Origin: Pyrinomonas methylaliphatogenes
Lineage (GTDB): Bacteria; Acidobacteriota; Blastocatellia; Pyrinomonadales; Pyrinomonadaceae
DNA: 64,000 nt
Reading direction: 5' to 3'
NCBI RefSeq assembly: GCF_000820845.2
Contig: NZ_CBXV010000003.1
Span: forward strand, 62,001-126,000
The notes beneath the pieces were generated by a model. That model made no database searches. It saw only the letters and a list, made by a program, of their open reading frames with translations, and was not told the DNA's origin. The position numbers and the translations under genes are program-made. Positions 1-64,000 of the stretch are shown piece after piece; positions within the stretch are counted from its first letter, which is position 1; each line of letters starts with the position of its first letter.

Positions 1-513
1 TTGCGCAGCGAAGGTTTCTTGGACGGTTTGCGCTCGGTCCAACCCGACGTGCGACTTGTCGCGCGGGTGAACGGCGAGGGCAATCCGATCGTCGCCCGGC
101 GCGAAGCTAGGCGCATCGTCCAGGAGCATCCGGAGATAGATCTGATCTTCGCGATGGACGATGAGACGGCGCATGGCGCTTATCAAGGGTATCTAGATGC
201 TGGCGGCGATGCGGAAAGGGTGGCGGTGGCGGCTTTCGGTTTAGCTGGCGACGAGGAGAAGAGGTGGTTGATGGAGCGCGGCGCGCTCAAGGTGAGCGCG
301 GCGATGTTTCCCGAATATGTTGCCGTCAGGTGCGTAGACGATCTCATGCGCTTAATTAACGGCGAGAAGCTCGCCCGTCGCGACCAGATCCCGACGCTTC
401 CGATGACGCCTGAGCTATTGCCGCACTTTTATCCGTTGATGGATGGCGCCTGGACGCCCGATTTCAAGGCGATCAGCGCGTTGCCTGTTGCGCGCGAATG
501 CGCTCGTGAATGA
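1..513 (+). CDS. Periplasmic sugar-binding protein, C-terminal part (5' end outside window)
   Basis: The frame is open from the first base, so the TTG at position 1 is probably internal and the true start lies upstream. The 170 visible residues resemble the second half of a ribose/galactose-type periplasmic binding domain (Peripla_BP_4, also found in LacI-type regulators): a GFLDGL helix near the start, an ARREARRIVQEHPEIDLIF stretch, a DDETAHGAY segment at the ligand cleft, and a late INGEKL helix. No DNA-binding or permease part is visible, so an ABC solute-binding protein and a LacI regulator cannot be separated. It ends 53 bases before a TonB receptor and heads a carbohydrate block, which fits sugar sensing or uptake. 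Confidence 0.6.
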   Translation: MRSEGFLDGLRSVQPDVRLVARVNGEGNPIVARREARRIVQEHPEIDLIFAMDDETAHGAYQGYLDAGGDAERVAVAAFGLAGDEEKRWLMERGALKVSAAMFPEYVAVRCVDDLMRLINGEKLARRDQIPTLPMTPELLPHFYPLMDGAWTPDFKAISALPVARECARE

Positions 514-566
514 AGGCGACACCTCGCACGTTACTCACTCTAAGGATGTGCTGCTGGAGGTTCGAA

Positions 567-3500
567 ATGAGACGGCGAACGATTTTCATAGCAAGCTTAT
601 CGCTCCTTATGTTCGGTTGGTCGGCGACAGGCGTGGCGCAATCGAACAGCGGCTCGCTCACGGGCATTGTGCGCGATGAGCGAGGGGCGGTCGTTCCGGG
701 CGCGACCGTGCGCGTCACGAACGTGGGGACCAGCGCGACCGAGATCGTCACGACCGATCGCGATGGTCGGTACGAAGTGCCCGTCTTGCCAACCGGGCGA
801 TATAAGATCGAAGTCTCCGCAAGCGGCTTCAAGACGACCGAGGTGAGCGATCTTCCGCTCGCCGTGGGCGAACGGGCGCGCGTCGATGTCACATTGCCGG
901 TTGGTGAGGTGAGCGCAAGCGTCACCGTTGCCGACCAGACGCGAGTCGATACCGAGACGACGACCATCGGCGACACGATCGGGACGGAGCGCGTCGAGAA
1001 TCTGCCGGTCAACGGGCGCGATTTTACCTTGCTTCTAGCGACCGTGCCGGGTTCGGTGCAAACGGGGAATTTCTTCCAAACGAGCATCAACGGCGTGCCG
1101 ACGTGGTTCGGACAGAGCGTGTTGGTTGACGGAATAGATGCCGGGCGCGGCGATCTGAACGGCATCTCGAACACGCTCGGGCGGATAGATGCGCGCGTCA
1201 ATCGCATCAGCATGGACAGCATCCAAGAGGTGCAGGTTTTGGAGCAGACCTACTCGGCGCAGTACGGACAAGCGATTGGGGCGATTATCAATCCGATCAC
1301 CAAATCGGGCACGAACGATCTTCACGGCGGGCTCTTCGAATATTTTCGCCACGACCGGCTCGATGCCAACGATTTCTTCGCCAACGCGCGCGGCGTCGGC
1401 AAGACTAAGTTCCGTCTCAACCAGTTCGGCGGCAATCTGAGCGGCCCGCTGGTGCGCGATCGCCTCTTCTTCTTCGCGAACTATGAGGGCGTGAGGCAGA
1501 GTCAAGGGACGGTGCTTCAAGGGCTCGTGCCGACACAGGCCTTTCGCGCGACTTTCAAACCGGCGCTCGCGCCCGTGCTCGCTAAGCTCCCGTTGCCGAA
1601 TGGTCCTCTTTCGCCATCAGACCCGCGGTTGGGGCTCTTCACGAAGATCGAAACGCGCCGATTGCGCGAAGACACGGGATCGGTCAAACTCGATTATCAT
1701 CTGAGCGAACGGGACCAGTTCAGCTTGCGCTATAATATCGACGATTCGGAGACGATCACGCCTTACGGGATCGCCAAAGATCAGATCGCGCCCGGCTCTT
1801 TGCGCGTTCAGCTTTTCAAGTTCTCTCATACGCATACTTTTTCGGGGAGCAAGGTCAACGAGTTTGCCGTCGGTTTGAATCGCAACGTGACCTATCCGCA
1901 GGGCGGCGACATGAGCCTTCCGATCTTCAACTTCACTTTCGCCGACGCGGCGATCGCCGGTCCCGGCCCGGCTCTCTTCAGCCAGTTCCGTGCGACGACG
2001 GTCGTTCAATTCCTCGATACGTTGAGCGTCGTGCGCGGCAATCATTCGCTTAAATTCGGGACGGACATCCGCTTGAACAGGCGGGCTGCGCGCGTGGACC
2101 AGCAGGATACGCTCATCTTCTTCAGCGTGGATGATTTCGCCAACAACGCTCCGTTCATCGCGCAGCGGATCGGCCATCCGACGCTCGGCTATCGCAACGA
2201 GAACTTCTCTTTCTTCGTGCAGGATGATTGGAAGGTGCACCCGCGCCTGACGCTCAATCTCGGCTTGCGCTACGACGTGAGCACGCCGAGTCGCGAGCAG
2301 TACGGGCGCCTGCAGAATTTCGATCTTCGGACACGCACCTATACGCCAATCGGCGCGCGCGTACATGATCCTGATCTGAACAACTTCGGGCCGCGCGTCG
2401 GTCTGGCGTGGGATCTGTTCGGAACGCAACGGACGGTGCTGCGGGCCGGTTTCGGCATCTTTTACAATCAGGAGTTGCCCGCGAGCTTCGGTTCGCCGCA
2501 GAACAACACCTATCCGAATTTGACGGTCAACGTCTTCGATGCCTTCTTCGGCGGTTTTCCGCTCTCTTTTCCGTTGGATCCGCGCGTCTTCGCGCTCGCG
2601 CCGCCATCATCGAAGGCGATCAACGCGATCGATCCGCACTTGCGCACGCCGTATGCCGAGCAGTGGTCGCTCAACATACAACAGGATCTGAAGATCGGCG
2701 TGCTGCAGGTCGGCTATGTCGGCAATCACGTATTGAAGTTGACCGCCGGATCGAGCATCACGGCCTTGAACATCAATCGAGCGGATCCGTTCACTTTAGC
2801 GCGTCCGATCCCGACGCTCGGCGATATCTTCATCATCGCCGGTTACCCGCAATCGAACTATCACGCTCTACAAGCGACCTTCAAGCGCCGCTTAGCGCGC
2901 GGCCTCGGCTTCAACTTCAACTACACGTGGGGGCATGAGATAGACGATGCCATCGGATTCTTCAAGGATTATCAGAACAACAACAACCTGCGGGCCGATC
3001 GCGCCAGCGGAGATCATGATATCAGGCACAACTTCACGTTCGATTTGACCTACGAGGTGCCCTCGCTCCGTCGCCTGATAAGCGGTCTGCCGCGGGCGAT
3101 AGCCGATGGTTGGCAGCTAAACAGCATCACGCAGATGCGTTCAGGGCTTCCGGTCAACGTGACGGTGACGGGCGGGTTGTTTGGCGGGAGTCTGCGCCCG
3201 AATCTGATTCCGGGCGTGCCGATCCGCCCGCCCGATTACAGGTTGCCAGATCGGCAGTTCAATCCAGCGGCCTTCGCCGCGCCTCCTCCGGGGCAGTACG
3301 GCAGCCTCGGACGCAACGCGTTGCGCGGCCCCGGTTTCGCGCAAGTCGATCTCTCTTTGTTCAAGAACTTCGCGTTGACCGAAAGGACGAGTTTGCAGTT
3401 TCGCGCCGAGGCCTTCAACGTCTTCAATCATCCGAACTTCGCGCTGCCCTTCAGCGGTCTGCAGCGCGATCCGATCAAGAACAGTTTGGTCCCGACCGCC

Positions 3501-3602
3501 TCCTTCGGTCAAAGTTTTCAGACCGTAGGGAACGAACTTGGCGGACTCTTAGGAGCCGGTGGGCCGCGTCAGGTCCAGCTCGCGTTGCGTTTGATCTTTT
3601 GA
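567..3602 (+). CDS. Oar-like TonB-dependent outer-membrane receptor 1
   Basis: A protein of about 1011 residues for energised import across the outer membrane. I chose the ATG at 567 because a GGAGG lies six bases before it and a signal peptide (MRRRTIFIASLSLLMFGWSA, ending near GVAQ) follows directly; an in-frame ATG at 510 would put extra residues ahead of it. Order: signal peptide, carboxypeptidase-regulatory-like beta-sandwich (about residues 27-110, starting GSLTGIVRDERGAVVPGATV), plug (NLPVNGRDF, VLVDGIDAGRGD), then a long beta-barrel with repeated aromatic strands. The last residues, QLALRLIF, end in Phe as expected for BAM-dependent insertion. Substrate unknown; the neighbouring GH38 and six-hairpin enzymes suggest glycans. 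Confidence 0.88.
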   Translation: MRRRTIFIASLSLLMFGWSATGVAQSNSGSLTGIVRDERGAVVPGATVRVTNVGTSATEIVTTDRDGRYEVPVLPTGRYKIEVSASGFKTTEVSDLPLAVGERARVDVTLPVGEVSASVTVADQTRVDTETTTIGDTIGTERVENLPVNGRDFTLLLATVPGSVQTGNFFQTSINGVPTWFGQSVLVDGIDAGRGDLNGISNTLGRIDARVNRISMDSIQEVQVLEQTYSAQYGQAIGAIINPITKSGTNDLHGGLFEYFRHDRLDANDFFANARGVGKTKFRLNQFGGNLSGPLVRDRLFFFANYEGVRQSQGTVLQGLVPTQAFRATFKPALAPVLAKLPLPNGPLSPSDPRLGLFTKIETRRLREDTGSVKLDYHLSERDQFSLRYNIDDSETITPYGIAKDQIAPGSLRVQLFKFSHTHTFSGSKVNEFAVGLNRNVTYPQGGDMSLPIFNFTFADAAIAGPGPALFSQFRATTVVQFLDTLSVVRGNHSLKFGTDIRLNRRAARVDQQDTLIFFSVDDFANNAPFIAQRIGHPTLGYRNENFSFFVQDDWKVHPRLTLNLGLRYDVSTPSREQYGRLQNFDLRTRTYTPIGARVHDPDLNNFGPRVGLAWDLFGTQRTVLRAGFGIFYNQELPASFGSPQNNTYPNLTVNVFDAFFGGFPLSFPLDPRVFALAPPSSKAINAIDPHLRTPYAEQWSLNIQQDLKIGVLQVGYVGNHVLKLTAGSSITALNINRADPFTLARPIPTLGDIFIIAGYPQSNYHALQATFKRRLARGLGFNFNYTWGHEIDDAIGFFKDYQNNNNLRADRASGDHDIRHNFTFDLTYEVPSLRRLISGLPRAIADGWQLNSITQMRSGLPVNVTVTGGLFGGSLRPNLIPGVPIRPPDYRLPDRQFNPAAFAAPPPGQYGSLGRNALRGPGFAQVDLSLFKNFALTERTSLQFRAEAFNVFNHPNFALPFSGLQRDPIKNSLVPTASFGQSFQTVGNELGGLLGAGGPRQVQLALRLIF

Positions 3603-3642
3603 GGTTCGGCCGCAAAAGGCGCGAACTGGAAGGAAACGCCTC

Positions 3643-6501
3643 ATGGTGGAGCGAAGATCTGCCAGCTTTCCGAAAAGGATGGCCGGGATGTTGAGAGGGG
3701 TCTGCGGAGGCATCTGCGCCGTTTTGCTGTTGATCGCCGGCGCACAGGCGCGCGCGGCCTCTTCGATCAGGACCGTTTACATCGTACCGACGAGCCACTA
3801 CGATTTCGGGTTCGTCGAGCCCCCTGAAGCGGTGCGCGAACGCGCCGCACGCCACATCTCCGAGGTCATTCGCGTCGCGCAAGCGGATCCGGACTTTCGC
3901 TGGACCATCGAGAGCGTGTGGCAGGTCAACGAGTGGTTAAAACGCGCCAAGGCTCCGACTTCCGTGCTCCCTAAGGATGAGGCGCGAATCGCTGCGCTCA
4001 TCAACTTGATCAAAAGCGGACGTCTCGCCCTTTCCGCCGTGTGGGGCAGCATGCACACCGATTTTATGGGGGTCGAGGAGCTCAACCGGCTCTGTTATGA
4101 CTACGTCAAACTCAAGCGCGCTTACGGGATCACGACCGAACTTGCGGTGATGGATGATGTTCCGGGCCATCCGATGAGTCTCCCTTCGGTGCTCAGCGCG
4201 AGCGGCGTGCGTTATCTGCTGGTCGGAGCCAATCTGGGGATCGGCCTGGGTGGCACTTCGCTCGCTCCGGGGCGCGTCCCTTTCTACTGGGAAGGGCCGG
4301 ATGGCGCGCGCGTGCTCACTTGGGTCAGCCAGACGGCGCGGGGCGGTTACACGGAAGCTCTGACCGATTACTACCTCGACCCGTTCACGCGCGATCCGTA
4401 CACGGGCAAGACGCCGTACGAGATGTTCAACCCACACGGGGCGGCGAAGGCTCCGCTCCAAATCATGGAAGAGGGCGTGAGCGCGTTGCTCAAGCGTTAC
4501 GCGGAGGCCGGTTACCCGTACGATGCCGTGCTCGTCATGTACGCGCACGACTTTCTCGAGCCGAGCAATGTCGCCAACCTCGAACGCGCCGTCCGCCTGT
4601 GGAACGGCGCGCGCAAATCGCCGCGATTGAAGATCGCGACACCGCCTGAATTCTTCCGCTACATCGAGAGCAAGTACGGCGCGCGACTTCCGACCTACCG
4701 CGGCGAGTGGTCCGGTCTCTGGTCCGAAGCCAAGACGCATTCGCCGCAGCTTAGCGCGCTCGCGCGCGCGGCGCACGATTGGACGCCTGCCGCGGAGACC
4801 CTTTGGAGCGCCGTGGCGATGACTCGGCCAGTGCCCCATCCGGTCGGCAACTTTTCCATCCTTTACGATCTGATGTTCACCTATGATGAACACAGCGGAG
4901 CCGGGAACACGGGCTGGCCGAAGCTGAACTCGTTCGCCGCCTTGCAGGAGCAGAATCGGCAGTATGTCGCTTATTTGACGCGCGCGCGCGCTGAATTGCA
5001 CTCGCTTTTCGAAGACGGCCTGCGGTTGCTTTCCGCTCCGATGAGGGCGGAGCGACGGGCGGAGAGCTGGCACTTGCTCGTCTACAATCCGCTTTCGTGG
5101 GCGCGCACGGATCTAGTCGAAGCGGCGCCGCCGGAAGAGGGGAAGCGCATCGTCGCTATCTATGACGAGGCGGAGCGGCGCGCGGTCGCCTTCGACATAG
5201 ATGAACGCGGTCGAGCCCTTTTCATCGCGCACGATGTCCCATCCGTCGGTTACAAAATCTTTCGGATCGAAGTAGCTCCTGGCGCGCCCGTTCCCACGCT
5301 TAAGAGCGAAACGACAGAGGATACATTGGAAAGCCAGCATTACCGCGTGCGCGTGCGCGCCGATGGGACTATTCAGAGCATCTTTTCGCTAGCGCAGCGG
5401 CGCGAACTCGTTGACGGCGCAAGCGAGCTCCCTTTCAATTACCTTCTGCGAACCGAAGGCGATGAGCCTTCGATGATCGCTTTGCCGCTCGCGCCGCAGG
5501 TGCGCGTCGAACGCGGGGCGGTGATCAAGCGCGCGATCATCGAGCGCCCGCGTTCAGCCTTCCCGCGCACAGTGATTACGCTTTATGACGACCTCGATCG
5601 CCTCGATCTGCGAAACGAGATCGATGCTTCGCGTCTGCCTTTCGTCGCCAACGGGAAGACGTGGCACGATTCGTACTTCTTCGTCTTCCCGTTCGCGCTC
5701 GATGCGTCCTCGCTCGTCATAAGGCCGGAGGGGCAGCGCGGTTTTCTGCGCCTGCCGGACGACTATCTGCCGGGCGCGCGGCGTGACGGCGTCACTTCAC
5801 AACACGTCATCGCTTTGAGCGATAAAAGGGGCGCGCTCGCGCTCGCCCATCGCCAATCTTTCCATTTCGTCTTTCATGGGTATGTGAGAACCGCACGCGC
5901 CTCGAGCGAACAAGCCTTTCCGGCGATCTTCACGGGCAAATGGCCGCTCGAGCGGGCGACGCTGTTCGCGAAAGCTTTCCGCTACGGCACGCAGAGCGAT
6001 ACGGAAGATGTGGGAGTGGCGAACATCGAAACGGTCGAGCCGGGGTTGGGCCACCGCTACCTTTTCGACTATTCGTTAGCTTCGTTCGCACAATTCGATC
6101 CGGTGGCGAGCGCGCGCTTCGGCTGGGAGCTGAACGTGCCGCTGCGAGCCGTCTACATCCCAGCCGTGCCGGAAGAGGCGAAGCGGAGCCTTTTCGGGGT
6201 GGACCAGTCGAACGTTCTGATCCTGGCGATCAAACCATCGAGCACGAACGATCTTTCAGGCATGGTGACGAGCACTCCGCTCGCGCCCCAGGCCAATCGC
6301 ACGTTCATCCTGCGCTTGCAGGAGATCGCCGGGCGAAGGACGCGCGTTCGAGTGTCATTGCCGGTCGGATTGAACGCGGCGCGCGTCCTCAGCTTAGACG
6401 AAGATCGCGTGATTCAAGCGTCGGTTCAAACGAATCCTTTGACCGTCGAACTGGGACCCTACGAGATCGTCACTGTGGAGATGGCAATCGCCAGGCCGTA
6501 A
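3643..6501 (+). CDS. Exported glycoside hydrolase family 38 (alpha-mannosidase-like)
   Basis: A 952-residue protein with a basic N-terminus and hydrophobic stretch (about residues 18-36, ending AQARAAS) that looks like a signal peptide. The mature part opens with IVPTSHYDFGFVEPPEA, the GH38 equivalent of the HxHND zinc-binding motif. AVMDDVPGHPMSLPS holds the expected nucleophile Asp, and MYAHDFLEPSN is a later zinc-ligand candidate. The rest is the usual all-beta C-terminal half. Family enzymes release mannose, or in some members other sugars, from glycans by a retaining mechanism. It lies 40 bases after the TonB receptor and 54 before the next glycosidase, so the three are probably one transcription unit. 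Exact linkage specificity is not predictable. Confidence 0.82.
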   Translation: MVERRSASFPKRMAGMLRGVCGGICAVLLLIAGAQARAASSIRTVYIVPTSHYDFGFVEPPEAVRERAARHISEVIRVAQADPDFRWTIESVWQVNEWLKRAKAPTSVLPKDEARIAALINLIKSGRLALSAVWGSMHTDFMGVEELNRLCYDYVKLKRAYGITTELAVMDDVPGHPMSLPSVLSASGVRYLLVGANLGIGLGGTSLAPGRVPFYWEGPDGARVLTWVSQTARGGYTEALTDYYLDPFTRDPYTGKTPYEMFNPHGAAKAPLQIMEEGVSALLKRYAEAGYPYDAVLVMYAHDFLEPSNVANLERAVRLWNGARKSPRLKIATPPEFFRYIESKYGARLPTYRGEWSGLWSEAKTHSPQLSALARAAHDWTPAAETLWSAVAMTRPVPHPVGNFSILYDLMFTYDEHSGAGNTGWPKLNSFAALQEQNRQYVAYLTRARAELHSLFEDGLRLLSAPMRAERRAESWHLLVYNPLSWARTDLVEAAPPEEGKRIVAIYDEAERRAVAFDIDERGRALFIAHDVPSVGYKIFRIEVAPGAPVPTLKSETTEDTLESQHYRVRVRADGTIQSIFSLAQRRELVDGASELPFNYLLRTEGDEPSMIALPLAPQVRVERGAVIKRAIIERPRSAFPRTVITLYDDLDRLDLRNEIDASRLPFVANGKTWHDSYFFVFPFALDASSLVIRPEGQRGFLRLPDDYLPGARRDGVTSQHVIALSDKRGALALAHRQSFHFVFHGYVRTARASSEQAFPAIFTGKWPLERATLFAKAFRYGTQSDTEDVGVANIETVEPGLGHRYLFDYSLASFAQFDPVASARFGWELNVPLRAVYIPAVPEEAKRSLFGVDQSNVLILAIKPSSTNDLSGMVTSTPLAPQANRTFILRLQEIAGRRTRVRVSLPVGLNAARVLSLDEDRVIQASVQTNPLTVELGPYEIVTVEMAIARP

Positions 6502-6555
6502 ACATCTCGCGGGCGAGTGCTGGACCGGCGGGGCTTGAGCGGACTTTTAACGACC

Positions 6556-8766
6556 ATGCGAAGATCGCGCAGAGATTTCCTCAAATTGACAGTTGCCGGA
6601 ACCGCGGCGGTGCCGTTGCTCGCCGATGCGTCGAGTTTTCAGCGAAGAAGCGCCAAGGATGCTCACGCTGCTGCCATCCCGACGGTCGAAGATCTACGCA
6701 GCGTGGCGATGGTCCATCGCTTCGGCGACCTGTTCAATCTGCCGGGATTGACGAACCAGTGGGGCTGCGCGCAGGCGGCGTTCGATCCAGTCGGCATACG
6801 GAACATCTCTTTCCCGCCTTACGCGCAAGGCGAGCAGAATACGGCGCCAGCGGGGGCGACGGGCGAAATCGTCACCGGCTTCCTCTACGTGGATGGCGAA
6901 TATTTCGCGTCGCTCGGCCTTCCGATCGAATTCGTTTGGCGACCGGATCGCATCGAGCGGCGCGCGCGTTACCGCGATTTCCAACTATCGAGTGCGATGA
7001 TCGTGCCGTTCGAACGGATGGCCGTCGCCGTCGCCTTCACGGTGGAGAATATCGGGCGCGCGCGGCAGGGCCTCGAATTAAGGCTCGGCTTGCGCGGCGG
7101 CGTCACAAAAAGCGTCGCGCCATGGGATCAGGCTTACTCTCCCGGCGAATTTGACAACGAGCATCTGGTAGACACCGAGCGCGGCGCCATCCTCTTCAAG
7201 TCGCGTCGCACGGCGGCTTACGCCATGCAGGGAGCCTATCCGCGCGCCGACGAAGTGCGCCCCGCCTGGCTCGTCTACCGTTTAAATCTAGCGCCCGGCG
7301 AGCGGCGCACGATCACATTCGTCAACGCGATCGGCGGGGACGAAAGGGCGGTCCGGCGCTCTTTCGATGAGCTGGCCCACAACTTCGAGCGCGAAGCTGT
7401 GCGCGTGCGCAAAGAGTGGGATGAAGAGCTTGCATCCGCTTTCACGCCGAACAATGCGCGTTTCTCGGGCCATCTGCCCACGCTCGTCACTTCGGAGGGA
7501 GCCATTCGCCGGCTCTATCACATGGCGGCGATGAGCGCGCTTTTCTTCAAGCGCACGACGCCCCATTCGATCTATGGGCGCACCTATGTGACGCTCGCGC
7601 CGCGCTACTGGCAGACGACCACCTTTTTGTGGGACATCTCGTTGAGCGCGATGTTGCTGGCGATGCTCGATCCTGCCGTTTTGCGGCGCATGATCGAGAC
7701 GTGGATGCAGCTCGACGTTCACAAGCATTTCGGCACCGAATATCTGACCGGCGCGGGCGTCGGTCCATGGTATTCGGTGAACGATTTTGCGATGTGCCGG
7801 ATGGCGCGCGAATACTTGCGTTGGAGCGGCGATCGCGCGTGGCTCGACAAACGGGTCGCTGGCGAGCGCGTGATCGATCGTCTCATCGCGTACGCCAGAC
7901 ATTGGCGCGCGCTCGACGTGAACGGCCACGGGTTGGCTGATTACGGTGGCATCTCGAATCTGCTCGAGGCTGTGAGCAACTACGTTCATGAAGTGGCGAG
8001 TTTGAACGCGGCGAACGTCTACAACTTGCGTTTCGCGGCGGAACTGCTTGCCGCGCGCGGCGAAACGGGACAAGCGCGCGCGATGAGCGCAGAGGCGGTT
8101 GATCTTGTGCGGCGCGTGCTCGAACTCTACGTGCCGGGAGAAGGCATCTGGCGTTGTCGTTTGCCCGATGGCTCTTACCACGAAGTGCGGCACTGTTATG
8201 ATTTCGGCACGGTGTTGACCTCGATCGGCGACGACTTGAGTTCACAGCAGAAAAGCGAGATGGTCCAGTTCTTCCGCCGCGAATTACAGACGCCGACGTG
8301 GATGCGCGCGCTTTCGACGCGCGACACGGATGTCACCTTCAGCATCCGCCCCGATCATCAATGGACCGGAGCGTATGCGGCGTGGCCCGCGCTCGCTTTG
8401 AGCGCGCTCTATCGAGCCGGGCGGGCCGATCTGGCCGTAGAATGGATGCGCGGGTTGGCCTCGAGCGCTGGGCAAGGACCGATCGCGCAAGCGCACTTTG
8501 CCGAAACCGCCTTTGCGCCGGAAGCTGGTGGGGGCGCGCGCAAGGCGCCGTCGGATCCGCCATACATCAACGATTGGGCTTGCGTCTCGGGCTGCGCGTA
8601 TCTCGAACCGATCGTCGAATCGCTCTTCGGCATACGGGCCGGTCTATTTGGCGAAATCTCCGCCGAACCGAATTTCGCCTCGTTCGACCCGCGTGCCGAG
8701 CTGCGTAATCTGCCTTATCAAGGGAAGCTTTATCTCGCTTCGCGGCGCGGCCTTGAACGGATCTGA
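6556..8766 (+). CDS. Tat-exported six-hairpin glycosidase-like protein
   Basis: About 736 residues. The ATG at 6556 is chosen over the upstream GTG at 6517 because it places a twin-arginine signal (RRSRRDFLKLTVAGTAAVP) at the N-terminus, meaning export in folded form. After an N-terminal beta-rich region (to about residue 270) comes a long helical part with repeated hairpins and aromatic/acidic clusters such as FLWDISLSAM, YSVNDFAM and DHQWTGAYAAWPAL, typical of the (alpha/alpha)6 fold of GH15/GH63-like enzymes. I cannot assign a GH family. Clustered with GH38 and a TonB receptor, it probably trims oligosaccharides in the periplasm. No strong ribosome-binding site is visible. Confidence 0.6.
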   Translation: MRRSRRDFLKLTVAGTAAVPLLADASSFQRRSAKDAHAAAIPTVEDLRSVAMVHRFGDLFNLPGLTNQWGCAQAAFDPVGIRNISFPPYAQGEQNTAPAGATGEIVTGFLYVDGEYFASLGLPIEFVWRPDRIERRARYRDFQLSSAMIVPFERMAVAVAFTVENIGRARQGLELRLGLRGGVTKSVAPWDQAYSPGEFDNEHLVDTERGAILFKSRRTAAYAMQGAYPRADEVRPAWLVYRLNLAPGERRTITFVNAIGGDERAVRRSFDELAHNFEREAVRVRKEWDEELASAFTPNNARFSGHLPTLVTSEGAIRRLYHMAAMSALFFKRTTPHSIYGRTYVTLAPRYWQTTTFLWDISLSAMLLAMLDPAVLRRMIETWMQLDVHKHFGTEYLTGAGVGPWYSVNDFAMCRMAREYLRWSGDRAWLDKRVAGERVIDRLIAYARHWRALDVNGHGLADYGGISNLLEAVSNYVHEVASLNAANVYNLRFAAELLAARGETGQARAMSAEAVDLVRRVLELYVPGEGIWRCRLPDGSYHEVRHCYDFGTVLTSIGDDLSSQQKSEMVQFFRRELQTPTWMRALSTRDTDVTFSIRPDHQWTGAYAAWPALALSALYRAGRADLAVEWMRGLASSAGQGPIAQAHFAETAFAPEAGGGARKAPSDPPYINDWACVSGCAYLEPIVESLFGIRAGLFGEISAEPNFASFDPRAELRNLPYQGKLYLASRRGLERI

Positions 8767-9012
8767 GCGTGCTCGTTGAATTTGGAAGTTGTGAGTTGTT
8801 TCCCACACGCCGATAGTTAGTCCTCATCCGCGCGCCTTTGCCAACTGCCCTCGAGTGTGGGAGCGCAAGTCGTTCCGTTGCAGCTTGCCCGCACCATTGA
8901 GTAGGATTCATCCAGTAATACCCTTCGAAATCGACCGGATAGTTCGCGCCCGAGCGTGGCGGTCCGGCGAGGGCTAAGAATCGTGAATCTCGATGAGGCG
9001 GGAAGAGGATCG
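8767..9012. other. Intergenic gap before the DeoR regulator
   Basis: 246 bases without a convincing gene. The only structure noticed is a distant inverted pair, TCCCACAC at 8801-8808 and GTGTGGGA at 8855-8862, with a 46-base loop, too far apart for a simple terminator. It probably contains the promoter of the downstream regulator, but no clear -35/-10 pair was recognised. Confidence 0.4.
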
Positions 9013-9804
9013 ATGGTTGACGAAGCGCAAAAGTTCAGCGAGCGTTCGCAGAAGATATTGCAAGAGTTGTTGCGCACCGGAGAGGTCTTTGTCGATGAGC
9101 TGGCGCGGCGATTGAAAGTTTCGCCGACGACCATTCGCCGTGACCTTACCGAATTGGAACGACAAGGGCTTTTACGTCGGACGCATGGCGGCGCCGTCCC
9201 GGTCGAGCCGATGCTCTATGAGCCTTTCCGCCATGTCTCCTCTTTTCAGGAGCAGGAGCGGCAGTTCGCGGCGGAGAAGCGACGGATCGGACTGGCGGCG
9301 GCGACTCTGATCGCCGATGGCGAAGTCGTCGCGATCGGCGCGGGGACGACGACGACGCAGGTCGCACGTAGCATACGCCATCGCCGAGGCATCACGGTCA
9401 TCACGAATGCGATCAACATCGCCATGGAATTGAGTCACCTCGATAACTTGAAGGTGTTCGTCACGGGCGGTCTGTTGAGCGAAGATTGGTTCGCGCTCGT
9501 CGGACCGATGGCGATCGATAATACGAGTCAGATCTTCGTCGATAAGGCGTTTGTCGGAGTGGATGGGATACACGCCGAGCGCGGCTTGACTTCGAACTAT
9601 CCGGATCAGGCGATGATCCATCGCGCCTTGCTGCGTCAGGCGCGCAAGAAGATCGTCGTCGCCGATCGTCGAAAATTGGGCGTGATCGGCACGGCGCTCA
9701 TCGCGCCGATCGCCGAGGTCGATATGCTCATCACCGACAAAGGGGCTTCGGAAGAATCTCTCGCCCCATTCATCGCACGGGGGCTTACGATTCGGCGCGT
9801 TTGA
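9013..9804 (+). CDS. DeoR/GlpR-family transcriptional regulator
   Basis: 263 residues from the ATG at 9013, which is preceded by GGAAGAGG at a good distance; an in-frame start at 8956 would add 19 untypical residues. N-terminal winged helix-turn-helix (SQKILQELLRTGEVFVDELA, then VSPTTIRRDLTELE and the family signature GLLRRTHGGAV), followed by a DeoR sugar-phosphate sensor domain of the ribose-5-phosphate isomerase-like fold, with GAGTTTTQVA and VTGGLLSEDWFALVGP. Such proteins usually repress sugar catabolic genes and respond to a phosphorylated sugar. Its position right after the glycosidases makes them the likely targets; no operator was identified. Confidence 0.9.
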   Translation: MVDEAQKFSERSQKILQELLRTGEVFVDELARRLKVSPTTIRRDLTELERQGLLRRTHGGAVPVEPMLYEPFRHVSSFQEQERQFAAEKRRIGLAAATLIADGEVVAIGAGTTTTQVARSIRHRRGITVITNAINIAMELSHLDNLKVFVTGGLLSEDWFALVGPMAIDNTSQIFVDKAFVGVDGIHAERGLTSNYPDQAMIHRALLRQARKKIVVADRRKLGVIGTALIAPIAEVDMLITDKGASEESLAPFIARGLTIRRV

Positions 9805-9806
9805 AG

Positions 9807-11414
9807 ATGACCATGAAAGCGCTCCTGCAAAGGCTGGCGTGCCGCTTCGCGTGTAAGGGGGAGCGGTCATTCGTCGCCGTCATGCTCGGCACCTTGGTGA
9901 TCGCTTGCGCCGCTTTTGCGGGCGACGTGTTTGCGCAACGGCGCACAGGGCATATCGCGCGCGCCGTCGCGTTGATCGAGCGAGGGGAGCTCGTTCAGGC
10001 CGAGGCGGAGTTACGCGCCGCTTTGGCTGAACGGCGTGACGAAGCCGAAGCTTTCAACTTGCTCGGGGTGATTCGCGCGCGGCAAGGGCGGACGCGCGAA
10101 GCCGAGGGGTTTTTCCGGCGCGCGATCGAGCTGGCGCCGGACGCGATCGGCGCGCGCATCAATCTGGGCCAGCTTTATATGGAATCCCACGATTGGGATC
10201 GGGCGTTATTGGCGTTTAGCGAGGCCGCTCGGCTCGCGTCCGATAACGAGGAGGTGGACCGCAACCTCGCCGCGATCTATGCGCAGCGCGGCGATTTCAG
10301 CCAGGCGATCGCGCATCTACGAAAGATACCAGCGGCGAATCGAACCGCTCCGGACCTTTATCTTCTCGTCAAATCGTATTTGGAATTGGCAGATAAAGAC
10401 GAGGCGCTTGAGCTAGCGCGCGCATCGCTTGATCGGTTGCCGTCGGACGATGCTGCGAATTTGGCGACGCTCTTTGCGGCGCGCGGTTTGCTGGACGACG
10501 CGATCTCGCTGCTCGAAGCGGCGCAGAGGAGGGACCCGCGCTCTTTCGCGGTTCACTACAACTTGGCGACGGCCTATTATCAGAAGAAGGATCTGGCGCG
10601 CGCCGAAGAGCATTACATGGCGGCGCTCGCCATCAAGCCTGAAGATGTCGCGACGTTGCGCGCGCTGGCGCGCGTTGCAAACGCGCGCGGGGAGTGGGAA
10701 AAAGCGCTATCTCACCTTGCGCGCGCGCGGAAGCTCGCTCCCACATCCACTGAGATCCTATATGAATTCGGGGTCGCCGCATTGCGTTTGAACCTCTTCC
10801 TCGATGCGTTGCCGATCTTCGAACAGTTGCAGAAGCTCCGGCCAAACGAACCGCCGTATATCTACATGCTGGCCGCAGCCTATTTGCAGAAGGGCGATCG
10901 TCCGCAGGCGGAGACCTTGATGCGGCGTTACATCGCATTGCGTCCGAACGACCCGGCGGGATACTACCAATTGGGATTGGCGCTTTACGGGTTGAACAGG
11001 TTTGCCGAAGCCCGTCAGGCGCTGGAGCGCAGCCTATCTTTGCGCGAACATCCGGAGACGGAGTTCCTGCTCGGTCTGGTCGCGGAGAACGAGGGATCGC
11101 TCGATGAAGCGATCCAGCGCATGGAGCGCGTGCTCGCCCTTGCGCCGGAGCATGCGGCGGCACAGGCGACGCTCGGCATCGCGTTGGCCAAGCGCGGCGA
11201 TTACGAGAGGGCGCGTCTTGCGTTAGAGCGAGCGATCGCGCTCGATCCGCGAAATCGGCGCGCGCATTATCAATTGGGTTTGGTCTATGCGCGGCTCGGC
11301 GACAAGGGACGTGCGCGCCAGATGATCGAGATCGCCGAAAAACTGCGCGTCGAAGAGCGCGACCGCGAGCGCGTGATCTTCAAATTGGTCGAACCGCCAA
11401 CGGAGGAAAGGTGA
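9807..11414 (+). CDS. Secreted or membrane-anchored TPR-repeat protein
   Basis: About 535 residues. ATG codons at 9807 and 9813 are both possible, and an in-frame TTG at 9801 overlaps the deoR stop, so the two genes are tightly linked. A basic stretch is followed by a hydrophobic segment (AVMLGTLVIACAAFAGDVFA), a signal peptide or anchor. Nearly all the rest is tandem 34-residue tetratricopeptide repeats; examples are AEAFNLLGVIRARQGRTREA, FAVHYNLATAYYQKKDLARA and RRAHYQLGLVYARLGDKGRA. TPRs are protein-interaction scaffolds, and nothing shows a catalytic role. The partner is unknown; the context suggests an envelope-located helper of the glycan block. Confidence 0.8.
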   Translation: MTMKALLQRLACRFACKGERSFVAVMLGTLVIACAAFAGDVFAQRRTGHIARAVALIERGELVQAEAELRAALAERRDEAEAFNLLGVIRARQGRTREAEGFFRRAIELAPDAIGARINLGQLYMESHDWDRALLAFSEAARLASDNEEVDRNLAAIYAQRGDFSQAIAHLRKIPAANRTAPDLYLLVKSYLELADKDEALELARASLDRLPSDDAANLATLFAARGLLDDAISLLEAAQRRDPRSFAVHYNLATAYYQKKDLARAEEHYMAALAIKPEDVATLRALARVANARGEWEKALSHLARARKLAPTSTEILYEFGVAALRLNLFLDALPIFEQLQKLRPNEPPYIYMLAAAYLQKGDRPQAETLMRRYIALRPNDPAGYYQLGLALYGLNRFAEARQALERSLSLREHPETEFLLGLVAENEGSLDEAIQRMERVLALAPEHAAAQATLGIALAKRGDYERARLALERAIALDPRNRRAHYQLGLVYARLGDKGRARQMIEIAEKLRVEERDRERVIFKLVEPPTEER

Positions 11415-11497
11415 TCTCGACAGCCGAGAGAGAAGCGTTCGCTCTGACTGAGTCGCATTGGGCGTGTGCGAGATCGCGCGGCTCACGAGGTTAGATA

Positions 11498-11540
11498 TTG
11501 ACACTCGGCGCTCGTCGTATAAAATACGAGCGTTCGTTTT
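11498..11540 (+). promoter_or_regulatory. tetR promoter overlapped by a palindromic operator
   Basis: TTGACA at 11498-11503 and TAAAAT at 11520-11525 with a 16-base spacer form a strong sigma70-type promoter. The 18-base element 11523-11540 matches the perfect palindrome AAAACGAACGTTCGTTTT found before the downstream receptor at 16 of 18 positions, and it covers the end of the -10 box and the expected start site. This is the layout of an autorepressed TetR gene. Confidence 0.75.
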
Positions 11541-11598
11541 CCTTACGGGCGCGGGTTTCGAAAAGGATCATCAATCGCTGAGCTTGAAGGCGAGGGCG

Positions 11599-12279
11599 GT
11601 GCCGAAACTGAGTCAAGAGGCGATTCAGGAAAGACGGGCGCGAATCGAGGAAGCGGCCAAGGAGCTTTTCATCAAGCGGGGCTTTCATGCCACCTCGATG
11701 CGCGACATCGCCGCGCGCGCCGGCACATCGCTTGGCAACTTGTACAACTACTACCGGACCAAGGAGTCGATTCTTGAGTCGATCATCGCGCGCTACCAGA
11801 AGGTGATCGACGCCCGGTTGCGCGCCATGCTCGACGAGATCCGCGACCCGTTCGATGCCGAGGATCTGGCGCGCTTCGGACGGCGCGTCAAAGAGCTGGT
11901 CGCCGACCATGCCGACTACTGGTTGCTTATGTACATCGACGTGCTGGAGTTCGAAAACCGCCATTTCCGCAAGATGTTCGTCGATCTGGCGCGCAACATG
12001 CGGCAGCGGTTCGGCGAACGGTTCAAACAGCTCAAACGCAGCGGCGCGCTCTACGACGGGGTCGATCCGGCGGTCGGGTTCACCGCTGCCTACATGCAGT
12101 TCTTCAACTACTTTCTGGTCGAACGCCTCTTTGGCGGCGACCGCCATTTCGGTCTCAGCGACGAGCGCGTGATCGCGCACCTGACGGAGATCTTCCGGCG
12201 CGGCGTGCTCCATCCACGACACTTGGAACGCGAGGAGCGGATGGGGAAGCGGACAACGAGGCGCGCTTCGAAAGCTTGA
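11599..12279 (+). CDS. TetR-family transcriptional repressor
   Basis: About 226 residues from the GTG at 11599 (weak GAGG just upstream). Longer in-frame starts would begin upstream of the promoter identified at 11498-11525, so they are rejected. Residues about 1-60 are a classic TetR helix-turn-helix: RIEEAAKELFIKRGFHATSM, then RDIAARAGTSLGNLYNYYRT with the KESI motif. The rest is a helical ligand pocket and dimer domain, and the C-terminus is basic (GKRTTRRASKA). The operator on its own promoter and two more before the next gene indicate autoregulation and control of the receptor and lipid genes. The ligand may be an acyl-CoA or fatty acid by analogy with FadR-type TetR proteins; this is inference. 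Confidence 0.9.
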   Translation: MPKLSQEAIQERRARIEEAAKELFIKRGFHATSMRDIAARAGTSLGNLYNYYRTKESILESIIARYQKVIDARLRAMLDEIRDPFDAEDLARFGRRVKELVADHADYWLLMYIDVLEFENRHFRKMFVDLARNMRQRFGERFKQLKRSGALYDGVDPAVGFTAAYMQFFNYFLVERLFGGDRHFGLSDERVIAHLTEIFRRGVLHPRHLEREERMGKRTTRRASKA

Positions 12280-12320
12280 AGCGGCGCGCTTGAAATCAGC
12301 CTCGATCTTTAGCGTTCATT

Positions 12321-12366
12321 AAGACAGACGTTCGTTTTTATTAACACGAAAACGAACGTTCGTTTT
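12321..12366 (+). promoter_or_regulatory. Tandem TetR-type operators before TonB receptor 2
   Basis: A perfect 18-base palindrome, AAAACGAACGTTCGTTTT, lies at 12349-12366. A second copy at 12321-12338 matches it at 15 of 18 positions, with centres 28 bases apart. A -10-like TATTAA (12339-12344) sits between them, with only a weak TTCATT at the -35 position. The element matches the operator on the tetR promoter, so the neighbouring TetR protein is the likely ligand. Confidence 0.75.
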
Positions 12367-12404
12367 TCAGAAAGATTTCACCCGAAGAAAGGAGAGCAGA
12401 GAAG

Positions 12405-15400
12405 ATGAGCGATCTCGGACGAGCCTTGCGGACGATCCTGTGGGGCGCGCTGTTGGCGGCGCTCGCGCACGGGCAAGGGGCGACGGGCAACGTGAGCGGC
12501 ACGGTGACGGACGCTAACGGTGCGGCGGTCGCCGGCGCCACCGTCACGTTGACGAGCACTGCGCTCGCCTTCACGCGCCAGACCAGCACGGATGCGAGCG
12601 GAGCCTTCGCCTTTCAACTCCTGCCGCCGGGCGATTACCGCATCGAAGTCGCGGCGCGCGGCTTCAAAACGGTGGTCATCACGCCGGTCGTCGTGCGCGT
12701 CACCGAGACGACGGCGCTCGACGTGCGGCTCGAACCGGCGCTCAATCCCGAAACGGTGACCGTCAGCGCGGCCCCGCCGCTCGTGCAGCGCGAATCATCG
12801 CAGATCGGGCGCGTCATCGACGAGCGCCCCATCCGGCAACTGCCGCTGCCGACGCGCAACTTCCAGCAACTGCTCGCGCTCTCGCCGGGCGCCTACGCCG
12901 GCGTGGCGAACAACACCGAACTCGGGCGCGGCGACGCGATCATCGTCGTCAACGGGCAGCGGACGACGAGCAACAACGTGCGCATCAACGGCATCGACGC
13001 CAACTCCATTGGCACCAACTCGACGCCGAACATCGCCGTTCCGGCCACCGACAGCCTCCAAGAGTTCATCGTGCAGACGAGCCTGTACGACGCCTCGCAG
13101 GGGCGCAACGCCGGAGGCAATGTCGAAGCGGTGACCCGTTCGGGCGGGAACGAGTTTCACGGCAACCTCTATTACTTCTTCCGCAACCGCGCGCTCAACG
13201 CCAACGACTTCTTCTTGAACGCCGCCGGTCAACCGCGCCCCGTTTTAACGCGCAACCAATTCGGCGCGACGCTCGGCGGTCCGGTCATTCGCGACCGCTT
13301 CTTCTTCTTCGGTTCCTATCAGGGGACGCGCGAGCGCAACGGCGCATCGCTCAGCAACAGCTTGATGTTCCCGACGATCCCCGCCGCGCTGCGCGACGAC
13401 AACCGGACGGCGGCTGGACTGGCCGCAGCGTTCGGCGTGCCTGCAGCGGCGATCAGTCCCATCGCGCTCGCGTTGCTGCAGGCGCGCTTCGCCGACGGTC
13501 GCTACGTGATCCCGTCGCCGACCACCGCGTCGGGGTTGACGCCGATCTCGAGCATCTCGCGTTTTCGCGAGGACCAGATCAACGCCAACTTCGATCTCAT
13601 CCTCAGCCCCAAGCACACCCTCTCGGCGAAGAATTTCTTCGCGACCAATCCGACGCACCAAGCCAACTACAACTTCGCCGGATTGGGCAACGGGCCGACG
13701 CAGCTTCCCGGCTTCGGCGGGCAACTCGACATCATCCAGACGCTCATCTCGCTCACGGACACTTATGTCATCAACCCGAACACGGTCAACCAAGCGCGCT
13801 TCGGCTTCAGCCGTCTGCGCGTCACGTCCGTGCCAGATGAACCGTTCACGGCTCGCCAGTTCGGCATCAACAATCCGCTCGGCAGCATCTTCCCCGGGAT
13901 GCCGACGATCACCGTCACGGGCCTGTTCACGCTCGGTTCTTCGCCCTTTGCCGATCAATCGTCGCGCATCAACGCTTTTACGCTGCATGATACGATTTCA
14001 TTCGTCGCGGGTCGCCATCGTTTGCGCGTCGGGGGCGAATACCGCCGCTCGCAGGTCAACTTCTACTTCAACGCATATTCGCGCGGGCAGTTGATCTTTC
14101 CGACGTTTGCGAACTTCCTGCTCGGCCAATCGATCTCGATCATCGGCTCGGGCGTTTTCGACCGCGCGTTGCGGACCAACGACCTCTACGCCTTCGTCCA
14201 AGACGATTGGAAGGTCAACGAACGGTTGACGCTCAATCTCGGCTTGCGCTACGACTTCTTCGGCTTGCCCTATGACACGCGCGGGCGTCTGGTCAACTTC
14301 CTGCCGGACCAGTTTCGCGTCGGTCCGCCGCCCAACGGCTTTGTGCAAGCGGAGAATGCGGCCGCTCCGTTGCCGGGCGTGCCGCTCGTCACGAAGTCGC
14401 TCGCGCCGAACGATTGGAACAATTTCGCGCCGCGCGTCGGGTTCGCCTACCAGATGGATCAACGCGGACGACTCGTGCTGCGCGGCGGCTACGGCATCTA
14501 TTACGATCGCTTCTCGACGCGCTACGCGAACACGCAACTGCTCGACTACCCGTACCTGACGCTGGCGACGGCGATCTTCAGGCCGCTAGCGGACCCGTTC
14601 TCCCCCGTCCCTCTGCCGGGCGCCTTTCCGCTGACGCCGACCGTGCCGTCGCCGCTCGGCGCGCCGATCAGCGGCATCTATGTCGCGCCCGACATCAGGA
14701 CGCCTTACGTGCAGCAGTACAGCTTGAATCTGCAGTGGGAGTTCGCGCGCGATCTGCTGCTGGAAATCGGCTACGTCGGTTCCAAGGGGACGAAGTTGCT
14801 GCAGGTGGTGACGCTCAATCAACCCGTTTATGTTCGCGCGAGCAACCAATTCGTCATCCCCTTGAGCCCGTTCCTGTCGACGCAGAAGAACGTCGCTGGC
14901 GGCATCCAGCAGGTGCAGACGAGTTCCAACTCGCACTACGACTCGCTCCAAGCGAGCGTGACGAAACGGCTGAGCGCCGGGCTCCAATTTCTGGCCGCCT
15001 ACACCTTCGGCAAATCGATCGATTACTATTCGGGTTCTGCGGTCAACGAGCTCGCGGCCGTGCCGGGCGATCAACTGAACTGGCGCGCCAACCGCGGCCC
15101 GTCGGACTTCGACCGCACGCACCGCTTCGTCGCGAGCTTCGTTTACGATCTTCCGCGCGCAGCGACTGATTCCCAATTAGCGCGGGCGCTGTTGAACGGG
15201 TGGCAGGTCGCCGGCATCGTCGTCTTCCAATCGGGCACGCCCTTTTCGGTGGTCGATGCGCCGAACAATTTCATCGTGCAACGAGCCAACATCGCCCCCG
15301 GCTTTGCCGGGCGGATCGCGGGCAGCGGCGACGTGCGGCGGCGGCTAGATGCCTATTTCAACACGGCGGCCTTCGTCATCTCGCGCCCCAATCTGAACCC

Positions 15401-15701
15401 GAACATCAACACGGGCGTGCCGAACAATCCGTTCTTCGATCCGAACGCGCCTTTCGGCAACACGGGGCGCAACTTCCTGCGCGGGCCGGGCCAGCGTAAT
15501 GTGGATTTTTCGGCCATCAAACGGTTCCCGCTGCGCGAGCGCACCGATCTGGAGTTTCGCGCCGAGTTCTTCAATCTCTTCAACTGGGCCAATTTCGCTA
15601 ATCCGAACAGCAACGTCGCCGTACCGCAAACTTTCGGGCGGATCACGGCGACGAGCAGCGGCCCGCGCGTCATCCAATTCGCTTTGAAGCTTAACTTCTG
15701 A
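12405..15701 (+). CDS. Oar-like TonB-dependent outer-membrane receptor 2
   Basis: 1098 residues starting at an ATG preceded by GAAAGGAGAGC. A signal peptide (LRTILWGALLAALAHG) is followed by a carboxypeptidase-regulatory-like domain (GNVSGTVTDANGAAVAGATV, about residues 28-110), a plug with RQLPLPTRNFQQLL and VVNGQRTTSNNVRINGIDAN, and a beta-barrel to the C-terminus (VIQFALKLNF, terminal Phe). It resembles receptor 1 in layout but not closely in sequence. Control by TetR operators and the following acyl-activating genes suggest uptake of a hydrophobic or acyl-containing substrate rather than sugar. That is an inference from context. Confidence 0.88.
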   Translation: MSDLGRALRTILWGALLAALAHGQGATGNVSGTVTDANGAAVAGATVTLTSTALAFTRQTSTDASGAFAFQLLPPGDYRIEVAARGFKTVVITPVVVRVTETTALDVRLEPALNPETVTVSAAPPLVQRESSQIGRVIDERPIRQLPLPTRNFQQLLALSPGAYAGVANNTELGRGDAIIVVNGQRTTSNNVRINGIDANSIGTNSTPNIAVPATDSLQEFIVQTSLYDASQGRNAGGNVEAVTRSGGNEFHGNLYYFFRNRALNANDFFLNAAGQPRPVLTRNQFGATLGGPVIRDRFFFFGSYQGTRERNGASLSNSLMFPTIPAALRDDNRTAAGLAAAFGVPAAAISPIALALLQARFADGRYVIPSPTTASGLTPISSISRFREDQINANFDLILSPKHTLSAKNFFATNPTHQANYNFAGLGNGPTQLPGFGGQLDIIQTLISLTDTYVINPNTVNQARFGFSRLRVTSVPDEPFTARQFGINNPLGSIFPGMPTITVTGLFTLGSSPFADQSSRINAFTLHDTISFVAGRHRLRVGGEYRRSQVNFYFNAYSRGQLIFPTFANFLLGQSISIIGSGVFDRALRTNDLYAFVQDDWKVNERLTLNLGLRYDFFGLPYDTRGRLVNFLPDQFRVGPPPNGFVQAENAAAPLPGVPLVTKSLAPNDWNNFAPRVGFAYQMDQRGRLVLRGGYGIYYDRFSTRYANTQLLDYPYLTLATAIFRPLADPFSPVPLPGAFPLTPTVPSPLGAPISGIYVAPDIRTPYVQQYSLNLQWEFARDLLLEIGYVGSKGTKLLQVVTLNQPVYVRASNQFVIPLSPFLSTQKNVAGGIQQVQTSSNSHYDSLQASVTKRLSAGLQFLAAYTFGKSIDYYSGSAVNELAAVPGDQLNWRANRGPSDFDRTHRFVASFVYDLPRAATDSQLARALLNGWQVAGIVVFQSGTPFSVVDAPNNFIVQRANIAPGFAGRIAGSGDVRRRLDAYFNTAAFVISRPNLNPNINTGVPNNPFFDPNAPFGNTGRNFLRGPGQRNVDFSAIKRFPLRERTDLEFRAEFFNLFNWANFANPNSNVAVPQTFGRITATSSGPRVIQFALKLNF

Positions 15702-15762
15702 GGGGCGAAAATGGCACGCGAATCCCAATGGGCCGCGCGCTTGGATGCAGAAGCGAGGCGCG

Positions 15763-15860
15763 GGTTCGAGCTGAAGAAACGATATGAGTGGAGTTGGGTT
15801 CTGAGCTAGGCAAACCAGGAGACCTAAGCGGTTCGAGCTGAAGAAGCGATATGAGTGGAG
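15763..15860. repeat. Junction duplication: 31-base repeat, 36-base insert, repeat
   Basis: 15763-15793 and 15830-15860 are identical except for one A/G difference, with a unique 36-base segment (15794-15829) between them; the period is 67. The second copy ends at the GGAGGGAG ribosome-binding site of the hydrolase gene. No similarity extends beyond the repeat edges, so this is not a simple tandem duplication of the whole period. Confidence 0.9.
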
Positions 15861-15866
15861 GGAGTT

Positions 15867-16712
15867 ATGCCTTACGTTGAACTCGACGGCGCGAGAGTTT
15901 ACTACGAAACGCATGGCGCGGGCGCGCCGCTCGTGCTCATCCCAGGCTTCGGCGCGGGCGCGTGGATCTGGTTCAAACAAGTGCCAGCATTGGAGCGCGC
16001 GTGCCGGGTCATACTCTTCGACCCGCGCGGCGTCGGGCGCTCCGTGGCGCGCGACGAACCGTTCTCAACCAAGCTCTTAGCCGACGACGTGGCGGCGCTT
16101 CTCGACCATTTGGGGATCGAACGCGCCGACGTCGCTGGCGCTTCCTTCGGCGGCTTCGTCGCGCTGGAGTTCGCGCTCGAGCATCCGGACAGGTTGAAAA
16201 AGTTGATCCTCTGTTGCACGAGCGCTGGCGGCGCAATGCACGTCGCGCCCGACGCCGAAGTGCTCGTGCGTCTTGCCTCCACGCAAGGGCTCAACACCGA
16301 AGAGCGGATGCGCGAGAACCTTCTGCTCGCTTTTTCGCCCGAATACGTCGCGCGCGAACGTGATGAAGTGGAGCGCGTCATCGCTCTGCGCGCAGCCTGT
16401 CCGGTGCCCGAGTTCGTCTATCGGCGACAACTGCAAGCGGCGCTCGCCTTCGATGCGGGAGCGCGGCTCGGCGCGATCTCGTCTCCGACGCTGGTCATCA
16501 CGGGCGATGCGGACCGGATCGTGCCGGCAGAGAATTCGCGCCGGCTGGCGGCGGCGATCCCGCGATCTCGCCTGCAGGTGATCGCGGGCGGCAGTCACTC
16601 GTTCTTCATCGAACAGGCCGAAGAGTTCAACCGCGCCGTGCTCGACTTCCTCTTCGAGGATCAGCGGGACTGCGACGAGGACGTGCGCCGCCAAGGCGCG
16701 AAAGGAGAATGA
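15867..16712 (+). CDS. Alpha/beta-fold hydrolase
   Basis: 281 residues from the ATG at 15867, which has the strong Shine-Dalgarno GGAGGGAG a few bases upstream. It shows an alpha/beta-hydrolase core: oxyanion loop LVLIPGFGAGAWIW, FDPRGVGRS, nucleophile elbow GASFGG (Ser about residue 93), acid in VITGDADRIVP, and His in AGGSHSFF near the C-terminus. The complete Ser-Asp-His triad predicts an esterase, thioesterase or lactonase-type activity in the cytoplasm. Its stop overlaps the start region of the KAS III-like gene, so the two are co-translated and probably act on the same acyl compound. Substrate unknown. Confidence 0.88.
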   Translation: MPYVELDGARVYYETHGAGAPLVLIPGFGAGAWIWFKQVPALERACRVILFDPRGVGRSVARDEPFSTKLLADDVAALLDHLGIERADVAGASFGGFVALEFALEHPDRLKKLILCCTSAGGAMHVAPDAEVLVRLASTQGLNTEERMRENLLLAFSPEYVARERDEVERVIALRAACPVPEFVYRRQLQAALAFDAGARLGAISSPTLVITGDADRIVPAENSRRLAAAIPRSRLQVIAGGSHSFFIEQAEEFNRAVLDFLFEDQRDCDEDVRRQGAKGE

Positions 16713-17698
16713 TGCGTTACGCCAAGATCATCGGGACCGGCTCGCACGTGCCCGAAAAAGTTTTGACCAATGCCGATTTGAGTCGCATGCTCGGCGAAGA
16801 CATCGATGATTTCGTCTCGAATGTGTTGGGTATACGCGAGCGCCACGTTTGTGCGGAAGACGAAAGCACGGCGGATCTAGCGACCGCGGCGGCGCGCCGC
16901 GCGCTCGAAGCCTCTGGAGTCGAGGCCGCCGACCTCGACCTCATCATACTTGCGACTGATACGCCCGAATACCTGTCGCCCGCAACCTCTGTTGTCGTGC
17001 AGCACCGTCTGGGCGCGCGCCGCGCCGGCACGTTCGACGTCAACTGCGCGTGCGCCGGTTTCGTCACCGCCTTCGACGTCGCGGCCAAGTACATCGCCGC
17101 CGATGAGTCCTACCGCCACGTGCTCGTCATCGGCGCTTACGCGATGAGCAAGTACATCGACTGGAGCGAGAAGAAGACGGCGACGATCTTCGCCGATGGC
17201 GCGGGCGCGATCGTCTTGCGCGCGGCGGATGAACCGGGTCCGCTCGCCTCCAAACTCATCGCCGATGGGAGCTTTCACGATTACATGGGGATCTACGCGG
17301 GCGGCGCGCGCCTGCCCATCACGGAAGAGGTGTTGCGCGAAGGGCGTTGGAACAAGGTCCGCTTCGCGAAGAAGTATCCGGCGGAAGTCAACCTCGAAGG
17401 CTGGCCCGCGATCATCGGCGATGTGCTGCGCCGCAGTGCGCTTTCGGTGGACGACGTGGCGCTCTTTCTCTTCACGCAGGTCAACCGCAGCACGATCTAC
17501 GAGGTGATGGACCGGCTCGGCGCGCCGCGAGAGAGGGCGCACACCGTGATGGAGAAATGGGGCTACACGGGATCGGCGTGCATCCCGATGGCGCTCGACG
17601 ATGCCGTGCGCGCCGGCAAGGTCCAACGAGGCGACGTCATCGTGATGTGCGCTTCGGGCGGCGGGTTGAACATGGCCTGCGTCGCTTACAGGTGGTAA
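16712..17698 (+). CDS. KAS III-like (FabH-related) thiolase-fold protein with altered active site
   Basis: 328 residues. ATG codons at 16709 and 16712 overlap the hydrolase stop; the second has better spacing to AAAGGAG. The fold is clearly FabH-like: N-terminal YAKIIGTGSHVPEKVLTN, nucleophile motif NCACAGF (Cys114), FADGAGAIVL and the C-terminal ASGGGLNMA. Aligning with FabH, PHQAN becomes FTQVN (His to Thr255) and GNTSAAS becomes GYTGSAC (Asn to Tyr285). Two of the three catalytic residues of a decarboxylating synthase are therefore absent, while the acyl-accepting Cys is kept. It may be an acyltransferase or a non-decarboxylating condensing enzyme. Ordinary fatty-acid initiation is unlikely. 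Confidence 0.8.
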   Translation: MRYAKIIGTGSHVPEKVLTNADLSRMLGEDIDDFVSNVLGIRERHVCAEDESTADLATAAARRALEASGVEAADLDLIILATDTPEYLSPATSVVVQHRLGARRAGTFDVNCACAGFVTAFDVAAKYIAADESYRHVLVIGAYAMSKYIDWSEKKTATIFADGAGAIVLRAADEPGPLASKLIADGSFHDYMGIYAGGARLPITEEVLREGRWNKVRFAKKYPAEVNLEGWPAIIGDVLRRSALSVDDVALFLFTQVNRSTIYEVMDRLGAPRERAHTVMEKWGYTGSACIPMALDDAVRAGKVQRGDVIVMCASGGGLNMACVAYRW

Positions 17699-17963
17699 AG
17701 ACGAAACGCAACGAACAGGCCGATGTGAGTCCAACACTGTGCATCGATTTGGCATTCGAAAGACGGAGCGCAAAGACGGACTGGTGAGTTCTTAGATAAC
17801 GACAACGAACGTGGCGACGAACGAGTTGCTGGGCTGAAGCTGGCGTTTGATAGCTTTTCGGCAACGATCACGACGCGCGATCGGTCCTTCCTGAAGTTGC
17901 GCGATGAAGCGCGGACGCTTCTTGAACAGCCCCTTTCGTCCGGTCGCCGAGCGGGTTTGAGCG
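17699..17963. other. Intergenic gap before acyl-CoA synthetase
   Basis: 265 bases. A half-site ACGAACGT at 17805-17812 resembles the TetR operator of this locus, but its other half is not palindromic. A weak 15-base echo of the gene end (17697-17711 against 17759-17773) is present. A plus-strand frame is open through 17729-17963 into the next gene but has no good start, so I do not call it. Confidence 0.35.
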
Positions 17964-19766
17964 ATGAGGTACAAGAACGTTTACGCGCTCTTCCGCGAGC
18001 GCGTCGCGCAGATGCGAGATCGCCCGGCCTTTTGGGAGCGCGGACCGACCGGCTGGACCAGCATCGGTTGGGCCGAATGGGAGCGCGACGCGCACCGTTT
18101 CGCCTGGGCATTGCTCGCTGAAGGTCTAACGCCGGGCGCGGCCGTTTGCATCCTCGCGGGCAACGCGCCCGTGTGGCCAACGAGCGACGTCGGGACGATC
18201 ATCGCCGGCGGCGTTTCGGTCGGCATCTACCCGACCAGTTCCGCCGAACAATGCCGCTACATCATCGATCATTCGGATGCGGAGTTCGTCGTCGTCGACA
18301 CCGTGGCGCAGGCCGAGAAGATCATGCGCGTTCGCCATGAGCTGCCCAAACTCAAAGGCATCATCGCCGTTGACGAAGAGGCCGCTCGGCGGTTCGCCCT
18401 CGTGGCCTACCGCGAATTCTTGCGACGGGGCGAAGCCGCCAGAGCGCGCGTCGAAGCTGAGCAGCGGCGGCGGGCCAGCGAAGCGCACGCCGACGAGACG
18501 GCGATCATCGTCTACACGTCGGGGACGACCGGACTGCCAAAGGGCGCGTGTCTGAGCCACCGCTACATCATCAACAGCGTCGAATCGCTGCGCGCGACCG
18601 TGCCCATCTACGACTGGGACGTGACCTTCTCCTATCTTCCCTACTGCCACGTCGCCGAACGGATCTCGGGGCTTTACAATCGGCTCTACGCTGGAACGGC
18701 GGCCCACTTCGTCACGGATATATCAAAGCTCGATGAGTACATGACCGAGGTGCGCCCGACGGTCTTCGCCAGTCTCCCGCGGTTTTTCGAGAAGATCTAC
18801 GCGCGCATCCAATCAGACCTTGCGCGCGACACAGAGCGCGAGCGCGCGGCCTTTCGTGAAGCGTTGAAGCTGGGCCATCAGGTGGCGAGCTTGCGGCGCG
18901 CGCGGCAACAGATCCCAAGCGAACTACAGCGCGAATACGAACGGCGAGCCCGGCCCGTTCTCGCCCGCGTCCACGACTATTTCGGCGGCAGGTTGCGCTT
19001 AGCGACATCGGGCGGCGCGCCGCTGCCTGTGGAGATCGGCGAGTTCTTCGACGCCTGCGGCATCACCATCCTGCAAGCGTACGGGTTGACGGAGAACGTC
19101 TGCGTCGCTTTCAACCGACCGGACCGCTACAAGTTCGACGCGGTCGGTCCACCGATGCCCGGATGTGAAGTGCGCATCGCCGAAGATGGCGAGATCATGG
19201 TTCGCAGCCAGATGATGTTCAGCGGCTACTACAAAGAGCCGGAACGAACCGCCGAGGTCGTGCGCGACGGGTGGTTGTTGACAGGAGACTTGGGCGAACT
19301 CGACGCCGATGGTTTCCTGCGCATCACGGGGCGCAAGAAGGAGTTGATCGTCACCTCCACGGGGAAGAAGATCGCGCCATCGTTCATCGAGAACCTATTG
19401 AAAGCGGAACCGCTCATCAGTCAAGCTTTCGTCTACGGCGAAGGGCGAAGTTACTTGGTCGCGCTCCTGACGCTCAACCGCGCCGAAGCGGAGCGGTGGG
19501 CGCGTTCTTCGGGGATCGCGTTCAAGGACTTCGCTGAGCTGATCACGCGACCCGAAATCGAAGCGATGGTCCGGCGTGCGGTCGAACAAGTCAACGCGCG
19601 CGTCTCTTCAACGGAGCAGATAAAGAGGTTTCTCATTCTCGACCGCGACTTCGAGATCGAGCGTGATGAGTTGACGCCGACGCTGAAGCTTCGCCGCGAG
19701 ACGATCGCGCGCCACTTCGCCGATCAGATCGCTTGGCTTTATGGGGAAGCGCGCCCTATAGATTAG
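17964..19766 (+). CDS. Long-chain acyl-CoA synthetase (AMP-binding family)
   Basis: 600 residues. It activates a fatty acid to acyl-AMP and then acyl-CoA. Family motifs are in order: P-loop YTSGTTGLPKGACLSH (about residue 180), FSYLPYCHVAERISGLY, RLATSGGAPLPVEIGEF, ILQAYGLTENVCVAFNRP, the GWLLTGDLG aspartate and the hinge region TGRKKELIVTSTGKKIAPS with the C-terminal lysine region. The length and the YCHVAER segment match the FAA1/FadD15-like group rather than short-chain enzymes. The start has only a weak ribosome-binding site. It is the central acyl-activating enzyme of the block and would feed both the KAS III-like protein and the adjacent MaoC hydratase. Confidence 0.9.
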   Translation: MRYKNVYALFRERVAQMRDRPAFWERGPTGWTSIGWAEWERDAHRFAWALLAEGLTPGAAVCILAGNAPVWPTSDVGTIIAGGVSVGIYPTSSAEQCRYIIDHSDAEFVVVDTVAQAEKIMRVRHELPKLKGIIAVDEEAARRFALVAYREFLRRGEAARARVEAEQRRRASEAHADETAIIVYTSGTTGLPKGACLSHRYIINSVESLRATVPIYDWDVTFSYLPYCHVAERISGLYNRLYAGTAAHFVTDISKLDEYMTEVRPTVFASLPRFFEKIYARIQSDLARDTERERAAFREALKLGHQVASLRRARQQIPSELQREYERRARPVLARVHDYFGGRLRLATSGGAPLPVEIGEFFDACGITILQAYGLTENVCVAFNRPDRYKFDAVGPPMPGCEVRIAEDGEIMVRSQMMFSGYYKEPERTAEVVRDGWLLTGDLGELDADGFLRITGRKKELIVTSTGKKIAPSFIENLLKAEPLISQAFVYGEGRSYLVALLTLNRAEAERWARSSGIAFKDFAELITRPEIEAMVRRAVEQVNARVSSTEQIKRFLILDRDFEIERDELTPTLKLRRETIARHFADQIAWLYGEARPID

Positions 19767-19796
19767 CTGGTTCCGGCGCCCTTCCGCGCAAGATCC

Positions 19797-20210
19797 TCAC
19801 CGATCCCGCTCAAGATCCTCGACGAGGACGACCGCTTCGCCGCGGATCACCGTCTCCCCGCGCTGATTGACGCAGATGGTTTCGAGCGTCACGATGGGCT
19901 TGTCTTCGCGTATGTTTGTGATCGCGACTTGCGCCGTGATGGTGTCATTCGGGTAGATCGGGGCGGTGAACTGGAGCGTCTGACTGAGGTAGATGGTCCC
20001 GGGTCCGGGGAGTTCGTTGGCCAACAAGGCGGAGATGAGCGACGCGCCGAGCATGCCATGCGCGATGCGCCGTCCGAATCTAGTCCGGCGCGCGAAATCA
20101 TCATCGAGGTGGACCGGGTTTCGGTCGCCGGTCAGTTCGGCGAATCGTTCGATATCGTCCGCCGTGATCGTCTTTTGAAAGGAGGCGCTATCGCCGATTT
20201 TCAATCTCAT
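19797..20210 (-). CDS. MaoC-like (R)-specific enoyl-CoA hydratase
   Basis: 137 residues, a single hotdog domain. The ATG at 20208-20210 begins MRLKIGDSASFQKTITADD, the usual start of the family; longer open frame upstream is non-conserved. The hydratase signature is intact: LTGDRNPVHLDDDFA then RIAHGMLGASLISALL, giving the Asp/His pair. Such enzymes add water to enoyl-CoA to give (R)-3-hydroxyacyl-CoA. The gene faces the acyl-CoA synthetase across a 30-base gap. Part of its 3' end (GAGGATCTTGAGCGG) is repeated with a change just beyond its stop, period 21. Confidence 0.88.
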   Translation of the reverse strand: MRLKIGDSASFQKTITADDIERFAELTGDRNPVHLDDDFARRTRFGRRIAHGMLGASLISALLANELPGPGTIYLSQTLQFTAPIYPNDTITAQVAITNIREDKPIVTLETICVNQRGETVIRGEAVVLVEDLERDR

Positions 20211-20381
20211 AAGACCGAAGCGAGCGAAGATGGATTCGGCAGTGAATATAGCACAGGGGGCTGTGCGGGGGCGATCCGTTTGGGGGAGGATGGCGCGACG
20301 CTGGGCCAGCGGTTTGCAGATTCGGGCGGACGGATGTAGACTTTCGTTCGCTTCGAAAACCAACCAAGCCGGAGGACGATC

Positions 20382-21947
20382 ATGAGGCGCACTCTCCTTG
20401 TCATGGCTATCTCCCTCTTCTGCGCGGCGGTGGTTGTGGCCGCGCCCGATCGCGTGAAGGTGGACGGTGGGATAATCGAAGGGATGGGCAGGCAGCCATC
20501 CGGTGTACGCATCTTCAGAGGCATCCCGTTTGCGCAACCGCCCGTGGGCGATCTGCGTTGGCGTGAACCGCAGCCGGTTAAGAGCTGGACCGGCGTTCGC
20601 CCAGCCGTGAAGTTCGGGCCGCGTTGTATGCAGCCGACGATCTTCAGCGACATGATCTTTCGCTCGGACGGGATGAGCGAGGATTGTCTCTATTTGAACG
20701 TGTGGACCCCGGCCAGATCGTCTGCCGAGCGGTTGCCTGTTCTTGTCTACTTTTACGGCGGCGGGTTCGTGGCCGGTGATAGTTCGGAGCCACGTTATGA
20801 CGGTGAGAGTATGGCGGCGAAAGGGATTGTCGTTGTGACGGTGAACTATCGGCTCGGGGTTTTCGGTTTTCTGGCCCATCCTGAATTGACGAGGGAGTCG
20901 CCGCACAAGTCTTCTGGCAATTACGGTTTACTGGACCAGAACGCGGCATTGCGGTGGGTGCAGCGGAACATTGCCGCTTTCGGCGGCGACCCGCGTCGCG
21001 TGACGATCGCGGGCGAATCGGCGGGTTCGGTCTCCGTCAGCGCCCAGATGGCTTCGCCTTTATCGAAAGGTTTGATCGCCGGGGCGATCGGCGAAAGCGG
21101 TTCGATTCTCGGAACGTTGCGCGCCGTGCCGCTCGAGCAAGCCGAGCGAGAGGGCGTCAAATTCGCCGCCGCGCTTGGCGCGAAATCGCTTGCCGAGTTG
21201 CGCGCCGTGAGCGCAGAAAAGCTGCTCGAGGCAGCGACGAAGGGCGGAATGGGCGGGATCGGGCGTTTCCCCATCACGATTGATGGATATTTCTTCACCG
21301 AACCGCCTGCTGTCACTTATGAGGCGGGGCGGCAGGCGCGTGTGCCGCTGCTTATCGGTTGGAATTCCGAAGAGATGTCGTGGCTTGCGCTATTGCGGGG
21401 GCGGGAGCCCACGCCGGAGAACTATGCGCAAGCGGTGCGTGAGCTTTATGGCGAGCGAGCGGCGGAGATATTGAAGCTCTATCCGGCAGCGACGCGCGAA
21501 GAGGTCATCGAGGCGGCGACCGATCTAGCGAGCGATCGGTTCATCGCTTTCAGCACTTGGAAGTGGGCCGACGTGCATAGCCGGACGAGTGGTCAACCCG
21601 TCTATCGATACTTTTATGCGCATCCGCGTCCGCGCCGAAGGGGCGAGAATGCCGCGCCGGCGCGCGGAGCGATTCATTCGGCGGAGATCGAGTATGCGTT
21701 AGGGAATCTAGCGGTCAATAACGTCTATGAGTGGACGCCCGATGATTACAAGGTGTCGAAGGTCATACAGGAGTATTTCGCCAATTTCATCAAGCGCGGC
21801 GATCCGAATGGGCCTGGGTTACCGCTCTGGCCGGCGATCAGGGGCGGCGGGCCGGTTCAGGTGATGCGTTTGGATGTCGAATCTCGCGTCGAGCCGGAGC
21901 GCAACCGCGCGCGTTATCTATTGCTGGACCAGTTAATCGAAAAGTGA
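20382..21947 (+). CDS. Exported type-B carboxylesterase
   Basis: 521 residues with a signal peptide (MRRTLLVMAISLFCAAVVVA). Carboxylesterase/lipase type-B motifs are in order: FRGIPFAQPPVGDLRW, SEDCLYLNVWTP, YFYGGGFVAGDSS, the nucleophile elbow GESAGSVSV, the acidic residue in IGWNSEEMSW and the catalytic His in AIHSAEIEYALGN. The enzyme hydrolyses carboxylic esters in the periplasm or outside. The downstream GH3 enzyme begins 27 bases later, so the pair could de-esterify and then hydrolyse plant-type glycans. Start preceded by GGAGGACG. Confidence 0.9.
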   Translation: MRRTLLVMAISLFCAAVVVAAPDRVKVDGGIIEGMGRQPSGVRIFRGIPFAQPPVGDLRWREPQPVKSWTGVRPAVKFGPRCMQPTIFSDMIFRSDGMSEDCLYLNVWTPARSSAERLPVLVYFYGGGFVAGDSSEPRYDGESMAAKGIVVVTVNYRLGVFGFLAHPELTRESPHKSSGNYGLLDQNAALRWVQRNIAAFGGDPRRVTIAGESAGSVSVSAQMASPLSKGLIAGAIGESGSILGTLRAVPLEQAEREGVKFAAALGAKSLAELRAVSAEKLLEAATKGGMGGIGRFPITIDGYFFTEPPAVTYEAGRQARVPLLIGWNSEEMSWLALLRGREPTPENYAQAVRELYGERAAEILKLYPAATREEVIEAATDLASDRFIAFSTWKWADVHSRTSGQPVYRYFYAHPRPRRRGENAAPARGAIHSAEIEYALGNLAVNNVYEWTPDDYKVSKVIQEYFANFIKRGDPNGPGLPLWPAIRGGGPVQVMRLDVESRVEPERNRARYLLLDQLIEK

Positions 21948-21974
21948 GAGGCTGAATCTTCGATGGAGGTGGAG

Positions 21975-24338
21975 ATGTTCAGGGCGAGCGGCATAGTTTA
22001 TCTGATCTTATCTCTGGTCGCAGGCGGAGTATTAGCGCGGGGCGCGCAGACCAACGGGCCGCAGCTTGGGAAGATCCCGCTACGTGAAGTCATCGCGGCG
22101 ATGACGCTTGAAGAGAAGGCGAAGCTTCTAGTCGGGATGGGAATGAACATACCGGGTTTGCCGATTGATCCAGAGGATCAGCGCGTGCCCGAAAAGGTTC
22201 CGGGGGCAGCTGGGCGGACGCACGCGATCGCTAGATTGGGCATCCCATCGCTGACGCTATCGGATGGACCAGCCGGAGTGCGCATTGATCCTGTCAGAAA
22301 AGACGACCCATCACGCACCTATTACGCTACTGGATTTCCCGTGGCGACGCTGCTCGCCTCTTCGTGGGATACGGAGCTGGTCCGCGAAGTCGGCGTTGCC
22401 ATGGGGAGCGAAGCGCGCGATTACGGCATAGATGTTCTTCTTGCGCCAGCGATGAACATTCATCGCAACCCGCTTGGCGGAAGAAACTTCGAGTACTATT
22501 CGGAGGATCCGCTCCTTTCCGGGAAGATGGCGGCGGCTTTCGTCAAGGGCGTGCAATCGGTCGGCGTCGGCACTTCGATCAAGCATTTTGCGGCGAACAA
22601 TCAAGAGTTCAATCGCATGCAGTCGAATTCGCTCATCGGTGAAAGGGCGTTGCGCGAGATCTACCTGAAAGGGTTCGAGATCGCCGTGAAGGAAGCGCAG
22701 CCGTGGACCGTCATGTCCGCTTACAATTTGATCAATGGGACTTACGCTTCGCAGAGTCGCGATCTGTTGACGACCATTCTGCGCGACGAGTGGGGATTCA
22801 AGGGAGTGGTGATGAGCGACTGGTTCGCGGGCAACGATCCGGTCGCGCAAATCAGGGCGGGGAATGATCTGATCATGCCCGGTGTTCCGATGCAGATCAG
22901 AGCGATCGTTGAGGCGGTGCGCCGGGGCGATTTGAGCGGACGGCAGTTGGATGAAAGCGTCGAGCGCGTTCTTCGACTGATCCTTCAATCGCCGACTTTC
23001 AAAGGGTATAAGTATTCGAATCAACCTGATCTCAAAGCGCACGCGCAGGTCGCGCGCCGGGCAGCTTCGGAAGGGATGGTGCTATTGAAGAACGAGGGCG
23101 GGACGTTACCGCTTACGCGGGCGCGGCGGGTGGCTCTATACGGCAACGCCTCTTATGATCTGATCGCCGGAGGCGCCGGCAGCGGGAACGTCAACAAAGC
23201 TTATGTCGTCTCGCTGGACCGGGGATTGGCAGCAGCTGGCTATACGCTCATCGACTCTTTGCGCGAAGATTATCTTCGCTATCTCACTGAGCAGAAAGCC
23301 AAGCAGCCTGCGCAACGATCGGTGCTGTTCATCCCGCCGCCCGTTCCTGAGATGGCGATTGCGACGGACCGCGTGCGACGCGATGCCGAAGAGGCTGATG
23401 TGGCTTTGATCACGCTCGCGAGGAACTCCGGCGAAGGGGCCGATCGCAAGGTCGAAGAGTTCACTCTTTCATCTGCCGAGCGCGCGTTGATCGAGGCGGT
23501 GAGCGATGCTTTTCACGCGCGCGGCAAGCGAGTCATCGTCGTTTTGAATGTGTGTGGGCCGGTTGAAGTGGCGAGTTGGCGCGACCGCGTCGATGCGATC
23601 TTGTTGGCGTGGCAGCCCGGACAAGAGGGCGGTCATGCGATCGCCGACGTGTTGAGCGGTCGGGTTAATCCTTCGGGGCGCTTGCCGATGACCTTCCCCA
23701 TCAAGTACGAGGATGTGCCTTCGGCGCGGAATTTCCCGGGGCGGGAACTGGTCGGGAAAAAGCCGCTGATCCCCGATAATCCCTTTGCGGGCAAGCCGGC
23801 AGAGGTGATCTACGAAGAGGGGATCTACGTCGGTTATCGGTACTACAGCACGGCGGGTGTTGAACCGGCCTATGAGTTCGGTTATGGGTTATCGTACACG
23901 GATTTCGCCTATAGCGATTTCAAGGTGAGCGCCGCACGGTTCGACGGGCAGGTGAAAGCGACCGTGACGATCACGAACGTCGGCAAGGTGCCGGGGCGAG
24001 AGGTGGTCCAGCTTTATGTCGGCGGGCCTACGCGGAACTTAGCTCGCCCTGCGCGCGAGCTGAAGGCGTTTGCCAAGACGGATCTTTTGCGGCCCGGTCA
24101 ATCGCAAACTCTTGAGTTTACGCTTCGGGCGGCGGATTTAGCCTCTTTCGATCCGGTCCGGTCAGCTTGGGTCGTCGAGGCTGGAACTTATAGGCTGATG
24201 GTGGGCGCATCTTCGGCGCGGATCAAAGCCTCGGCGGAGATCGAGGTCAAGAGCGATCTAGTGGTCGAGAGGGCGCATCGGGCCTTAGTGCCGCAGGTGG
24301 TGATCGAGGAGCTGAGGCTTGGGAGTAGGGGGCGTTGA
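21975..24338 (+). CDS. Exported beta-glucosidase, glycoside hydrolase family 3
   Basis: About 787 residues. The ATG at 21975 follows GGAGGTGGAG at ideal spacing; an in-frame ATG at 21963 lies before that sequence. The signal peptide is FRASGIVYLILSLVAGGVLA. Order: GH3 N-terminal barrel with LTLSDGPAGVR and KHFAANNQEFNR, nucleophile Asp in GVVMSDWFAG, GH3 C-terminal sandwich (EGMVLLKNEGGTLPL), an inserted region with RNSGEGADR, and a fibronectin-like C-terminal domain (TVTITNVGKVPGREVVQLYV). It removes terminal glucose or xylose from oligosaccharides. Co-transcription with the upstream esterase is likely. Confidence 0.92.
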   Translation: MFRASGIVYLILSLVAGGVLARGAQTNGPQLGKIPLREVIAAMTLEEKAKLLVGMGMNIPGLPIDPEDQRVPEKVPGAAGRTHAIARLGIPSLTLSDGPAGVRIDPVRKDDPSRTYYATGFPVATLLASSWDTELVREVGVAMGSEARDYGIDVLLAPAMNIHRNPLGGRNFEYYSEDPLLSGKMAAAFVKGVQSVGVGTSIKHFAANNQEFNRMQSNSLIGERALREIYLKGFEIAVKEAQPWTVMSAYNLINGTYASQSRDLLTTILRDEWGFKGVVMSDWFAGNDPVAQIRAGNDLIMPGVPMQIRAIVEAVRRGDLSGRQLDESVERVLRLILQSPTFKGYKYSNQPDLKAHAQVARRAASEGMVLLKNEGGTLPLTRARRVALYGNASYDLIAGGAGSGNVNKAYVVSLDRGLAAAGYTLIDSLREDYLRYLTEQKAKQPAQRSVLFIPPPVPEMAIATDRVRRDAEEADVALITLARNSGEGADRKVEEFTLSSAERALIEAVSDAFHARGKRVIVVLNVCGPVEVASWRDRVDAILLAWQPGQEGGHAIADVLSGRVNPSGRLPMTFPIKYEDVPSARNFPGRELVGKKPLIPDNPFAGKPAEVIYEEGIYVGYRYYSTAGVEPAYEFGYGLSYTDFAYSDFKVSAARFDGQVKATVTITNVGKVPGREVVQLYVGGPTRNLARPARELKAFAKTDLLRPGQSQTLEFTLRAADLASFDPVRSAWVVEAGTYRLMVGASSARIKASAEIEVKSDLVVERAHRALVPQVVIEELRLGSRGR

Positions 24339-24403
24339 TCGGGCCAGCGGTTTTGCGTCTGATAACGCCGAGTCGAGCGGCTTTAAACTCCTTGGCGAGG
24401 CCC

Positions 24404-25450
24404 TCACGGTTGTGCGCGGCGCTGCCGCTCCCATTCGCGCAGGGCTTGGACGCCGCGCAGGAAGTCCGCCTCGTTGTCGTAGAAGTTATGCGCCCCGTCG
24501 TCGCGCGTCGGCTCGCGGACGTAATAGAGGTAGTTAGTCGTCGCCGGATTGAGCGCCGCTTCGATCGAGCGCGCGCCGGGCGAGGCGACTGGACCAGGCG
24601 GGAGTCCTAGGGCTTGACGGGTGTTATAAGGTGAGGGGCGTTCGATATCGCTTTGTCTTACTTTACCATCGCCGCGCCATTTGCCGGCGAGTTTGGCGGC
24701 ATAGATGACGGTCGAGTCTATACCGAGCGGCATGTTGCGTTGCAGGCGGTTGTAGATGACCGAGGCGACGAGCGGCCTTTCGCCGTCGAGTTTCGCTTCC
24801 GTTTCGATCAATGAGGCGATGGTGACGACTTCGTGTACGCTTTGGCCGCGGGCACGAGCTCGTTCGGCGAAACGTTCAAACCAGACTTGGCGGAAGCGGC
24901 GGACCATCGTCGCGATGATGTCGCGCGGCTTGATATTTGGGGGGAAGCTGTAGGTGTCTGGGTAGAGGTAGCCTTCGAGGTTTTGGGCTTCTGGGTCGAG
25001 GTCTTTGATCAAAGAGGTATCATCCATCAGGGCGAGGGCTTCTTGGGGATCGATCTTGAGTTCGGGAAGGCGCGCCATTGCGTCCGCGATATCCCACCGG
25101 GTCCATCCTTCGATGACGGTGAAGCGATTGAGTCTTTGTTCTCCCTCCTCGAGTTTGCGCACGACTTCAAGCGGCGTAATCGGCGAAGGGAAGCGATATT
25201 CGCCGGCTTTCGGACGAGCTCGGATCACTCTCATGTAGAGGTATGCGGGCCACCAGCGGCGCAGGATCCCGAGCGCGGCGAGTTGAGTCGCGATTTGGCG
25301 CGAGGTCGAACCGCGCGGGATGACGACATACTCTTCGGCGTGCGCGTGTGCGATTGGAGCGTTGAGTTCACGGACGAACCAGAGAGTCGCGCTACAGATG
25401 AGCGCGCCGATCAGGAGCAGAGCGGGGAGAAGGCGCTTTAGACGAGGCAT
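24404..25450 (-). CDS. mltG: Endolytic transglycosylase MltG
   Basis: 348 residues. One N-terminal membrane segment (LLPALLLIGALICSATLWFV) anchors a periplasmic catalytic domain. It cleaves nascent peptidoglycan strands next to the cytoplasmic membrane and so limits glycan length. Motifs: RGSTSRQIATQLAALGI (LysM-like part), YLYPDTYSFPP, ASLIETEAK with the catalytic Glu, ERPLVASVIYNRLQR, GIDSTVIYA, SPYNTRQALGLPPGPVASPG, and HNFYDNEADF at the end. It follows ruvX by 23 bases on the same strand, the common yqgF-mltG order. It faces the GH3 gene with 65 bases between. Confidence 0.93.
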   Translation of the reverse strand: MPRLKRLLPALLLIGALICSATLWFVRELNAPIAHAHAEEYVVIPRGSTSRQIATQLAALGILRRWWPAYLYMRVIRARPKAGEYRFPSPITPLEVVRKLEEGEQRLNRFTVIEGWTRWDIADAMARLPELKIDPQEALALMDDTSLIKDLDPEAQNLEGYLYPDTYSFPPNIKPRDIIATMVRRFRQVWFERFAERARARGQSVHEVVTIASLIETEAKLDGERPLVASVIYNRLQRNMPLGIDSTVIYAAKLAGKWRGDGKVRQSDIERPSPYNTRQALGLPPGPVASPGARSIEAALNPATTNYLYYVREPTRDDGAHNFYDNEADFLRGVQALREWERQRRAQP

Positions 25451-25473
25451 GGATGCTTATTGAGCATTCTCCA

Positions 25474-25914
25474 TTAAGACCGATCAAGGAGGCAAGTCTC
25501 GGGCGCATCTCGGCTGAGGAAGTCGCGGAGGATGATAAGAGCGGCGGCGCTATCAAGCCTTTGGCGGAGCGCGTCGCCTCTAAAACCGGCTTCGCGCAAC
25601 ACTTCTTCGGCTTCGCGCGTGGTCAAGCGTTCATCTTGAAGGTAGACGGGCAATCCTGTCGCTTGGCCGATCTCTTCGGCGGCGGCGCGGGCCTGCTGGG
25701 CGGCCTCTCCTTCGCTGCCATCCATACGAAGCGGCAATCCGATGACGATCGCGCTCACTTCGAGTTCGCGGCAGAGCGCGGCGAGATGTGCGGTGAACTG
25801 GTTGGTGCGACGGATCGCCGGAAGGGGGCGCGCAGTGAAACGAAGCTCATCCGAGACGGCTAGACCGATGCGCCGCGCGCCGAGGTCGATGGCGAGCACT
25901 CTCCCTTTGGACAT
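25474..25914 (-). CDS. ruvX: YqgF/RuvX-family putative Holliday junction resolvase
   Basis: 146 residues, the normal size for this RNase H-like nuclease family, which acts in pre-16S rRNA 5'-end processing and possibly junction resolution. The ATG at 25912-25914 gives the typical start MSKGRVLAIDLGARRIGLA. Further motifs are SAIVIGLPLRMDGSEG and LQDERLTTREAEEVL; the final Asp is in RLDSAAALIILRDFL. The frame is open further upstream but without conserved sequence. Probably co-transcribed with mltG. Confidence 0.92.
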   Translation of the reverse strand: MSKGRVLAIDLGARRIGLAVSDELRFTARPLPAIRRTNQFTAHLAALCRELEVSAIVIGLPLRMDGSEGEAAQQARAAAEEIGQATGLPVYLQDERLTTREAEEVLREAGFRGDALRQRLDSAAALIILRDFLSRDAPETCLLDRS

Positions 25915-26034
25915 CGCGCGTTCATTATAGCTTAGTTCCGTTTGGTCGTGGCCAGCGGGCGCCTTGCGCCGCATCGAACGGCTGCTGTAACATGCGAGAG
26001 CACGCCGCGAATGTGCGGAAGAGGGGGTTGAAGG

Positions 26035-27276
26035 ATGACCTTTCGCAGCAAGTTCACTCTCGTGGTTCTTTCCGCGGCGATCGCGCTCTATGCGATCGTC
26101 GGCGGGTGGATGGCGACGCGCGCTCAGCAGAGCAACGATCCTGGGGCGCAGCTCCGGATCTTCGAATCCGTGCTCTATCACATCCAGAACGATTATGTTG
26201 ATGAGCCGGACATGAGCAAAGTGCGGGCGGGCGCGTTGCGCGGTTTAGCGTATGGGCTCGATCCGTACTCGGCCTATCTGACGGCGGAGCAAGTGCAGCA
26301 GTATCGAGCGGGCGATAACGGCAAAGTTGGGATCGGCGTTGAGCTCTCGCAGGTCTCTTCTTGGCTTTACGTGATCGCGCCGGTGAAGGGCGGACCGGCG
26401 GAGCAGGCTGGGGTACGATCGGGGGATATCATCGAGTACATAGATGGGCATGCGACGCGCGACATTTCGCTCTACGAAGCTCAGCAACTGCTCAAGGGCG
26501 CGCCCGGGACGGAGGTGAAATTGCGCATCTTGCGAGCCGGAGCGACGCCGTTTCAGGTGACGGTCAAGCGCGCTCCGGTGAAGACGCCGGCGGCGGAAGC
26601 GCGGATGGAGGCGGGGAAGGTTGGGCTCATCAAGTTATACAGTCTAAATGAGGGTGAAGCGGCAGACGTGCAGGCGCGGATCGACGAGTTGCTCAAGCAG
26701 GGGGCGCAAAAGCTCGTGCTCGATCTGCGCGGCGTTGCGGGCGGATCTTTGGCCGAGGCTGTGCGCGTGGCCAATTACTTCATCGGCGATGGCGTCTTGG
26801 CGCAAACGGTCGGGCGGAACAACCGGACGTTGAAGACCTTTGAGGCCGATCCGAAGCTGAAGCTTTTCGATGGACCGGCGGTCGTCCTGATCGATCGCTG
26901 GACGGCGGGCGCGGCCGAAGCGATTGCGGCGGCTTTCATCGAGCGGAAGCGTGGCGATGTTGTCGGAGAGAAGAGTTTCGGTGCCGGGGCGGAGCAAGAG
27001 CTTTTCACCTTGCGTGGCGGCGATGGTTTCTTGCTGACGACGGTGAAGTGGGCCTCATCTGCCGGTAAACCCTTTTTAGGCGTAGGCGTTCAGCCGACGG
27101 TCGAGGTCAAGCGTCCCGAGGTGGCGGAGGCGCTCGAGGAGCCCGAGGATTTGACCGGTGGCGAAGGGGAAGCGGCGCGTCCTGCGAACAAGCAGGGCGT
27201 TTCGCCCGAGCCTGTGAAGACGGAGGATCAGCAGTTGAAGAAGGCGCTCGAGCTTCTTCGGGCCAAAGGGGTTTAA
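26035..27276 (+). CDS. S41-family (CtpA-like) protein lacking the catalytic Ser and Lys
   Basis: 413 residues: N-terminal membrane or signal segment (residues 8-28), a helical S41 N-domain (GLDPYSAYLTAEQVQQY), a PDZ domain (about 95-180, GIGVELSQ, PAEQAGVRSGDIIEYIDG), and a complete tail-specific protease core (LVLDLRGVAGGSLAEAV, VVLIDRWTAGAAEAIAAAF, VVGEKSFGAGAEQ). In active enzymes the core motifs read SASASE and FGKG. Here the nucleophile Ser is Gly292 and the general-base Lys is Ala317, 25 residues apart as in the family. The fold is kept, so it is probably a binding or adaptor protein in the periplasm. A proline- and glutamate-rich tail follows residue 365. Confidence 0.85.
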   Translation: MTFRSKFTLVVLSAAIALYAIVGGWMATRAQQSNDPGAQLRIFESVLYHIQNDYVDEPDMSKVRAGALRGLAYGLDPYSAYLTAEQVQQYRAGDNGKVGIGVELSQVSSWLYVIAPVKGGPAEQAGVRSGDIIEYIDGHATRDISLYEAQQLLKGAPGTEVKLRILRAGATPFQVTVKRAPVKTPAAEARMEAGKVGLIKLYSLNEGEAADVQARIDELLKQGAQKLVLDLRGVAGGSLAEAVRVANYFIGDGVLAQTVGRNNRTLKTFEADPKLKLFDGPAVVLIDRWTAGAAEAIAAAFIERKRGDVVGEKSFGAGAEQELFTLRGGDGFLLTTVKWASSAGKPFLGVGVQPTVEVKRPEVAEALEEPEDLTGGEGEAARPANKQGVSPEPVKTEDQQLKKALELLRAKGV

Positions 27277-27405
27277 AAGCGGGGGTGAGATCCTAAGGAT
27301 TAAAACTCGGCGCGGCGCGCGCCCATCGACCGCGTTTAAAAGCGAGGTAAGATCCAAAAGAACTGGAGTTTGAAGGGCTGAGTTTAAAGGCGAGGCAAGC
27401 AAAAG
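27271..27405. repeat. Three degenerate copies of a gene-end sequence
   Basis: GTTTAAAAGCG followed by a GATCC-ending segment occurs at 27271-27296 (including the TAA stop of the S41 gene) and at 27334-27358, separated by a unique 37-base stretch. A third, more worn copy begins at 27382. The periods are 63 and 48, and the copies differ by substitutions and one indel. Confidence 0.75.
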
Positions 27406-27439
27406 AAGAGGGAGGCTCCCGGGAGCCTCCCTCTTCTTT
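27402..27439. terminator. Bidirectional hairpin terminator
   Basis: A perfect 38-base palindrome centred between 27420 and 27421 (inner arms GAGGCTCCC / GGGAGCCTC, outer arms ending AAAGAAG / CTTCTTT). It lies between the convergent S41 gene and the DUF1326-like gene, with A/T-rich outer arms on both sides, as expected for a terminator serving both strands. Confidence 0.9.
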
Positions 27440-27499
27440 ATTGAAGTAAGGCTTTAAGTTTTGTCGGCGCGGCGACTCTTCAAGTAAAAGTTTAAGCGC

Positions 27500-28153
27500 T
27501 CAGATGGCGAATTGACCGTAGAAGGCGCTATTTTCACCGGCCCGCAGCCATGAATCGCCCGTGCTTCCGCCAGCGAAGAAGGCATCGATCGTATAGCCGA
27601 CCTTACGGTGAGCGAGCGGCACGAGCGGATCGTACCAGACGAGATGGGGCATTTTGCAGCACTCATCGTTCGGCATCGCCTCGACATCGATTTTGGCCAG
27701 ATGAGCGGCGCTGACATGATAAGTGCGCCCCTCGTGTTTGAAGGCGATCGGAGCGCGACGAATGGAGACGATCTGTCCGAGCGTCGAAGCGTATTTGCTT
27801 CTGAGCGCTTCGGCCATGGCTGAGGCTTGAGCTTCGGTTGCCGCATCGATCACCAGTTCGGATCGCCGAGCGGCGCGCAGATTGGCGAGGTTATCCTCCG
27901 CGCTGACGATGGCGAGCGCGCGCACGCCGGCGAGATCGACGCCACGCCAGGAGCCTGAGGCGACGTTCCAGGCGAGCATCGCGTCGCGACCTGTAGTCGT
28001 CAGTTCGCCATTGTAATGGCATGCGCCGGCGAAGACGCTGGCCGTGCGCACTTCGACGTAATCGCCGGTGAGCTTAGCGTTTGTCGAGGCAAAAGCGAGC
28101 GCATTCGCCATGGCGAACGCAAGCGCGGCGACTAGGTTCCAGCTCCTCTTCAT
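27500..28153 (-). CDS. Exported DUF1326-like protein
   Basis: 217 residues with a signal peptide (MKRSWNLVAALAFAMANALAFA). The ATG at 28151-28153 has AAGGAGGT eight bases upstream; a GTG nine bases earlier is unlikely. The mature part begins GDYVEVRTASVFAGACHYNG, like DUF1326 proteins, and later holds NDECCKMPHLVWYDPL with a Cys pair. The function of the family is not established. A small Cys-containing ORF starts 270 bases upstream and ends 27 bases before this gene, so the two are probably co-transcribed. Confidence 0.6.
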   Translation of the reverse strand: MKRSWNLVAALAFAMANALAFASTNAKLTGDYVEVRTASVFAGACHYNGELTTTGRDAMLAWNVASGSWRGVDLAGVRALAIVSAEDNLANLRAARRSELVIDAATEAQASAMAEALRSKYASTLGQIVSIRRAPIAFKHEGRTYHVSAAHLAKIDVEAMPNDECCKMPHLVWYDPLVPLAHRKVGYTIDAFFAGGSTGDSWLRAGENSAFYGQFAI

Positions 28154-28180
28154 CTTCGGCACCTCCTTAACCTTGCAATT

Positions 28181-28423
28181 CTACTCGAAAGCGGAATGAT
28201 AGCACGATCTGCCGGGGCGGCAACGATCCGGGTGGACGCGTCCGCCATCCGGGCCGACGACCTGTTGCGTTTGGCGGCACCAGCAGTAGTTGCTGCCATC
28301 GAGATATTGGCTCGCTTCGGTGGCGATGACGCCCAGCATAAGGAACTTTTTGGAGCGGAGCGAGCCGCAGAAGGGGCTTTGCGGTGCGCTGATCTTTTCT
28401 GCGTCTTTGGCCTCGGTTCTCAT
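28181..28423 (-). CDS. Small cysteine-containing hypothetical protein
   Basis: About 80 residues from the second of two adjacent ATG codons (28421-28423; the other is 28424-28426), with GGGAGG just upstream, a convincing ribosome-binding site. The protein has no clear signal peptide. It carries five Cys, including a CWC pair (SNYCWCRQTQQVVGPDGG) and DRCRPGRSC near the C-terminus, which suggests metal binding or disulfides. I do not recognise a family. It lies 27 bases before the DUF1326-like gene and 38 bases after the FAD subunit of the molybdoenzyme, all on the same strand. Confidence 0.55.
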   Translation of the reverse strand: MRTEAKDAEKISAPQSPFCGSLRSKKFLMLGVIATEASQYLDGSNYCWCRQTQQVVGPDGGRVHPDRCRPGRSCYHSAFE

Positions 28424-28461
28424 CATCGGCCTCCCTTCAAGATTATGGTGCGCTATCATCC

Positions 28462-29475
28462 TCAAGCGTTCATCTCGGCGAGACGGTGGAGCGCGCGGCG
28501 GATGAGCGCTTGCGTGAGCGGGATCTTGTAAGCGTTGTGAGCGAGCGGGCGTGCGCCTTCGAGCGCGATTTTGGCCGCTTCAGCTACGTTCTCAGCGGTG
28601 ATCGGTTTCCCGGTCAAGAAGGATTCGGCTTTGGGGACGCGCCATGGGGTAGGGGCGACTCCGCCGAGGACCAAGCGCGCTTGGCGCACGGTTCGATCTT
28701 CGCTCAGTTCCAGGGCGGCGGCGACCGAGGCGAGCGCGAAATCGAACGAGGCGCGCTCTTTGAACTTCAAGTAGGTCGAGCGGGCGGCGAAGCGCGAAGC
28801 GGGCACCTCTATTTCGGTGATGATCTCATCGTGGCGCAGGATATTTTCGCGGCGGATGCTCCCTTCCGAAGGAAGCGTGAAGAACTTCTCGAGCGGGACG
28901 GTGCGGTTCCCGTCCGGCCCGGCGATGGTGACGCTTGCGCCCAAGGCGACGAGCATAGGGGCGAGGTCCGACGGGTGGACGATGTAAGACGGGCCGCCGC
29001 CGAGGATGGCGTTATATTTGTTCTCGCCGGAGGCGGCGAAACATTGCGTCCCGCCTTTCTTCAGGCAGACGGCCTCTTCGAGGCGGTAGTACCAGCAGCG
29101 CGGGCGTTGGCAGAGGTTACCGCCGACGGTCCCGAGGTTACGGATCTGGGGCGAAGCGATGGAATGAGCCGCCTCGGCTAGACCCGGAAAATGGCGTTTG
29201 ATCTCCGGGTGCTCTTCGATTTGGGAGAGGGTGACGAGGGCGCCGATCCGCAGCCCCTTCCGTCCATCGCCTTCAATACGATTTAGTCCGCGGATGTTCT
29301 TGAGATTGACGAGGCGCGATGGGCGTTGGATGTACTCTTTCATCGTTGTCAGAAGGTCCTGGCCGCCGGCGATAGGGCGCGCCGCCTCGTCTGGATCCTC
29401 GAACGGCGGAGCCGAACGGAGCAGGTCGATGGCTTCAGCGACGCTGGTTGGATTAGCCCATTCGAACCTTTTCAC
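28462..29475 (-). CDS. Molybdenum hydroxylase FAD-binding subunit (CoxM/PaoB-like)
   Basis: 337 residues of the xanthine dehydrogenase medium-subunit family, passing electrons from the iron-sulfur clusters to FAD. FAD motifs are PIAGGQDLLTTMKE near the N-terminus and TVGGNLCQRPRCW in the middle. Between these domains lies a four-Cys patch (CQRPRC, then VCLKKGGTQC) like the one that holds an extra [4Fe-4S] cluster in PaoB-type subunits. Its ATG overlaps the stop of the large-subunit gene (ATGA), so the two are translationally coupled. It is the last gene of the order small-large-medium. Confidence 0.9.
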   Translation of the reverse strand: MKRFEWANPTSVAEAIDLLRSAPPFEDPDEAARPIAGGQDLLTTMKEYIQRPSRLVNLKNIRGLNRIEGDGRKGLRIGALVTLSQIEEHPEIKRHFPGLAEAAHSIASPQIRNLGTVGGNLCQRPRCWYYRLEEAVCLKKGGTQCFAASGENKYNAILGGGPSYIVHPSDLAPMLVALGASVTIAGPDGNRTVPLEKFFTLPSEGSIRRENILRHDEIITEIEVPASRFAARSTYLKFKERASFDFALASVAAALELSEDRTVRQARLVLGGVAPTPWRVPKAESFLTGKPITAENVAEAAKIALEGARPLAHNAYKIPLTQALIRRALHRLAEMNA

Positions 29476-31721
29476 GATGCTCTCCTTTCTCTGAGCTCAG
29501 CTAGTCCTCGCAGGATCTTATCCGGCGTGATCGGCAGTTCGCGCACGCGCACGCCGCAGGCGTTGAAGACGGCATTGGCGATGGCGCTGCCGCCGGGGAT
29601 ATGCGCTGGCTCGCCGACGCCGATGACGGCTTCGCGCGTGTCTTCGTCATCGATGATCGGGATCATCTCGGGCATTTCGAAGGTGCCCGCGATCTTGTAA
29701 TCATTGAAGGTCGGATTGAGTTGGGCTCCGAGCCGGGAGTCCATGACGCGGCCTTCGAGCAGCGCCATGCTGAGCGATTGGATCATGCCGCCGATGAGTT
29801 GGCTTTCGATGGCGAGCCGATTAAGCGGAAGGCCGACATCTTGGACGTGGACCATCTTGATGGGGCGCACGTGGCCCGTCTCCATATCGACCTCGACTTC
29901 GGCGAAGCAGACGCCATGCACGCCGCTGGCGGCGAGATTGGCCTTCCACTCGCCTTGAGCCGTGATACCGGCTGGCGGCAAAGCGGCGCAGGCTTGGCGC
30001 CAGGTGAGGCTTTTACCGCCGCCGATGACCTTGCCGTCGGCAAACTGAAGCTCTTCGGGTTTTGCGCCGAGAAGCGGGGCAACCGTTTGCGCCATCTGCA
30101 TGCGGGCGTTATAGGCGGCATCTTTGACCGCTGGAGCGAGCGACGCGGCAGTCGTCGATCCGCCCGAGGCGTTAGCGGCGCCGAGCCGCGAATCGCCGAT
30201 CTTTTCGGTCACGTCCTTCATTTCGAGGCCGAGCTCTTCGGCGACGATGGCGCGCGTGAAAGTGCGCGTCCCTGTGCCGATATCTTGCGTGCCGACGGCG
30301 ACGGTGACGGCGCCATCGCGTGCGATCTGGACAGTGACTTTGCATTGCGGAGCGCCGCCGCCGCCCCATGTGCCGACGGCGCAGCCCATGCCGCGTCCGG
30401 TGCCGGGTTGTTTGGGGCGCCGTTCCCATCCGATCTCGCGCGCGCCGCGGTCGAGTTGGCGATGGTAGACCGGATCGCGCAAATTCTTCTTACGGAACTC
30501 GACCGGATCCATGCCGAGTTTATAAGCGAGTTCGTCCATGAGCGACTCGATGGCGAACGAGGCTTGCGGATGGCCCGGGGCGCGCATGGCGCGCGAGGCG
30601 TCCTCGTTGGTATAGACGGCGATGCGTTCGCGGTAGACGTGTTGAGCGCGGTAGATGTAGGGCTGCCCGGCGAGCGAGCCGTCGCCCAGACCGCCGAGTT
30701 GGTATTGCGTGGCGCGCAGGGCGACGAGCGTCCCGTCGCGGTTTACGCCCGCTTTGAACTTCTGCCACGAGCCGGGGCCGTTACCCGCCATGAGGAACTC
30801 GTCCTTGCGCGTGAGCATTAGCTTGACGGGGGCTTTGGCCCGTTTAGCCAGTTGGCAAGCGAGCTTCCCTTCGATGCCGATGCCGAATTTGGACCCAAAT
30901 CCGCCGCCCATATGTTCGACGATCGCGGTGACGGCGCTCGATGGCAGACCGAGCTCTTTGGCCGCATCATCTGGGATGGTGAAGGTGCCTTGGGTCGAGG
31001 CGTAGATGATGGCGCTTTCGCCGCCGCGGTAATCGACCATGTGGCCATGGGTTTCAAGGCAGGCGTGATGGTGGATAGGGGTGCGGTATTCGGCCTCGAT
31101 GACGACATCGCATTTAGCCAGTTCGGCCTCGACAGCGTTTGGGTCGCCGCGGCGCTCTTTCTCGGCGAAATTCCCTTCCGGGAAGATCTTGGGCGCATCC
31201 TCGGCGAGCGCGTCTTCAGCGCGCACGACATGGGGCAGGACGTCGTATTCGACCTTGATGGCGCGGATGGCATCCTCGGCGATTTCGGGAGTGATGGCGG
31301 CGACGGCAGCGATCGGATCGCCGACGAAGCGCACGATGCGTTCCCGTGTTGAGCCGGACACTTCCGGATCGGTCAAGCTGACGATGGCGCGGACGCCCGG
31401 GATGCGTTGCGCTTCGCTCGTGTCTATGCGGACGACGCGCGCGTGCGCGTAAGGCGAGCGCAGGATACGTCCGTAGAGCATCCCAGGCGCGCGGCGGTCG
31501 TAGGTGTAAAGGGCGGCGCCGGTGACTTTGGCCGGGCCATCGACGCGCGTCAGGCGATGGTTGAGCAGTTTATGGGCTCCGTTGGGGCCCCAGGATGGAC
31601 CGCCTTCGTCATCGACTTCGATTTCGACCATCGTCTCGATGCCATTTTCGACGCGCGGCACTCGGATCCGCTTCTTCCTTTTGGTCGGTGGCGTCTGTTG
31701 CTGTGGCATCTGCTGAGTCAT
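29472..31721 (-). CDS. Molybdenum hydroxylase large, molybdopterin-binding subunit
   Basis: 749 residues of the xanthine dehydrogenase/aldehyde oxidoreductase large-subunit family, which binds the molybdenum-pterin cofactor and hydroxylates an aldehyde or N-heterocycle. Motifs: DGPAKVTGAALYTYD at the start of the first domain, MGGGFGSKFGIG, the MRAPGHPQASFAIES pterin loop, GTQDIGTGTRT, and the catalytic Glu region VIGVGEPAHIPGGSAIANA. The active-site loop signature of true CO dehydrogenases is not present. It has no signal of its own and would be carried through Tat with the small subunit. Substrate unknown. Confidence 0.9.
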   Translation of the reverse strand: MTQQMPQQQTPPTKRKKRIRVPRVENGIETMVEIEVDDEGGPSWGPNGAHKLLNHRLTRVDGPAKVTGAALYTYDRRAPGMLYGRILRSPYAHARVVRIDTSEAQRIPGVRAIVSLTDPEVSGSTRERIVRFVGDPIAAVAAITPEIAEDAIRAIKVEYDVLPHVVRAEDALAEDAPKIFPEGNFAEKERRGDPNAVEAELAKCDVVIEAEYRTPIHHHACLETHGHMVDYRGGESAIIYASTQGTFTIPDDAAKELGLPSSAVTAIVEHMGGGFGSKFGIGIEGKLACQLAKRAKAPVKLMLTRKDEFLMAGNGPGSWQKFKAGVNRDGTLVALRATQYQLGGLGDGSLAGQPYIYRAQHVYRERIAVYTNEDASRAMRAPGHPQASFAIESLMDELAYKLGMDPVEFRKKNLRDPVYHRQLDRGAREIGWERRPKQPGTGRGMGCAVGTWGGGGAPQCKVTVQIARDGAVTVAVGTQDIGTGTRTFTRAIVAEELGLEMKDVTEKIGDSRLGAANASGGSTTAASLAPAVKDAAYNARMQMAQTVAPLLGAKPEELQFADGKVIGGGKSLTWRQACAALPPAGITAQGEWKANLAASGVHGVCFAEVEVDMETGHVRPIKMVHVQDVGLPLNRLAIESQLIGGMIQSLSMALLEGRVMDSRLGAQLNPTFNDYKIAGTFEMPEMIPIIDDEDTREAVIGVGEPAHIPGGSAIANAVFNACGVRVRELPITPDKILRGLAELRERRAS

Positions 31722-31751
31722 CGCTTCTCCCTCGAGTGGAATTTACGCTTT

Positions 31752-32411
31752 TCACTCGCGATCCTTCATCTGCGCGGCGGCCAAGGCGGCCTCGAAGACG
31801 CGCGGGTATGTTCCGCAACGGCAAAAGTTACCTTGGCAAGCTTCGCGCACTTCATCAAGCGTCGGATGCGGATTCCTCCTCAGGAGCGCGGAGATCGCGG
31901 TAACGAAACCCGGGGTACAGAAACCGCACATGAGCGCGTCCTTCTCGACGAAGGCCTGTTGGACGGCGTTCATCTTTTCGGGCGTCCCCAAGCCTTCGAC
32001 GGTGGTGATCCTTTTACCGACGGCATCTACGGCCAGGACCAGGCAGGCGTAGACGGGCTTGTCGTCGAGCAGGACGGTGCAGGCACCGCAGGCGCCCATG
32101 TCGCAGACGAGTTTGGGGCCGGTGATGGGCGGGTCGAGGTATTCGCGCAGCGCCGTAAGCAGCGTGGTGCGTGGCTCGACGCGCGCGGTGCGCCTTTGTC
32201 CGTTGACGAAAAGAGAGACTTCGACCGTGTCGCTGATGAGCTGGCGGTCAGCCTCGCTTGAGCCTTCTCGCGCTGGCGCGAGTTCCGGATCGAGCAGATC
32301 AATGATGGCCGCACCGGCTCCGGCCAGGCCCATGCCTTTGAGAAAGCGTCGGCGGCTCGGGTCGGTCGCGGATTCGGGTCTTTCCGTTTGACCGTCGCGT
32401 TTCTTCGTCAT
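31752..32411 (-). CDS. Molybdenum hydroxylase [2Fe-2S] subunit with Tat signal
   Basis: 219 residues from the ATG at 32409-32411; upstream open frame is rejected because the Tat signal would then be internal. SRRRFLKGMGLAGAGAA is a twin-arginine leader, so the assembled, cofactor-loaded complex is exported to the periplasm, as for E. coli PaoABC. A plant-type ferredoxin domain follows (CDMGACGACTVLLDDKPVYAC), then the helical second cluster domain (CGFCTPG and CRCGTYPR). Together these bind two [2Fe-2S] clusters linking the pterin and FAD. It is the first gene of the three-gene unit. Confidence 0.92.
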   Translation of the reverse strand: MTKKRDGQTERPESATDPSRRRFLKGMGLAGAGAAIIDLLDPELAPAREGSSEADRQLISDTVEVSLFVNGQRRTARVEPRTTLLTALREYLDPPITGPKLVCDMGACGACTVLLDDKPVYACLVLAVDAVGKRITTVEGLGTPEKMNAVQQAFVEKDALMCGFCTPGFVTAISALLRRNPHPTLDEVREACQGNFCRCGTYPRVFEAALAAAQMKDRE

Positions 32412-32475
32412 AGTGCTTTCTCGCGAATGGATTTGGGAAGATGGTAAGGATAGCACGAACGACTTTGTTCGAAAA

Positions 32476-32513
32476 GAGAAAAAATGAGAGGGGCCGTCGC
32501 TTCGCCCCTCATT
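32476..32513 (-). terminator. Rho-independent terminator after rtcB
   Basis: Read on the minus strand, AATGAGGGGC (32504-32513) pairs with GCCCCTCTCATT (32483-32494) with a two-base bulge and a nine-base loop, followed directly by a run of six T and further T-rich sequence. It lies about 140 bases beyond the rtcB stop and before the molybdoenzyme small subunit, insulating the two units. Confidence 0.85.
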
Positions 32514-32591
32514 ACCGCCGCCCACCTTCTTTGAGATAGCGCGTGCCGATCTGCACGGCCAGATGATAACGCATTGCGCTGGGGGAGAAGA

Positions 32592-32648
32592 ATCCAGCTC
32601 ATGCCAGAACCAGATCGACTTCTTCTCCCTTCAAGTTCATACCAGAAC
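32592..32648 (-). repeat. Short period-38 duplication with overlapping mini-ORFs after rtcB
   Basis: On the minus strand, GTTCTGGTATGAACT and GTTCTGGCATGAGCT occur 38 bases apart. The first ATG (32638-32640) opens a 13-codon ORF whose TGA (32599-32601) overlaps the second ATG. The original frame continues beyond that TGA for 26 more codons, ending just before the terminator, and reads like protein (SAMRYHLAVQIGTRYL). This may be the remains of a small gene; I cannot show that it is translated. Confidence 0.35.
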
Positions 32649-32650
32649 TT

Positions 32651-34117
32651 CTATCCTTTGATAACGCCGATGGGGCGCAAGCGAGCGACGCGGCGCGCCA
32701 TGCCGGCGTATTCGACGACTTCGACCACTTCATCGACGTCCTTATAGGCGAAGGGGGCCTCTTCGGCCAATCCGGCTTTGCTTTGCGAGCGGGCGATGAT
32801 GCCTTCTTGTTCGAGGGCATCGCGCAGATCGATCTTCTCGCCGAAGATCTTCTTCTTCGCCTGGTGGCGCGACATGCGACGGCCTGCGCCGTGACAGGTC
32901 GAGTTGAAGAAGTTCGTATCGTCGAACGATTGGCCGACGAGGACGTAGGAAGCCGTTCCCATGCTGCCCGGGATGATGACCGGCTGTCCGATATGTTTGT
33001 AGGGAGTTGGCGTGAGCGCGTGATTGGGGCCGAGGGCGCGCGTTGCGCCTTTGCGATGGACCACGGCTTTCACTCTTCGGCCTTCGATCTCAAACGACTC
33101 GACTTTGGCCGTGTTATGGACCACATCGTAGAGGATGCGCAAGCGGCGTTCCGTTCCGTACAGGTCTTTCCACACTTGGCGCACGAAGTGAGTGATGATT
33201 TGACGATTGGCCCAGGCGAAGTTCATCGCGCAGCGCATGGCGCGATAATAGCGTTGCCCTTCGGGGCTGCTGAAGGGGACGCAGGCGAGTTCCGGATCGA
33301 CGAGCGAGATCCCGTATCGCGCCGCCGACTCGAGCGCGATGCGCACGTAGTCGGTGCAGATCTGGTGGCCGTAGCCGCGCGAGCCCGTGTGGATCAGGAT
33401 GACGATCTGGTTTTCGGCGAGGCCGAAACTTTGCGCCGCTTGTTGATCGAAGAGGCGATCGACGTACTGCACTTCGAGGAAGTGATTGCCCGAGCCGATG
33501 CTGCCGAGCTGGACGTAGCCGCGTTCTTTGGCGCGATCGCTGACGCAATCAGGGTCGGCCTCGTCCATGCGTCCGCGATCCTCGATGTGCTCGATGTCGG
33601 ACGGCTCGCCATAGCCTTGGCGCACGGCCCAGTGCGCGCCTTCGCGCGCCACCTGGTCCAGTTCGCGCTTGGTGATCTTGATGGGGCTGCCTTCGCCCGT
33701 GCCGACGGGAATGGTTCGCATCAACCGTTCGACCAGTTGAACGGTCGCGCGTTTATCGAAGTCTTGTCGCTGCATGTCGGAAAGGAGCAGGCGGACGCCG
33801 CAGTTGATGTCGTAGCCGACGCCGCCCGGCGAGACGATGCCTTCTTCTGTGTCAGCGGCGAGCACGCCGCCGACGGGGAAGCCGTAGCCTTGGTGGACAT
33901 CGGGCATGGCGATGGAGTGAAGCAGGACGCCGGGGAGCGTCGCCATATTGACCAACTGAGCGAGCGATTTGTCTTGAAGGATCTGGTCGAGGATCGTTTC
34001 CGAGGCGTAAAGACGCGCCGGGACGCGCATGCGATCCCAGAAACTAGCGGGAACTTCGTAGCAGAAGTCGCCGATGCGGCGGAGGTCCCTTTTCGTCGGC
34101 ACGCGGAATTCAGCCAT
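32651..34117 (-). CDS. rtcB: RtcB RNA-splicing ligase
   Basis: 488 residues. The ATG at 34115-34117 is nine bases after AAGGAG; a GTG six bases earlier is too close to it. RtcB joins RNA 2',3'-cyclic phosphate or 3'-phosphate ends to 5'-OH ends using GTP and Mn2+. The metal/guanylylation motifs are intact: MPDVHQGYGFPVGGVLA, GGVGYDINCGVRLL (Asp and Cys metal ligands), GSGNHFLEVQ, HTGSRGYGH and NSTCHGAGRRMSR with the guanylylated His. Archease, its activating partner, is encoded about 150 bases downstream in coordinate terms (upstream in transcription) on the same strand. Confidence 0.95.
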   Translation of the reverse strand: MAEFRVPTKRDLRRIGDFCYEVPASFWDRMRVPARLYASETILDQILQDKSLAQLVNMATLPGVLLHSIAMPDVHQGYGFPVGGVLAADTEEGIVSPGGVGYDINCGVRLLLSDMQRQDFDKRATVQLVERLMRTIPVGTGEGSPIKITKRELDQVAREGAHWAVRQGYGEPSDIEHIEDRGRMDEADPDCVSDRAKERGYVQLGSIGSGNHFLEVQYVDRLFDQQAAQSFGLAENQIVILIHTGSRGYGHQICTDYVRIALESAARYGISLVDPELACVPFSSPEGQRYYRAMRCAMNFAWANRQIITHFVRQVWKDLYGTERRLRILYDVVHNTAKVESFEIEGRRVKAVVHRKGATRALGPNHALTPTPYKHIGQPVIIPGSMGTASYVLVGQSFDDTNFFNSTCHGAGRRMSRHQAKKKIFGEKIDLRDALEQEGIIARSQSKAGLAEEAPFAYKDVDEVVEVVEYAGMARRVARLRPIGVIKG

Positions 34118-34274
34118 CTTCACCCACTCCTTGACTCTGGTTTTCTGCGAAAGGGATAGTTTAACTCAAGTGCGGCGTCTCGGTTCAACGGACGGCGATC
34201 ATTTCGGGGATCTTGGGGGCGCGATCCGCGATGAGAACTAGCGGTGGGGTCGCGTTCTTTGCGCGCGATTTGAG

Positions 34275-34718
34275 CTAGACGTCGAGGACGACTTGAGCGA
34301 TCCAGCCATCGGGCGTTCGTTCGAAGCGCAGGTCATGATAGGTTGCGGCTTTGAATTGGATTTGGGCGAGATCATCGGCGACGGGGACGGTGCCGATTTC
34401 GGCGTGGAGGGTGAACTGGTTTGCTGGGGAGCATTCGAGGCGGTTTATGCGCGTTTCGACCGTATAGGAGTGGCGGACGTCGTAACGGTAGATGAGTTCA
34501 TTCAACCAATCGACGAGCAGCCAGGGAAGCGACGGGGCGTGCAAGGTGATCGTATCGTAAGAGATCGTCTTTCCGGCGGCGACTTGTTCGGGGGAGCGTC
34601 CGGTCATCTCATGGAGGAGGGCGCGGGCGCTTTGATCGAAGATCTCTTCCGGGGTTTCACCATACAGTTCGAGCAAGCAATCGGCGGTATGCGGTTTAGC
34701 GATGAAGCCGCGTTTCAT
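34275..34718 (-). CDS. Archease, RtcB-activating protein
   Basis: 147 residues from the ATG at 34716-34718 (AAAGG just upstream). The frame is open further but the family begins near here. Archease motifs: KPHTADCLLELYGETPEEIF at the N-terminus with the metal-binding Asp, WLLVDWLNELIYRYD in the middle, and FKAATYHDLRFERTPDGW followed by the terminal LDV with the second acidic ligand. Archease speeds guanylylation of RtcB and allows multiple turnovers. It is transcribed just ahead of rtcB, 157 bases apart, so a shared unit is likely. Confidence 0.88.
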   Translation of the reverse strand: MKRGFIAKPHTADCLLELYGETPEEIFDQSARALLHEMTGRSPEQVAAGKTISYDTITLHAPSLPWLLVDWLNELIYRYDVRHSYTVETRINRLECSPANQFTLHAEIGTVPVADDLAQIQFKAATYHDLRFERTPDGWIAQVVLDV

Positions 34719-34931
34719 GGCCTTTAGAGCGCTGAAGAGCGTCATGGGAATGATAGGACGGACGGGCATGGCGAAGCAAATGAGATAGGGGGTGATGCGG
34801 GATTGATTTTGCCGGGGTGGGCTCGTAATATTCAGCGAGACCGAGCTTCGCCGCATCGCTGGGTGAGGACAGATGTTCTGTTCTCTGGGGCGAAGATCGG
34901 GCGGATGAGATCTTTCAGGAGTGGAAGGTGT

Positions 34932-35432
34932 ATGTCACAGAGCACTCATAAAGGCATCAGTCGGATCGATTGTGAGCAGAAGCGCATGCATGGTTGGTAT
35001 GTGCGTGTGCAGTTTAGGAAGCAGAAGCGCGCCAAATTCGTTTCGGATCAGAAGTATGGTGGGAAAGAGGCGGCGCTACAGAAGGCGATCGAGTATCGCA
35101 ATCGGATGATGGAGGAATTGGGGCGTCCGTTGACGGATTTAGTTGTAGTCGGCACGAATCCGCGCAACAAGAGCGGGGTGGTAGGCGTCAGGCGGACGGT
35201 GAAGAAGTATCGCGGGAAGAATGGGAAGGTCTATTTGAACGAGGTCTATGAGGTGACGTGGAACGCCGGGCGCGAGCGGCGTGGGCGCACTTCCGTCTCG
35301 ATCAAGAAGTATGGGGAGCGTGAAGCGTTCAGGCGCGCGTGTGCGATCCGGCGGCAGAAGGAGCAGGAGCTTTACGGCAAGCCGGTGGTGGGGAAATGGG
35401 CTGACGTTTTAGCGAAGCTGTGTGCGGCTTGA
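34932..35432 (+). CDS. Small protein with two AP2-like DNA-binding repeats
   Basis: 166 residues from the ATG at 34932, preceded by GGAAGGTG; a longer frame from 34803 has no family sequence. The protein is very basic (many Lys/Arg). Two segments share an AP2/integrase-like layout of a three-stranded sheet and helix: residues about 6-63 (KGISRIDCEQK, GWYVRVQFRKQKRAKF, EAALQKAIEYRNRM) and about 80-150 (SGVVGVRRTVKKY, YEVTWNAGRERRGRTS, EAFRRACAIRRQKEQ). No nuclease or integrase catalytic part is attached, so it is probably a stand-alone DNA-binding protein. It is divergent from archease and a single-gene unit. The family call is by pattern only. Confidence 0.6.
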   Translation: MSQSTHKGISRIDCEQKRMHGWYVRVQFRKQKRAKFVSDQKYGGKEAALQKAIEYRNRMMEELGRPLTDLVVVGTNPRNKSGVVGVRRTVKKYRGKNGKVYLNEVYEVTWNAGRERRGRTSVSIKKYGEREAFRRACAIRRQKEQELYGKPVVGKWADVLAKLCAA

Positions 35433-35517
35433 GGGAGGGGCTAGAGGCTCCCTTTTCAGGATTTCGAGGGGGGATCGGCAGCGGCGAACCATGAAACTCC
35501 TCTGCGATGTTCGAAGG

Positions 35518-35578
35518 GCGGTGATGATACCGCCCTTTTCTGTTAGAGGACGAGCGGTGGCGATACGGCCCTTTTCTG

Positions 35579-35585
<7 letters not shown>
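35518..35585. repeat. Period-36 duplication covering the carboxylase stop
   Basis: 35518-35549 and 35554-35585 are 32-base copies with three differences, only four bases apart. The second contains the stop codon of the acyl-CoA carboxylase gene (minus strand), the first is a downstream echo of it. Confidence 0.85.
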
Positions 35586-37171
<1,586 letters not shown>

Positions 37172-37243
37172 GCTATCTCCTCGCGATCGGCGTTGGATTT
37201 AGCGCACGGGCGAAAGATTAATCGCACGAAGCGGGGCGTTGAG

Positions 37244-38038
37244 TCAAACGGCCAAGCGGCGGCGCATGGCATTGAGCGCCCACTCGGTCGAGAAGATGGC
37301 GGCGGCGGCGAGGTAGCCGAGGGCGAGCGTGTGGCGCAGGAGGTCGAAGCGTCCGACCGAAAGAGCGCGCGCCAGATCGACGGCGCTCGTGATGGGGATG
37401 GCCCACGCCAGAGCGCGCAAAGGAGCGGGCATGACTTCGACTGGGTACCAGATGCCGCAGCAGAGCAGGGCCGAAAAGTATATGGCGAGGTAGAGGTTGT
37501 AGGAATCTATATCGCGCGTGTGAGCGGTGACGACGAGCGAGAGGGCGGCCATGATCCAACTGCCGGCAAGAAGCGGAAGCGGGGCGAAGAGGGCGAGGGG
37601 CGAGGTAGCCGCTCCGAAGATGGCGAGCACGGCGAGGATGATGAGCGAGTCGATGGCGGCTTTGGTTGTGGCCCAGGCGATTTCGGCGAAGGCGAGCGAT
37701 TCGACTTCGACGGGGGTAGCGAGGATGGCGTCGAAGGTCGATTGATAGACCATGCGGAAGTAGGAGCCGTAGGTGGTCTCGAAGACGGCGCGCGAGATGA
37801 CGGCGAAGGCGAGCACGCCGGCGCCGACGAAAGATAGGTAGGGGAGGCCGGCGACGCGCGCGGCGACGAGCGCGCCCAGTCCCCAGCCGAAAGCGAAGAC
37901 CATGATGATGGGTTCGATGAGCGGCGCGGCCAGCTCGGTCTTCCAGAGGCGCAGGTAGACTTCGGCGTGGCGCAGCCAGACGGCCGCGGCGTCGCGGAGA
38001 TCGACGCGGCGCAGGGCGAGTTGCGGTGCTCTCATCAT
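37244..38038 (-). CDS. ABC-2 type transporter permease (NodJ-like)
   Basis: 264 residues with six predicted membrane segments (for example LSFVGAGVLAFAVISRAVF, SLIILAVLAIFGAATSPLAL, YLAIYFSALLCCGIWYPVEV). The pattern, with a central YGSYFRMVYQSTFDAILATP loop and the late WYPVEVMPAPLRALAWAIP motif, fits the NodJ/ABC-2 permease family that exports lipids, polysaccharides or drugs. No ATPase is adjacent; a NodI-like ATPase 4.7 kb away (42787-43695) is the obvious candidate partner. Substrate unknown. A second ATG three bases into the gene is an alternative start. Confidence 0.8.
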   Translation of the reverse strand: MMRAPQLALRRVDLRDAAAVWLRHAEVYLRLWKTELAAPLIEPIIMVFAFGWGLGALVAARVAGLPYLSFVGAGVLAFAVISRAVFETTYGSYFRMVYQSTFDAILATPVEVESLAFAEIAWATTKAAIDSLIILAVLAIFGAATSPLALFAPLPLLAGSWIMAALSLVVTAHTRDIDSYNLYLAIYFSALLCCGIWYPVEVMPAPLRALAWAIPITSAVDLARALSVGRFDLLRHTLALGYLAAAAIFSTEWALNAMRRRLAV

Positions 38039-38103
38039 GGCGATTCTAGCATGGGGTGAACTTGAAGAAGGTTGCGGGAAAGAGGCCGGCGCTTTGGGAG
38101 GCT

Positions 38104-38208
38104 CGATAAAGGAGCGTTACAGCTTATTGAGGTGCGCTGCGGTCTTCGGTGGAAACGGCATGTGACGATTTGCGATAAAGGGGCGTTACAGCTTACTTGA
38201 GGTGCGCT
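38104..38208. repeat. Junction-type duplication: 35/36-base repeat around a 34-base insert
   Basis: 38104-38138 and 38173-38208 share CGATAAAGG-GCGTTACAGC and the following TTGAGGTGCGCT, with one A/G change and one inserted C. The 34 bases between are unrelated. Period 69. Confidence 0.85.
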
Positions 38209-38368
38209 TTGCGATGCGCTGGCCAGCGCATATCTGCGCGCGCCGTCTCGAGAAATACAGCCTATTGACAGGTGATCACCATTTTTGATCTTGTGGCTGT
38301 CGGGCGTACTCTGATGCGCTCGCGATCGACTGAGGCGGGGCCGGCATAGTTTCCGTTCTTGGCGTCGG

Positions 38369-38457
38369 GGGAGCGGCACAAGGTACGGTTTGGTTGAAGG
38401 CTTCTGGATCGAAGAACTGATCGCGGATGCGGGAGCGGCACAATGTGCGGTTTGGTT
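38369..38457. repeat. Junction-type duplication: 27-base repeat around a 35-base insert
   Basis: 38369-38395 and 38431-38457 are identical at 25 of 27 positions (GGGAGCGGCACA start, CGGTTTGGTT end), flanking a unique 35-base segment. Period 62. Confidence 0.85.
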
Positions 38458-38564
38458 ATTCAGGATTCTGTTTAGCTCCGCATCATCTTTCGCGCATTCC
38501 GCAGCGGTTACCAGGCGTTTGGGCTTTCTGAGAACATCTTCGCGAACAGATTGAGGAGAGGAGA

Positions 38565-38975
38565 ATGAGTTTAATCGGACGGAGACGGAACGCGTGCGCG
38601 TTGTCAAAGCGTTGGAAGCGGGCCATAGCATGGGCGCTTGGACTCATCGTCGGCGGTTTCTGTTTGGGTCGTTGTGCGCGCGCGCAGGGCGAGTGTGTGA
38701 TGGCGCGGTCGCGTTCAAGGTTGAGCTCCGCTGAGGCGAGGCATTGGGCGAGAGCGGCGCGCAAGACGGGCGTTTGGCGCAAGGCAGCAGAACGTGCCGA
38801 CGAGGAGTTGAAAGGCGCCAGCCGTTTGGCGCGTGGTCATCTGGCGGCGTGGCTTGGACCGGGGAGGGAGGCTTACACGGTGGAGATTCTTCCCGTGATA
38901 GCGGCGCGCATCGGTTCGAGTTCGACAGAGAGGGAGGCTTACACGGTGGAGATTCTTCTCTGGGGAGGGGGCTGA
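38565..38975 (+). CDS. Possible small secreted protein in repeat region
   Basis: 136 residues. In favour: a strong Shine-Dalgarno (GGAGAGGAG directly before the ATG) and an N-terminus like a signal peptide (RWKRAIAWALGLIVGGFCLG, possible cleavage after ARA). Against: no recognisable family, Arg/Ala-rich composition typical of chance frames in GC-rich DNA, and a 3' end made of a repeat-insert-repeat unit, so that REAYTVEIL appears twice, 22 residues apart. The 66-base period keeps the frame open. I regard it as a plausible but unproven gene. Confidence 0.35.
   Translation: MSLIGRRRNACALSKRWKRAIAWALGLIVGGFCLGRCARAQGECVMARSRSRLSSAEARHWARAARKTGVWRKAAERADEELKGASRLARGHLAAWLGPGREAYTVEILPVIAARIGSSSTEREAYTVEILLWGGG
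38864..38958. repeat. Perfect 29-base repeat flanking a 37-base insert
   Basis: 38864-38892 and 38930-38958 are identical over all 29 bases (starting GAGGGAGGCTTACACGGTGG) and flank a unique 37-base segment; similarity stops sharply on both sides. Period 66. The unit lies within the 3' part of the possible small gene. Confidence 0.92.
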
Positions 38976-39102
38976 CGATGAGGTGAGGAATTCGTTACAG
39001 AGCTCAGATCAGTCGGAACGGTTCAGGCCGTTCTGGGCTGACGATGAGGTGAGGAGTTCATTACTCCCATCTGACGCTGGCGGTGAGGTGAGGGATTCAT
39101 TG
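38969..39102. repeat. 30-base repeat flanking a 36-base insert, plus a worn third copy
   Basis: 38969-38998 and 39035-39064 (GGGCTGACGATGAGGTGAGG and onward) differ at two positions, both transitions, around a unique 36-base segment; period 66. A third, four-mismatch echo of the core lies at 39082-39102, period 39. The array ends 15 bases before the pntB stop. Confidence 0.88.
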
Positions 39103-39116
39103 CGGTGCCGATCTTC

Positions 39117-40514
<1,398 letters not shown>

Positions 40515-40522
40515 CGGATCGG

Positions 40523-40813
40523 CTACTCCTTGGGGTTACGTTTTTTGAACATCTTGAGCATGCGATCGGTGATGAGAAAGCCGCTCACCACGTTGATGGT
40601 CGAGGCGGTGACGGCGATGGCGCCGAGGGCGGTCGAGAGGGCGCTTCGTTGTTCGCCGAGGATGACGAGCGAGCCGACCAAGCTGATGGCCGAGATGGCG
40701 TTAGTCAGGGACATGAGCGGCGTATGGAGCAGCGGCGAGACGCGCCGGATGACTTCAAAGCCGAGGAAGGTAGCGAGCACGAAGACGTAGAGGTTACTCA
40801 TCAGCCAGTCCAT
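40523..40813 (-). CDS. pntAB: NAD(P) transhydrogenase membrane subunit alpha-2
   Basis: 96 residues with three membrane helices, corresponding to the C-terminal membrane part of E. coli PntA. Segments are LYVFVLATFLGFEVIRRVSP, the family motif LHTPLMSLTNAISAISLVGS and ALGAIAVTASTINVVSGFLI. The split form (alpha-1, alpha-2, beta) is as in Rhodospirillum rubrum. A good AAGGAG precedes the start; a related A-rich/AAGGA stretch is echoed about 35 bases further upstream. Confidence 0.93.
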   Translation of the reverse strand: MDWLMSNLYVFVLATFLGFEVIRRVSPLLHTPLMSLTNAISAISLVGSLVILGEQRSALSTALGAIAVTASTINVVSGFLITDRMLKMFKKRNPKE

Positions 40814-40896
40814 TATTTGCGACTCCTTTTGAGAGATTTTATCGGTTTCACCTGAGATCCTTTCGCAGATTTTTTGTCATACCCGGGCATGGGCGT

Positions 40897-42060
40897 TCAA
40901 GCGGCGAGGCCGAGTTTTTGGCGCACGCGCTGATGGACCACTTGTCCGGCGTAAGTGACCAAGGTTTCGGCGACGATCTGATCGTCGGCGGTCGGATCGA
41001 TCTGGCCGTTACGGATCAAGTTGAGGATGAAGGCGGCGACGTTACGAGCGAAGAGTTGGCTGGCGTGGAAGGGGAGCGTAGCGGGCAGGTTGAGGGGGCC
41101 GCTGATATAGACGCCGCGGTGTTGGATGATTTCACCGGGGCGAGTCAGTTCGCAGTTGCCGCCGCGTTCAGCGGCCAGATCGACGATGACGGATCCGGGG
41201 GCCATACGTTCGACCATGGGGCGCGTGATGAGGAGCGGGGCGCGCTGGCCCGGGACGGCGGCGGTGGAGATGACGACATCCTGTTCGGCGATGACATCGC
41301 CGAGCAGTTCTGCCTGTCGGCGATAAAATTCTTCATCCATAGCGCGGGCGTAACCGCTGGCGTCTTGGGCATCGCGCGCTTCGAGGGGCAGTTCGACGAA
41401 GCGCGCGCCGAGGCTTTCGATCTGTTCGCGCACGGCTGGGCGGACATCGTAGGCGCTGACGACGGCGCCGAGGCGGCGGGCGGTGGCGATAGCTTGCAGG
41501 CCGGCGACACCGGCGCCGATGACGAAGAGGCGGGCGGGGGTGATGGTTCCGGCGGCGGTCATCATCATGGGGAAGATTTTGGGGAGCAATTGAGCGGCGA
41601 TGATGACGGCCTTATAGCCGGCGAGGTTAGCTTGCGAGGAGAGGACATCCATGGTTTGGGCGCGCGTGATACGGGGGATGAGTTCGAGGGCGAAGGTGGT
41701 GAGGCCGCGTTCAGCGGCGGCGCGCACCGGGTCGGGGGCGGCGAGCGGTTCGACGAGCGCGATGAGCGTTTGTCCCTCGCGCATGAGGGCGAGATCGCTG
41801 GACCAGCGATCGGGGTTAGCGCCGAGCGCGCGCACTTGGACGATGATATCGGCGCGGCGGAAGATCTCTTCGCGCGCTGGGAGCAGTGTGGCCCCGGCTT
41901 CAGCGTAAGCAGCGTCTGGGAAACCGGCGGCAGCGCCGGCGCCGTTTTCGATCAAAGGTTCGAGCGCGGCTTTTTTCAGTTGAGTGACCGCGTTAGGGGT
42001 CAGGGCGACGCGACGTTCTTCGGGGAATGTCTCTTTGACGACGCCGATGGTGATGGGCAT
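40897..42060 (-). CDS. pntAA: NAD(P) transhydrogenase subunit alpha-1 (NAD-binding)
   Basis: 387 residues from the ATG at 42058-42060, giving the usual start PITIGVVKETFPEERRVALT; the longer open frame to 42276 is untypical and would run back through the promoter. It is a soluble domain I related to alanine dehydrogenase: VGAGVAGLQAIATARRLGA (Rossmann motif), SAYDVRPAVREQIESLGARF, the flexible GYARAMDEEFYRRQ loop, TAAVPGQRAPLLITRPMVE and VDLAAERGGNCELT. It binds NADH and passes hydride to NADP+ in PntB. First gene of the pnt unit. Confidence 0.94.
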   Translation of the reverse strand: MPITIGVVKETFPEERRVALTPNAVTQLKKAALEPLIENGAGAAAGFPDAAYAEAGATLLPAREEIFRRADIIVQVRALGANPDRWSSDLALMREGQTLIALVEPLAAPDPVRAAAERGLTTFALELIPRITRAQTMDVLSSQANLAGYKAVIIAAQLLPKIFPMMMTAAGTITPARLFVIGAGVAGLQAIATARRLGAVVSAYDVRPAVREQIESLGARFVELPLEARDAQDASGYARAMDEEFYRRQAELLGDVIAEQDVVISTAAVPGQRAPLLITRPMVERMAPGSVIVDLAAERGGNCELTRPGEIIQHRGVYISGPLNLPATLPFHASQLFARNVAAFILNLIRNGQIDPTADDQIVAETLVTYAGQVVHQRVRQKLGLAA

Positions 42061-42084
42061 ACTTTCGGTTTCCTTTATGATGGC

Positions 42085-42097
42085 GACTGGACCAGTC
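42085..42097. promoter_or_regulatory. Small inverted repeat in the pnt leader
   Basis: GACTGG-A-CCAGTC, a perfect 6+1+6 inverted repeat between the pnt promoter and the pntAA start. It could be an operator or a small RNA stem; nothing in the window identifies a cognate regulator. Confidence 0.35.
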
Positions 42098-42120
42098 AGC
42101 CGAAGATTTTTGAGCCATCT

Positions 42121-42149
42121 ATTGAACGGAGTCGGGGGCGGTTTGTCAA
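42121..42149 (-). promoter_or_regulatory. Predicted promoter of the pnt operon
   Basis: On the minus strand TTGACA (42144-42149), a 17-base spacer and TTCAAT (42121-42126) form a good sigma70-type promoter about 60 bases before pntAA. Confidence 0.65.
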
Positions 42150-42265
42150 CTGGGGGCGGCGGGGCGAGGTTCGGGTTCCATCTCGGCGCCTTGGAGGCGC
42201 TACAGGGCTGTTGAGTTGTCAGCCGCCTTCTTCGGCTTAGAGTTGCAGGTATCGATCCATGGCGA

Positions 42266-42790
42266 TCATCGGTCAAGATCGTCTGCGTGACTTGGTTTGG
42301 GGTTCATCTCGATCTCATTGAAGGGGAACTGGCGCGTGCGAGCGAGATGGTGGAGTTCGGCGAGGGCTTGGTGGGCGGAGCGGACGAGGTCTGGTGGGTA
42401 GTTATAGCGCTGGGCGTTGGATTCGAGTTCATCGGCGTCGAGGACGTGGCAGGAGAGATCGGGCATGACGAGGAGGTCGACGTCGAGGTCGACGAAGCGT
42501 AGCGTCGAGCCATCGAACTCCGCCGGGGTGTTGACGTTACAGTAGAAGCAGATGAGTTGGCGGTCGTGTTGTCGGGCGAGGCGGAAGATAGAGAACCAGC
42601 GATCGGTCCAGTAGTATTCGGTGCTGAGGGTCCCTTGGGGGATAGTTCCGAGGAATTTATGGGAGACGGTCTGTTCGAAGGCGGCCTCGAGGATGATGAG
42701 GGGGCCGACCTTTTGGCGCAGGGAAGCGGACCAGTGGCGATAGGGGTGACCACCGTATTTGAGGGCTTGGACGCGGACTGGGTGGTTCAT
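42266..42790 (-). CDS. DUF402-family protein (possible nucleoside phosphatase)
   Basis: 174 residues from the ATG at 42788-42790, which overlaps the stop of the ABC ATPase gene (ATGA) and has GAGGAGT upstream; a GTG nine bases earlier is less likely. The DUF402 core is clear: YYWTDRWFSIFRLA, LICFYCNVNTPAEFDG, LRFVDLDVDLLVMPD and VLDADELESNAQRYNYPPDL, with the conserved acidic residues of this family. Relatives hydrolyse nucleoside di-/triphosphates or bind RNA. Translational coupling to an ABC ATPase is unusual and gives no direct clue. Confidence 0.8.
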   Translation of the reverse strand: MNHPVRVQALKYGGHPYRHWSASLRQKVGPLIILEAAFEQTVSHKFLGTIPQGTLSTEYYWTDRWFSIFRLARQHDRQLICFYCNVNTPAEFDGSTLRFVDLDVDLLVMPDLSCHVLDADELESNAQRYNYPPDLVRSAHQALAELHHLARTRQFPFNEIEMNPKPSHADDLDR

Positions 42791-43695
42791 GGCGCACACT
42801 CCTCGTCGAAGTGGGGACCGATCAGTTCGAGGAAGAGGTCTTCGAGGTTTGCGGGGCGGAGGAGCGTGTAGTGGGGCGGATAGGAGCGGATGATGGGGGC
42901 GAGTTCTTCTGGGGTGGAGGCGAAGTAGATGTGGGTGTCGGCGCGGCGGATGACGCGCGCGTTTGGGGAGGGGATGGCGTCGGCGTGGCGGACTTCGAGG
43001 GCGTAGGGCGGGAAGCGTTGAGCGACGAGTTGGCGCGGGTTACCGGAGGCGACGATGCGGCCTTGGTCCATGATGAGGAGTTGGTCGCAGAGGCGTTCGG
43101 CCTCGTCCATGTAGTGTGTGGAGATGAGGAGGGTGAGCTGTTCGAGGCGGCAGAGGCGGTCGAGCATATTCCAGATCTGTTGGCGGACATGCGGGTCGAG
43201 TCCGGCGGTCGGTTCATCGAGGATGAGCAGGTGTGGGCGGTTGATGAGGGCGCGGGCGATGACGAGGCGGCGTTTGAGGCCGCCGGAGAGGGTTTCGACG
43301 CGGGCATTGCGGTAATCTTCGAGGGCGAGGAAGTGTAGGAGTTTGGCGGCGCGTTCGCGGGCGGTGTGGGGGTGCAGGTGGAAGTAACGGGCGTAGGCGA
43401 GGAGATTTTGGATGACGGAGAGATCCGGGTCGAGGTTATTCTCTTGGGGGACGAAGCCGAGTTGGGCGCGGATCCGTTTCGCGTCGCGGCGCGCATCGAG
43501 GCCGTTGACGGAAAGTTCGCCTGAGGTTGGGGGGATGCGGCAGGCGATCATACGCAGGGTGGTGGACTTGCCGGCGCCGTTTGGGCCGAGCAAGCCGAAG
43601 CGGGCGCCGCGCGCGACGGTGAAGCTGATCTGTTTGACGGCGCGGCGCGGGCCGTAATCTTTCGTCAGGTGACGGGCGCAGACGATGGGGGACAT
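42787..43695 (-). CDS. ABC transporter ATP-binding protein (NodI-like)
   Basis: 302 residues. Walker A GLLGPNGAGKSTTLRM, Q-loop LGFVPQENNLDPDLSV, signature LSGGLKRRLVIARAL, Walker B LLILDEPTAGLDP, H-loop LLISTHYMDEAERL. The N-L-D-P segment after the Q-loop is typical of NodI/drug-export ATPases that pair with ABC-2 permeases. The permease at 37244-38038 is NodJ-like but 4.7 kb away. The gene starts immediately after the transaldolase stop with no gap and overlaps the DUF402 gene, so these three form one unit. Confidence 0.9.
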   Translation of the reverse strand: MSPIVCARHLTKDYGPRRAVKQISFTVARGARFGLLGPNGAGKSTTLRMIACRIPPTSGELSVNGLDARRDAKRIRAQLGFVPQENNLDPDLSVIQNLLAYARYFHLHPHTARERAAKLLHFLALEDYRNARVETLSGGLKRRLVIARALINRPHLLILDEPTAGLDPHVRQQIWNMLDRLCRLEQLTLLISTHYMDEAERLCDQLLIMDQGRIVASGNPRQLVAQRFPPYALEVRHADAIPSPNARVIRRADTHIYFASTPEELAPIIRSYPPHYTLLRPANLEDLFLELIGPHFDEECAP

Positions 43696-44343
43696 CTACT
43701 GATTGAGTTTACGCCAGTCGGCGAGGAAGAGTTCGAGGCCGCGGTCGGTGAGCGGGTGATTGAAGAGTTGATCGAAGACTTTGAAGGGCATAGTAGCGAT
43801 ATCAGCGCCCAGGCGTGCGGCTTCGACGACATGCATGGGGTGGCGTATGCTGGCGGCGAGGACTTCGGTTTTCCACTGGTAGTGGCGGTAGATTTGGACG
43901 ATTTCGGCGATGAGTTGCATACCGTTATGGGCGACGTCATCCAGGCGTCCGATGAAGGGGCTGATGAAAGCGGCGCCGGCTTTAGCGGCGAGGATGGCTT
44001 GCGCTGGGGAGAAGCAGAGGGTGACGTTGACGCGGATGCCTTCATCGGTCAAGCGGCGCGTCGCTTGCAGTCCATCGCGCGTCAGCGGGCACTTGATGAC
44101 GACGTTTGGGGCGATACGGGCGTAATCGCGCCCTTCGCGCAGCATGCCTTCCACATCGAGACTAGTGACCTCGACGCTGATCGGGCCGGGGACGAGTTCG
44201 CAGATAGCGGCGATATGAGCGCGGAAATCGCGCGCGTTCTCTTTCGCGATGAGCGAAGGGTTGGTGGTGACGCCATCGACGAGTCCGTAGCTGGTGGCGC
44301 GTCGTATCTCTTCGAGGTTAGCCGTATCGAGAAAGAATTTCAT
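43696..44343 (-). CDS. tal: Transaldolase / fructose-6-phosphate aldolase family
   Basis: 215 residues from the ATG at 44341-44343 (TGGAGGAACG upstream), giving the usual start [15 protein letters not shown]; the open frame further upstream is not family sequence. Short bacterial TalC/FSA type: [28 protein letters not shown] with the Schiff-base Lys, [47 protein letters not shown] and [10 protein letters not shown]. It transfers dihydroxyacetone units in the pentose phosphate pathway or cleaves fructose-6-phosphate; sequence inspection alone does not separate the two. Confidence 0.9.
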
Positions 44344-44458
44344 GGTCGTTCCTCCAGGCGGTTTTAACACAGGAATTCTAGAGGCCGTTCTGGACGCGGT
44401 CAAGGTAGCAGTTGCGCTTCATGTTCCTCGGCCAAGAGCTCGCTCAATAGGGATGCAG

Positions 44459-45229
44459 TTAGGGAGGGGATTGCGGGCGGACCGTGTTGCGGAGCGTTCC
44501 GATGCCTGGGATAGAGATTTCGACCGCGTCACCTGGAGCGAGCGGGCCGACGCCGGCGGGCGTGCCAGTGGCGATGACGTCGCCGGGCTCGAGCGTCATG
44601 ATATGGGAGATGTAGCGGATGAGGAAGGGGATGGGGAAGGCCATCTCGGCGGCGGCTCCGCGTTGGCGCAGTTGACCGTTCAAGCGGGTTTCGACGATCA
44701 GCGTGGAGGGATCGAGGTCCGTTTCGATGACGGGGCCGATGGGGCAGAAGGTATCGAACGATTTGGCGCGGGTCCACTGCGCGTCGCGGCGTTGGAGGTC
44801 GCGGGCGGTGACGTCGTTCAAGCAGGTGTAGCCGAGGACGTAATCGAGTGGGTTAGAGGCGAGGCGGCGCGCCTTGCGTCCGATAACGACAGCGATCTCG
44901 CCTTCGTACTCGACGCGATCGGATTCTGCGGGGAGCTGGATCTCCTGATCTGGACCGATGATAGCGGATGGGGGTTTGAGGAAGAGGAGCGGTTCTGGGG
45001 GCATGGGGTTACCGAGTTCGGCGGCGTGATCGCGGTAATTGCGTCCGACGCAGACGATTTTGGAGGGCTGGGCGGGGGCGACGAGCTGTGCATCCGATAA
45101 AGGGATGGAGCGGGCGGGTGGCGTGATGGCGATATGGAACGGATCGTCGATGGGGAGGAGTTCATCGCCGCGGATGATCGCCCATTGCGGCGACGGGTTT
45201 TCGGGGGTGACGAAGCGACAGATTTTCAT
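44459..45229 (-). CDS. Fumarylacetoacetate hydrolase family protein
   Basis: 256 residues. FAH fold with metal-binding acids in the standard order: VCVGRNYRDHAAELGN, EPLLFLKPPSAIIGP, RVEYEGEIAVVIGRKAR (Glu pair), VLGYTCLNDVTARDLQRRD (Asp), GPVIETDLDP, and DVIATGTPAGVGPLAPGD at the end. The family covers acylpyruvases, oxaloacetate decarboxylases and aromatic-degradation hydrolases; the substrate cannot be told. The start codon and its GGAGGT ribosome-binding site lie in a 38-base tandem duplication that adds a short leader ORF. Confidence 0.9.
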   Translation of the reverse strand: MKICRFVTPENPSPQWAIIRGDELLPIDDPFHIAITPPARSIPLSDAQLVAPAQPSKIVCVGRNYRDHAAELGNPMPPEPLLFLKPPSAIIGPDQEIQLPAESDRVEYEGEIAVVIGRKARRLASNPLDYVLGYTCLNDVTARDLQRRDAQWTRAKSFDTFCPIGPVIETDLDPSTLIVETRLNGQLRQRGAAAEMAFPIPFLIRYISHIMTLEPGDVIATGTPAGVGPLAPGDAVEISIPGIGTLRNTVRPQSPP

Positions 45230-45298
45230 ATTTGGACCTCCGGTCTATCAACTAGTTGCGTTTTCATATTTGGACCTCCGGTCTATCAACCAGTTGCG
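45223..45298. repeat. 38-base tandem duplication of ribosome-binding site and start codon
   Basis: 45223-45260 and 45261-45298 are directly adjacent 38-base copies with one T/C difference. Each carries, on the minus strand, GGAGGTCCAAATATGAAAA. The copy nearer the gene gives the real FAH start; the other gives an upstream ATG. Confidence 0.93.
45226..45267 (-). CDS. 13-codon leader ORF coupled to the FAH gene
   Basis: Opens at the duplicated ATG (45265-45267) with its own GGAGGT and ends at a TGA (45226-45228) that overlaps the FAH start codon as ATGA. This is the geometry of translational coupling. It is created entirely by the 38-base tandem repeat. Whether the peptide matters or only its translation does is unknown. 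Confidence 0.5.
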   Translation of the reverse strand: MKTQLVDRPEVQI

Positions 45299-45336
45299 GG
45301 TTTTCTGGGCCTTCGGGAAAGGTTAAGGTTTTGGAG

Positions 45337-45431
45337 CGCGATCGTCAACAAGGGATTAATTTACGCCAGGTCGCCCTTGTCAGCATTTGTTCAATCGCTT
45401 GTCGCGATCGTCAACAAGGGGTTAATTTACG
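45337..45431. repeat. Junction duplication: 29-base repeat around a 37-base insert
   Basis: 45337-45365 and 45403-45431 are identical except for one A/G change (CGCGATCGTCAACAAGGG, then TTAATTTACG) and flank a unique 37-base segment. Period 66. The second copy contains the stop codon of the fibronectin lipoprotein gene; the first is an echo beyond its end. Confidence 0.92.
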
Positions 45432-46481
45432 GGGCGATTTCGGAGACGATCTCTGACGGTTGGCTTTCGTTTCCGGCGGCGTCGACGGCGGTGACGTAGT
45501 AGTAGTAGCGCGTGCCGGGCCGGACCTCTTTATCTTGGAAGGTGGTTTGGGGTTGCGGCGTACGGGTCAAGCGTTGCCATTGGTTCTTGGGCTGAGCGGG
45601 GTTTGTGGTGCGATAGATATGGTAGCCGACGACATCAGGTTCTGGGTTTGTGGGGAAGAAGAGGGAGATGGTGCCGGGAGAAGCGGCGATGGTGACGGCC
45701 GTAGGGGCTGAGGGTGGGTAGACATCGCGCGGGGTGACGCGGGCGGGATTGGAGTCGGAGCTTTCGACTTGGGCTCCCGCGCTATCTGTGGCGACGGCGC
45801 GGACGATGTAAGTATAGGTTTGGCCGAAGCGGAAGTTGCGATCGGCGAACTGTGTAGTTGTGATAGGGGTGGAGTTAAGCCGCTGTGGGGGCGACTCATC
45901 GTTCGTTGAGCGGTAGAGGTTATAGCCGATGAGGTTGGCGGGAGCGGAGCCATCGACATTGGCGGTGGGGGCGATCCAGGTGACGGTTATAGCCTGTTCG
46001 CTTTCGGTGAGTTGGGTGATGGTAGGCGGGAGCGGGGCGCGCGTGACAGGTTCGAGCAGGAGGATATTGGAGAAGGGGCCGGGCTGGCCGGCGCGATTGA
46101 CGTAGCGGACAGCGTAGCGCAAGCGGACCGGGACGGAGAATCGCAGCGTATCGGTATAGGTTAAGTTTTGGTCGGCGCGGGCGATTTGGTCGGCGGTCAG
46201 GTAGCCGACGATCGAGGCGCGGGCGGCGAACTCCTCTTCGGTGAGCGGGAGGGGGGCGGAGAGGGGTTCGACGAGGCGGTAGACATCTATGCGTTGGAGG
46301 CGCGAGCGGTTTGGCGGGGCGGGCCAGTTGAGGATGATTTGCGAGCCGCGTTGGAAGCCCGTGAGGAGGTCTGTAGGCTGTTGGGCGCGTCCGGTTGGGG
46401 GGAGCGGTGGGCGGCGTTTACCGCAGGCGGCGAGGGGGCCGACCAAGAGGAGGCAGAGGAGGATTTTAAGGGCGCACGACT

Positions 46482-46485
<4 letters not shown>
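45427..46485 (-). CDS. Lipoprotein with fibronectin type III domains
   Basis: 352 residues. Lipoprotein signal [21 protein letters not shown] with the lipobox Cys at about residue 21, followed by a proline-rich linker ([11 protein letters not shown]) and roughly three fibronectin type III-like units; strand patterns such as [39 protein letters not shown] and [20 protein letters not shown] mark them. No enzyme part. It is likely an envelope-bound adhesion or scaffold protein. Its start overlaps the end of hslU by four bases, so it is co-translated with hslVU. Confidence 0.85.
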
Positions 46486-47849
<1,364 letters not shown>

Positions 47850-47861
47850 AGTTCGCTTCTT

Positions 47862-48407
47862 CTAAGCAGTTTGGAGCTCTTCGAGGACGATATTTTGGTT
47901 CGAGTAGATGCAGATTTCGCTGGCGATGCGCAAGGCCTCTTCGGCGATGCGGCGCGCGTCGAGGTCTGTGTGGGCGAGCAGGGCGCGGGCGGCGGCCAGG
48001 GCATAGGGGCCACCGGAGCCGATGGCAAGAGCGCCATCGGTCTCATCCGGGGCGATCAGGTCACCTGTTCCGGAGAGGATGAAGGAGTGGCGTTCATCGG
48101 CGACGAGCAGGAGGGCTTCGAGGTGGCGCAGGGCGCGATCAGTGCGCCACTCTTTCGCGAGTTCGATGGCGGCGCGTTCGAGGTTGCCGTGGAACTGTTC
48201 GAGTTTAGCTTCGAAGCGAGTGAGAAGGGCGAAGGCATCGGCGGAGGAGCCGGCGAAGCCGGCCAGGATACGATCGTTGTAGAGGCGGCGGACCTTACGG
48301 GCGCGGCTCTTCATGACGGTATCGCCCATGGTGACTTGGCCATCGGCGGCCATGACGATGCGGCCTGCGCGGCGGACGAGGAGCACAGTAGTACTATGGG
48401 TTCTCAT
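47862..48407 (-). CDS. hslV: ATP-dependent protease peptidase subunit HslV
   Basis: 181 residues from the ATG at 48405-48407. It is an N-terminal-Thr hydrolase: the conserved [11 protein letters not shown] is preceded by only MRTHS, so a five-residue leader must be removed to free Thr1, unlike E. coli where only Met is lost. [61 protein letters not shown] and [15 protein letters not shown] follow the family exactly. It forms the peptidase core with HslU. First gene of the hslV-hslU-lipoprotein unit. Confidence 0.94.
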
Positions 48408-48444
48408 CTTCGGAAAGGAATCACTATAGAGAGCGTGCAGGGTG

Positions 48445-48466
48445 CAAGTCAAGCGGCTGACTTGCG
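48445..48466. promoter_or_regulatory. Inverted repeat between divergent genes
   Basis: GCAAGTCA (48445-48452) and TGACTTGC (48459-48466) form a perfect eight-base stem with a six-base loop, midway between the divergent hslV and C26-hydrolase starts. It could be an operator or a leader hairpin; no T tract, so a terminator is unlikely. Confidence 0.4.
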
Positions 48467-48506
48467 CGAAGGCGGTTGAGGATGGAGAATAGGGGGCGCT
48501 GAAGCG

Positions 48507-49223
48507 ATGAAGCGACCTTTAATTGGGTTGACGTTACGGTACGATCCGCGGGACGGGAGCGGGTATTTATCGAGCGAGTATGCGGCGGCGCTGGAGGCGG
48601 CGGGCGGGGCGCCGGTGCATTTAGCGCTATTGCCGGAGGAGGAGTATGTTGAGGCGGTGGTCGAGCGCGTAGCTGGGCTATTGCTTCCTGGCAGCGCGTC
48701 GGACGTCGATCCACGTTTATACGGGCGGGAGCCGCATCCGGAGCTTGGGGAGGTGCATGAGGTTCGCGACCGGGTGGAGCGGCTTGTGATTGCGGCGGCG
48801 GAACGGAGGCGTTTGCCGCTTCTGGCGATCTGTTATGGGATGCAGGCTTGGAACGTCTTTCGCGGAGGGACGTTAATTCAGGACATCGCGGCGGAGTATG
48901 GGACGGCGATCGCGCACAGGCAGCGCGCGCCGCGCGGGGAGCGCACGCACTGGGTGGATCTATTGGAGGGGAGTCGGGTTGCGCTTTTAGCTGGGGCGAG
49001 GCGGTTGTGGGTGAACAGCCATCATCATCAGGCGGTGGAGGTGGTAGGGGAGGGGTTGCGGGCGACGGCGTGGGCCGAGGACGGGATCATCGAGGCGATC
49101 GAGGCGGAGGATGAGGATTGGTTTGCGGTCGGGGTGCAATGGCATCCGGAGGTCAGGTGGGCTGAGGATGAGTTTTCGCGGGCGCTATTTAGGCGTTTTG
49201 TGCAGGAGTGTCGCGCGAGGTGA
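48507..49223 (+). CDS. Class I glutamine amidotransferase-like hydrolase (peptidase C26)
   Basis: 238 residues of the PuuD-like gamma-glutamyl-GABA hydrolase family, which removes gamma-glutamyl groups. Starts [37 protein letters not shown]; nucleophile in [20 protein letters not shown] (Cys); [16 protein letters not shown]; catalytic His-Glu in [10 protein letters not shown]. The triad is complete. Cytoplasmic, no signal peptide. It is followed three bases later by the NamZ-like gene, so the two are in one unit; a role in peptidoglycan fragment or gamma-glutamyl peptide turnover is possible. Confidence 0.9.
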
Positions 49224-49226
49224 GGC

Positions 49227-50393
49227 ATGAGGAGGGTGGTTTTAGGTCTCGAGCGGTTGCTTACGGAGCGTGCTGCGCTGTTGCGTGGGGCGCGGGTCGG
49301 GTTGATTTGCAACCAAGCGTCGGTTGACCACGAGTTGCGCCACGCGGCGGATCTGTTCAAGGAGGGACGTGGGTGGCGTTTGACGGCTCTTTTTGGGCCG
49401 CAGCATGGGATACGCGGGACGGAGCAGGACAACATGGACGAGACGCCTCACGGGGTGGATCGGGAGACCGGGGTTCCGGTCTATTCGCTTTACAGCGAGA
49501 CGCGGGAACCGACCGAGGAGATGTTGCGCGAGGTAGACGTATTGGTTGTGGATCTGCAGGATGTCGGTTGTCGGATCTACACATTCATCTACACGATGAT
49601 GAACGCGCTGCGGGCGGCGGCGCGCTATGGGAAGCGCGTGATCGTTTGCGATCGGCCCAATCCGATAGGCGGGGTGGCGGTTGAGGGCAATGTTCTCGAG
49701 CGCGGGCAGGAATCTTTTGTGGGCCAGTATCCGCTTCCGACGCGGCACGGGATGACGATTGGCGAGTTGGCGTTGATGTTCAACGAGGAGATCGGGTGTG
49801 ATCTGGAGGTGGTGGCGATGCGCGGGTGGGGGCGGGAGTTATGGTTTGACGAGACGGACGTGCCCTGGGTGATGCCATCGCCGAACATGCCGACGTTGGA
49901 GACGGCGACCGTCTTTCCGGGGACGGTTCATTTGGAGGGGACGCAGATGTCCGAGGGGCGGGGGACGACCCGTCCATTCGAGCTAGTGGGGGCGCCTTAT
50001 ATCGAGGCGGCGGAGTATGCGCGGCGGCTTACGGCGTATGGGTTCAGCGGGGTGAGGTTTCGCGCGTGCTATTTCAAGCCGACGTTTCAGAAGCATGCGG
50101 GGCGCGTATGCGGCGGAGTGCAGATACACGTGACGGAGCGGGGGGGGTTCAGGCCGGTCGAGGTTGGGTTGGCGATCATTCGGGAAGCGCGCGCGCTATA
50201 TGGTGACTCTTTTCGGTGGCGCGAGCCGCCGTACGAATACGAATACGAGCGCAATCCCTTCGATGTGATCGCGGGGACGACGAGGTTGCGGGAAGCTTTA
50301 GAGCGCGGGGCGAGCATCGAAGAGTTAGCGCGCGGGTGGGAGGCGGAGCGGGCGGCGTTCTGCTTGCGGCGCGAGAGGTTTTTGCTTTACTGA
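49227..50393 (+). CDS. DUF1343 / NamZ-like exo-beta-N-acetylmuramidase
   Basis: 388 residues of the DUF1343 family, whose characterised member NamZ releases terminal MurNAc from peptidoglycan fragments. Family sequence: [122 protein letters not shown] and [15 protein letters not shown]. There is no obvious signal peptide, so location is uncertain. Its stop lies in the first copy of a junction duplication that separates it from the VWA gene. Confidence 0.9.
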
Positions 50394-50471
50394 GGGGAGC
50401 GATGAGTCGGCTGTTCGGTATCTTTTGCGCTCTGAAACACTTGTTTTTGCTTTGCCGAGGGGAGCGATGAG
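50378..50471. repeat. Junction duplication: 29-base repeat around a 36-base insert
   Basis: 50378-50406 and 50443-50471 match at 27 of 29 positions (both differences transitions). The first copy contains the stop of the NamZ-like gene, GGGGAGCG and an ATG; the second contains the same GGGGAGCG and the ATG of the VWA gene. Period 65. The 36 bases between are unique. Confidence 0.93.
50402..50470 (+). CDS. 22-codon leader ORF coupled to the VWA gene
   Basis: Opens at the ATG of the first repeat copy (GGGGAGCG upstream), runs through the insert and ends at a TGA overlapping the VWA start codon (ATGA at 50467-50470). The peptide is hydrophobic (FGIFCALKHLFLLC). In the second copy, the base pair that was a TGA stop in the first copy reads CGA in this frame, which keeps the leader open to the coupling site. 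Confidence 0.5.
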   Translation: MSRLFGIFCALKHLFLLCRGER

Positions 50472-51417
50472 ATTGGGGCGGTTCTTGTGTCTTTGGGCAG
50501 CGGTCATGTTGTTGTGGGGGCTCTGTGTGGGGCAGAGCGGGCGGCGGCCGACCTCTGGAGATGAGGAGGAAGTGATCCGGGTCCGAACGGAGGAGGTGCT
50601 GCTTCCGGTTTCGGTATTGGATGAGGCGGGCCGTCCGGTAGGGGGGTTAGAGGCGGACAATTTCTTCATTTACGACAACGGGGTACGGCAGCAGATCACA
50701 AGCTTCAATCGGCGGCGCGTGCCGGCGAACATAGTATTGCTGTTGGATGCCTCGGGGAGCGTTTTCAGTCAGATGCGCTTCATACGGGCGGCGGCGCGCC
50801 GGTTTGTCCAAGGGTTACGGCCTGAGGACAGGGTGGCGGTGATGCAGTTTGCCGATCGGGTGGAGGTTTTACAGGATTGGACGAGCGATCGGGAGGCGGT
50901 TGAGCGGGCGATCGCTTGGCGGTACAGGCCTGGGGAGCGGACGACCTTTTACGACGGGCTATACAGAGCGGCGGTTGACGTTCTGCCGCGCGTTGAGGGG
51001 CGGCGGATAGTGATCCTTCTGACGGACGGGATAGATACGGCTGAGGAGCGGCGCGCGGGGCCGGAGGAGGCTTTGACGGCGCTCAGGCGGGTCGAGGCGA
51101 CCGTCTATGTCGTCAGTTTGACGGAGCGTTTACGGCGCGAGTATCGTCTAACGGGGGCGGGCGAGCAGGTAGTTAGCGGAGCGGAGGCCTTTTTGGAGCA
51201 ACTAGCGGCGGGGACGGGTGGGCGCGTGATCTATCCGGTGCGGGATGAGGATTTGGAGCCAGCGTATGAGGCGATAGCGGAGGAGCTGCGGACGCAGTAC
51301 ATCATCACGTATCGTCCGCATCCGGCGGCGCGTGCTGGCGAGTGGCGGCAGGTGAAGGTGCTTGTTGCGCCTGGGGGGTATAGGGTTTTGACGCGGAACG
51401 GTTATGAAGCGAAATAG
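50467..51417 (+). CDS. Secreted von Willebrand A protein (acidobacterial VWFA type)
   Basis: 316 residues from the ATG at 50467 (GGGGAGCG upstream). Signal peptide MRLGRFLCLWAAVMLLWGLC. A short beta-rich N-domain (EEVLLPVSVLDEAGRPVGGL, NFFIYDNGVRQQITSF) precedes a VWA domain with the MIDAS motif DASGS, VAVMQFADRVEVLQDW, ERTTFYDGLYRAA and ILLTDGIDTAEERR. This layout matches the VWFA-related family that is abundant in Acidobacteria. It probably acts in protein-protein or matrix interactions outside the cytoplasm. The downstream membrane-protein gene begins 5 bases after its stop. Confidence 0.88.
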   Translation: MRLGRFLCLWAAVMLLWGLCVGQSGRRPTSGDEEEVIRVRTEEVLLPVSVLDEAGRPVGGLEADNFFIYDNGVRQQITSFNRRRVPANIVLLLDASGSVFSQMRFIRAAARRFVQGLRPEDRVAVMQFADRVEVLQDWTSDREAVERAIAWRYRPGERTTFYDGLYRAAVDVLPRVEGRRIVILLTDGIDTAEERRAGPEEALTALRRVEATVYVVSLTERLRREYRLTGAGEQVVSGAEAFLEQLAAGTGGRVIYPVRDEDLEPAYEAIAEELRTQYIITYRPHPAARAGEWRQVKVLVAPGGYRVLTRNGYEAK

Positions 51418-51421
51418 ATTA

Positions 51422-51814
51422 ATGGAGGCGAGAGAAGTGAAGGTAGATGCGTGGGTGAGCGGGGCGTTAGCGTGGTTGGTGCCTGGGGGAGGCCATTTTT
51501 GGCAGGGGCGCCCGTGGCGCGGGCTAATGTTCGGGGCGGTCATTTGGGGGATGTGTTTGATCGGCTTATGGGCGTTTGGCGGGAGGTTTTTCGATCCTTT
51601 GAGCGGAGGGAACGGTTTGGAGCAGGTTTATGGGCTTTTCGATTTTGGGGTGGGCGGTCTATACGTGATCTGTTGGGCGACGGGGGTTGGGTTTACGGAT
51701 CGGGCTGAGCTATTGACATATGAGTATGGGAACGTTTTTTTGATGGTTGCTGGGCTTTTGAACTATCTGGTGATGTTGGATGCCTTCGATATTGGTGTGG
51801 GGAGGAAGAGGTGA
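51422..51814 (+). CDS. Small multi-pass membrane protein
   Basis: 130 residues from the ATG at 51422; an ATG at 51404 overlapping the previous gene and a GTG at 51437 (behind GGAGG) are alternatives. Four hydrophobic segments (ALAWLVPGGGHFWQGRPWRG, LMFGAVIWGMCLIGLWAFGG, LYVICWATGVGF, VFLMVAGLLNYLVMLDAFDI). It resembles small acidobacterial membrane proteins of the DUF6677 kind with an LVPGGGHFxxGR start; function unknown. Translationally coupled to the next tiny gene (GTGA overlap). Confidence 0.65.
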   Translation: MEAREVKVDAWVSGALAWLVPGGGHFWQGRPWRGLMFGAVIWGMCLIGLWAFGGRFFDPLSGGNGLEQVYGLFDFGVGGLYVICWATGVGFTDRAELLTYEYGNVFLMVAGLLNYLVMLDAFDIGVGRKR

Positions 51815-51981
51815 GGCATTTTTTGGTGATGGCGCTCTTGGCGGCGTTCATTGGGGTCGTTTTTGGGGCGGTGAGTTACGGGACGCGGGGCGAGCGCGTG
51901 CGTTATGGGGTACGGGTTTTTGTGGAGTTTATGGGGGTTGGGTTGGCTTTAGCCTGGTTACTGTATTGGTTACCGCCGTAG
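51811..51981 (+). CDS. 56-residue membrane protein
   Basis: Starts at a GTG overlapping the previous stop (GTGA) with GGAGGAAGAG directly upstream, and ends at 51981. Two hydrophobic segments (FLVMALLAAFIGVVFGAV and FMGVGLALAWLLYWL) separated by a charged loop (SYGTRGERVRYGVR) suggest a helical hairpin in the inner membrane. Codon usage and coupling support a real gene. I do not recognise a family; with the preceding protein it probably forms a small membrane complex. Confidence 0.6.
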   Translation: MRHFLVMALLAAFIGVVFGAVSYGTRGERVRYGVRVFVEFMGVGLALAWLLYWLPP

Positions 51982-52024
51982 GTTTAGCTCCGATCGAGTC
52001 CGATAACATTTAGGGCCCTAGTAA

Positions 52025-52714
52025 ATGCTGGTCGAAACCGAAGCGATCATATTGCGGACATACAAGCTGGCGGAGGCGGACAAGATCGTCGTGGCGCTGA
52101 CGCGCCGCGCCGGGGTGGTACGCGGCGTAGCCCGTGGCGCGCGGCGGTTGCGGAGTCGTTTTGGGGCTGGGCTAGAACCGCCGGTGGTGGTGGATTTCGC
52201 TTATTTTGAGAAGGAGGGGCAGGAGTTAGTTTCGGTCAAGCGGGCGGAGGTGATAAGGTCTTATTTCGATTTAGCGAGGCACAGGGCGGCGTGGGAAGCG
52301 GCCATGTATATGAGCCTGCTTGTAGGCGAGTTGATTCCGGCGAACCATCCCGATGAACGTGTTTTTCGTTTGTTGCGGTCCTGTTTGGATGCGCTCAGCG
52401 AAGTTCCGGGGCGGTGGGAGAGGGTCAGGCGGTATTTTGAGATCTGGCTATTACGGTTGAGCGGTTTATGGCCTGGGATGGCGCGTTGCGTGCGATGTGG
52501 CAGGGAGTGGGGGATGAGTGAGGATACGGTTTGGGATAAAGGGGAGTTGGTTTGTTTAAGGTGCGGCACGGGGATGAGGGTTCAGCCGACTGTGCGGCGG
52601 GCGGTTGGGGCGGCCTTAGTGTTGGGGCCATTGGAATTTGCGGAGTGCGAGGTTCCCGTGGGGGTGGGGCGGCTGACTGAGAGTCTGATAACAGACTACC
52701 TCGAAAATAGATAA
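52025..52714 (+). CDS. recO: DNA repair protein RecO
   Basis: 229 residues. N-terminal OB-fold LVETEAIILRTYKLAEADKI with TRRAGVVRGVARGARRLRS, helical middle, and a zinc finger CVRCGREWGMSE then CLRCGTG (two CxxC pairs). RecO works with RecR to load RecA on SSB-coated DNA in recombinational repair. One base separates its stop from lptFG, so the two are co-translated. No clear ribosome-binding site in front of its ATG. Confidence 0.92.
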   Translation: MLVETEAIILRTYKLAEADKIVVALTRRAGVVRGVARGARRLRSRFGAGLEPPVVVDFAYFEKEGQELVSVKRAEVIRSYFDLARHRAAWEAAMYMSLLVGELIPANHPDERVFRLLRSCLDALSEVPGRWERVRRYFEIWLLRLSGLWPGMARCVRCGREWGMSEDTVWDKGELVCLRCGTGMRVQPTVRRAVGAALVLGPLEFAECEVPVGVGRLTESLITDYLENR

Positions 52715-52715
52715 G

Positions 52716-56203
<3,488 letters not shown>

Positions 56204-56207
56204 TCAA

Positions 56208-57347
56208 TTATATGCCAGCTGCGGATCTCAGCGCCGTGGCGCGATCGGTTCGCTCCCAGCTGAATTCGTTGCGCCCGAAATGGCCGTAGCTAGCCGTGCG
56301 GCGGTATATTGGCCTGCGCAGATCCAGTTCTTCGATGATCTCGCGCGGCGTCAAGCGGAAGTGTTCGCGCACTATCTCTGAGAGCCTCTCGTCTGAAATG
56401 AGCCCTGTCCCTTGCGTGTCGACCAGTACGGAAACGGGGTCGGCGACTCCTATGGCATAGGCGAGTTGTATTAGGCAGCGGCTGGCTAGCCCCGCAGCTA
56501 CGATGTTCTTAGCGATATATCTGGCCATATATGCTGCCGAGCGATCGACCTTCGTCGGATCCTTGCCGGAGAAGGCCCCCCCGCCGTGCGGGGCGTACCC
56601 ACCATAGGTGTCGACGATGATTTTGCGACCGGTTAGCCCCGCATCGCCTTGCGGCCCCCCGATGACGAATCGTCCAGTGGGGTTTACGTAGTATTTCGTT
56701 TCTCGGTCGAGAAGCTCTGGCGGAACCGTTCGGCGTATAACCTTTTCGATGATCTCGGCGCGCAGTTGTTCTTGAGGGATTTGCGGGTCGTGCTGGGTCG
56801 AAATGACGACCGTCTCGATGCGGTGGGGGCGACCATCTCTGTACTCGACCGTTACCTGTGATTTTCCGTCCGGGCGGAGAAAGGCAAGTTCCCCGGTTTT
56901 GCGAGCTTCGGCGAGTCGTGCTGCCAGCTTGTGCGCGAGCTGAATCGGGAGGGGCATCAATTCTGGGGTTTCGTCGCAGGCGAAACCGAACATGAGCCCT
57001 TGGTCGCCCGCGCCGCCGGTATCGACCCCCATGGCGATGTCGGGTGACTGACGGTCGATCGTCGTGATTACACTGCATGTGTCGCAGTCGAATCCGTATT
57101 TGGCTCGCGTGTATCCTATTTCGCGGATAGTCTCCCGCGCGATCCGTGCGAAATCTATGCGCGCTTGGGTTGTGATCTCGCCGGCGATGACGACCAAACC
57201 GGTCGTGACGAGTGTCTCGCAAGCGACGCGTCCTTCCGGGTCTTCGCTTAGTACGGCATCCAGCACAGCATCGGAGATCTGATCGGCGATCTTGTCTGGG
57301 TGACCTTCGGTAACCGATTCGGAGGTGAATAGTCGGCGTGCTCTCAA
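56208..57347 (-). CDS. metK: S-adenosylmethionine synthetase
   Basis: 379 residues starting at a TTG (57345-57347). Family motifs: [58 protein letters not shown] with the ATP-binding loop, [20 protein letters not shown] and [17 protein letters not shown]. It makes AdoMet from methionine and ATP. A clear promoter lies 47-75 bases upstream and no SAM riboswitch was recognised. First gene of metK-ahcY. Confidence 0.95.
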
Positions 57348-57393
57348 ACCTCGGAGTCTCTCCTTAACTTATTTGATTTTGAAAGAGTTGCGT

Positions 57394-57422
57394 ACTCTAG
57401 CAGGTGGGTGCGATGATGTCAA
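57394..57422 (-). promoter_or_regulatory. metK promoter
   Basis: On the minus strand, TTGACA (57417-57422), a 17-base spacer and TAGAGT (57394-57399): near-consensus sigma70-type promoter. Confidence 0.75.
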
Positions 57423-57423
57423 G

Positions 57424-57455
57424 GCCCGTAGTCTAGATTGCCCGTAGTCTAGATT
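57424..57455. repeat. 16-base tandem pair
   Basis: GCCCGTAGTCTAGATT occurs twice in direct succession (57424-57439, 57440-57455), just upstream of the metK -35 box. Confidence 0.9.
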
Positions 57456-57468
57456 CGCGATTCGCCGG

Positions 57469-57537
57469 GCTGACGGGCACATAAGATCTATGCTGACGGG
57501 CACATAAGATCTATGCTGACGGGCACATAAGATCTAT
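57469..57537. repeat. Three perfect 23-base tandem repeats
   Basis: Three identical copies beginning GCTGACGGGCACATAAG, at 57469-57491, 57492-57514 and 57515-57537, a 23-base period with no divergence. They could be a variable-number tandem repeat or stacked binding sites; identical copies imply recent expansion. Confidence 0.95.
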
Positions 57538-57635
57538 TATCAGACGCAATCCATCTCCGTCTCGCAGAACCTTAATGACCAGCGATCTGACCTTGTAGAC
57601 CTGGAATCCGAACACAAGAGAGTCTTCTCCTTTGC

Positions 57636-57661
57636 CCCCGCGCTTGACGTCAAGCGCGGGG
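57636..57661. promoter_or_regulatory. 26-base perfect palindrome
   Basis: Arms CCCCGCGCTTGAC and GTCAAGCGCGGGG meet at 57648/57649, 22 bases before the start of the plus-strand gene. It lacks a T tract. It could be an operator or a stem that hides the ribosome-binding region; no parS-like match. Confidence 0.55.
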
Positions 57662-57682
57662 CTCGCCTAAGCTTTCGGCGCT

Positions 57683-58207
57683 ATGGTTAAGATCGAAAAC
57701 CTCGCTCGCGCGAAACTCCCACGCTCGACCGTAGAGCGCATCGAGACGATCTTACGCCACATGCCACGGGAACATCTGCGCGGCATCGAGCGTATACGTT
57801 TGGTCGACCGCATCGCCGACCCGCGCTGGAGCAAGCTGCCTGGTTTGTACCATCCGCGCCAAGGCGCACAGCCGGCTTGGCTTGAGATCGCCATCGATCA
57901 ACTCCTGCCGCGTGATCAACCCTTCTGGAAGAGGATCCTTCCCCGTCTCGCCTTCAAGAACAATCTCGCGGCCACTGTCATTTCGCTCATCGGGCAACAC
58001 TACTATCTGACGCTGCGCCACTCGGTCAAACGCCATCAGCTCGAACCGGCCATCCGCCGCTATACGGAAGAGCATCTGCGCGCGCTGCATGAGCGCGAGC
58101 ATCGCTTGCGCGCCCGGCTCTTCAAACCTTTGCAACCGGTGCTCGAAAGATGGGCGCGGGCGCTCGCTCGCCGCGCCAAACAGACCGAACGGCGCGCCGC
58201 CTCCTAA
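57683..58207 (+). CDS. Conserved-looking hypothetical protein, possibly degenerate zincin
   Basis: 174 residues, basic, no signal peptide or membrane segment. The segment [20 protein letters not shown] followed by [12 protein letters not shown] recalls the active-site helix region of small zinc metallopeptidases, but the HExxH motif is absent (only GQHYY), so any link is weak. The C-terminus is an Arg-rich helix ([18 protein letters not shown]). It overlaps the end of parB tail to tail by four bases. No ribosome-binding site is obvious. I do not assign a function. Confidence 0.5.
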
Positions 58208-59034
58208 CGACCATCGAGCGCGGCCAGAGCCGCTTCGAGCGCACGCCGCACCTCGCTCGGCTCAACCTGTGCCCGGCGAAATCTGACCTCGACGCGATAC
58301 TCGCCATCGGCCGCCTGATGCCGGAAAGTATAGGGTGCGGCGCGCTTGCTCGCCGCACCGCTCGCCCGCCGCGCCGCGCGCGCCTCGTCACGCGTCATCC
58401 CCCGGCGTATGATCTCGTCGACCATGCGCCGCATCGCTTCCTCGTCCGGCTGCCGCACGATCTGCAACAGGAGCGATTTCGAAGTGATGTCGGCGCGCCG
58501 ACATCGCTCCCGAATCTCCGGCGGCAACGTCGCGATCGAGAGCGCCTCGGTCACCGTGCTCCGGCTCTTCCCCACCTTGCGCGCAATCTCTTCGTGGGTA
58601 TACCCGAACCGCTCGCTCAAGGCGAGAAGACCATCCGCCTCCTCCCACGGCGTCAAATCCTTCCGCTGTAGATTCTCGATGAGCGCGATCTCCGCCACCG
58701 CACGGTCGTCGACCTCAAGCTCGATACACGGAACCTCGCGCAATCCCGCCTCCCGCGCCGCGCGCCACCGCCGCTCCCCCGCGATGATCATCCAGTAGCC
58801 GGGCCGTTCGTTCGATGGCCGCACCAACAGCGGCTCTAATATCCCCTTCTCCCGTACAGAGGCGATCAGCTCCGTCAAATCGCCGATCTCGACGCGCGGT
58901 TGGTCGGGATTCGGGTAGAGACGATCAACCGCAATCAGCCGCCCCACGGGCACCGGACCGCGCCCGGCTAGCTCCTCGACATAGTGCGCATCGCGACGCA
59001 ACCCCACCCCGGCAGGCAATCCTCTCCTAGACAC
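58204..59034 (-). CDS. parB: Chromosome-partitioning protein ParB
   Basis: 276 residues. CTPase/N-terminal domain with [29 protein letters not shown] and the arginine patch [34 protein letters not shown]; helix-turn-helix [21 protein letters not shown]-terminal dimer domain. It binds parS and acts with ParA in origin segregation. Its GTG start (59032-59034) overlaps the parA stop by eight bases. No parS (TGTTTCACGTGAAACA type) was seen in the window. Confidence 0.93.
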
Positions 59035-59812
59035 GCTCGATCACCTCGTCACACAGTTTCGCGTACTCGCTCGCGCCAGATGACTGCGGCGCAAACGTGA
59101 AGATCGATTCCTTATAGGCCGGCGACTCCTCCAACCGCACGCTCTTGGTGATCACCGTCTCGAAGACCTTGTCCCCAAAGACGCGCTTGATCTGCTCGTA
59201 TACATCGCGCGCAAGCGTCGTCCGCCGATCATGCAGCGTCACGAGCACGCCCAAAAGCCGCAGGTTCGGGTTCGGGCGCGCCTTGACCTTCTCGATCGTC
59301 TCCAGCAGATCATCCGTCCCCTCAAGCGCAAAATAGGATGACTGAATCGGAATTAGAACGTGCGTCGCCGCCACCAGCGCGTTGACCGTAATCAAACCCA
59401 GCGTCGGCGGCGTGTCGATCAGAATGAAATCATAGCTCGCCCGCACCCCCTCCAAGCGGTCCTTCAACCGAAAGGGCGCATCGAAATCGCCAACCAACTT
59501 CGCCTCCAACTTCGCCAGGTTGATCCGCGCCGGGACCATCTCCAAACCGTCGACCGGCGTCCGGTAAATGTATGGGGAGTAGTCAGCCTGTCCGTCCATC
59601 AGAAGCTCATAGGCCGATGGCCCCAACTCGCGTGGATCGAGAAACGATAGTGAGCTGTTCGCCTGCGGATCCATATCGAACAGCAAAGTGCGAAACCCGC
59701 GCCGCGCTAACGCCGCCGCCAAGTTGATCGCCGTCGTCGTCTTCCCAACCCCGCCCTTCTGGTTGGCGATGGCGATCACCGCCCGCGCTCTTCTCTGCTC
59801 CCCGCTCTGCAT
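59027..59812 (-). CDS. parA: Chromosome-partitioning ATPase ParA
   Basis: 261 residues. Deviant Walker [21 protein letters not shown], Walker A' [15 protein letters not shown], Walker [19 protein letters not shown], and the typical [20 protein letters not shown]. The dimer binds DNA non-specifically and moves ParB-parS complexes. First gene of a parA-parB unit; the bifunctional nuclease gene lies six bases upstream on the same strand. Confidence 0.94.
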
Positions 59813-59818
59813 CGCCCC

Positions 59819-60304
59819 TTACATCGGAAGATCGCCCGTCTCACCGATCACGTCCGGCCATTCCTCATCCTCCGCGCTCTCTTCGCCCGCCGGACGCTCC
59901 TCGACCGCACCGCGCGACTGCTTGATCACCTCTTCGTCAACGAAGATCGGACAATCGGCCCGCAGCGCTAAAGCGATCGCGTCGCTCGGGCGCGCGTCTA
60001 ACATCAACAGCTCCCCTTCGCGCGTGCGCATCTCGATGACGGCAAAGAAGGTGTTATCCCGCAACTCCGTCACCACGACGCGCTCGACCCGCGCCCCAAA
60101 CTCGAGGATCAAATTGCGTAATAGATCGTGCGTCATCGGGCGCGGCGGAGCCACCTTCTCGATCTCCAACGCGATCGCGTTCGCCTCACACGCCCCCACC
60201 CAGATCGGCAACATCGTGTCGCTGTGCACGTCCTTGAGGATGATGATCGGCGTGCCGCTGTTCGGATCCATCATCAACCCGCGGATCTTCACCTCTATCT
60301 CCAT
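59819..60304 (-). CDS. Bifunctional nuclease (BFN/DUF151) family protein
   Basis: 161 residues. DUF151 core: EVKIRGLMMDPNSGTPIIIL, VGACEANAIALEIEKVAPPR, LILEFGARVERVVVTELRDN, TFFAVIEMRT and DARPSDAIALALRADCPIFV. Relatives show DNase/RNase activity, but the cellular role is unsettled. An acidic tail (GEESAEDEEWPD) follows the domain. Stands between miaB and parA on one strand, six bases before parA, so probably co-transcribed. Confidence 0.88.
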   Translation of the reverse strand: MEIEVKIRGLMMDPNSGTPIIILKDVHSDTMLPIWVGACEANAIALEIEKVAPPRPMTHDLLRNLILEFGARVERVVVTELRDNTFFAVIEMRTREGELLMLDARPSDAIALALRADCPIFVDEEVIKQSRGAVEERPAGEESAEDEEWPDVIGETGDLPM

Positions 60305-60319
60305 AACGCCCTCACCTCA

Positions 60320-61648
60320 TCATGCGACTAATTCGCCCCTTAGACTGTGCTCCTTCGCCTCGGTGATGCGCACCCGAACCACACGGCCGATCAGCTCGGG
60401 CCCGCCGGCGAAATTGACGACCTTGTTGCAGGTCGAATGACCAGTCAAATCTACCAAAGATTTAGCGCTTCGACCTTCAACCAATACCTTAAGTTCGCGC
60501 CCGATGTACCCGCGATATATGCGCCGCTGGATCTCCCGCTGCACCTCCTCCAAACGCAAGAAGCGCTCGCGCTTCTCCTCGGGCGAAACATCATCGGCTA
60601 AAGCCGCCGCGCGCGTCCCCGGGCGCACAGAATATTTGAAGATGTAGAGCCCATCGAACTCGCACTCGCGCACCAAACTCACCGTATCCTCGAACTCCTC
60701 GCGCGTCTCGCCGGGAAAACCGACGATGATGTCGCTCGTCAAAGCGATGCGCCGCCGCGCGCGTTTGATCGCCTCGACCCGCGCCATGTAATCGGCCCGC
60801 GTGTATCCGCGCCGCATCATCCGCAACACGCGATCGTTCCCGGATTGTACGGGCAGATGCACCCAGTCGCAGAGGTTCTCGTGCTCGTCGATCGCCGCGA
60901 CGATATCCGGATGGAAATCGCGCGGAAACGAGGTCGTAAACTTGATCCGCTCCATCCCCGTGGCCGCCACCGCACGCAACAGGCGCGCAAAAGGCGTCGC
61001 TCCCGGGAAAGCCTCCAACCCGGCACGCTCGCTCTCGGTGCGCGGGCGATAGCTGTTGACGTTCTGCCCAAGTAGATGCACCTCTTGATAGCCAAGCGCG
61101 CGCAATTGCTCGACCTCGGCGAGGATCTCGCGCGCCGGACGGCTCTTCTCGCGCCCGCGCGAGAAGGGCACGATACAGTAAGAGCAGAACTTGTTACAGC
61201 CTTCGATGATCGGCACAAACGCGACATACGGCGAATGGCGCTCGGCTGGCGAGACATCCCAAACCTCCCCCTCGCGCCGCTCGCCGAGATCTATCGCCCG
61301 CCGCTCGCCGCCCCGTATGCGCTCGAGAAGCGCTGGCAGCCGATCGGTCGCGCGTGTGCCGACGACTAATCGCACCCCTTCTTCAAAGAGCGCCTCGCCC
61401 TCTAACTGCGCCACACACCCCATGACGCCGATCAGCGGGCGCCGCCGCGCGCGCCGTACCTCGCCGATGCGCGTAAAGACCTTCTGCGCAGCCTTCTCGC
61501 GCACCGAACAGGTGTTGAAGAGCACCACGTCGGCCTCCTCTTCCCTGTCCGTCAGCTCATAGCCGGCAGCCCGCAACCGCGTCGCGGCGCGCTCCGTATC
61601 GGCCACATTCATCTGACAACCAAACGTTTCGATGTAGACTCGCTTCAT
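60320..61648 (-). CDS. miaB: tRNA-2-methylthio-N6-dimethylallyladenosine synthase MiaB
   Basis: 442 residues. A radical-SAM methylthiotransferase acting on i6A37 of tRNA. N-terminal cluster domain with ETFGCQMN, FNTCSVREKAAQKVF and VMGCVAQLEG (three Cys), radical-SAM motif CNKFCSYCIVPFSRGREKSR, then IVGFPGETREEFEDT and a C-terminal TRAM domain (YIGRELKVLVEGRSAKSLV, VRVRITEAKEHSLRGELV). Its start codon lies inside the first copy of a junction duplication, the second copy being 66 bases further upstream. Confidence 0.95.
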   Translation of the reverse strand: MKRVYIETFGCQMNVADTERAATRLRAAGYELTDREEEADVVLFNTCSVREKAAQKVFTRIGEVRRARRRPLIGVMGCVAQLEGEALFEEGVRLVVGTRATDRLPALLERIRGGERRAIDLGERREGEVWDVSPAERHSPYVAFVPIIEGCNKFCSYCIVPFSRGREKSRPAREILAEVEQLRALGYQEVHLLGQNVNSYRPRTESERAGLEAFPGATPFARLLRAVAATGMERIKFTTSFPRDFHPDIVAAIDEHENLCDWVHLPVQSGNDRVLRMMRRGYTRADYMARVEAIKRARRRIALTSDIIVGFPGETREEFEDTVSLVRECEFDGLYIFKYSVRPGTRAAALADDVSPEEKRERFLRLEEVQREIQRRIYRGYIGRELKVLVEGRSAKSLVDLTGHSTCNKVVNFAGGPELIGRVVRVRITEAKEHSLRGELVA

Positions 61649-61727
61649 CGCCCTAAAATATCCTTCTCCGCCCTCCGCTGCCTAGCGGGAAAGGGTAGAG
61701 TAGACTCGCCTCATCGCCCTAAAGTAT
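61634..61727. repeat. Junction duplication: 28-base repeat around a 38-base insert
   Basis: 61634-61661 and 61700-61727 match at 26 of 28 positions; both differences are transitions. The first copy contains the miaB start codon and first codons, and the second repeats them (minus strand ATGAGGCGAGTCTAC), opening a 10-codon ORF that stops before miaB. Period 66. Confidence 0.92.
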
Positions 61728-61738
61728 AGCAGAAAGCG

Positions 61739-63415
61739 TCAACGTCTGCGCGCTTCTTCCAGCATCCAACGCGCCGTCGCGTGAGCTTCCGCGATATCCT
61801 CCGCCCCGATCAAACGCGCAAGCTCCCCGATGCGCTCCTCCCAACCCAATCTGCGCACGGCGACCTCGGTCCTTCCACCACGCACGCGCTTGGCGACGAC
61901 GAAATGGTGATCGGCAAAACGCGCGATCGCCGCCTGATGCGTCACGCACAGAATCTGCTGCCGAGTCGCCAGCTCGCGCAGACGCTGGCCCACCGCTTCG
62001 GCGACCCGCCCGCCAATCCCCGCGTCGATCTCATCGAAGACGAGCGTTCCAGAACCCGCAGCGCAACATACGGTCAACAAAGCCAGCATCAGACGCGAGA
62101 GCTCGCCGCCGGAAGCGACCTCCCCCAGCGCGCGCGCCGGCTCGCCCGGATTGGCGGCGAGCAGGAATTCCGCGCGATCCGCTCCGAACGCCGAATAATA
62201 CCCCTCTGCCCCAGGCTCGGCCGTTCGCAGCTCGACTTGAAACCGCGCGTGCTCCATCGCCAGCGCGCCGAGTTCGCGGGCGACGCGCTGGGCTAAGCGC
62301 GGCGCCGCGCCGCGCCGCGTCGCGCTCAACTGCGCAGCGGCCTCAGCATAACGCGCCTCTACCGCCTCCAACTCGCGCTGTAGATCTTCTCGCCTTCGGT
62401 CCGTTTCGATGAGCGATGCGCGCCTTTGTCGAAGCTGCGCGGCAACCTCTGCGAGCTCGTCGAGCGACACCCCGTGACGTCGCTTCAACCGCTCGAGCGA
62501 TGCCAAGCGCTCCTCGAGCGCCGCCAAACGTTCCGGCGAGAAATCGAGCGCCGCCAATCTGTCGCGAATCGTCTCGGCAGCCTCCGCGATCAGAGCCGAT
62601 GCCTGCTCCAGGTCACCTAAAACGGCGGCCAAACGCGCGTCCAAGTGGCGCACGCGCTCCAGCCGCCGCCGCGCCGCCCCAAGCAGCGCCAACGCGCTGC
62701 GATCCCCCTCGTAAAGCTCAAGATAGGTCTCCGCCCCGAGCGTTTGTAGTTCCTCGGCGGCGACAAGCAGAGCGCGCTCCGCTTCAAGTTCCCGCTCCTC
62801 GCCAGCGCGCGGCGCGACCCGCTCTATCTCGGCCAGTTGGAACTCTATGAACTCCCGCTCGCGTTCACGCTCCCGCCGATCCCGCTCCAGATCATCCAAA
62901 GCCTGTCGGATCTCGCGCCGTCGCGTATATAAAGAGGCGATCGCGCGACGTAGATCATCGCTGTCGGCAAAGGCGTCCAATAGCTCCGTATGCGTGCGCA
63001 GCGATTGTAAGGTCTGCTGCTCGCCCTGCCCATAGATCTCGGCGAGCAGCGGTTGCAGACGACGAACGAGCGCCAGCGAAGCGCTCTGCCCATTGATCAA
63101 GACCCGACTGCGACCGCCTGCCTGGATCTCGCGTCTGATGAGTAATTCATCATCCCATTCGATCTGCTCCTCGGCGAGCGCGCGAGCGATCGCCTCAGAT
63201 TCGCTTACGGCGAAAACCCCTTCGACGACCGCCAGCCGGGCTCCGGCGCGCACGACGCCCGTTTCGGCCCGCCCGCCGAGCAGTAAGCCGAGCGCATCGA
63301 CGATGATCGATTTTCCAGCGCCCGTCTCACCCGTCAGGAGATTGAGTCCGTCGCCGAGCTTGAGCTCGAGGTCGCGGATGATCGCGAAGTCGGCGATGTG
63401 AAGGGACTTTAACAT
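61739..63415 (-). CDS. recN: DNA repair protein RecN
   Basis: 558 residues, an SMC-like ATPase. Walker A LLTGETGAGKSIIVDALGLL at the N-terminus, a long Glu/Arg-rich coiled coil (about residues 150-380), signature VASGGELSRLMLALL, Walker B TLVFDEIDAGIGGRVAEA and the late VTHQAAIARFADHHF. It helps bring broken DNA ends together during double-strand break repair. Separate unit from miaB, whose duplicated 5' end fills the 90 bases between them. Confidence 0.95.
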   Translation of the reverse strand: MLKSLHIADFAIIRDLELKLGDGLNLLTGETGAGKSIIVDALGLLLGGRAETGVVRAGARLAVVEGVFAVSESEAIARALAEEQIEWDDELLIRREIQAGGRSRVLINGQSASLALVRRLQPLLAEIYGQGEQQTLQSLRTHTELLDAFADSDDLRRAIASLYTRRREIRQALDDLERDRREREREREFIEFQLAEIERVAPRAGEERELEAERALLVAAEELQTLGAETYLELYEGDRSALALLGAARRRLERVRHLDARLAAVLGDLEQASALIAEAAETIRDRLAALDFSPERLAALEERLASLERLKRRHGVSLDELAEVAAQLRQRRASLIETDRRREDLQRELEAVEARYAEAAAQLSATRRGAAPRLAQRVARELGALAMEHARFQVELRTAEPGAEGYYSAFGADRAEFLLAANPGEPARALGEVASGGELSRLMLALLTVCCAAGSGTLVFDEIDAGIGGRVAEAVGQRLRELATRQQILCVTHQAAIARFADHHFVVAKRVRGGRTEVAVRRLGWEERIGELARLIGAEDIAEAHATARWMLEEARRR

Positions 63416-63557
63416 GAAAGGTTCCGTTAATTGAGAATTTACATTTAAACCCTTACTTCAAGATCCCTTTGCGACTCCCCGAGTCGATCCTTCACGGCGA
63501 TTATTAGGTCTCGAGCCGTAAATTATAAACGAAGAAGGGGCCTTCTATGGAGCCCAC

Positions 63558-63587
63558 TTGACCGCGCGCCATAAGCCCGGTTACTAT
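63558..63587 (+). promoter_or_regulatory. Possible ssb promoter
   Basis: TTGACC (63558-63563), an 18-base spacer and TACTAT (63582-63587) precede the ssb start by about 30 bases. Moderate match to a sigma70-type promoter. Confidence 0.5.
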
Positions 63588-63617
63588 CCCGCATCGACTT
63601 TGAAAGGGGAGCGTTCT

Positions 63618-64000
63618 ATGTCCTTCAATAAGATCATCATCGTCGGCAATTTGGGGCGCGACCCCGAGTTGCGCTACACGCCGCAGGGGACGCCCGTCTG
63701 TAATTTTACGGTCGCGACCAACGAGCGGCGGCGCAACCCGGCTGGCGACCCTCAGGATATCACCACATGGTTTCGCGTCACCCTCTGGGGTCGGCAGGCC
63801 GAAACGGCAGCCAAATATCTGACCAAGGGGCGCCCTGTCTACGTCGAAGGCCGCCTGCGGGTCGAAGAGTGGACCGACCGCGAGGGGCGCGCCCGTTACA
63901 CGCTCGAGGTCCAAGCCACAGACCTGCAGTTTATCGGCAGCCGCCCCGAGGAGGAGCCCTTCCCCCGCGCGGCGGAAGACGCCGCCGAGGGCGAAGAAGG
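63618..64000 (+). CDS. ssb: Single-stranded DNA-binding protein (3' end outside window)
   Basis: The first 127 codons are present; the frame is open at the window end. The ATG at 63618 follows AAAGGGGAGCG. OB-fold sequence is clear: SFNKIIIVGNLGRDPELRYT, VCNFTVATNERRRNPAG, TWFRVTLWGRQAETAAKYLT and GRPVYVEGRLRVEEWTDREG. The visible end is the start of the acidic, disordered tail (RPEEEPFPRAAEDAAEGEE), whose tip normally binds partner proteins such as RecO, also encoded in this window. Confidence 0.93.
   Translation, partial: MSFNKIIIVGNLGRDPELRYTPQGTPVCNFTVATNERRRNPAGDPQDITTWFRVTLWGRQAETAAKYLTKGRPVYVEGRLRVEEWTDREGRARYTLEVQATDLQFIGSRPEEEPFPRAAEDAAEGEE

Follow-up and report, generated by a model that had tools for sequence, protein, structure and literature searches.

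The 64,000-nucleotide stretch of Pyrinomonas methylaliphatogenes DNA analysed here (the window) carries a gene for a TetR-family regulator followed by a gene for a TonB-dependent receptor, and copies of one palindrome lie in front of both genes. This raises the question of whether the palindromes are operators of the TetR protein, which genes they would control and which signal would release the repressor. The features concerned are the following.

11498-11525, + strand: tetR promoter, with -35 TTGACA at 11498-11503, a 16-nt spacer and -10 TAAAAT at 11520-11525
11523-11540: predicted operator O1, 16/18 match, matrix score 29.1, located across the last bases of the -10 and the expected tetR transcription start
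11599-12279, + strand: tetR, TetR-family regulator of 226 aa, GTG start, TetR_N (PF00440) E=2.8e-16
12321-12338: predicted operator O2a, 15/18 match, matrix score 23.4, upstream member of the receptor pair
12349-12366: predicted operator O2b, perfect 18-bp palindrome, matrix score 34.8, 38 nt 5' of the receptor ATG
12405-15701, + strand: TonB-dependent Oar-like outer-membrane receptor of 1098 aa, OMP_b-brl_4 E=1.2e-213 plus CarboxypepD_reg
15867-16712, + strand: alpha/beta-hydrolase, Abhydrolase_1 E=1.1e-36; the frame is open from 15855, with the probable ATG at 15867
16709-17698, + strand: KAS III-like protein, ACP_syn_III and its C-terminal domain; Cys113, Thr256 in place of His, Tyr286 in place of Asn
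17964-19766, + strand: long-chain acyl-CoA synthetase-like AMP-binding enzyme, AMP-binding E=2.1e-71
19797-20210, - strand: MaoC-like dehydratase, PF01575 E=7.7e-25, the sole MaoC-domain match in the genome

Candidate operators in the window and the genome

The predicted operator is the 18-bp palindrome AAAACGAACGTTCGTTTT. O2b carries it without mismatch, O1 with two mismatches and O2a with three, in agreement with the three copies that the first-pass annotation had described. Dinucleotide shuffles of the window give an expectation of 0.03 matches to the 18-mer. In the whole genome (3,788,560 bases in 16 contigs), only one further place with at most three mismatches was found, and the reversed-pattern control gave zero matches at the same threshold. 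This extra copy (C5:74564-74581) lies within a 116-aa coding frame, which from its residues we take to resemble a nucleotidyltransferase; because of its position inside a coding frame it was put down to chance and not counted as a fourth operator. The first-pass annotation had named random scatter of the motif through the genome as the finding that would speak against its reading. As the motif is not scattered, this objection does not apply. A looser pattern that allows for natural variation matched the three window sites at zero mismatches and four dispersed places in the genome at one mismatch. Taking the pattern searches together, only three intergenic sites in the genome fit well. A literature search for the 18-mer returned nothing relevant.

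The genome was covered by pattern search, and a matrix scan was carried out over the window. The matrix was built from 64 sites, all of them from outside Pyrinomonas, and this cross-genus matrix ranks the three window sites first to third (34.8, 29.1 and 23.4). Outside the operators, nothing in the window scored above 4.1, and shuffled windows reached at most 9.5. The half CGTTCGTTTT is the better conserved of the two halves of the palindrome. A half-site before the synthetase gene (17805), pointed out in the first-pass annotation, is indeed present, but its role as an operator did not hold up: ACGAACGT occurs at six places in the window, three of them within the operators, and the copy at 17805 is absent from the top matrix scores. 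We therefore treat it as noise.

The tetR promoter was recognised in a promoter scan with 11 of 12 consensus bases. Since its -10 hexamer occupies 11520-11525, O1 overlaps the last three bases of TAAAAT, as had been claimed for the 16/18 copy. We placed the tetR start at the GTG at 11599, because orthologues begin there with MPKLS and an ATG. The distance from operator to start is 58 nt in the window, compared to a shorter 2-17 nt in other genera. The AlphaFold2 model of the protein (pLDDT 89) is nearly all-helical, and with its TetR_N helix-turn-helix and all-helical C-terminal domain the protein has the architecture of the TetR family; the putative palindromic operator at its own promoter is a further family trait.

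Besides an operator role, the O2a/O2b pair could be read as the intrinsic terminator of tetR. The two copies can form a 13-pair stem that is followed by CGTTTTTC. However, the single match of this kind compares with a shuffle expectation of 1.6 and thus lies below it, so that termination was rejected as the main role of the pair. In addition, the palindrome before the receptor is single and free of a loop in other genera, and tetR is preceded by the same sequence at its -10. We consider a terminator in place of operators highly improbable; in Pyrinomonas alone, termination could be a minor secondary role of the pair.

Conservation of sites and gene order in Blastocatellia

For comparison we used relatives from the Pyrinomonadaceae and from other Blastocatellia. 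Of the other genomes searched, 18 contained strong TetR orthologues, and a further set came from 35 loci of named Acidobacteriota records, with partial overlap between the genomes. A site with at most four mismatches lies within 100 bp 5' of tetR in 34 of 37 testable loci, compared to 0.1% in shuffles, and the interval from tetR to the receptor contains a site with at most three mismatches in 33 of 35 loci, compared to 0.03% in shuffles; the loci are related and these counts are therefore not independent events, while the sequence flanking the sites has freely diverged. Two loci have the receptor and lack the second site (L042 and L109). Three others (L045, L085 and L107) have no orthologous receptor beside tetR and carry only the tetR site. 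The receptor operator pair is a trait of Pyrinomonas, found in the window and in a congeneric genome (G001), and an independent doubling was seen in L044. The gene order tetR, receptor, alpha/beta-hydrolase, KAS III-like protein and acyl-CoA synthetase is conserved as well. The identity, conservation and specificity of the sites and the order of the genes are thus established by comparative sequence evidence. Because about three dozen related loci share the arrangement of gene plus site, the switch is almost certainly real, and of an ordinary, known kind.

The position of the sites bears on the direction of control. In almost every genus, the start of the operator coincides with the end of the -10 hexamer at both promoters, and the layout of TTGACA and ATAA followed directly by the operator was seen in most tetR orthologues. 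Since the operator covers the -10 and start region, simple repression is expected, and we regard repression of both the tetR and the receptor promoter as very probable. Some TetR proteins do activate transcription (NCBIfam names FasR an activator), and a possible -10, TATTAA at 12339-12344, directly follows O2a, so that an activating or mixed action at the receptor promoter was considered. A single operator on the -10 and start region of both promoters is, on the other hand, the position of a blocking repressor, which makes activation improbable.

It was also considered that another regulator might bind the palindromes. The gene of a DeoR protein (8956-9804) lies 1.8 kb upstream, and binding by the window TetR is itself deduced from the arrangement. 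However, the sites track tetR and not the DeoR gene, searches with the window DeoR returned no partner in the syntenic loci, and in one relative (G027) a lone distant MFS gene with a site shares its contig with tetR. We give binding by DeoR or a similar protein next to no weight, and with high confidence assign the predicted operators to the window TetR.

The MFS gene of G027 is homologous to the transporter of the cluster, and an operator of its own lies about 30 bp before the gene start. This operator (L123:8362-8379) is the third copy there, and two PhaC-like genes and a MaoC gene lie nearby. Of the four contexts of extra matches in relatives that were opened, it was the only one that made sense. 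The other pattern matches at one or two mismatches in the relatives were mostly as numerous as those of the reversed-pattern control; matches in G024 and G023 were set aside as lying inside unrelated frames, and one in G007 (C213) as lying 5' of a different TetR gene.

Further tetR copies were noticed in two relatives. In G001, a contig end (C469:5438-5587) holds a second tetR fragment, 80-83% identical and with an operator, and contig C424 carries a tetR copy that is 99% identical; the fragment comes perhaps from another strain or from contamination. L091 (record JACQZQ010000003, 10001-13415) contains a second tetR paralogue and an operator-like site before a gene for a large patatin phospholipase-domain protein. 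This site is directly 3' of TTGACC-17-TATAAA; in the upstream region of the paralogue itself no recognisable site was seen.

The receptor gene and its downstream enzymes

Downstream of the operator pair, the receptor is a clear member of the Oar-like TonB-dependent receptors (Pfam OMP_b-brl_4). Orthologues with 43-71% identity stand at the same place in other genera. Several dozen Oar-like receptors with this domain are encoded in the 3.8-Mb genome (65 matched stretches), and only this one has the operator. The first-pass annotation had proposed that TetR controls its own promoter and that of the receptor, and that the regulon probably extends to the hydrolase, KAS III-like and synthetase genes. 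Judged by the conserved sites and gene order across Blastocatellia, both the core and the extension of this predicted regulon find support.

A scan of 15600-20500 for promoter-like patterns and for terminator-like patterns on the + strand returned none. This is consistent with transcription of the genes as one operon; the intergenic gaps of 165 nt between receptor and hydrolase and of 265 nt between KAS III-like and synthetase genes could hold unrecognised promoters. Just 5' of the hydrolase start, a 31-nt leader, GGTTCGAGCTGAAGAAACGATATGAGTGGAG, occurs as two direct copies with 97% identity (15763-15793 and 15830-15860). The duplication is probably recent and local and takes in the ribosome-binding region.

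The hydrolase has a nucleophile motif GxSxGG and a catalytic H that are mostly conserved, and its best NCBIfam matches are enol-lactonases of the PcaD type, under the cutoff. The synthetase scores 372.7 bits with NCBIfam FadD11, under the cutoff of 950 bits. Many genera add a second hydrolase, a MaoC dehydratase and an MFS transporter to the cluster, some also a Lipase_2 lipase, and PhaC-like genes are among the cluster partners in other genera; in the genome studied here, no Lipase_2 is encoded. MaoC orthologues of other genera are co-directional and 3' of the synthetase, whereas in Pyrinomonas the gene is inverted. As it lies on the opposite strand and has no operator, the window MaoC is probably outside the cis regulon. 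A cluster of tetR, KAS III-like and synthetase genes without a receptor was observed in L046 (G058, 5579-10930, minus strand), interleaved with two genes for PhaC-like polyester synthases.

The KAS III-like protein is nearest to FabH structures and does not have the complete Cys-His-Asn catalytic triad of KAS III (FabH). In 14 of 14 aligned sequences Cys113 is kept (NCACAGF), the His of HQAN is replaced by Thr (FTQVN) and the Asn by Tyr (GYTGSA). Because both residues are replaced in all 14, standard decarboxylating condensation is unlikely, and acyl transfer or hydrolysis would be the more plausible activity. The genome encodes two further KAS III-type proteins. The trio of thiolase, hydrolase and AMP-ligase had brought OleABC(D) hydrocarbon synthesis into view. 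This was rejected, since the thiolase is nearest to FabH and its His and Asn are gone; an OleD-type reductase was not seen in the conserved cluster.

Related regulators and the probable signal

The TetR fold nearest to the model of the window protein is FadR of Sulfolobus acidocaldarius (SaFadR; Saci_1107; PDB 6EN8, 6EL2; PMC6449355) in its DNA-bound form, with a TM score of 0.69 by query and 0.80 by target, Z 16.1 and an rmsd of 2.9 over 191 residues. Other structures, among them a Mesorhizobium TetR, DesT, FasR and EthR, come next with Z 14-16 and are not clearly separable from SaFadR. Acting from four sites, SaFadR keeps a cluster for lipases and beta-oxidation repressed; acyl-CoA releases it, whereas free fatty acids do not (PMC6449355). 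Like the proposed window TetR, it is a local autoregulated repressor with few genomic sites, and its gene stands among genes for lipases or esterases and fatty-acid enzymes (PMC6449355). On the other hand, SaFadR is archaeal, shares only about 20% identity with the window protein and recognises a 16-bp site. Its non-autoregulatory sites lie at least 130 bp upstream of promoters, whereas the window sites lie on the -10 region, and the window cluster, unlike that of SaFadR, includes a TonB receptor.

FadR of Thermus thermophilus (TtFadR, TTHA0101) and Bacillus FadR are TetR proteins that respond to acyl-CoA, as is proposed here for the window TetR. TtFadR aligns with it over residues 9-130, with NYY in the recognition region of both, but the TtFadR site, TTRNACYNRGTNYAA, differs from the window operator. 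Against the NCBIfam model of Bacillus FadR, the window protein scored 26.7 bits, compared to a cutoff of 200. In gene content, the locus corresponds to a FadR-type regulon, with genes for hydrolysing lipids and for activating or oxidising fatty acids clustered under predicted operators. In the window these are the synthetase and the hydrolase; relatives contribute Lipase_2, MaoC and patatin.

The operator sequence itself leads to a different regulator. O2b contains AACGAACGTTCGTT, which at 12351-12364 equals the consensus AACnAACGTTnGTT of PaaR, the TetR protein TTHA0973 of Thermus thermophilus (PMC6651687), and is the sole exact match in the genome. It might be, then, that the same repressor and operators serve an inducer or substrate other than fatty acyl-CoA, such as an aromatic acyl-CoA as for PaaR, a 3-hydroxyacyl compound or a hydrophobic ligand that enters in free form through the receptor. 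The enol-lactonase matches of the hydrolase, the PhaC-like genes and MaoC that adjoin the cluster in some genera, and a fold list that includes EthR and the flavonoid regulator FrrA, with several TetR structures within 1-2 Z units of SaFadR, would fit such a ligand. However, PaaR controls phenylacetate-degradation genes, and among the typed genes of the window cluster and of the orthologous clusters no paa genes were recognised. Additionally, the lipase, the patatin phospholipase and the synthetase of long-chain type suggest lipids, and the acyl-CoA-binding TetR proteins SaFadR, DesT and FasR rank high among the fold matches. A non-fatty ligand is thus a serious possibility, but not the expected one. 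The identity of O2b with the PaaR consensus serves as a warning that similarity of operators does not give the ligand.

Our preferred reading, which we hold to be probable, is that the window TetR is a local autoregulated repressor of an operon for the uptake of lipids or acyl-esters and is released by acyl-CoA. Here we infer binding, direction of repression, co-transcription, ligand and substrate. A TetR dimer would bind the O2a/O2b pair before the TonB receptor as well as O1, which lies over the -10 and start region of tetR, and would thereby block RNA polymerase at the tetR and receptor promoters. The receptor promoter would drive an operon of receptor, alpha/beta-hydrolase, KAS III-like protein and acyl-CoA synthetase. 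Acyl-CoA made by the operon's own synthetase from imported lipid or acyl-ester would be the signal that releases the repressor, so that uptake and activation are induced. On gene content and fold, we rate the chances of acyl-CoA being the inducer as even. Strain K22 of P. methylaliphatogenes is a thermophilic acidobacterium of subdivision 4. The carbon sources published for it comprise peptides, proteins and carbohydrates and include no lipids, which counts against the lipid model (PMC4644332).

No comparable regulon in Acidobacteriota was found described in a literature search. More speculatively, and in our estimate rather unlikely in full, the locus may represent a lipid-acquisition regulon specific to Blastocatellia, in which TetR couples the acyl-CoA level to an Oar-like lipid receptor and the KAS III-like protein without His and Asn carries out a new, non-condensing acyl transfer alongside hydrolase and synthetase. 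These genomes encode dozens of TonB receptors with unassigned cargo. The clean footprint of the operators would give one of them a regulator and, with lipids or acyl-esters, a likely class of substrate, and it draws attention to a conserved KAS III-like enzyme for which normal condensing activity is improbable.
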